The position numbers were made by a program, and so were the translations under genes. Positions 1 to 24,831 of a stretch of 24,831 nt of DNA are shown here, piece by piece. Source of the stretch: a virus; IMG/VR virus record IMGVR_UViG_3300015371_000164, positions 1 to 24,831 of that record. One strand, 5' to 3'. The notes under the pieces are model-generated. The model had not been told where the DNA came from. It worked only from the letters and a program-made list of their open reading frames with translations, and made no database searches. The stretch's first letter is position 1, and every line of letters begins with the position of its first letter.

Positions 1-385
1 GGACCCCGCCGGTCGTGTACCCGGCGACGCCGGTCAGATCGCGGAACGGGTTCACGGACTGTCCGTCGCGGAGGTTCGCGGGAATGGTGATCGCCGCGGA
101 CAACGTCGGAGCGCCCCAGGCATTCGTCGCGTTGCCCTGGATCAACGCGGACCCGCCCGCGAGGTTATGGGGTCCGAACGTGACCCAGTCGATCCGTTGC
201 GCCGACCCGAAGTCCCAGACAAAATCCCCGCTGGAGCTGGTCAACTTCGCCGGACGCGCGAGGTTCAGGTCCGCCAGATAGACGGCGGGATAGTCGGGAT
301 CTTCGGGCGTCGCGACGAGCGTCACGTACGCCCCCGCGGCGTTCTCCGACGGGAGTCCATACAGGATCGACGAAAAGAAACTCAC
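1..385 (-). CDS. Tail protein downstream of tape measure, partial
   Basis: A GTG at 385 overlaps the tape measure TGA (GTGA) and opens a frame that continues to the window edge with no stop (128 codons seen). The start reads MSFFSSILYGLPSENAAGAY, then DPDYPAVYLADLNLARPAKL, followed by DFVWDFGSAQRIDWVTFGP and GNATNAWGAPTLSAAITIP. The W-D-F-G ... V-x-F-G-P-H-N-L ... I-Q-G-N ... W pattern is a beta-sandwich (discoidin-like) arrangement that I recognise from conserved siphovirus tail proteins after the tape measure, where distal tail proteins lie. The 3' part is missing, so family assignment is moderate. No other gene fits this interval; plus-strand frames here are shadows. Confidence 0.75.
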   Translation of the reverse strand, partial: MSFFSSILYGLPSENAAGAYVTLVATPEDPDYPAVYLADLNLARPAKLTSSSGDFVWDFGSAQRIDWVTFGPHNLAGGSALIQGNATNAWGAPTLSAAITIPANLRDGQSVNPFRDLTGVAGYTTGGV

Positions 386-3300
386 GACGCGACCCCTAAC
401 GCTTGACGAGTACTGGTCCGTGTGCCGCGACTGTTCTTTCGGTACAACTCGACGAGCATCGGCGCGACGTCGCGTTCGACGACTTCTCGTAATCCCTTTT
501 GATCGATCGCGTGGATTTCGATGTTGAACGAAAACGACTGGACGTTATTCGTCTGTTCCGCCTGTTGCGGCGGCGCGGGTCCCATCGGACGCCCGGATTC
601 GAGACCGGCCAGCCAGCGATCGATCCGTTGCGTTTGCGGAACGGACAACACGCGTTCGCCTTCGGTCCCGTAGTACGGGACGCGGTCGGTCCCGCGTTCC
701 GGCGCGAACGGTAACAGTTTCCCCATTTGCGCCCGGATGATTCCCCCGAGCGCGTGTCCCGGCGCGTTCGGCGGTCCGTTCGGTCCGTGTCCAGGCGGAG
801 CGCCCGACCCCGAGGTCGAGGACGACGCGCCGCCGCCGCCGTGTTGCTGGTCTGGCGGCGTCCCGTCGGACGTGTAACTGGTGTGGACGTTGATATGATC
901 CGGGATCTTTTCGATCCCGCCGTACACGTCCCCGAGCTTGTCGATCAACTCGTCGAGTTTCCCGATCAGATCGTCGACCGCCTTCGCGAGCGGTTTTTCG
1001 AATTGCAACTGGGAGATGTCGGTCAGCTTGTCGCCGTTCGCGTCGACGAGTTTCCCCGCTTTGAGCAACTGTTCGATCCAGGGCTTCATCGTGTCCGGGA
1101 GCGCCGTCCCCGACTTGATCGCGTCCTGGACGAGTTGCGAGATTTCGTCCGACATCCCGTCGAGGACGCCGTTCACGTCCGCGCCGCTGTTCGTCAGCAA
1201 CAGAAAGTCGTCGATGATCTGTTGCGCGGCGTCGTGGATTTTTGCGGCCTGGAATTTCGGTCCGAGCGCGTCGAGCGAGATCCCGTACTTCTTCGCGACC
1301 TCTTCCATTTTTTTGAAATCGACGGTCGCTTCGTCTCCCATCCCCATCAACGCGCGGGCGTTCGCGTCGGTGATCTTCCCCATCCGGATCAACTGTTCGA
1401 CGATCGCTTCGAATTGCGGCGGGAGCTTTTGTCCGGATGCGAGCGCGTCCGCGAGGAACTCATTAATCTTGCCGGACATCGACCCGATGATCTGGTCGAG
1501 CGGGACGCCCGCGCCCGCGAGGTCGGCCCAGTCCTGGTTCAACTGGTTGACGTTGTCGAGGATATGGGACGCCTGGAAGTCGGCCCCGAGGTCGCGCCAG
1601 CTTAGGCCGTACTCGTCGAGCAATTCGTTGAGATGTTCCTGTTTGGCGGTCATCTCATCGAACGCCGCCTGGAGCATCGCCGCGCCTTCCGGTCCGCCGC
1701 GGGCGAGTGCCGCTTCTAGATTGACGTTGAATTCCTTCGCGATCGCGGTCGCGAGTTTCATCGACCCGAACGACTTCGTGATCGCGCCGCCGAGTTGCGC
1801 GATCTGAACCCGCGCCGACGCCGCCGCTTTTTCCGCGGCCTGTTCCGCCCGATAGAATCCGACGAGCGCCCCGATCCCCGCGCCGACGCCCATCCCGATC
1901 GGTCCGAATGCCGCGCCCGCCTCCGCGCCCGCGAGCGCCCCGCCCGCGACGCGGTGTCCCTTCGATCCCTCCGCGGTCGCTTGCGCGATCGCACTCGCGC
2001 CAGCAATCGCCGCCGCCGCGGTTTGCGTGATCGCGTTCCCGAGTTGTTCCCAGTCGACGACCGTTTGCGTGATCGCCCCGTGCGTTTCCTTCGTGAACGA
2101 CGCGCCGATCTGGCCGATCCCGTCTTTAAACTGGAAACTCGCTTTTCGCGCCGTCGACATGGCCGCGACTAACGTTGCGATGTCCTTCACGATCGCCGCG
2201 AACGATCCGCCGGACACTTGCGCGAGCGTCCCGAAGGACGACGCCAAGTCGTCGAGATTTTGCGACCAGTCCACCGTCGCTTTCGACGCGAGTTTCGACG
2301 CGACCTCGACGCTTTTCACGTTCGCGGGGATCGCCTTCATTTGGACGCCGAGATCGATCAACAACCCGCGTTGATCTTTCAGTCCATGGGAGACGAGCGT
2401 CCCGGAGAGGTTCAACCCATTGAGCGCGTTCGCGACGCGGTTCGCGCCGTCGGCGACTTGCGGCGCGAGCGCGATCGACGACTCCCAGAGGGTATTAATC
2501 GCGCGATGCGATTCGATGACGGGTGTATACGTCTCGCGGAGATGCTCCAGGTCGGCCGGGAGGTCCCGGAGATTCGGTCGGAGCTTGTTGTACAGGTCGA
2601 GGACCTGTTTCACGACTTGTCCGTCGTGTTGCTGGTCGACCGACAGACTCCGCCATGCGAGCGCCAGTTTCCGGAGTTCGCCTTCCGCGGCCTGTCCGGT
2701 GATTTGCTTCCGGAGCGTCTCGACCTGTTCCTCGAATTGTCGCGTCCGATCTTTCGCTTTGTCGCTCGCGTCGCCTAACGCTTTCAGTCCGCGCGTAACT
2801 TGATCGACGGCCTTCGCCGCGGCCCCGAGTTGCGCGATCGACTTTTCCGGCGGCGCGACGTCCGGCGGTTTTTCGGTCGGGAGTTTTTGTCCGAAAAATC
2901 CGATCCCGTTTTTCTTGGCGTCCGCGAGTTGCTGTCGAAACTTCTCGACCGCGCCCGTCGTGCCGAACGACACGATGTTTTGAAACTGTTTGTATTCGTC
3001 GCGAACCATCTTGAACGCGTCGACCAGGAGTCCGACTTCGCTTGTGACCTCCGCGATCAATTCCGGGGCGTCTTTGAAAAACTGTTTGACCTCTTCGTCG
3101 TTCGCGATTGCGCCGCCGACCGCCTCTTTCAGATTGTCCCAGTCGTTCGCGAGTTTTTGCGTCATCCCCGCGTACGTTTCGAGTTGCGCCGTCGCCTGTC
3201 CGCCGAACCGGTCTTCCAGGACCGACACGACCGCGTCGAGTCCGCCGACCTTGATCGCCGTCTCGTCCAGCTTGATCCCGTATCGCCCGAGCGCCCCGAC

Positions 3301-4080
3301 GTTCCCTTCGACCGCCTTCGCGACCAGACCCGCCGCCTCTTCGAGACCGATCCCCAGTCCCGCGGCGAGATCGGCGGACGCTTTCAACGCTTTGTCCATT
3401 TGGGTCGGGAGGACGTTCCCGACCTGGATCAACAACGCTTCCGCCGCGGTCGTCGCGTCGTCCGAAAACGCCGTCTCGCGTTGCATCGCGTCCGCGAGCT
3501 TGTTCATCTGGTCGATCGCGGCTGGTGTCGCGGTCCCCTGGTTTTGCATCGCGACCGTCAGCCGCTTTTGACCGGCTTCCGCTTCCGCGTAACTGTCGAG
3601 CGACGACAACAGGAACCCAGAGACCGCGGACAGTCCCGACTTGACGACGTCGATCGCCGCTTGCGCGGTGATATAGCTGGCGGCGAGTTTCCCGAAGGAC
3701 ACGCCGGACTCGTCGGCCGCGGCGGCGTTTTGCTTTTGCGCGGCCTGGAGCGATTTCAGTTCGTTGGAAACTTTCTGGATCGACTCCGGGGCGGTCTGTC
3801 CGAGTCGCGCGTACTTCTCGATCGCTTCGTCGAGGACGGCGTTCGCTTTCTTCTGTTCCGACGCCGTAAGCGTTGTCGCGCCGCCGATCGCCTTGATCGC
3901 TTCCGCGGTCGCGGTCGCCGCCTTGATCGTCGCCTGTCCGGAGTATGAGACCGCCAGTTTTTGGAGTTGCTGTTGAAGTCCCTTCGCCTCCAGTTCGAGC
4001 GGTTTCAACGTCGACACGGCGTCCCGAATGGACGCGTTCCACTTCGAAAAGTCGGCGTTAAAAACGGCGGTCTGAGCCAT
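382..4080 (-). CDS. Tape measure protein
   Basis: The 1232-residue product is long, helical and Ala/Leu/Lys/Gln-rich, directly after the tail chaperone and an HK97-gp10-like gene. Residues ~1-130 are coiled coil. ~150-390 is the TMP core (SLDSYAEAEAGQKRLTVAMQ, AADLAAGLGIGLEEAAGLVA, AVEGNVGALGRYGIKLDE), the usual phage-related minor tail/TMP motif. ~730-765 is a Gly/Ala-rich hydrophobic stretch (AFGPIGMGVGAGIGALVGF) that may insert into or cross the membrane during DNA entry. ~816-1017 holds two tandem repeats, then a Gly/Ser/Pro-rich linker and a small C-terminal domain. At 1.5 A per residue it implies a tail of roughly 170-190 nm (inference). Confidence 0.93.
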   Translation of the reverse strand: MAQTAVFNADFSKWNASIRDAVSTLKPLELEAKGLQQQLQKLAVSYSGQATIKAATATAEAIKAIGGATTLTASEQKKANAVLDEAIEKYARLGQTAPESIQKVSNELKSLQAAQKQNAAAADESGVSFGKLAASYITAQAAIDVVKSGLSAVSGFLLSSLDSYAEAEAGQKRLTVAMQNQGTATPAAIDQMNKLADAMQRETAFSDDATTAAEALLIQVGNVLPTQMDKALKASADLAAGLGIGLEEAAGLVAKAVEGNVGALGRYGIKLDETAIKVGGLDAVVSVLEDRFGGQATAQLETYAGMTQKLANDWDNLKEAVGGAIANDEEVKQFFKDAPELIAEVTSEVGLLVDAFKMVRDEYKQFQNIVSFGTTGAVEKFRQQLADAKKNGIGFFGQKLPTEKPPDVAPPEKSIAQLGAAAKAVDQVTRGLKALGDASDKAKDRTRQFEEQVETLRKQITGQAAEGELRKLALAWRSLSVDQQHDGQVVKQVLDLYNKLRPNLRDLPADLEHLRETYTPVIESHRAINTLWESSIALAPQVADGANRVANALNGLNLSGTLVSHGLKDQRGLLIDLGVQMKAIPANVKSVEVASKLASKATVDWSQNLDDLASSFGTLAQVSGGSFAAIVKDIATLVAAMSTARKASFQFKDGIGQIGASFTKETHGAITQTVVDWEQLGNAITQTAAAAIAGASAIAQATAEGSKGHRVAGGALAGAEAGAAFGPIGMGVGAGIGALVGFYRAEQAAEKAAASARVQIAQLGGAITKSFGSMKLATAIAKEFNVNLEAALARGGPEGAAMLQAAFDEMTAKQEHLNELLDEYGLSWRDLGADFQASHILDNVNQLNQDWADLAGAGVPLDQIIGSMSGKINEFLADALASGQKLPPQFEAIVEQLIRMGKITDANARALMGMGDEATVDFKKMEEVAKKYGISLDALGPKFQAAKIHDAAQQIIDDFLLLTNSGADVNGVLDGMSDEISQLVQDAIKSGTALPDTMKPWIEQLLKAGKLVDANGDKLTDISQLQFEKPLAKAVDDLIGKLDELIDKLGDVYGGIEKIPDHINVHTSYTSDGTPPDQQHGGGGASSSTSGSGAPPGHGPNGPPNAPGHALGGIIRAQMGKLLPFAPERGTDRVPYYGTEGERVLSVPQTQRIDRWLAGLESGRPMGPAPPQQAEQTNNVQSFSFNIEIHAIDQKGLREVVERDVAPMLVELYRKNSRGTRTSTRQALGVAS
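1030..1635 (-). repeat. Two ~108-residue repeats in the tape measure protein
   Basis: Residues ~816-923 and ~924-1017 share an order of motifs: YGLSWRDLGADFQASHILD and YGISLDALGPKFQAAKIHD, then DGMSDEISQLV or GSMSGKINEFL, a P-P-x-F/P-D-T-M segment, and KITDANARAL or KLVDANGDKL. The tyrosines that mark the two copies are 108 residues apart (residues 824 and 932). Confidence 0.75.
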
Positions 4081-4083
4081 GGG

Positions 4084-4494
4084 TTAAATTTCGTGCGGGC
4101 GATCGAGGATCTGTTGTGCGCGTTCGAGCATCTGAGCGCGGACCGCGACCGCGGTGTTCTCGAACAGGTGCGGCGACGCCGCGGGCATTCGGCCGCGGTT
4201 CGCGTACTTCCGAGTCCCGTCGCGACGCCTCACGGTCCCGTCCTGCCAGATCGGACCGATGCGAGCGCCGACCACGACGTACGCGAGATCGGCGCGTCCC
4301 TTCCGAACGCGAATGTCGTCGCGCATATGCTTTCGGCCGGGATGTTCCTTCCGGCCGCGCGGATACCGCCCGATCAATCGCGCCGCCATGTTGTCGGCGG
4401 CGGGTTCGATCAATCGGGCGATCTCGCGTTGCATCGCGTCGGACGCCACGACGAGCGCCCGTTGTATGGGTCCCACGTCTAACGGGTCAGACAT
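4084..4494 (-). CDS. HK97-gp10-like tail completion protein
   Basis: ATG 4494 gives 136 residues; GTG 4509 is an alternative. The protein has an N-terminal helix (ALVVASDAMQREIARLI), RGRKEHPGRKHMRDDIRVRK, LAYVVVGARIGPIWQDGT, RMPAASPHLFENTAVAVRAQ and a closing helix (MLERAQQIL). The pattern of strand-turn followed by M-P-A-x-P-x-L helix is that of HK97_gp10/DUF646-like proteins. Members normally sit between head closure and tail terminator; here it lies between the chaperone and the tape measure. It ends 3 bases before the tape measure ATG. Confidence 0.7.
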   Translation of the reverse strand: MSDPLDVGPIQRALVVASDAMQREIARLIEPAADNMAARLIGRYPRGRKEHPGRKHMRDDIRVRKGRADLAYVVVGARIGPIWQDGTVRRRDGTRKYANRGRMPAASPHLFENTAVAVRAQMLERAQQILDRPHEI

Positions 4495-4702
4495 CGTCTC
4501 GCCTTTCACGGTCGCGCCGACGCGCCTCCATCAGTTGATCGACATCGACCGAGTCTTCCTCTTGGGTCGAGTCGTTGATCCAGTCGACGAGTTCCGCGAA
4601 CACGTCCGCGTCGAGTTCGTCGATGTATTCGAGGGTCCAACCCTTCATATACCGGGCGATTGCGAAACGGGACTGGAGTCGTTCGCGATCGCGGTCGGAC
4701 CG
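4487..4702 (-). CDS. T-type extension of tail assembly chaperone (-1 frame)
   Basis: Reached by -1 slippage at 4702, this frame adds 71 residues to the first 114 of the G protein, for a 185-residue GT product. It reads RSDRDRERLQSRFAIARYMK, then GWTLEYIDELDADVFAELVD. The W-S/T-L-E-x-I-D-x-L motif is typical of T domains that recruit tail tube subunits. It could also start alone at ATG (MKGWTL), but that lacks a good ribosome-binding site and the upstream residues are equally family-like. Its stop lies 7 bases inside the next gene. Confidence 0.82.
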   Translation of the reverse strand, partial: RSDRDRERLQSRFAIARYMKGWTLEYIDELDADVFAELVDWINDSTQEEDSVDVDQLMEARRRDRERRDDV

Positions 4703-5043
4703 TTTTTTTCCTTACTCAACGAGTCCTCGAATTTATCGACGGCGTCGTACAACCGTTCGAACACGTCCTCGTCCAAGAGGGACAACACGCGGACACGTTC
4801 GTCGAACGGTTTCCCCACGGGAAACTCGATCGGCTTGTCGTCGCCGTTTAGAAGCATCAGATTGACGATCCGAACCGCGGCGGTTGCGATGCGATGTCGG
4901 TTTGAGTTGAACTTGAAGATCGTTCGGTCCGCGGTGATCCCGTCGGACGCGTAACTCTCGATATTCGCTTTGTCGCCGATCTTCAGTTTCTCTTTCAGGT
5001 CCGCCCATCCGCCGCCGTCAATGTCGACGCGTTGAATTCCCAT
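4645..5043 (-). CDS. Tail assembly chaperone, G-type (zero frame)
   Basis: The 132-residue zero-frame product, MGIQRVDIDGGGWADLKEKL, has residues IESYASDGITADRTIFKF and VRIVNLMLLNGDDKPIEFP, then LSLLDEDVFERLYDAVDKF. It has the size, acidic end and gene position of siphovirus G-type chaperones (lambda gpG). Between the major tail and tape measure genes, these proteins bind and shield the tape measure during tail assembly. At codon 114 it contains a slippery A AAA AAC. The rest (GPTAIANDSSPVSQSPGI) is low-complexity, fitting a dispensable zero-frame ending. Confidence 0.85.
   Translation of the reverse strand: MGIQRVDIDGGGWADLKEKLKIGDKANIESYASDGITADRTIFKFNSNRHRIATAAVRIVNLMLLNGDDKPIEFPVGKPFDERVRVLSLLDEDVFERLYDAVDKFEDSLSKEKNGPTAIANDSSPVSQSPGI
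4702..4708 (-). promoter_or_regulatory. A AAA AAC slippery heptamer for -1 ribosomal frameshift
   Basis: The zero frame reads GAA AAA AAC at codons 112-114 of the chaperone. A AAA AAC fits the canonical X XXY YYZ form exactly. Slipping back one base gives CGG TCC GAC and so on, an open frame of 71 codons. GC-rich self-complementary sequence 9-18 bases downstream (CGCGATCGCG, 4684-4693) could be a weak stimulator. No Shine-Dalgarno-like stimulator is obvious upstream. Confidence 0.85.
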
Positions 5044-5058
5044 ACCGTCCTCGTCCGC

Positions 5059-5102
5059 CCGCGGGGACGGGACGTCGCGTCATTGCGACGTCGCGCCCGC
5101 GG
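5059..5102 (-). terminator. Two-tier stem-loop after major tail protein (candidate terminator)
   Basis: The inner stem is GACGTCGC/GCGACGTC (5092-5085 with 5078-5071, 6-base loop). The outer stem is CCGCGGG/CCCGCGG (5102-5096 with 5065-5059). It begins 15 bases after the tail gene's TAA, in the only gap before the chaperone gene. No U-tract follows, so factor-independent termination is doubtful. 3'-end protection or attenuation is equally possible. Confidence 0.55.
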
Positions 5103-5116
5103 TACACGCTTCGCCG

Positions 5117-5533
5117 TTAGCCGACGGGCGATCCGTCGACCTGGAGCAACCAGTTCCCGTTCGCCGAGAAATTCGCCGTCACCTTGATCGCGTCAGAGAC
5201 GGATCCGGTGTTCGTGAGGTCCAGCCACGCGGGACCCTCGTAATAGAAACCGGGGTCGTCCGTCGACGGCGTGATTCGGATCGAGCAACCGTCGTCCGAG
5301 TCCGACGCGTCCATCAACGCGCGGATGTACGCCGTATCGAAAAACCCTTCGATCGATCCGGAGACGTCTTTCAGACCGACGAGGTACGATTTGTTCTGGT
5401 CCTGAAAGGACGTGACGTCGACCTTGTCCCGTGTGAACGAGATCGACCAGGAATTGAGCGACCCGATGATCGGGAGCGGCGATCCGCCGACCCCTATCTG
5501 GATCTGTCCGTTGCGCCCGTGTCGCTTCGCCAT
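5117..5533 (-). CDS. Major tail protein (tail tube)
   Basis: ATG 5533 gives 138 residues, MAKRHGRNGQIQIGVGG and on; a TTG start 12 codons upstream is less likely, since it lies in the hairpin. WSISFTRDKVDVTSFQDQNK, followed by SYLVGLKDVSGSIEGFFD, is the conserved core of siphovirus tube proteins (D-V-T-S-F-x-D-x-N-K, L-x-x-V-S-G). The end is a typical strand set (AIKVTANFSANGNWLLQVDG). It would polymerise in hexamer rings around the tape measure. Flanked by strong hairpins on both sides, as expected of a highly expressed gene. Confidence 0.92.
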   Translation of the reverse strand: MAKRHGRNGQIQIGVGGSPLPIIGSLNSWSISFTRDKVDVTSFQDQNKSYLVGLKDVSGSIEGFFDTAYIRALMDASDSDDGCSIRITPSTDDPGFYYEGPAWLDLTNTGSVSDAIKVTANFSANGNWLLQVDGSPVG

Positions 5534-5766
5534 GCCTTGCCCCCACTGGTTGAAACTCCAGGGAGGCAAGGACCGGCGGCGAGACTCTCAGAGTGAGGGA
5601 CGCCGGGGCGAGCCTGGACGGATGATGCTCCTTCGCGGATGCGAAGGTAGCGGTTTAGTGCTTTCGAGAGACCCTTCGACAACCGGCGGACCTTGTCGTC
5701 CGGCGGCGCGTCGTTGACCGCTTGTCGGAGCAACGTCAGCAATTGTCGATACGCCGCGGTTGTCAT
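5494..5766 (-). CDS. Small ORF before major tail gene, unknown, uncertain 3' end
   Basis: A 90-codon frame coupled (ATGA) to the tail terminator gene. The first ~48 residues (MTTAAYRQLLTLLRQAVNDA, then DDKVRRLSKGLSKALNRYLR) look like a real small helical protein. The remainder (rich in Ser, Gly, Pro) runs through a strong hairpin and 40 bases into the major tail gene, which is atypical. Either the protein really overlaps, or the tail of the frame is only nominal. I do not recognise a family. The alternative is a mostly non-coding 230-base leader. Confidence 0.45.
   Translation of the reverse strand: MTTAAYRQLLTLLRQAVNDAPPDDKVRRLSKGLSKALNRYLRIREGASSVQARPGVPHSESLAAGPCLPGVSTSGGKAWRSDTGATDRSR
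5535..5571 (-). promoter_or_regulatory. Strong stem-loop abutting the major tail protein start
   Basis: CCTTGCC (5571-5565) pairs with GGCAAGG (5541-5535), continuing inward, after one mismatch and one bulge, through CC/GG and CTGG/CCAG to an 8-base loop: 13 pairs in all. The 3' arm GGGGGCAAGGC is the ribosome-binding region and is 1 base from ATG 5533. The 5' arm contains CCTCCCTGG, the same string as in the TerL leader. It could block translation or act as a terminator or processing site. Confidence 0.65.
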
Positions 5767-6176
5767 TGGACCGCCACACGAACCACGACGGTTCGGAGAA
5801 ACCAGAGGACCCCGTCCGCGAGAAGATCCGCGGGCGGTTGCGCGGTGTTCCGAATGAACTCGACTTGTTCGTACCCGTCGAGCGCGTCCCAGGACGCATC
5901 GTCCAGGAGGACGTCGAGCACGATCGACGCGAGTTGATCGACCTCCGCGGTTCCGCGATACGTCGACACGACCGTGACGACGAGATCGACCTGTCGTGCG
6001 CCGTTATCGTCGCCGAACTCGACAACCCACGGGATTTCCTCCCCGCCCAGAACCCACGTATACGGCGCGTCGGTCCCTTGCGGAACGTGCGTGTAGACCT
6101 TCGCCGCGAGCGGCGAGATCGCGCGGAGGACGTCGACCGCGACGTTGACGACCGCGGGAACTTGGGACCCAGGCAT
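5763..6176 (-). CDS. Tail terminator / completion protein (DUF3168-like)
   Basis: The start is ATG 6176 (TAATG overlap with head closure), giving 137 residues. The pattern is VAVDVLRAISPLAAKVYTHV, then GTDAPYTWVLGGE, VDLVVTVVSTYRGTAEVDQL and FLRTVVVRVAVQ. The P-Y-x-x-V and Y-R-G-x-x-E-V/D features are those of DUF3168/gpU-type tail terminators, which cap the tail tube and join it to the head. Position between head closure and the major tail gene agrees. The stop overlaps the next ATG (ATGA). Confidence 0.82.
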   Translation of the reverse strand: MPGSQVPAVVNVAVDVLRAISPLAAKVYTHVPQGTDAPYTWVLGGEEIPWVVEFGDDNGARQVDLVVTVVSTYRGTAEVDQLASIVLDVLLDDASWDALDGYEQVEFIRNTAQPPADLLADGVLWFLRTVVVRVAVQ

Positions 6177-6508
6177 TAGTCCGCCTCGACGCACGTCAAT
6201 TCGAGGACGCGCCGTTTATGGTCCGGGTCGACGATCCCGATGATCTCGAACGTGACCCCGTCGGCGACGACTTCGATCAACTGTTTGGTATCGACGTCCG
6301 GTCGATACGCCATGCTAATCACATGCGTTCCGACCGACTGGATCGCGCCCGCGTTCGACTGTTCGCGACTCGTCAACGGTCGGATCGCCGCGAACGCCGT
6401 CACGTACGACGGTTGCGCCGTCGTGTCGTCCGTCTGTCCCCCCGTGCCATCGTCGACGACCGCGGGCGTGATGATCTTCACGAAATCGCGATATTGTCCC
6501 GCACTCAT
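6176..6508 (-). CDS. Head closure / head-tail joining protein
   Basis: The 110-residue protein MSAGQYRDFVKIITPAVVDD, with GGQTDDTTAQPSYVTAFAAI, RPLTSREQSNAG, HVISMAYRPDV and FEIIGIVDPDHKRRVLELTC, is a clear Phage_H_T_join (PF05521, SPP1 gp16/HK97 gp7-like) stopper. The I-x-x-L-x-x-x-E and Y-R-x-D-V motifs, and a final L-x-L-x-C-x-E strand, are all in place. It plugs the portal-connector complex and forms the tail docking surface. ATG 6508 overlaps the GT2 stop; a much longer frame upstream is a shadow of the cassette genes. Confidence 0.9.
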   Translation of the reverse strand: MSAGQYRDFVKIITPAVVDDGTGGQTDDTTAQPSYVTAFAAIRPLTSREQSNAGAIQSVGTHVISMAYRPDVDTKQLIEVVADGVTFEIIGIVDPDHKRRVLELTCVEAD

Positions 6509-7251
6509 GTTTCCTCGCGGTACGGAAAACTGAGGACGCGCGGTCGCCAGTCGGGACCGCGAGCGGCGACGAGCGTTCGAACGCGAGCGTCTTCGGGTTG
6601 TTTCCGCTTGTATCGAATGGTTGAGGCATCGTCGACGTACTCGTACCGAATCAACGGGTCGGTCAACAAACAGATCGTCGCGTACCGTCCGATCTCCCGC
6701 CGGAACACGCCGTCGGTCCCATAGTGACCGGACAACGCTTCGTCGTACCCGCCGATCTGCCAGAAGAGATCCCGCGCGACGAGGAAACTCGCGGAATGCG
6801 GCGGGATGATCTCGCCCGTGTGTTCCCGTCGGCCGAACGCGTACACGACGTCGGGGTCGTGAACGCTCCAGGCGATCGACTGGAACGTCGCCTCCGGGAC
6901 GACGTGATCCATGTCGGTGAGCAACAACCAGCGGTCCGTCGCATGATGCGCCCCGATGTTCCGCGCCGCGAGCCAGTTCCAGCGAACATCCACGTCGATA
7001 CGAAAGAGCCGCAACCAGTCCGGCCAGCCCATTGACTCGACCACGTCTCGCGCGGGATGCGCGGGCGATCCGTCGTCGACGACGATCACGCGGAGGAACG
7101 CGCGACTCGACGCGGTCCAGTCCGCCCACCGTCCGAGTTGCGCCCGGAAAAAATTCGGGTGTTCGTAGTACGGCACGACGATCGTAATCCGCTTGGGAAC
7201 CGCCGCTCGCGGCGGGCGCACGGTCGCGAGGTCCCGACACCAGAGCGCCAT
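6505..7251 (-). CDS. GT2 family (GT-A fold) glycosyltransferase
   Basis: The 248-residue protein shows a full GT2 pattern. It has RITIVVPYYEHPNFFRAQL, VIVVDDGSPAHPA (nucleotide-binding D59-D60), WLLLTDMDHVVPE with the D-M-D metal motif at 113-115, and GGYDEALSGHYGTDGVFRRE. The last of these is the usual G-G-x-D-E ... D catalytic-loop signature. It has no membrane segment, so it works in the cytoplasm on a soluble acceptor or on a lipid-linked or protein acceptor it can reach. It starts directly after the GT8 gene's TAG and its stop overlaps the head-closure ATG. It is the last gene of the cassette. Confidence 0.92.
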   Translation of the reverse strand: MALWCRDLATVRPPRAAVPKRITIVVPYYEHPNFFRAQLGRWADWTASSRAFLRVIVVDDGSPAHPARDVVESMGWPDWLRLFRIDVDVRWNWLAARNIGAHHATDRWLLLTDMDHVVPEATFQSIAWSVHDPDVVYAFGRREHTGEIIPPHSASFLVARDLFWQIGGYDEALSGHYGTDGVFRREIGRYATICLLTDPLIRYEYVDDASTIRYKRKQPEDARVRTLVAARGPDWRPRVLSFPYREET

Positions 7252-7893
7252 CTATTGCCACCGTTCCGCGAACCAGGGAAACAACTTCGCCGCGTCCGCG
7301 TTTTTCGGGACCTTCGCGAGAATGACTTTCGCGTCGCCGAACGGCGGACCCGCGACCGCGGACAACCGCGGACACCAGGACGACGGAAAGAGATCCGCGG
7401 ACGTGACCTGTTCGCCGATCCAGTCCTGGTCCCCCCAGAGTCGCGCGGCGACTTGCGGCGTCCACTTGTCGAACAACCGATGTTGCGTCGCCGGATTCCA
7501 GACCATGACCGACGAGTTGTACCGATGCACGGTCGCGAGTCCGTCTTTCCCCTCGAACGTCCCCCCCGGTTCGACCAGCGCGAACGACGACTGGACGTCG
7601 ACGATCGGATCGAGCGGCGCAACGACCAGCGAGTCGAGGTCGAGGTACAGCATCCGATCGCTGAACCCGTGTCGGCGGTTGAATAGTTCGACCTTCGCCC
7701 ACCAGCCGAACCCCGCGGGCGTCGCGATCGGGACCGTCTCGATCCCCGCCGGAATCAACCAGGGTTGATCCGTCAGACAGACGAACCGATGCGGGCGGGA
7801 CAGGTGCCGCGCGACCATCCGTTGTAACGTCGCCACGTACGTGACGGTGTACGGGACCCGCCCGCGAACCCAGACACACGCGACGGTTAACAT
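7252..7893 (-). CDS. GT8-like glycosyltransferase, paralogue B
   Basis: A 213-residue protein that parallels the gene at 9211-9921. It starts MLTVACVWVRGR, then ATLQRMVARHLSRPHRFVCL, the D-x-D in YLDLDSLVVAPLD (85-87), and HRYNSSVMVWNPATQ in the acceptor/sugar loop. GDQDWIGEQ and VILAKVPKNAD follow. Here the terminal motif is K-V-P-K-N instead of the S-F-H-G of paralogue A, so the last metal ligand seems to differ. It could use a different donor or be less active. It is coupled to the methyltransferase before it by a 7-base overlap, the same geometry seen at paralogue A. Confidence 0.85.
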   Translation of the reverse strand: MLTVACVWVRGRVPYTVTYVATLQRMVARHLSRPHRFVCLTDQPWLIPAGIETVPIATPAGFGWWAKVELFNRRHGFSDRMLYLDLDSLVVAPLDPIVDVQSSFALVEPGGTFEGKDGLATVHRYNSSVMVWNPATQHRLFDKWTPQVAARLWGDQDWIGEQVTSADLFPSSWCPRLSAVAGPPFGDAKVILAKVPKNADAAKLFPWFAERWQ

Positions 7894-8603
7894 ACGCGCC
7901 TCGCGACCGCGTATTCCCGATGGGACAGGACCGCGATCCGTTCGACGGCGTATCCCCGGAGGTCCTCGACCGCGGCGCGAACGCCGGGGTTCTGGAGATC
8001 ATCGAAGATCGTCAGATCGGCGGTCCGTTGCGAGTGCGTCAGCCACTCGGCTTCCGTTTTGACGGTCGGATAATCATGTTTCCCGTCGACGAACGCGACA
8101 TGGACTCGCGCGTTGTGGAGTCGCAACCAGTCGCGCCCGGTCCCCTGGACCCAGTCGATTTCCCGCGCTTCCGGCCATGGTTGAACGAACTCCGCGAGCG
8201 TCAACCAGGACCCGTCCGTCTCCGCGATGCTGTTCCGTTGGACCCGCGCCGCGGGGTCGATGACATCGACCGAGATCACGCGATGCGGAACCCGCGCGTC
8301 GAGCGCCGCCCACTTGAGACAGAGCGCCGAAAATCCCTTCGCGGTCCCAATATCAAGGATCGTGATCGGCTCCGATGCGGAGAACGGGCGATCGGCACAG
8401 TACCGCCGGACCGCCGCGTACAGGACGCGTCCGTGTTGCCAGTTCGGCGGATGGACCTTGATCGGACACGCCAGTCGCGCCGCTGCCGCTTCCAGGCGGT
8501 CGCGGTCCAGCGCGAACCCCATCCGGTCCTCGAACGCATCGATCGTCGGATAGACGCTCGCGCGTTCGGTCTGGAACGTGAGCGCGTATTGTTGCGGCGT
8601 CAT
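7887..8603 (-). CDS. Class I SAM methyltransferase (Methyltransf_24-like)
   Basis: The 238-residue protein has a helical N-terminus (YALTFQTERASVYPTIDAFE), then motif I TILDIGTAKGFSALCLKWA, motif II VISVDVID, and motif IV-like HVAFVDGKHDYPTVKTEAEW with FDDLQNPGV after it. The VDGKHDYPTVKTE segment is characteristic of the Methyltransf_24 group, often found in sugar-modification clusters. It starts by ATGA overlap after FkbM and overlaps the next gene by 7 bases. Target residue unknown; O- or N-methylation of a sugar is inferred from context. Confidence 0.88.
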   Translation of the reverse strand: MTPQQYALTFQTERASVYPTIDAFEDRMGFALDRDRLEAAAARLACPIKVHPPNWQHGRVLYAAVRRYCADRPFSASEPITILDIGTAKGFSALCLKWAALDARVPHRVISVDVIDPAARVQRNSIAETDGSWLTLAEFVQPWPEAREIDWVQGTGRDWLRLHNARVHVAFVDGKHDYPTVKTEAEWLTHSQRTADLTIFDDLQNPGVRAAVEDLRGYAVERIAVLSHREYAVARRVC

Positions 8604-9214
8604 GGTTGACCCCGCGGGATAAACACTTCGTCCGATCGGAACACATGCGCCCGGTCGTACCCGAGTGCGGCGATAAACGACCGAACCTCGTCCGCCGTCA
8701 CGCCGACCGCGTCCAGGGACTTGTTAATTTCGATCGCGAGGATCGGACGACAGCGGGTGATCGTGTTCACGCCGCCGCGGAGCGCCGCGAGTTCGCCGCC
8801 TTCGAGGTCGAGGTACACGAGGTCGCACACGGGAAACTGAAAGTCGTCGATCCGGAGCGTCGGGATCGTTCCCGCGCCCGCGACATGGGTCAGTCCGCTA
8901 TGCGACGGCCAGTGTGATCCGTCGCGGCGTTCGTGCGACAGGGACACGAACGCGGGTCCGGCCCCGAGTGCGGCCTGATACCGGAACACGTTCCGCTCCG
9001 GAGCGTTCAAGGTGAGGAACAGAAACGATTCCGGATCCGGTTCGAACGTATAGACCGCCTCGAACGCTTGCGCGAGGAACTTCGGCCAGACGCCCAGATG
9101 TCCGCCCGCCTGGACCGCGACCCGCCGCGCCGGGGTCAGCATGACGACCCGATCGAGGACGTCGAGGTCCCGCATCGCATAGCGGAGTCCGACCGGATCG
9201 CCATGGAACTTCAT
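8600..9214 (-). CDS. FkbM-family SAM-dependent methyltransferase
   Basis: The start is ATG 9214 (ATGA overlap with the GT8-like gene), giving 204 residues. The long upstream frame is a shadow. Motif I is VAVQAGGHLGVWPKFLA, followed by YTFEPDPESFLFL (acidic residue at the end of strand 2) and VYLDLEGGELAALRGG, the FkbM signature around the motif IV region. It ends with a typical ILAIEIN strand. FkbM enzymes O-methylate sugars or hydroxyl groups on polyketides and glycans. Between two glycosyltransferases, capping or modifying a glycan hydroxyl is the natural inference. Confidence 0.88.
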   Translation of the reverse strand: MKFHGDPVGLRYAMRDLDVLDRVVMLTPARRVAVQAGGHLGVWPKFLAQAFEAVYTFEPDPESFLFLTLNAPERNVFRYQAALGAGPAFVSLSHERRDGSHWPSHSGLTHVAGAGTIPTLRIDDFQFPVCDLVYLDLEGGELAALRGGVNTITRCRPILAIEINKSLDAVGVTADEVRSFIAALGYDRAHVFRSDEVFIPRGQP

Positions 9215-9921
9215 CGGTAGTTGTCCCGAACCCAGTCGATCGTTTGCGCGGCGTAACTCCAGGGATCGATCCGTCCATGAAACGACACGAGTCGCGCGTC
9301 CGGCGGGAGCTGGTTCCCGTTCGGCGTGATATGGACGCGGTACGAATAGACGCCGTCTTTCCGACCGAACGTCGCTTCGCCGGGTCCGAGCACATGCGAG
9401 ATCCAGCCCTGGTCCGACCCGAACCGCCCCGCGCGGAGTGCGTCGCGCGGCGACGTCCGCGGATTGAACGTCGTCCAGACCTTCGAACGGACGCCCGCCG
9501 ACATCAGGATCAACGACCCGTTGTACCAACTCCGCGGGTCGGTCTCGCCCCACATGACGAACGGTTCGGTCCGATTGAAGATCGGCGCGAGGTCCCCGAC
9601 GACGACCGTGTCCAGGTCGATCGCGACGAACCGGTCCCCCAGGAGATCCCGGATCGCGGGATCGAACAGTTTCAACCGGCGATAACAACTCGGATTCCCG
9701 CCGCCGTGCGGACTCGGAATCGCCGCGTGATCGGTCCAGAGCGGGATCGTCTCGACGCGGTCGAGTCCCGTCGCGTCGTCCGTGATACAGACGAACCGAT
9801 GCGGGGTCCGATAGTGCCGCGCGATCATGCGTTGCAACGTCAACACTTGTTCCGGTCCGAAGACCGACCGATACGTCGCGCCGCCGTACGGTTTCCATTT
9901 GAAACAGACGACCGTTAGCAT
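9211..9921 (-). CDS. GT8-like glycosyltransferase, paralogue A
   Basis: This 236-residue protein begins MLTVVCFKWKPYGG and has TLQRMIARHYRTPHRFVCIT, the catalytic metal-binding D-x-D in VAIDLDTVVVGD (102-104), and YNGSLILMSAG (acceptor/sugar loop) near 133-143. FGSDQGWISHVLG and LVSFHGRIDPW close the domain. This order is that of glycogenin-like GT8 retaining transferases: DxD, then an N/G-S loop, DQ, and an H in the last metal site. It is paralogous to the gene at 7252-7893. The stop overlaps the FkbM gene's start (ATGA). Donor and acceptor are unknown. Confidence 0.85.
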   Translation of the reverse strand: MLTVVCFKWKPYGGATYRSVFGPEQVLTLQRMIARHYRTPHRFVCITDDATGLDRVETIPLWTDHAAIPSPHGGGNPSCYRRLKLFDPAIRDLLGDRFVAIDLDTVVVGDLAPIFNRTEPFVMWGETDPRSWYNGSLILMSAGVRSKVWTTFNPRTSPRDALRAGRFGSDQGWISHVLGPGEATFGRKDGVYSYRVHITPNGNQLPPDARLVSFHGRIDPWSYAAQTIDWVRDNYR

Positions 9922-10532
9922 TTCCGCTCCGGGGTCCGCTCGCGTCCGACATGATTCGCGACGTTATGCGTCACGCGGACGGTCAGTCGATCCGACTCGT
10001 ATCCGATGCGCCGATGATGCGCGACGAGTTCGTCGGTCCGGGTGATCGCGGGTTGTGCGGACCAGTGAATCCGCCCGATCTGCGATCCCGGCCGATACGT
10101 TCGCCACACGACCGGTTGACGTCCCTGTTTATGGAACGTCAGACACGGTTCGCGCCGGTCGCCGTCCTTGTACCGCCCGTACAGCCGCAAGCAATAGACG
10201 CGACGGTCGCTCGCGACGTGCCGGAACAGACTCCACGGGAACGGGCGGACCGTTTCGATGTCGTTTTCGAGAAACAGGATCCAGGACGGGTTCGTCGCCG
10301 CCGCCGCATCAATCAACGCCCGCCGAACCGGGAGCATTCCGAACCGCGTCAGCGTTTTGGCGACGGTGCGGAACCCATACGACGCGACCAGCTCCGCGAC
10401 GCGCGAGTCCGTCGACGCGTCGTCGCCATGGAACAACCGGAACAGACGGAGATCGTTATGTGCCGCGAACGTCGTCAACGTCCGGGCGGTCAACTCGTAC
10501 CGATCACACGTTTGCAAACACAGCGCGATCAC
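9915..10532 (-). CDS. GT-A fold (GT2-like) glycosyltransferase
   Basis: From GTG 10532 the product is 205 residues: VIALCLQTCDRYELTARTL, then FRLFHGDDASTD (the nucleotide-sugar-binding D-D of GT2 enzymes), and WILFLENDIE in the place of the DxD metal site. The middle segment (RVYCLRLYGRYKDGDRREP) is basic and aromatic. It is short for a complete GT2 enzyme (usually 250-300), so it may be a compact soluble catalytic domain. It has no membrane anchor. Its start overlaps the DUF115-like gene by 29 bases and its end overlaps the GT8-like gene by 7. The sugar and acceptor cannot be read from sequence. Confidence 0.8.
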   Translation of the reverse strand: MIALCLQTCDRYELTARTLTTFAAHNDLRLFRLFHGDDASTDSRVAELVASYGFRTVAKTLTRFGMLPVRRALIDAAAATNPSWILFLENDIETVRPFPWSLFRHVASDRRVYCLRLYGRYKDGDRREPCLTFHKQGRQPVVWRTYRPGSQIGRIHWSAQPAITRTDELVAHHRRIGYESDRLTVRVTHNVANHVGRERTPERKC

Positions 10533-11127
10533 GGTCGAGGACCTCCGCAAGCGGACGACACGGAAAACACTCCAGGCGCGTCGAGCGGGAACAGTTGACG
10601 ACCTCGATCCCGGCGGTCGTCAGCGGGTCGACCATGGTTGCGAGGTACTTCCGAAACATTTCGTACGGCGATCGATGTTGAACCGGTTTCGTCTCGAAAA
10701 AATGGTGTCGCCCCTGGACGGGACCCATGTCGTACCCGAGCAACACGATCCGCCCCGCGCCCAGATGGACCGCCAGATTGATCGCCGCCGATCCGGAGTT
10801 GTGACCCGTGCGCAAACAGTCGGGCGTAAAGTCGACGCCGCGTTCGCCCGTGTTTTTGAGCGTGACGACGTTCGGCCAGCGTTGCCGCTCCAGGCGGAAC
10901 ATACTCGCGGACACCTTGTACCGGGGACCCTCGAACGTGCCGCGATAGTTCGACCACCAGGACGCGTCACTCGAATAGAGAACCGCGGCCCATGGCGCAA
11001 GCCGAACCGCGTCGTTGATCGCGATGACGACCCCGAGGTCCCGGACCGCCTCGACGTCCTCGCGGGTCAACGACGGTCCCGGCGCGAGACAGACGACGGT
11101 TCCGCCCTCCGTCAGCCGCGGGATCAT
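10504..11127 (-). CDS. DUF115/GT42-like Rossmann protein, glycan-modification cassette
   Basis: The ATG at 11127 overlaps the connector's TGA (ATGA), giving 207 residues; the longer frame to 11307 is a shadow of the connector gene. The N-terminus has VVCLAPGPSLTREDVEAVRD, then VVIAINDAVRLAPW and VLYSSDASWW. The second half has GAGRIVLLGYDMG followed by HHFF. This nucleotide-binding layout (xGPSL ... IxxNxA ... D ... GYD/GxD ... H) is shared by DUF115/MptE-like proteins and GT42-type sialyltransferases such as Cst-II. The latter transfer a sugar from a CMP-sugar. A glycosyltransferase-like role fits the neighbours; the exact reaction is not clear from sequence. Confidence 0.75.
   Translation of the reverse strand: MIPRLTEGGTVVCLAPGPSLTREDVEAVRDLGVVIAINDAVRLAPWAAVLYSSDASWWSNYRGTFEGPRYKVSASMFRLERQRWPNVVTLKNTGERGVDFTPDCLRTGHNSGSAAINLAVHLGAGRIVLLGYDMGPVQGRHHFFETKPVQHRSPYEMFRKYLATMVDPLTTAGIEVVNCSRSTRLECFPCRPLAEVLDRDRAVFANV
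10541..10546 (-). promoter_or_regulatory. Shine-Dalgarno GGAGGT fixing a GTG start
   Basis: GGAGGT lies 8 bases before GTG 10532. This favours that start over the TTG at 10550, which would place the motif inside the coding region. It is one of the strongest ribosome-binding sites in the window and lies within the upstream gene. Confidence 0.7.
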
Positions 11128-11480
11128 GAGACCGCCGGATCGCGTAACCGATACAACAACGCGGTGACGCGGGTCGGGAGCATCCCGTATTCCGGCGTCG
11201 CGGCGGCGGACTGACTCGCGTCGTCGTCGCCGCGGAACCGATAGAGATCCGCGAACTCCATCAGGACGGCGGCGCGAACCTCGCGCGGCGCGGTGTCCGC
11301 GGTCCATCCCGCGACCGTCGCGGTCCAGGCGGCGTTATCGTCGCGACGTTGCGCCACGTATCCCAGGACGACGCGTTCGGCTTCGTCGAGGATCTGTTGC
11401 AACATCGCATCGTTCGCCGTGATATCGAGCGGGAGCGCGAGTCGTTGTTTCGCGTCACGCAACGTCACCAGGATCGCCAT
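11124..11480 (-). CDS. Head-tail connector protein, gp6-like
   Basis: The 118-residue protein starts MAILVTLRDAKQRLAL and continues ITANDAMLQQILDEAERVVLGYV, then AAVLMEFADLYRFRGDD, and ends TALLYRLRDPAVS. This is the helix pattern of phage_gp6-like (HK97 gp6/SPP1 gp15) adaptors, which form the ring under the portal. The LRDPA ending is typical. The start overlaps the collagen-like stop (TAATG) and the stop overlaps the next start (ATGA). In related phages the next gene is head closure; here seven sugar/methyl-transfer genes intervene. Confidence 0.85.
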   Translation of the reverse strand: MAILVTLRDAKQRLALPLDITANDAMLQQILDEAERVVLGYVAQRRDDNAAWTATVAGWTADTAPREVRAAVLMEFADLYRFRGDDDASQSAAATPEYGMLPTRVTALLYRLRDPAVS

Positions 11481-12259
11481 TAGCTATAGCCTCGACCGCC
11501 GGGATCGCCTTTGGGACCGATCGGTCCCGGCGGGCCTTGAATGCTTTGACCCTCGCGGCCATCCGCGCCGCGCTTGACTGCCAATTGCCACGCTTTGCGA
11601 TCGCCCGTCGGTTCGCCTGGACGCGTCCCGGTCGACACCAGACACAGCCAGAGGGACCCGCCGTAAGTGACGTTCTCTCCGGGTTCATACGTCCGTCCCG
11701 CCTTCCAGACCCCGCAATAGACGAGACCGCGCATCCGTCCGCCCTCGACCGGCGTCCCGTCCTTCCAGGTCCATTCCATCGATCCGTCGTCAGTCGGGAC
11801 GAGTTTCAGATTCCCGACCGTCGCGTCGCGTCCGTCCTTCCCGTTCACGCCGTCCAGCCCGCGGTCGCCGGGGAGTCCGCGATCGCCGGGGACGCCGGGG
11901 AGTCCGTCGCGTCCGTCGCGTCCGGGCGGTCCGGGGTCCCCTTGCGGTCCCCGCTCCCCCGGTGCGCCGTCCTTCGGAATCGGGATCGCCGCCAGTGCCG
12001 CGGCGACGGCGGCGTCGACGACCGTGTCGATCGCGCGGAGCGTCTCGACGACGCTATCGACGCGATCGCGGAGTTCGTCCAACGCGACGGGGTCGACGTC
12101 CCGTCCGGGCGGTCCCGCGGGTCCAGGAGCGCCGTCGACGCCGTCCCGCGGACGCGGTTGTGATTCGAGCGCCGCGATCCGCGACGCGAGTTTGTCCCCG
12201 ACCGCTTTCACGGTCGCGAACACTTCATCGATCAAGGTTTCAAGCGACGTCGTACGCAT
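11480..12259 (-). CDS. Collagen-like protein with C-terminal carbohydrate-binding-like module
   Basis: This 259-residue protein starts with a helical segment (1-35), then a short Gly-X-Y block (40-53), a coiled-coil-like helix (55-93), and a long collagen-type block (96-146: GAPGERGPQGDPGPPGRDGR and on). Residues ~178-228 (VYCGVWKAGRTYEPGENVTY, then GGSLWLCLV) have the aromatic pattern of a ChiA1/CBM5-12-type module. A last Gly-X-Y block closes it (GPPGPIGPKGDPGGRG). Collagen-like phage proteins form trimeric fibres. Encoded between portal and connector, it may be a head or neck fibre. Its start lies in the portal gene, with GGGGGC about 9 bases upstream, and its TAA overlaps the next ATG. 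Confidence 0.9.
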   Translation of the reverse strand: MRTTSLETLIDEVFATVKAVGDKLASRIAALESQPRPRDGVDGAPGPAGPPGRDVDPVALDELRDRVDSVVETLRAIDTVVDAAVAAALAAIPIPKDGAPGERGPQGDPGPPGRDGRDGLPGVPGDRGLPGDRGLDGVNGKDGRDATVGNLKLVPTDDGSMEWTWKDGTPVEGGRMRGLVYCGVWKAGRTYEPGENVTYGGSLWLCLVSTGTRPGEPTGDRKAWQLAVKRGADGREGQSIQGPPGPIGPKGDPGGRGYS

Positions 12260-13676
12260 GGAGTAACGCCCCCGTTTTGACGCGCCAGTCGTCGAGGACC
12301 TTCGCGGGAATGTCGTCCGGCGGTTGATCCGCGGACGTCGACGCCGGGAGTTGCGGCGGGTTCGCCGCTTGCGCCGCGAGTTGCGGCGGGATCGGCGGCG
12401 GGTTCGTCGCGTCCTCGATCTGTTTCTCGTCGCGGGCGCTTAACGCTTCGAGGGAATAGTTCTGTTGTTGCATGTACGGCGTGTTCCCCCCAGTGACGGG
12501 TCCGAGACCGAAAAACTTTTTCCGGGCTTCGTTCGGGGAGACCGCGCCCGATCCGATCGAGTCCGCCGCCGCCTTGACGCGGGTCGGCGTGTCCATGCGA
12601 ATCAGATCGTCGAGGTCGAATTCCGTTCCGAGGACTTGCGGGGATCGATCGGCGAGTGCCAGTCCTTCGTCGAGTAGGACTTCGATCGACTCAATGTGCG
12701 TTTGCAAACACTGGGAGTAGTACTGTTGATCGAGCGCCTCAATGTTGTTGTAGTTCGGCGGCGGACCGACGTTGATTTTGTACGGCGGAACGTGAAACGC
12801 GATACAGACGTTCTCCGCGGTCCATTTGAGTTGTTCGATCAATTGCGCATCGACGGCGGTCATGGTCATTTGTTCGAACTTGAGTCCGTCCCCCAGGACC
12901 GCGACTTTCCCGACGTTCGATCCGGTGAAATTGTCGGACCAGTAGTCTTTCAGCCGGTCCGCGGTGTCCTGGTTGATATGTCCGGGCGCGGTCAACACGC
13001 CGCCGGGATTCGATCCGTTCCCGAAAAAGATCGCGGAGTTGTCCTGGATCCGGAGACCTTGGATCGCGGACACGCCGCAGGCCGTGATCGGCGACACGCC
13101 GCACAGCGGATGCCAGAGACAGTTCATCCGGTCGTGAATGATTTCGCTCGCGGGGATCGCGGGATCGCCGTCCGGGAGTTCCGACAACGTGTCCGCACTC
13201 ACGCTATAAAACACTTCGCCGTTCGGCGCGACGAGCGGTTGTACCCGCCCGGAGTCGAGGACGTACAGGTCCGTCACGACGCCGCGTTGATCGCGTTGTT
13301 TCAGAACGTACGTATTCCCGTACTCGAGTTTCGCGGTAATCCACTGTTCGAGAAACTGAATCCGGGATTGAAAGTGATTCGGTTTCCGGAGGACCGGCGA
13401 GTACGCGGGGTTCTCGACTTCGGTCCAGATCCCGTCCCCGTCGTTCTCGACGAGTCGGATCCGAAGTTTCCCGATGTCGGACGCGATCAACGTGACGCAC
13501 GCATAGACCGCCGCGTACGTCAGAACGTTATCGAGTCGAACGTCCGTATTCGTTTGCCACGCGCCCGGAAAGGATTCCCGGATGATCGGGTACCAGCCCC
13601 CGCGCGAGGACGGGACCGATTGAAGCGTCGAGCGTGTCGCCTTCGTGCGTGTGATCTCGAACCCGAGCAATCGCAT
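12240..13676 (-). CDS. Portal protein, HK97 family
   Basis: The 478-residue product matches the HK97-type phage portal (PF04860). It has VYACVTLIASDIGKLRIRL near residues 56-76, ending in the typical L-x-R-L-V, then PNHFQSRIQFLEQWITAKLE, GNTYVLKQRDQRG and VLDSGRVQPLV. It also has the wing/clip region with GLRIQDNSAIFFGNGSNPGG, AENVCIAFHVPPYKI, and EARKKFFGLGPVTGG. The C-terminus is Pro/Ala-rich (PPPIPPQLAAQAANPP), as in many portals. Twelve copies would form the DNA gate at one vertex. The gene is downstream of the capsid gene instead of upstream. Its end overlaps the collagen-like gene by 20 bases. Confidence 0.97.
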   Translation of the reverse strand: MRLLGFEITRTKATRSTLQSVPSSRGGWYPIIRESFPGAWQTNTDVRLDNVLTYAAVYACVTLIASDIGKLRIRLVENDGDGIWTEVENPAYSPVLRKPNHFQSRIQFLEQWITAKLEYGNTYVLKQRDQRGVVTDLYVLDSGRVQPLVAPNGEVFYSVSADTLSELPDGDPAIPASEIIHDRMNCLWHPLCGVSPITACGVSAIQGLRIQDNSAIFFGNGSNPGGVLTAPGHINQDTADRLKDYWSDNFTGSNVGKVAVLGDGLKFEQMTMTAVDAQLIEQLKWTAENVCIAFHVPPYKINVGPPPNYNNIEALDQQYYSQCLQTHIESIEVLLDEGLALADRSPQVLGTEFDLDDLIRMDTPTRVKAAADSIGSGAVSPNEARKKFFGLGPVTGGNTPYMQQQNYSLEALSARDEKQIEDATNPPPIPPQLAAQAANPPQLPASTSADQPPDDIPAKVLDDWRVKTGALLHAYDVA

Positions 13677-13907
13677 TCATTCATCGGCCGCGAGGTCGCG
13701 ACGGCGGTACCGTCGTCGCGTCGGGACCGCCTCCGTGTGTCGCGCCTTTGCTCGCGCGGTCGCGTCCGTATCGGTACTGAGTGCGACTTTTCCTTGATAC
13801 CGGAGCGCCGCGGCGTCCTCGACGGGAAGTGTCAGCGGTTCCCCGGTCGGAATGAACCGCCCGCGATATACACAGTCGTCGAGCGCCGTTACCGTGATCA
13901 TCCGCAT
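13677..13907 (-). CDS. Small protein between capsid and portal, unknown
   Basis: A 76-residue protein, MRMITVTALDDCVYRGRF then IPTGEPLTLPVEDAAALRYQ, followed by a basic tail (RRRYRRRDLAADE). The first half reads like a small beta-barrel (strands around VTAL, VYRGRFI, PLTLP) with a helix. Proteins of this shape and position are common in phage head modules and are usually unnamed. The start lacks a good Shine-Dalgarno, because the bases upstream are the terminator tail; ATG at 13901 is an alternative start. The portal ATG follows its TGA immediately. I infer a head-assembly accessory and cannot name a function. Confidence 0.65.
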   Translation of the reverse strand: MRMITVTALDDCVYRGRFIPTGEPLTLPVEDAAALRYQGKVALSTDTDATARAKARHTEAVPTRRRYRRRDLAADE

Positions 13908-13912
13908 AGAGG

Positions 13913-13954
13913 AAAACGGGCGTCGGACGGAGACCCAGACCCGCGTCCGACGCC
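13913..13954 (-). terminator. Intrinsic terminator after the capsid gene
   Basis: An 11-bp perfect GC-rich stem (GGCGTCGGACG, 13954-13944, with CGTCCGACGCC, 13929-13919) and a 14-base loop are followed on the transcript by CGTTTTCC. It begins 17 bases after the capsid stop codon and ends just before the next gene. The U-tract is only four long, so partial termination with read-through to the portal is likely. That would raise capsid mRNA over portal mRNA. Confidence 0.75.
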
Positions 13955-13971
13955 GTGAGACGGGGATCGAG

Positions 13972-15921
13972 TTACGCGGGACTGCCGACGTTGCCCCAGT
14001 TGACGTCGTCCATATAGACGACCGACCCGGACCGCGCCTTCGCCCAGTTGATAAACCGTTCCGCGCGGAGCGCGATACTGTTCGTCTGGAACATCGACAC
14101 GACCGACGTCGCGGTCCCCGTTACGGAATTCATCGTCGGGGTATCGCTCATTTGGAGCGACGCTTCGCGCGACGCGTCGAGCGTGACCGCGCCGTCGTCC
14201 GCGAGGAACACGTCTTTCGCGTTGACCGCGATCACGAGGTTGCCCGCGCCGCTGGAGTTCGCCGCGTATTGCGTCGGAACCACGGTGATCCCGAGCAACG
14301 TCCCGCCGCCCGCCGAAATGTTCGGGAACGCCGCCTGTCCGAACGCGTTAACCATCAACGACAATTGCATCGCGAGCGTCTCCGGCAGAATCAGAACGAG
14401 ATTCGAGACGTTCTGATTCGCGGCGACGTAGTGGTTGATCAACGTCGCGATGTCGGTCCGGACGTTGTCCGCGGACGTTCCGGCGGAGGTCAACGGGACG
14501 AGTCCGTTCGTCAGACTCGCGGGACTGACGCCGGTAACGGCGGCGTGTGCGGGATCGATCAAGTCGATATCGATCCGTTCGATCAACGCGGCGGCGAGTC
14601 CGTCGCGAACGAGCGTCTCCGCGGACGGGGACGAGAACCGCGCGAGTTCTTCCGTGATGACGGAGATCGCCGCGACTTTCGTAAACCCGAGGGACGTCGC
14701 GTTGAACGCGAAACTCGTCAGCGGTTTAGCCGCGCCCTGTCCGACCCAGTACCCGTTCCCGCCGCTGGTCTGTCCGTTGACCCGGACGTTGAACGGGACC
14801 CGCTGAAACGGGACGCGTCCAATGAGGGACCGCGGGCGAAGGAACTCGATAAATTCCGACGCGAGCGTCGTCGGGTACACGAGCGGATTCGCCCAGACCG
14901 CGTCGGTCGTGGTACCCGCGGGGACGTTGCCTTTCATTTGCAACGCCAGATGCAATTCGCGATCGTCCGGATAATGCGTTTTCGCGAGATCGATCGGCGA
15001 GATCCGATCGAACTCCGATCGCACCTTACAGATCGCGAGTCGCGCGAACCCGATGCCCGGTTCGCGGTTCTGTTTGACCGTGATCACGGGTGCGGCGGTC
15101 CGGGACTCGCGGCCCTGGTCCGGTGTCGCGCCACTCACGGGACGCGCCGCGGCCTTGTTCACGGATTCGAGCGTTTCGAGTCGCGCGAGATGCTTGTCGA
15201 TCTCCGCGACTTCCCGTTCGAGACTGTCGAACGCGTCCTGTGCGTCCGGATCGAGGGTCGATCCCTCGTCTTCCCCGGACATCAGTTCGTTCATTTTCGC
15301 GACTTTGGCTTCCTTTTCCGTGACGAACGCCGCTTTTCGTTCCGTGCTGGTCTTCATCGTGTGGGCCTGGAGCGTGACGCGCACGCGTGACCCGGAATCG
15401 CCCGGAGGGTGTGACCCGCCATCGGGACCAGACGCGGTTCGATGCGCGGAAACTAGGGATTTGATCGTCGCGATCGTCGCGTCCTGGTGTGCCGGGACAC
15501 TGACGAGCGAGAGTTCGAGAATTTCAAAATCGGTGAAGCGAAGTCCGTTCGACTTTTTGATCCGTTCGACGCCGGTCGCCGATGGACGGAATCCAATCGA
15601 GACGCCGCGAATCAGTCCGGCCTTGACCGAACTCCACGCCTCTTCGATCCGTGTGCGGAGCGACGGGGACTCGATCGTCGCCGGATCGGGGAACGACGCC
15701 TGGAACGTGATCGCGTCCCCGACGGTGTTCAGGGACGCGTGTCCGACGGGGAGCGTCGCGTTATGGTGCAACAGGAGCGGAATCGAGGACGCGAACGTCG
15801 CGCCACTAGGAACGACGACGTCGCCGAGACGGTCCGGCGTCAACGTCGACGCGATTCCGGTAATGATGCGCTGGTCGAGATCAAACGACTTGATCGTGAG
15901 ACCCGAATACGCGCGGTTCAT
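13972..15921 (-). CDS. HK97-type prohead protease fused to major capsid protein
   Basis: One uninterrupted 649-codon frame encodes two proteins usually made separately. Residues 1-155 are a peptidase U35/S78 prohead protease: FDLDQRIITGIAST, LLHHN with candidate catalytic His53, GVSIGF with Ser108, and FEILELSLVSVPA with a conserved acidic residue at 136. Residues 156-190 are a Gly/Ser/Pro linker. From MKTSTERKAAF (189) comes a charged, coiled-coil delta/scaffold domain (~190-270), then the HK97-fold capsid protein (~300-649), with YPTTLASEFIEFLRPRS and LRAERFINW landmarks. The protease should cleave the delta domain and itself free during maturation. An ATG at 15357 offers an internal start for capsid alone. 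I chose ATG 15921 because the upstream frame shadows the RHH gene. Confidence 0.95.
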   Translation of the reverse strand: MNRAYSGLTIKSFDLDQRIITGIASTLTPDRLGDVVVPSGATFASSIPLLLHHNATLPVGHASLNTVGDAITFQASFPDPATIESPSLRTRIEEAWSSVKAGLIRGVSIGFRPSATGVERIKKSNGLRFTDFEILELSLVSVPAHQDATIATIKSLVSAHRTASGPDGGSHPPGDSGSRVRVTLQAHTMKTSTERKAAFVTEKEAKVAKMNELMSGEDEGSTLDPDAQDAFDSLEREVAEIDKHLARLETLESVNKAAARPVSGATPDQGRESRTAAPVITVKQNREPGIGFARLAICKVRSEFDRISPIDLAKTHYPDDRELHLALQMKGNVPAGTTTDAVWANPLVYPTTLASEFIEFLRPRSLIGRVPFQRVPFNVRVNGQTSGGNGYWVGQGAAKPLTSFAFNATSLGFTKVAAISVITEELARFSSPSAETLVRDGLAAALIERIDIDLIDPAHAAVTGVSPASLTNGLVPLTSAGTSADNVRTDIATLINHYVAANQNVSNLVLILPETLAMQLSLMVNAFGQAAFPNISAGGGTLLGITVVPTQYAANSSGAGNLVIAVNAKDVFLADDGAVTLDASREASLQMSDTPTMNSVTGTATSVVSMFQTNSIALRAERFINWAKARSGSVVYMDDVNWGNVGSPA

Positions 15922-15925
15922 ATCT

Positions 15926-15953
15926 GGTCCGTCGACGGTAGAACCGGCGGACC
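15926..15953 (-). promoter_or_regulatory. Stem-loop in leader of protease-capsid gene
   Basis: On the coding strand GGTCCG (15953-15948) pairs with CGGACC (15931-15926), enclosing a second short CGGT/ACCG stem. The structure ends only four bases before the ATG at 15921 and contains the only candidate ribosome-binding bases (GACGGACC). It occupies about half of the 58-base gap after the RHH gene. No promoter-like -35/-10 pair is evident in this gap. Confidence 0.45.
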
Positions 15954-15979
15954 GCGAGGACCGTTGTTTGAACAGAAAA

Positions 15980-16189
15980 CTAGTCCGGCGGCGGGTCGTC
16001 CTCCAATTGAAGCAACACGATCCGATTGACCAGTCGCGAGACCGACACGTCCCGCGCGGTTGCCATCCGGACGAGTCGATCGTGAACGGCGGTCGGGACC
16101 CAGGCGGTGATCTGGGAGTGCGGGACGGCGGCGCGGGGACGCCCGCCGACGGATTTCCGGTCGGACGCGACCTCACGGGACGGAGGCAT
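15980..16189 (-). CDS. Small RHH-like (ribbon-helix-helix) protein
   Basis: A 69-residue protein with a basic, disordered N-terminus (VASDRKSVGGRPRAAVPHS) followed by ITAWVPTAVHDRLVRMA and TARDVSVSRLVNRIVLLQLE. This matches the beta-strand/helix/turn/helix plan of Arc/MetJ-type ribbon-helix-helix repressors; the V-S-V-S-R-L-V-N turn is characteristic. RHH proteins bind DNA as dimers, so it could regulate the late operon. The SD-like GAGGT at the end of terL lies 9 bases before the ATG. A DNA-binding protein between TerL and the capsid gene is not standard. Fold assignment is by pattern only. Confidence 0.7.
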   Translation of the reverse strand: MPPSREVASDRKSVGGRPRAAVPHSQITAWVPTAVHDRLVRMATARDVSVSRLVNRIVLLQLEDDPPPD

Positions 16190-16195
16190 GGGTCA

Positions 16196-17728
16196 TTACC
16201 TCGACAAAATCATCAGTTGATATTCCGGCGGCGCGGTCGCGCGGTTGCGGTCTTTCAGATCAACCGCCATGACCAGCGCGACGACGCCGTCGATCCGTTC
16301 GGTCGAGAGACGTTTCGAGACCTTTTGATTCCCGGCGGCGTCCTGTTCGATCGCGACGTTCGACACGTTCCAGCGGAGGACCGGGTGTCCGGCGTGACGG
16401 AGTTCGCGGTTCAGGATGGAACGTTCGAGGGACTTCGTCGGCGCACTCAACGACGCGAACCCTTGCCGGATCGGGACGCATGGGAACCCGTCCTGATTCG
16501 TCAGTCGCGAGACGAGGTCGGTCGCGTTCCAGGGATCGAACGCGATTTCCTGGATCACGAACTCCGTCGACCAGGACTGGAGCGTCGACCGGACGACCTC
16601 GTAATCGACCGTCGCGCCCGCGGTCGCGGTCAACACGCCGTCGCGAACCCATTGATCGTACGGAACCCGATCGCGTGCGGCGCGGTCCGCGATGCGGTCG
16701 CGCGGGACGAAAAACGCCGGGAGGACCTCGAACCCGTCGTCGGACGGAAACACGGCGACGAGCGCCGTCAGATCCGTTGTCGTCGACAGGTCCATCCCGA
16801 CATAGCATCGTCGGCCGCGGAGCGCCGCCCGGTCGATCGGCCGGTGACACGCGTCCCAGGACTCCAGGCCGATCCAGCGGGACGCCTGTTCGGTCCACTG
16901 GTTCAGGTACAACCGGCGGAACGTGTTTTCCTGTGCGGGGATTTCCTTCGCTCGCGCACACGCGATCCGCATCTCGTCGAGACTCCGAAAGTCCCCGAGT
17001 GCGGGATTCGCTTTTTTCCACACGCCTTCATCGGTCCAGTCGTCGCGATCGCCCGCCTCATAAATGACGGGAAGGAACGTCGGGTCGATGTCGGGACGCT
17101 CCGCGACCTTTTTCGCATACGCGTACAACTCCCAGAGGATCGAATGTCGGTCGTATCCCGCGGTCGATACGCCGAACATCAACGGTTGTTGTCGCCCGCC
17201 TTGCGAGGTCGCGAGCACGTCCCAGAGGTCGCGGTTCGGTGCGCAATGCAATTCGTCGTAAATGACGACCGACGCGTTGAACCCGTGTTTCGAATACGCC
17301 TCCGCGGAGATCGCCCGACAGAACGATCCGCTCCGCATATGGACGATCCGTTTCTGGGATTCGACGAGGGTACATTCCGCGCGGAGGACGGGGTCCGCCT
17401 TGATCATCGCGGCGATCGCCTGAAACACTTTCCCGGCTTGATCGCGGTCGGCCGCGGCGAGATAGATTTCCCCTTGCGCGGTGTCGAACAACAGACAGTA
17501 GAGCGCGATCGCCGCGCATAACTCCGTCTTCCCGTTCTTCCGCGGGAGCATCAACAAACACGTTCGGTACTGGCGGAGTCCGGTCGGTCCCCGCTTGAAC
17601 AGAGACCGAATCATCCGCGTTTGCCAGGGACGCAACTCGAACGGGCGTCCCGCGTAGTCGCCGGTATGGGTAAAGCGAGAGATAACCGCGATCGCGTGCG
17701 CCGCGGTCCCCGGTGTCGGAGCGGCCAT
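16196..17728 (-). CDS. terL: Terminase large subunit (HK97/YmfN type)
   Basis: The 510-residue protein has the N-terminal packaging ATPase and C-terminal RNase H-like nuclease of Terminase_1/YmfN large subunits. The adenine-binding segment is FELRPWQTRMI (~30-40), Walker A is LPRKNGKTE (61-69) and Walker B with catalytic Glu is VVIYDELHC (154-162). The motor coupling motif follows near FGVSTAG (185-191). The nuclease begins at YVGMDLSTTTD, with D313 as first metal ligand; a second acidic site lies near IAFDPWNATD and a third near ERIDGVVALVMAVD. All catalytic features look intact. It is the motor that cuts and pumps DNA into the prohead. Confidence 0.97.
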   Translation of the reverse strand: MAAPTPGTAAHAIAVISRFTHTGDYAGRPFELRPWQTRMIRSLFKRGPTGLRQYRTCLLMLPRKNGKTELCAAIALYCLLFDTAQGEIYLAAADRDQAGKVFQAIAAMIKADPVLRAECTLVESQKRIVHMRSGSFCRAISAEAYSKHGFNASVVIYDELHCAPNRDLWDVLATSQGGRQQPLMFGVSTAGYDRHSILWELYAYAKKVAERPDIDPTFLPVIYEAGDRDDWTDEGVWKKANPALGDFRSLDEMRIACARAKEIPAQENTFRRLYLNQWTEQASRWIGLESWDACHRPIDRAALRGRRCYVGMDLSTTTDLTALVAVFPSDDGFEVLPAFFVPRDRIADRAARDRVPYDQWVRDGVLTATAGATVDYEVVRSTLQSWSTEFVIQEIAFDPWNATDLVSRLTNQDGFPCVPIRQGFASLSAPTKSLERSILNRELRHAGHPVLRWNVSNVAIEQDAAGNQKVSKRLSTERIDGVVALVMAVDLKDRNRATAPPEYQLMILSR

Positions 17729-17732
17729 AGTC

Positions 17733-17756
17733 CTTCCCTGTTGACGACCAGGGAGG
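17733..17756 (-). promoter_or_regulatory. Stem-loop directly upstream of TerL start
   Basis: On the coding strand CCTCCCTG and CAGGGAAG-type arms form an 8-bp stem (17756-17749 with 17740-17733, one G-T wobble) around an 8-base loop. The 3' arm supplies the GGGAAGG Shine-Dalgarno that ends a few bases before the ATG at 17728. The hairpin therefore hides the TerL ribosome-binding site unless opened. It sits in the 72-base TerS-TerL gap, which holds no other recognisable element. Confidence 0.55.
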
Positions 17757-17800
17757 ACAGTCGCGACCGCGACCGCGAGCCTAGTACGACGTGTCGCGTG

Positions 17801-18274
17801 TTAGGACGACCCGAGCAACCCCGCCCATTTCGATTCGTCGGCGGAGCTGGTGTCGGGCGGGACCTGGACTCGCGCACGCGATACGGGAGTCAGGCCCAGT
17901 TCGGAATCGATCTTCGTCAATAACATCAGGGTCCGATTCGCCAATTGCCGCGGGTGATTCGGACTCGGCTTTTCGTACCGGACGAGCGCGACGAGTTGTT
18001 CGTGTTTCGCCGCGTCGTCGAGTTGCGCCCGCCACGTCGCCCAGAGGACGCAATGCGCGATCGCCATGACCCGATCCGCGGACGTGACCTGTCGCCGCAA
18101 AATCGCCGGGACGATCGTTCGCCGCCATTCCGCGATCGCGTCCTCCGCGGTCAACTCGACCGGGACGTCCGCCGGAATCGGATCCGGAACCGGTTCGGCC
18201 CGATTGATCTTCCGCTTCCCCGGATTCCCCCTCAGTACCCGTAACGCCGTCGGGACTGGTTTTCGACCCCGCAT
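17801..18274 (-). CDS. terS: Terminase small subunit, P27 family
   Basis: The 157-residue protein opens with MRGRKPVPTALRVLRGNPGK, the hallmark N-terminus of P27-type phage terminase small subunits (a basic DNA-binding arm). A helical core follows (AEWRRTIVPAILRR ... VMAIAHCVLWATWRAQ). TerS recognises the packaging site and loads the large subunit; it works as a ring oligomer at the portal. The start has GAGGT 9 bases upstream, inside the preceding ORF. TerL follows after 72 bases, one of the longer non-coding gaps in the window. Confidence 0.95.
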   Translation of the reverse strand: MRGRKPVPTALRVLRGNPGKRKINRAEPVPDPIPADVPVELTAEDAIAEWRRTIVPAILRRQVTSADRVMAIAHCVLWATWRAQLDDAAKHEQLVALVRYEKPSPNHPRQLANRTLMLLTKIDSELGLTPVSRARVQVPPDTSSADESKWAGLLGSS

Positions 18275-18280
18275 ACTCGC

Positions 18281-18559
18281 TTACCTCAACTGTCCGGAAC
18301 CGATGCGCGACCCTCTTCGGACCGGAACGTAATACCGCGGACACTTGCGCGAGACCCAGGGACGGTTCGGGCAGGAACGCGCCAAAACATTTTTAGGCCC
18401 CCCGGTCGGTCGATTGACGCTGACCCCGAGCCTCCGACCGATCGTCGCGTGTGCGCCTTCCCTTGCGGTCCAGGACGGCGTCCTGTCTATCTGGTCATGT
18501 TCCACGGGGAACGACGCTTCGTGCGAACGAGTGCGAATGTTCCCGACTATGCGGTCCAT
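18281..18559 (-). CDS. Small basic protein between methyltransferase and TerS, unknown
   Basis: A 92-residue frame whose ATG lies within the last codons of the methyltransferase gene (13-base overlap) and whose TAA is 6 bases before the TerS start. The TerS ribosome-binding site (GAGGT) sits inside its final codons. The product is basic; residues ~35-55 (AHATIGRRLGVSVNRPTGG) could be a short DNA-binding helix pair, followed by two spaced Cys. The start has no clear Shine-Dalgarno; an internal GTG at residue 19 is an alternative. Codon usage (AGG, ATA) is less typical than its neighbours. I take it as a probable real gene because the gap is otherwise empty. Confidence 0.5.
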   Translation of the reverse strand: MDRIVGNIRTRSHEASFPVEHDQIDRTPSWTAREGAHATIGRRLGVSVNRPTGGPKNVLARSCPNRPWVSRKCPRYYVPVRRGSRIGSGQLR

Positions 18560-19335
18560 ATGTCCGAGAGGTCCGACTGTCCGGGTGAGTCCTCCGCGTA
18601 CAGGGGGAGCGCCGCTTGTGAGAGTCGCCCGATTGCGACATCGCAATACTTCCGCTCCAGGTCGATGCCGATGGCCCGACGTCCGAGTCGCTTCGCCGCA
18701 ACGAGGGTCGTCCCCGATCCCATGAACGGGTCGAGAATCAGATCGCCGGGGTCCGTGAATAACGCCACGAGTTCCAGCATCAACGGTTCAGGCTTCGGAC
18801 ACGGATGTTCCGGGCGTGTCCCACGGTTGACGAACCCGCCTTTGACGACGCCGCATGACCAGAGCGCCGGACGTCCGCCGCCGTTCCAGCGGAGTTTCCG
18901 ATCCGGACGATGCACGATCGTACAGGGTTCGAATCCGACGGACGGGCGGTCCCCGCTGAATTGCGGCATCGGATCCGTTTTGACCCAGGCCCCTGTCCGC
19001 ACGTACCGGAGTCCCGCGCGTTCGAGCGCGATCCGCCAGTCGCCCGTCGATTCCGCATCCGAGAAAACGAGCGACCAGCGATCGACGAGTCGGGCGATCT
19101 CGGTTGCGATGACCGATCGGAGATGGTCGTCCATGACCCCGATCGCGCCGACCGCTAACTGTTCGAGTGCGACACTTCCGCCGCTTTGGTGATTCCGTTG
19201 ATCGGCCCGACGGTAGACGTCCCGCGCGTACGGCGGGTCGGTCAACACATGGTCGACGGCGTCGAGGGACAACAACACGTCCCGACAGTCCCCGCAATAG
19301 ATCGTGATTCCGTCCTGGTCGTAATACCGATCCAT
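18547..19335 (-). CDS. Beta-class site-specific DNA N4/N6-methyltransferase (orphan)
   Basis: This 262-residue protein has the catalytic motif IV TDPPY at 32-36, near the N-terminus, and the SAM-binding motif I DPFMGSGTT at 202-210. That order (IV, target recognition, I) defines the beta class of amino methyltransferases (PF01555). DPPY fits N6-adenine or N4-cytosine methylation of DNA. The variable middle (~residues 40-180) would read the target site. No restriction enzyme gene is adjacent, so it is probably a solitary phage methyltransferase protecting phage DNA or marking it for packaging or timing. Its ATG follows the HNH stop (TAA) directly, with AGGAAAG as ribosome-binding site. Confidence 0.95.
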   Translation of the reverse strand: MDRYYDQDGITIYCGDCRDVLLSLDAVDHVLTDPPYARDVYRRADQRNHQSGGSVALEQLAVGAIGVMDDHLRSVIATEIARLVDRWSLVFSDAESTGDWRIALERAGLRYVRTGAWVKTDPMPQFSGDRPSVGFEPCTIVHRPDRKLRWNGGGRPALWSCGVVKGGFVNRGTRPEHPCPKPEPLMLELVALFTDPGDLILDPFMGSGTTLVAAKRLGRRAIGIDLERKYCDVAIGRLSQAALPLYAEDSPGQSDLSDIWTA

Positions 19336-19683
19336 TTACTTTCCTGTCCGGTCCCGGAGTTCGGATCGTGTTTTGACCCCGTGACAGTGAAAACAAAGCG
19401 CCTGGAGATTCGCTTCGTTGAACATCAGCGTTTCGTCGCCCCGATGCGGGACGATATGGTCGACAACGTCGGTCGTCAGCGTACAGGCGGCGTCCATGGT
19501 CGGATTCGTACAGAACGGGTGCGCCGTCCGGAACCGATCGCGGAGTGCGATCCAGCGCGATCCGGTGTACGCGGTCGGTCCGCGTTTGTATCGCGCGTAC
19601 CACGCCTGGACCGGTTTCGCATGTTCCGGACAACGTCCCGCTTTCACCTTCCGCGAACATCCGGGCGCGAGACAGTACGGCAC
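19336..19683 (-). CDS. HNH endonuclease
   Basis: The start chosen is GTG at 19683, overlapping the upstream TAG by one base (TAGTG). A longer frame to 19719 would run into the structural gene and adds only basic residues. The 115-residue product has an N-terminal CxxxxC...C pair (YCLAPGC, GRCPEH) and a canonical HNH fold: DHIVPHRG (D75, H76, H80), N91 in NEANLQALC, and CFHCH (97-101). HNH proteins beside terminase genes in HK97-type phages assist cos or packaging cleavage by TerL. This one is separated from TerS by a methyltransferase and a small ORF, so a packaging role is likely but not certain; a homing-type nuclease is the alternative. Confidence 0.9.
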   Translation of the reverse strand: MPYCLAPGCSRKVKAGRCPEHAKPVQAWYARYKRGPTAYTGSRWIALRDRFRTAHPFCTNPTMDAACTLTTDVVDHIVPHRGDETLMFNEANLQALCFHCHGVKTRSELRDRTGK

Positions 19684-20009
19684 TATCCGCCGCCGCCCCA
19701 ACCGGGAACGATGTCCCAATGATCCGGTTCGCGTTTGTTCGGGTAGTACCCGACGGTGTTCCCGCTATCGGTGATCTTGAACCGTACGCGGTAGTGACCG
19801 ATCGGAAGTCGATCGATCGCCGTGACGGACACCGTTCCCGCCGCGCGATCGAGCCAGTCGGCGTCCGGAACCGGCGCGACCGGCGTTCCCGTCTCCGTCC
19901 ACACGTCGAGCGTCACCGTTAACGCCGTACCGTTACTGGCCTGTCCGTTGTCCAGTAACTTGAACGTTTGCGGTTCGGTCGTGCCGAACGGGATTTCGTA
20001 CGCTTCCAT
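19683..20009 (-). CDS. Small beta-rich phage structural-type protein
   Basis: A 108-residue protein beginning MEAYEIPFGTTEPQTFKLLD, followed by an immunoglobulin-like strand pattern (TVTLDVWTETGT ... GTVSVTAIDRLPIGHYRVRFKI ... GNTVGYYPNK) and a Trp/Gly tail. The layout resembles the N-terminal BppU-like domain found in phage baseplate and fibre-attachment proteins, where a short beta sandwich docks a receptor-binding protein. That match is by pattern only. It has the best ribosome-binding site in this part (AGGGAGG) and shares its last base with the GTG start of the HNH gene. Confidence 0.65.
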   Translation of the reverse strand: MEAYEIPFGTTEPQTFKLLDNGQASNGTALTVTLDVWTETGTPVAPVPDADWLDRAAGTVSVTAIDRLPIGHYRVRFKITDSGNTVGYYPNKREPDHWDIVPGWGGGG

Positions 20010-20015
20010 AACGCG

Positions 20016-20045
20016 CCTCCCTTTACGTGACCGTGAACAGGGAGG
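20016..20045 (-). promoter_or_regulatory. Stem-loop sequestering the Shine-Dalgarno of the 19683-20009 gene
   Basis: On the coding strand CCTCCCT (20045-20039) pairs perfectly with AGGGAGG (20022-20016) across a 16-base loop. AGGGAGG lies 6 bases before the ATG at 20009 and is the obvious ribosome-binding site. The partner strand is inside the last codons of the upstream gene, so ribosomes translating that gene would melt the stem: a textbook translational-coupling arrangement. Confidence 0.6.
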
Positions 20046-20442
20046 TCCCGAAATCGACCGTAAACACGTCGGACGACTGGAGCGTGATCGCCGCGCCGTA
20101 ATCCCAGAACCCGACCAGCGGATCGAGCGGGGAGGTTGGCGTGTCGTTGAACAAGATCGCGTACCGGAACGGACCGACCGCGCCGGATGCCGTGATCACG
20201 ACGTCGGTCCCGACGATCGAGGTCACGCCGCCCGATCGCGAGACGACGTTTTGCGAATCTTGCGGACCGGTGTACCCGTTGCCGGTCGAAATCTCCGCGA
20301 TGTCCGATTTCAGCGAATGCGTCGCCGCGTTCGGTGTCGCGTTCGTCAGATAGACGGACAACGTGTCGGTGTCGAGGTTGTGAACTTTTTTCGACAAGTC
20401 CTCCGAAAACTTCTCGAACTTCGTGAATGCTGAAACCGGCAT
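20023..20442 (-). CDS. Phage structural-type protein, probable virion component
   Basis: A 139-residue protein starting MPVSAFTKFEKFSEDLSKK, followed by a Thr/Asn/Val-rich beta domain (LSVYLTNATPNAATHS ... GPFRYAILFNDTP ... LVGFWDYGAAITL). The FRYAILFND/GFWDYG pattern is one I know from conserved phage proteins found beside structural genes, often annotated only as hypothetical or structural. It begins downstream of the LamG gene with a GAGGGG ribosome-binding site 5 bases before ATG. The next gene starts 13 bases after its stop. Its neighbours suggest it belongs to the same appendage or decoration complex, which is inference. Confidence 0.7.
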   Translation of the reverse strand: MPVSAFTKFEKFSEDLSKKVHNLDTDTLSVYLTNATPNAATHSLKSDIAEISTGNGYTGPQDSQNVVSRSGGVTSIVGTDVVITASGAVGPFRYAILFNDTPTSPLDPLVGFWDYGAAITLQSSDVFTVDFGTSLFTVT

Positions 20443-20455
20443 AGTGACCCCTCAT

Positions 20456-20473
20456 GATCTGACCCGTCAGATC
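20456..20473 (-). other. 8-bp perfect inverted repeat at end of LamG gene
   Basis: GATCTGAC and GTCAGATC are separated by two bases. In RNA this would be a 7-bp stem with a CGGG tetraloop. It spans the LamG gene's TGA and lies 13 bases upstream of the next ATG; a GAGGGG ribosome-binding site sits between them. No U-tract follows, so it is not a classical terminator. An mRNA-stabilising or coupling-breaking hairpin is the simplest reading. Confidence 0.6.
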
Positions 20474-23400
20474 GCGCGAGTGGAACGCGTCGGCGAGACC
20501 GCGCCCGTTGATCGCGTCGGAGTCACGCGTCCGACCGTTCTGGTCGGCGTGAGAGCGACGATCGTCGTGTTGTGAATATCGACCTCGACTCCGCCATGTA
20601 GACGGAGGTTGACCGGCGTTCCCGTCACGAGGATTTCGCCGGTCGACGCGTCCAGGACGTAGCCGTACACCAGTCCGGCGTCGGTCCCGAGGACGACGAC
20701 CGATCCGGGGTCGAGACTGAACGTCCGCGCGAGTTTCACGATCGCGGGCGTCCCCGTGAGCGCGACGGATCCCGGATCGACATGGAACACGCGCGACCAG
20801 GGGAACGCCGCGGCGGTTCCGGACACGACGACCGATCCTGATGTGGCAGTCAAGATCCGCCCGTGAGCCAGTCCCGCCGCGACGCCGGACACCAGGACCG
20901 ATCCCGGTGTTGCCAGGGTGACGCGTGCGACCTTTGGGAGCGCCGCGGTTCCGGCGATCGTGACGAACCCCGCATCGGCCGCGATCGCGCGTGCGGATTT
21001 CACCGTCGCCGCCGTCCCGGACACCAGGACCGATCCCGGCGACGCAACCGTCCGTCGACTGACCTTCGGGACGGCGGCGGTCCCAGTAACCAACACGGAA
21101 CCCGTCGCGGCCTGAATTAGTCGCGCCGTTTTCGCTACCGCCGCCGTCCCGGTCAACGTGATCGCGCCGGGGGATGCCGTGAGAACCAGTCCGCCGATCG
21201 TCCATTTCGGCGTTACCGTGTACGTGTCGAGCGGTACGCCCGCGACGTACACGCGGAACTCGTAAAAATCCGTATTGACCGCGGGCGCTTGCGCCGCGAG
21301 CGACCATTCGAGTTCGGTGTATCCGTTGTTCCCGAGGTCGATCGCGTCCACGCCGTTCTCGTCGTCCCACATGCGGCCCGTCGTGAACGCGCCGCCGGTA
21401 AATTCGCGGTACGACGTCGCGATCTCCGTCGCCGTCAACGCACGGTCGTACACGCGGAGGTCGTCGACCGCGCCGGTGAGGAAAAATCCCCCGCCCGCAT
21501 ACGCGCCGACGGCCTGGAGATGGAGATCGTCATTCGACGCGAGCGTTTGCGTCGTCCCGATCTGGACGCCGTTTTTGTAGAACGTGACGGACGTCCCGGA
21601 TCGCACGATCGAGAACCGCATCCACGTTTCGTCCGGACTCAGTCCGCCGTGTGCGACGGTGACGAAATTCGTTCCGCCGGTCGAATAGTAAATGTTCGTC
21701 TGGTCGATGTACGGCGCGTATCCCGCGGTCGACGTATTCCCCACGACGACGGCATCCGACCCAGGCCCGCCCGCCCACATGACGCCGACCGACACGGTAT
21801 GCGTCCGATAGATCGTCGTCCGCCCCGCCGCGAACAGAGCGGCCATAAAGTCGCCGCCGTAGTCGCCATAATCGCCCGACGCAAACGCGACCGCGGATCC
21901 GAGTGCGCCGGTCCGCCAAGTGAAATTCCCAGACGGCGCCCCCGAGACAAACCGGACCAACTGTTGTCCGGTGAGGACGCCGCCCGTCACGGCGGCGGCG
22001 TTCCCGGTGTTTTCGTCGAACGTGACCCGGAATACGTAGTCGGTCGGGAGCGGCGTCAATTGCGCGGTCGTCGCTTCGCCGCCGGACGCCACGTTCGAGG
22101 ACGGCGCGATGTAGAGCGGCCACACGACCGACGTCGCCCGGATGCGGAGGACGAACCCCGGACCGCGCGTGTTCGTCGTCGTGCCGCCCGCGGTCGCCGT
22201 GATCGTCGGGGCGGTCGACCCCGATCCCGCGGTCGCGAGTACGTTCGCCATCCATCCGCCGAGTTGATTCCCGGATGCGGAGTCGAATTCGAAAATTTCA
22301 TTGACCGCGCCGAACGTCGTTCCGCTTTGCGTGATCGCTTCCGCGGAAAACTGGGACGGCGTCGATACGTCGGTCGGAATCGCTTGTCCGAAGACGAGAA
22401 AGTCCCCGGCCTGGATCGTCACGCCCGCGTCGGTCGTGAGATTGATATTCCCCGCCGCGGTGTCCTTCCCGACACTCGCGGAGTACGACAACGTGTTGAT
22501 ATCGGCACAATCCACGGAGAACATCCGGGCTTGCGTAATGTTGTTGTCCGTCAGAGTGAATGTGACCGATCCCGTTTCGGCGCCTGTCACCGTGTCTTTC
22601 GTAAAGACGAACAGGTTCATGTTCCCGACGTCCGCGCCGGTCGTGGATCCGTAGCCTCCGGTATCGCCGTCGTTCGCGCCGGTCTTCGAACACTGGAGCG
22701 TCCAGCCGGACGGCGTCGAGCAACCGCCGCCGTTCGCGGTCGTCGGCTTTTGCATGAGGACGACGACGAGTGCGGAGTTCGCGTTGTAGCCGGTCGGATA
22801 CGCGGGCGCGATCGACGTCGTCGTCGACGCGAGGTTTGTACTCAGGTTGCCGAGCGTGAGGGTACCGGGCGTCGTTTGTGCGCCGACGGGAACCGCGGTG
22901 TACGCGCCCGCGCCATTCTTCCGCGCCAGCAACGACGGGACCAGGGACGGCGGATCGCCCGCGGCGGCGATCTGGAATCGGAGTCGGAGGTTCGCCCCGA
23001 GCGGGAACGTCGTATCGGCGTCGAGTGCGGCCGAATACGCCGCGCCGGTTTCGCTCCCGTTGTCCGCGCGGAATCGCGTATGCGTTTGCGTGATCGGTGC
23101 AACGGTCGTGATCTTTAGAAGGATCGTGACCGAGTACACATTGTTCGACGACCCGCCGTTCGCATACGCGCCGGGGTCCTCACTCCCCGCCGCCGTGAGC
23201 GTCTTCGAACAGATCGTACACTTCTGCCCCGTCACGCCGAGCGACCGCCGCGTATACCCGGTCGACGGCGTCGAGCCGCCGGTTCCCGATCCGCCGTACG
23301 TAAACCCAATGCCGACGGATTCGTCGTCGACGCCGGTCGCCGTCGCCGCGGGCGGGTTGGCATTCGTTGCCGCCGCCGTTACGACCGTTTGTGCGGACGC

Positions 23401-23724
23401 GTCGATCGTGAACTGTTTATTGATCGCCGGTCCGACCGAGACGTATTCCCACTCGGATCCCGTGAACGTGCCGGACGCGGTCCAGGACAGGTTCGGCGTC
23501 CCGCTCCGCGTTTGCGTGAACACGAGGAAATCGCCGTTCGATCCCGTGCCGCGGAATCGTTGCGTCCAGCCCGCGCCGGGCGTAACGGTCCCGACCCCGC
23601 TCGCGGCGGGTCCCGTCAGACAGAGGATTTGGAAGTCGCGATCGGCCGCGGCGGCGGGTTCAGTGAGTCCGAGACTCGCGCCCGATCCCGTGCCGCGTGT
23701 ACTGGTCCGCCACGTTCCGGCCAT
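20467..23724 (-). CDS. Large LamG-domain virion protein with C-terminal 22-residue repeats
   Basis: This 1085-residue protein is rich in Gly, Thr, Ser and Ala, as expected of an extended, beta-rich phage appendage. Residues ~10-210 and ~290-550 look like two related beta-sandwich units, each with a GDFLVF/GDFLVFG-type strand. A linker between them contains TRFRADNGSETGA, a motif I have seen in phage surface proteins. Residues ~560-775 form a LamG/concanavalin-like domain: FYKNGVQIG, then a DDLRVYDRALTATEI closing motif. Residues 852-1049 are nine 22-residue repeats, and the end carries three PTRS/PTRT motifs. LamG domains bind carbohydrate or protein ligands, so a host-surface adhesin or head decoration is likely. 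Its place upstream of terminase, away from the tail module, is unusual. The start has TTGAGGGACC just ahead of ATG. Confidence 0.75.
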   Translation of the reverse strand: MAGTWRTSTRGTGSGASLGLTEPAAAADRDFQILCLTGPAASGVGTVTPGAGWTQRFRGTGSNGDFLVFTQTRSGTPNLSWTASGTFTGSEWEYVSVGPAINKQFTIDASAQTVVTAAATNANPPAATATGVDDESVGIGFTYGGSGTGGSTPSTGYTRRSLGVTGQKCTICSKTLTAAGSEDPGAYANGGSSNNVYSVTILLKITTVAPITQTHTRFRADNGSETGAAYSAALDADTTFPLGANLRLRFQIAAAGDPPSLVPSLLARKNGAGAYTAVPVGAQTTPGTLTLGNLSTNLASTTTSIAPAYPTGYNANSALVVVLMQKPTTANGGGCSTPSGWTLQCSKTGANDGDTGGYGSTTGADVGNMNLFVFTKDTVTGAETGSVTFTLTDNNITQARMFSVDCADINTLSYSASVGKDTAAGNINLTTDAGVTIQAGDFLVFGQAIPTDVSTPSQFSAEAITQSGTTFGAVNEIFEFDSASGNQLGGWMANVLATAGSGSTAPTITATAGGTTTNTRGPGFVLRIRATSVVWPLYIAPSSNVASGGEATTAQLTPLPTDYVFRVTFDENTGNAAAVTGGVLTGQQLVRFVSGAPSGNFTWRTGALGSAVAFASGDYGDYGGDFMAALFAAGRTTIYRTHTVSVGVMWAGGPGSDAVVVGNTSTAGYAPYIDQTNIYYSTGGTNFVTVAHGGLSPDETWMRFSIVRSGTSVTFYKNGVQIGTTQTLASNDDLHLQAVGAYAGGGFFLTGAVDDLRVYDRALTATEIATSYREFTGGAFTTGRMWDDENGVDAIDLGNNGYTELEWSLAAQAPAVNTDFYEFRVYVAGVPLDTYTVTPKWTIGGLVLTASPGAITLTGTAAVAKTARLIQAATGSVLVTGTAAVPKVSRRTVASPGSVLVSGTAATVKSARAIAADAGFVTIAGTAALPKVARVTLATPGSVLVSGVAAGLAHGRILTATSGSVVVSGTAAAFPWSRVFHVDPGSVALTGTPAIVKLARTFSLDPGSVVVLGTDAGLVYGYVLDASTGEILVTGTPVNLRLHGGVEVDIHNTTIVALTPTRTVGRVTPTRSTGAVSPTRSTRAI
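20578..21171 (-). repeat. Nine tandem 22-residue (66-bp) coding repeats
   Basis: Inside the LamG gene, residues 852-1049 divide exactly into nine units of 22 residues with the consensus PGSVxVSGTAAxxKxARxxxAx. Clear copies are PGSVLVSGTAATVKSARAIA, PGSVLVSGVAAGLAHGRILT and PGSVALTGTPAIVKLARTFS. Units near the centre are closest to consensus and the two ends diverge. The phase is constant, so copy-number change would keep the frame. The pattern predicts short beta hairpins stacked in a stalk or solenoid. Confidence 0.85.
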
Positions 23725-23730
23725 GGTCCC

Positions 23731-23961
23731 TCAACGTCGACGTCGTCGTCGTTCTCGACTCAACGCCGCATCCGGAACCCATTCCGCGAGACCGACGAAC
23801 CGTCCGTCGTCGTGAAGCTGGATCGGGCATCGTTCCTGTAACCGTCGATCGGTCGTGCGCCAGCCGAACATCGCGGCGACGCACGACCTACAGTACCGCA
23901 ACATCCCGATCGACCCCTTCGATTCGTACTGGCAACCGCGCGTCCGACATCGAACACTCAT
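23731..23961 (-). CDS. Small cysteine-containing protein, possible zinc ribbon
   Basis: A 76-residue basic protein coupled by an ATGA overlap to the gene before it. The N-terminus has C-x4-C followed about 13 residues later by C-x2-C (CRTRGC ... YCRSC), a spacing compatible with a treble-clef or zinc-ribbon site. One more Cys lies further on (ERCPIQ). The C-terminus is a run of arginines (SRERRRRRR), which could bind nucleic acid or simply reflect GC-rich sequence. I do not recognise a family. It ends 6 bases before the large virion gene, whose GAGGGA ribosome-binding site spans the gap. Confidence 0.55.
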   Translation of the reverse strand: MSVRCRTRGCQYESKGSIGMLRYCRSCVAAMFGWRTTDRRLQERCPIQLHDDGRFVGLAEWVPDAALSRERRRRRR

Positions 23962-24200
23962 CGCGCGATCTGCCGTAATAGGTCGGTCGCTTCGTTGCGC
24001 TGCCGCTCCGCGGTGATCATCAACACGAACAACCGTTCGAGGACGGACGCCGCGAGATGCCGCAACTCCGGATTGTCTTTCTCCGCCCGTCGCAACGTGT
24101 CCGCCAAGAGTGCGACCGCGGTCGCGAACGCGTCATCAACCGCCCGCAACGCGTCCCGCGACACGTCGTCGGTTTCGTCGGCGAGTTTCAGCCGATCCAT
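23958..24200 (-). CDS. Small helical protein, unknown function
   Basis: An 80-residue, charged, probably all-helical protein of long Ala/Leu/Arg-rich stretches (for example LRAVDDAFATAVALLADTL). It has no signal peptide, no cysteines and no motif I recognise. The ATG directly follows the TAA of the HTH gene, and a GAGGGA Shine-Dalgarno sequence lies within the end of that gene, which supports translation. Its stop overlaps the next start (ATGA). It is supported mainly by coding position and tight packing. Confidence 0.6.
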   Translation of the reverse strand: MDRLKLADETDDVSRDALRAVDDAFATAVALLADTLRRAEKDNPELRHLAASVLERLFVLMITAERQRNEATDLLRQIAR

Positions 24201-24479
24201 TTACCGTCCCTCATGGGTAAACGATTTGGTCTGTTGATCGATCCACCGTCGCACGTCGCCGCGGCGATACATGACGCGCCGTCCGAGTTTCACGAACCGC
24301 GGTCCGCCGCCATGCGTCCGCCAGTACTCGAGGGTCCGGGGTGACACGCCGACGACCCGCGTCCCGTTCGCGCGACGCGAGGACAACACGTCCGCGACTT
24401 GCTGTTGATCCAGGAGGTCGTCGTCATCGGCCCGAACATCAGCCGGGACCACGATCGGCGGTTCATACGCTCGCGCCAT
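24201..24479 (-). CDS. AlpA/MerR-like helix-turn-helix DNA-binding protein
   Basis: This 92-residue protein has an acidic N-terminal segment, then a winged-helix layout of the MerR_1/excisionase (AlpA) type. The order is LLDQQQVADVLSSRR, VSPRTLEYWRTHGGGPRFVK, LGRRVMYRRGDVRRWIDQ. The P-R-F-V-K ... V-x-Y-R-R-x-D-V-x-x-W-I pattern is the diagnostic recognition-helix-plus-wing motif. Such proteins act as excisionases or small transcription regulators. No integrase or divergent promoter lies nearby, so the role here cannot be fixed; a late-gene or packaging regulator is as plausible as an excisionase. It starts 4 bases after the previous stop, and its TAA abuts the next ATG. Confidence 0.75.
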   Translation of the reverse strand: MARAYEPPIVVPADVRADDDDLLDQQQVADVLSSRRANGTRVVGVSPRTLEYWRTHGGGPRFVKLGRRVMYRRGDVRRWIDQQTKSFTHEGR

Positions 24480-24482
24480 GGT

Positions 24483-24830
24483 TCAGTAATCCAGTCCGGT
24501 GTTGATCGCCGCCTCGAACCCCGCCCCGCCGTCCCGCGCGACCGGACCAACCAAGATCGGATCCGGTCGCGGGAAGTCGCCCGCCGTCGACCGCCAGAGA
24601 TGCAACGTCGCCGGATGCGCGTTCACGTAATCGCGTTTCCGCGGGTGAAACTGGACGACGACGTCGTCGTCATCCCAGAACGTCGCTTTGATCCAGCACA
24701 TTTCGTCCCAGGTCGGCGTCCGCACAATGCGACGGCCTTTCCGGAGCTGGAACGCGTGGACACTGACGTGTTCCCATCCCGATCCGTCGCTCGCGATACA
24801 AAAAAACATCCACGCATCCCGGATGGTCAA
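24483..24830 (-). CDS. DUF7694-type phage protein (5' end at window edge)
   Basis: The visible frame gives 115 residues and runs to the window edge. Its first possible start here is a TTG at 24830, so the true start probably lies outside. The core has the signature I associate with DUF7694 phage proteins: a GWEHVSVS-like stretch (ASDGSGWEHVSVH), then PTWDEMCWIKATFWDDDD, VVQFHP, YVNAHP, LHLWR, and a PxPxPILVG-like end. The family is common in phages and has no established function; I assign none. It ends 3 bases before the next gene's ATG, consistent with one transcript. Family membership is fairly sure; the start is not. Confidence 0.8.
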   Translation of the reverse strand: MTIRDAWMFFCIASDGSGWEHVSVHAFQLRKGRRIVRTPTWDEMCWIKATFWDDDDVVVQFHPRKRDYVNAHPATLHLWRSTAGDFPRPDPILVGPVARDGGAGFEAAINTGLDY

Positions 24831-24831
24831 A

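Follow-up and report, generated by a model that had tools for sequence, protein, structure and literature searches.

Capsid and tail-tube proteins of mycobacteriophages are glycosylated by phage-encoded glycosyltransferases (Freeman 2023, cited in PMC12363180 and PMC12619734). In mycobacteriophages Che8, Corndog, and Myrna the enzymes act on structural proteins, whereas for the viral DNA analyzed here (IMG/VR record IMGVR_UViG_3300015371_000164, 24,831 nucleotides; hereafter the window) we infer such an action for a cassette of seven genes. The glycosyltransferase genes of Maravista, which belongs to the F1 cluster as Che8 does, sit close to its 3' genome end (PMC11256854); the window cassette, in contrast, is located at the head-tail junction, and it is larger and methyl-rich compared with the mycobacteriophage systems. 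Mycobacteriophages are absent from the complete tblastn match listings of genes 4, 6, and 7.

Tetraselmis viridis virus S20 carries nine genes (TVGG_00041 to TVGG_00049) in the slot before Hc1, as in the window, with homologues of the window ST (31% identity; ST denotes gene 1, the ST/DUF115-like gene), GT-A (33%), GT8 (50%), FkbM (30%), and GT2 (39%) genes; its portal is 24% identical to that of the window. Unlike the window, S20 has two ST genes, a GT-D, a Methyltransf_23, and another gene order. These genes are annotated, and no discussion of them was found in the literature searched. The head-tail modules of D3, PAJU2, and Psp6 contain an ST, a 275-aa protein of no known family, and a Methyltransf_23-type methyltransferase, and the fused capsid-portal-connector order of PAJU2 is that of the window; however, there are only two or three glycan-type genes, without a GT8 or GT2 chain, and in D3 the ST is set apart from the other two. 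In its record, the PAJU2 ST homologue (ORF010) carries the label "structural protein." The late region of Caulobacter phage CcrColossus encodes an ST, a sugar transferase, a methyltransferase, and a GT9 (gp126 to gp131), but this is a jumbo phage, and the set follows the tail genes, ahead of the lysis genes. In the pmgO-pmgP-ppp-pmgQ set of P1, pmgO and pmgP are ST homologues and pmgQ is a GT8 homologue; unlike the window set it includes a phosphatase, lacks a recognized methyltransferase, and adjoins tail genes instead of occupying a head-tail junction. The P1 genes pmgO/P/Q are nonessential (PMC10695390). Judged by homology, versions of the cassette are already carried by cultured phages (S20, D3, PAJU2, Psp6, CcrColossus, and P1); the original prediction, which took a complete set at this position to be unfamiliar, is corrected by the nine genes of S20 and the smaller sets of D3, PAJU2, and Psp6.

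Organization of the cassette

The cassette is a minus-strand run of seven intact open reading frames (ORFs), with a connector gene and a Phage_HCP gene on either side (Table 1). Its genes abut or overlap by 4 to 29 nt, with 4-nt ATGA overlaps at 11124-11127, 9211-9214, 8600-8603, and 6505-6508. For genes 2 and 4, whose listed starts lie too far upstream and are artefacts, the likeliest starts are the GTG at 10532, with GGAGG just before it, and the ATG at 9214, respectively. The cassette is embedded in the late operon and translationally coupled to the structural genes. ORFs, overlaps, and flanking families agree with the predicted seven intact, coupled genes between connector and head closure, and the accompanying claim that these two flanks are normally neighbors is borne out as well: among 43 cassette-free loci showing both, almost every one has them essentially adjacent, and the seven genes therefore represent an insertion in the window. 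No sign of decay was seen in the cassette genes, which are under purifying selection in relatives (dN/dS of 0.06 to 0.56 in close pairs).

Table 1. Features of the locus, listed from the upstream flank through the cassette to the downstream flank, with the candidate acceptor last
Feature	Position	Strand	Evidence
gp6-like head-tail connector, upstream flank	11124..11480	-	PF05135 22.6 bits (cut-off 21.2); PHROG 40 E 1.1e-7
Gene 1, ST/DUF115-like	10504..11127	-	PHROG 4603 E 4.9e-43
Gene 2, predicted GT-A-fold glycosyltransferase, GTG start	9915..10532	-	Fold match, AlphaFold2 + Foldseek
Gene 3, GT8-like glycosyltransferase	9211..9921	-	PHROG 1962 E 1e-15; DLD motif
Gene 4, FkbM-family methyltransferase	8600..9214	-	PF05050 E 1.6e-16
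Gene 5, class I methyltransferase (Methyltransf_24)	7887..8603	-	PF13578 E 3.9e-7
Gene 6, GT8-like glycosyltransferase	7252..7893	-	PHROG 1962 E 2.6e-17; DLD motif
Gene 7, GT2 glycosyltransferase	6505..7251	-	PF00535 E 1.1e-9
Head-closure Hc1 / Phage_HCP, downstream flank	6176..6508	-	PF05521 E 8.5e-20
Collagen-like protein, candidate acceptor	11480..12259	-	PF01391 E 1.6e-12

Predicted enzymes

The product of gene 1 matches the profile PHROG 4603, named "alpha-2,3-sialyltransferase," over residues 15 to 198; G17, S19, G131, D133, and H142 are invariant across 65 homologues, and its AlphaFold2 model has a pLDDT of 95. Its score against PF01973 (DUF115) was 24.5 bits, under the curated cut-off of 34.6. 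No significant structural match of gene 1 to a known glycosyltransferase was found: the profile match to CstII (E 0.1 to 0.3) does not exceed chance ferritin matches, and the ST3Gal-I fold was matched with a probability of 0.82, a TM of 0.45, and an E of 0.06. Both are below significance for a structure-based identification as a sialyltransferase. CMP-sialate synthetase, sought as a clue to the donor, is absent from 33 records; "sialyltransferase" activity of gene 1 is a name only.

Gene 2 matched no sequence family; its AlphaFold2 model (pLDDT 90) adopts a GT-A fold with a Foldseek E of 1.5e-7 to GnT-I, and its E-x-D motif is invariant, so that it is assigned, by fold only, as a predicted GT-A glycosyltransferase. 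Genes 3 and 6 match PHROG 1962, a glycosyltransferase family, and have no direct PF01501 match; their joint profile matches the GT8 structures of glycogenin (4e-7) and Skp1 galactosyltransferase (6e-8), and the DLD (DxD) motif is present in 29 of 29 sequences. Gene 4 scores 61.3 bits against PF05050 (FkbM; cut-off 22.7) and matches the solved FkbM structure 2py6 (1.7e-9). Gene 5 reaches 31.3 bits against PF13578 (Methyltransf_24; cut-off 26.3), with DIGTAKG invariant in five homologues, and gene 7 reaches 38.8 bits against PF00535 (GT2; cut-off 23.3), with VDD and DxDH invariant in 10. The catalytic motifs are conserved among relatives, in line with the intact motifs first reported, and the cassette encodes predicted glycosyltransferases whose active-site motifs are intact.

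Genomic address and exchange between phages

We surveyed 80 IMG/VR loci, seeded with gene 1 (ST) alone. Late head or tail genes are also present in 69 of them, and in 60 of these 69 less than 1 kb separates the ST from the end of the nearest upstream structural gene (connector in 30 loci, collagen-like in 24, capsid in 6); the ST has a fixed address near structural genes in many phages. In these ST-seeded loci the ST is nearly always the first cassette gene. The association of the genes exceeds chance: one locus (L085) keeps the cassette homologues together and in order at 44 to 65% identity, and two (L092 and L119) hold near-complete sets. Variable extra genes with a family match are mostly glycosyl-, methyl-, or acyltransferases, a deacetylase, and radical-SAM enzymes (GT2, Glyco_trans_1_2, TOD1_MUCI70, Methyltransf_24/23/12, TylF, PIG-L, hexapeptide, GT9, GT-D, and radical SAM/B12); many interval ORFs have no family match.

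Between some phages, cassette genes are ~40 to 55% identical despite portals that are ~23% identical, yet they recur in that one module: the genes were exchanged between phages and re-inserted at one address. ST identity has a median of ~42% where portal identity is below 30%, and GT8a is 50 to 55% identical in two phages with portal identity below 30%, still within the head module. Distances of ST do not track those of the portal (rho 0.09), but within ST-bearing phages the same holds for TerL and HCP, which makes this comparison uninformative on strict vertical inheritance; the comparison at portal identities below 30% serves better. The original prediction would have given way to a common cargo moving freely between sites. 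The cassette genes are indeed common and exchanged between phages, but the choice of site is not free, the head-tail module being kept in HK97-type siphophages; the jumbo phages XacN1 and Eowyn bear small versions beyond any recognizable head-tail module. It is also improbable that the connector region is a general cargo slot, taking morons of many kinds among which glycan enzymes are merely frequent. Such a slot would fit the many unmatched ORFs and the ~5 kb of unrelated genes without known function between collagen and connector in L003/L005; however, the matched cargo of the ST-seeded loci is almost all glycan chemistry, the ST keeps its first place, and the genes are conserved, with intact motifs and purifying selection. 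One genome scan for host assignment returned four MAG contigs only, three of them shorter than 10 kb, and no clear host.

Proposed function and significance

We consider it reasonably probable that the cassette is a soluble, late-expressed glycan assembly line that decorates a virion protein of the phage itself. By analogy with mycobacteriophages, the enzymes would be produced together with the virion proteins and would assemble a methylated glycan of variable composition on a putative virion-protein acceptor: its core sugar is probably set in place or capped by the ST/DUF115-like product of the constant first gene, the GT-A, GT8, and GT2 enzymes would extend the glycan, and the FkbM and Methyltransf_24 enzymes would O-methylate it. 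The virion-protein acceptor, step order, sugars, and purpose (receptor or particle-surface variation, or shielding) are what we infer; the dispensability of P1 pmgO/P/Q is compatible with a decoration role. Ser/Thr-rich C-terminal tails of capsid and tail proteins, considered as an acceptor signature, do not differ convincingly: serine plus threonine make up 13.2% of the C-terminal 40 capsid residues in phages with the ST, against 12.4% in phages lacking it (p 0.75), and 16.5 versus 13.6% of the major tail protein (p 0.036, uncorrected and without phylogenetic control). The collagen-like protein has a weak CBM5/12-like match (PF02839, 5.3e-5, below cut-off). Collagen repeats have a median of 43 GXY triplets in ST-bearing phages versus 6 in others, but the portal tree shows no more than five changes in ST presence, and the independent pairs are divided 1.5 to 1.0; the association fails phylogenetic control, and fiber length was dropped as acceptor evidence.

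Less likely, in our estimate, is the modification of a host surface glycan (LPS core or capsule precursor), either in lysogens or at a late stage of infection, which would block superinfection or progeny loss on debris, with the position merely giving late expression. In favor of this possibility, LPS and capsule loci often contain members of the GT8, GT9, and FkbM families, which also act on other host glycans; D3, PAJU2, and P1 are temperate, the P1 homologues are dispensable, and the XacN1 and Eowyn versions lie outside the head module. However, phage genes that alter LPS usually serve lysogenic conversion, are expressed from the prophage, and sit outside the structural operon, whereas the head-tail insertion is kept across phages with ~23% portal identity. 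No transmembrane-grade segment occurs in any of the seven cassette proteins. The window cassette has neither a membrane-anchored enzyme nor a flippase and lacks the membrane-borne flippase and glycosyltransferases that mark Gtr-type serotype conversion. Glycosylation of modified phage-DNA bases against restriction is very improbable. Some phage glycosyltransferases do hypermodify DNA (Pyle 2024, cited in PMC12619734), and a DNA methylase gene is present in the window itself (18547-19335); however, the cassette lies among head-tail genes, not replication genes, and a source of hydroxylated bases was not seen, with TET/JBP in 0 of 33 related records (often fragments, and with a silent control) and a thymidylate synthase-type match in 1 of 24 (likewise often fragments).

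Decoration of the phage's own particle would take a different form in each phage, since the extender and methyl sets differ and each virion coat would differ with them. Different mixes of genes occupy one module in dozens of related and unrelated phages; therefore, phages with such cassettes probably coat the particles they make with sugars that vary from phage to phage. More tentatively, HK97-type phages may share a dedicated "virion glycotype" locus, in which a constant ST-like enzyme and rapidly exchanged sugar- and methyl-transfer genes give a lineage-specific methylated glycan on the neck or collagen-like head fiber, analogous to bacterial variable O-antigen or flagellin glycosylation islands. 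Within the literature searched, phage virion glycosylation has been demonstrated only in mycobacteriophages; the locus suggests that HK97-type phages, too, may commonly have it. The recognizable genetic address and the marker gene PHROG 4603 allow such loci to be found, and the cultured carriers D3, PAJU2, Tetraselmis virus S20, and P1 open the reading to immediate testing. Were it correct, it would explain what the unassigned P1 pmgO/P/Q genes and D3 orf7 do and would bear on phage adsorption, on antibody recognition, and on the interpretation of phage "moron" glycosyltransferases.

Layout and enzymes of the cassette

The full IMG/VR virus record, 24,831 bases long, is probably a fragment of the genome. 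Its late genes lie on the minus strand in the order small terminase, large terminase, protease-capsid fusion, portal, collagen-like, connector, cassette, head closure, tail terminator, major tail protein, and tape measure (called from length and position); in Pseudomonas phage PAJU2, too, a protease-capsid fusion precedes the portal. The cassette frames abut or overlap by 4 to 29 nt, with ATGA overlaps at several junctions; the ORF-list starts of gene 2 and FkbM were placed too far upstream. The 1085-aa protein encoded upstream of the terminase genes has a series of alike ~27-aa repeats (..SVLVSGTAA..) near its C terminus and resembles a fibre or surface protein.

Features of the window and of related loci
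Feature	Locus	Position	Strand
Seven-gene cassette	window	11127 to 6505	minus
Gene 2, likely start (GTG)	window	10532	minus
FkbM, likely start (ATG)	window	9214	minus
S78 prohead protease and major capsid protein, one fused frame ahead of portal	window	13972-16095	minus
HNH endonuclease gene adjoining N6/N4 DNA methylase gene, directly upstream of small terminase	window	18547-19719	
1085-aa repeat protein	window	20467-23724	
Radical SAM/SPASM protein	L094	11364-13658	
Non-glycan insert	L005	2464-7014	
ORF010, gene 1 homologue	L164 (PAJU2)	5001-5570	

Gene 1 falls in PHROG 4603 (E 4.9e-43), a family named alpha-2,3-sialyltransferase, and scored under the family cut-off for PF01973 in a Pfam profile search. 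Its AlphaFold2 model is confident (pLDDT 95) and had no significant match among PDB structures, the closest glycosyltransferase (GT) being ST3Gal-I (probability 0.82, TM 0.45, not significant). Gene 2 matched no sequence family; its model (pLDDT 90) has a GT-A fold (Foldseek 1.5e-7), with matches including GnT-I, POMGnT1, polypeptide GalNAc-transferases, and collagen galactosyltransferase. The GT8-like genes 3 and 6 have a DLD motif invariant in 29 sequences and a profile that matches glycogenin and Skp1 galactosyltransferase, and genes 4 (FkbM), 5 (Methyltransf_24), and 7 (GT2) each exceed the Pfam cut-off. No transmembrane-grade segment was found in any of the seven proteins. The original observation of intact motifs holds: catalytic motifs are invariant across homologues mostly 30 to 60% identical. 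In close pairs, dN/dS of the cassette genes is 0.06 to 0.56, mostly slightly higher than for the portal of the same pairs and far under one; together with the invariant motifs, this fits functional enzymes under selection rather than decaying cargo.

Recurrence and probable exchange of the locus

Two IMG/VR scans (portal query, gene 1 query) gave 159 distinct loci, to which iterated HMMs were then applied; since the loci were seeded by gene 1 or portal, their counts do not measure how frequent such loci are across phages generally. Connector and head closure are essentially adjacent in nearly all of the 43 loci with both flanks visible and no cassette gene, which bears out the proposal that the cassette separates normally neighboring genes. 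Counting the window, its own copy, and phage records, the cassette lies between connector and head closure in 19 loci (in three more, further genes follow head closure as well), between the collagen-like gene and connector in 12, and directly after head closure in 6. Structural genes are present in 69 of the 80 loci found by gene 1 alone, and in 60 of these gene 1 starts <1 kb behind the nearest upstream structural gene; 3 of the other 11 (L091, L145, L152) have a Pfam match to head closure or portal.

The cassette is not unique. The complete set recurs in locus L085; all seven families are present in L092, and only FkbM is missing from L119. Relatives form a length series from gene 1 only (L087, L095) through gene 1 plus GT8 (L083, L084) to all seven (window, L085). 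Among instances of this recurrent locus, the window cassette is unusually complete; the literature search, with subscription journals mostly outside its reach, found no paper describing head-tail cassettes. Extra interval genes that match families are mostly of glycan type (GT2, Glyco_trans_1_2, TOD1/MUCI70, GT9, GT-D, many methyltransferases, TylF, PIG-L deacetylase, hexapeptide transferase, radical SAM/B12); many interval ORFs had no family match. Two portal relatives (L005 and L003, 60% identity) carry a 5-kb insert between collagen-like gene and connector; in place of glycan genes it has five genes (one of 892 aa) that match no Pfam family significantly.

Gene 1 has a median identity of ~42% in phages with portals <30% identical to that of the window and 46% where the portal is at least 45% identical, and GT8a, one GT8-like gene, is 50 to 55% identical in two phages with portals <30% identical. 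Tetraselmis viridis virus S20, in which Hc1 head closure immediately follows the cassette, shares 24% identity in portal and 26% in capsid vs 50% in GT8 and 39% in GT2. In L094 (portal 23%), a ~10-kb cassette is flanked by the capsid gene and a borderline connector-like gene; its radical SAM/SPASM protein is apparently split by an intein (Intein_splicing 1.1e-7, PT-HINT 6e-7). These identities, rather than a reconciled gene tree, are best read as horizontal exchange of cassette genes and their reinsertion at the same site.

Cassette relatives occur in D3 (orf7, orf12-13), PAJU2 (ORF010-012), Psp6 (00048-00050), CcrColossus (gp126-131), Eowyn (gp005-003), XacN1 (ORF375-373), and P1 (pmgO-pmgP-ppp-pmgQ; PMC10695390 classes pmgO, pmgP, and pmgQ as nonessential). 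PAJU2, Psp6, and Klebsiella jumbo phage Eowyn share a recurrent trio of gene 1, a ~275- to 297-aa protein that belongs to no known family, and a methyltransferase; in D3 the latter two are together and gene 1 is separate (loci of the four phages: L162, L164, L170, L175). The set occurs both within and outside the head module.

A putative virion glycan

Glycosylation of a virion protein, proposed originally alongside modification of a host glycan, is a plausible hypothesis, strengthened by cassette position and exchange patterns. Two possible parallels are suggestive: Maf proteins, also within PF01973, attach nonulosonic acids directly to flagellin, and in streptococci GT-D enzymes lengthen the O-glycan on an adhesin. 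Phage virion glycosylation has one experimentally shown precedent: in mycobacteriophages Che8, Corndog, and Myrna, phage GTs are reported to glycosylate virions, with glycans at capsid and tail tube C termini (Freeman 2023, cited by PMC12363180 and PMC12619734). In Maravista, of the F1 cluster like Che8, GT genes lie near the genome 3' end (PMC11256854).

Ser/Thr enrichment was absent at capsid C termini and weak (uncorrected) in the tail protein. Cassette phages have longer collagen-like repeats; this length difference was rejected as an acceptor clue, with only five trait changes on the portal tree and independent pairs without association.

The enzymes most likely act in the cytoplasm upon newly synthesized virion protein. 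Gene 1, constant and first placed, may be a priming or capping transferase; the GT-A, GT8, and GT2 enzymes would extend the glycan, and FkbM and Methyltransf_24 would add methyl groups. Host nucleotide sugars are presumably used, since none of 33 records had a CMP-sugar synthetase. PAJU2 ORF010 carries the GenBank label "structural protein"; if this label rests on virion analysis, the gene 1 enzyme itself may be packaged. The glycan may serve surface variation, shielding, or receptor interaction.
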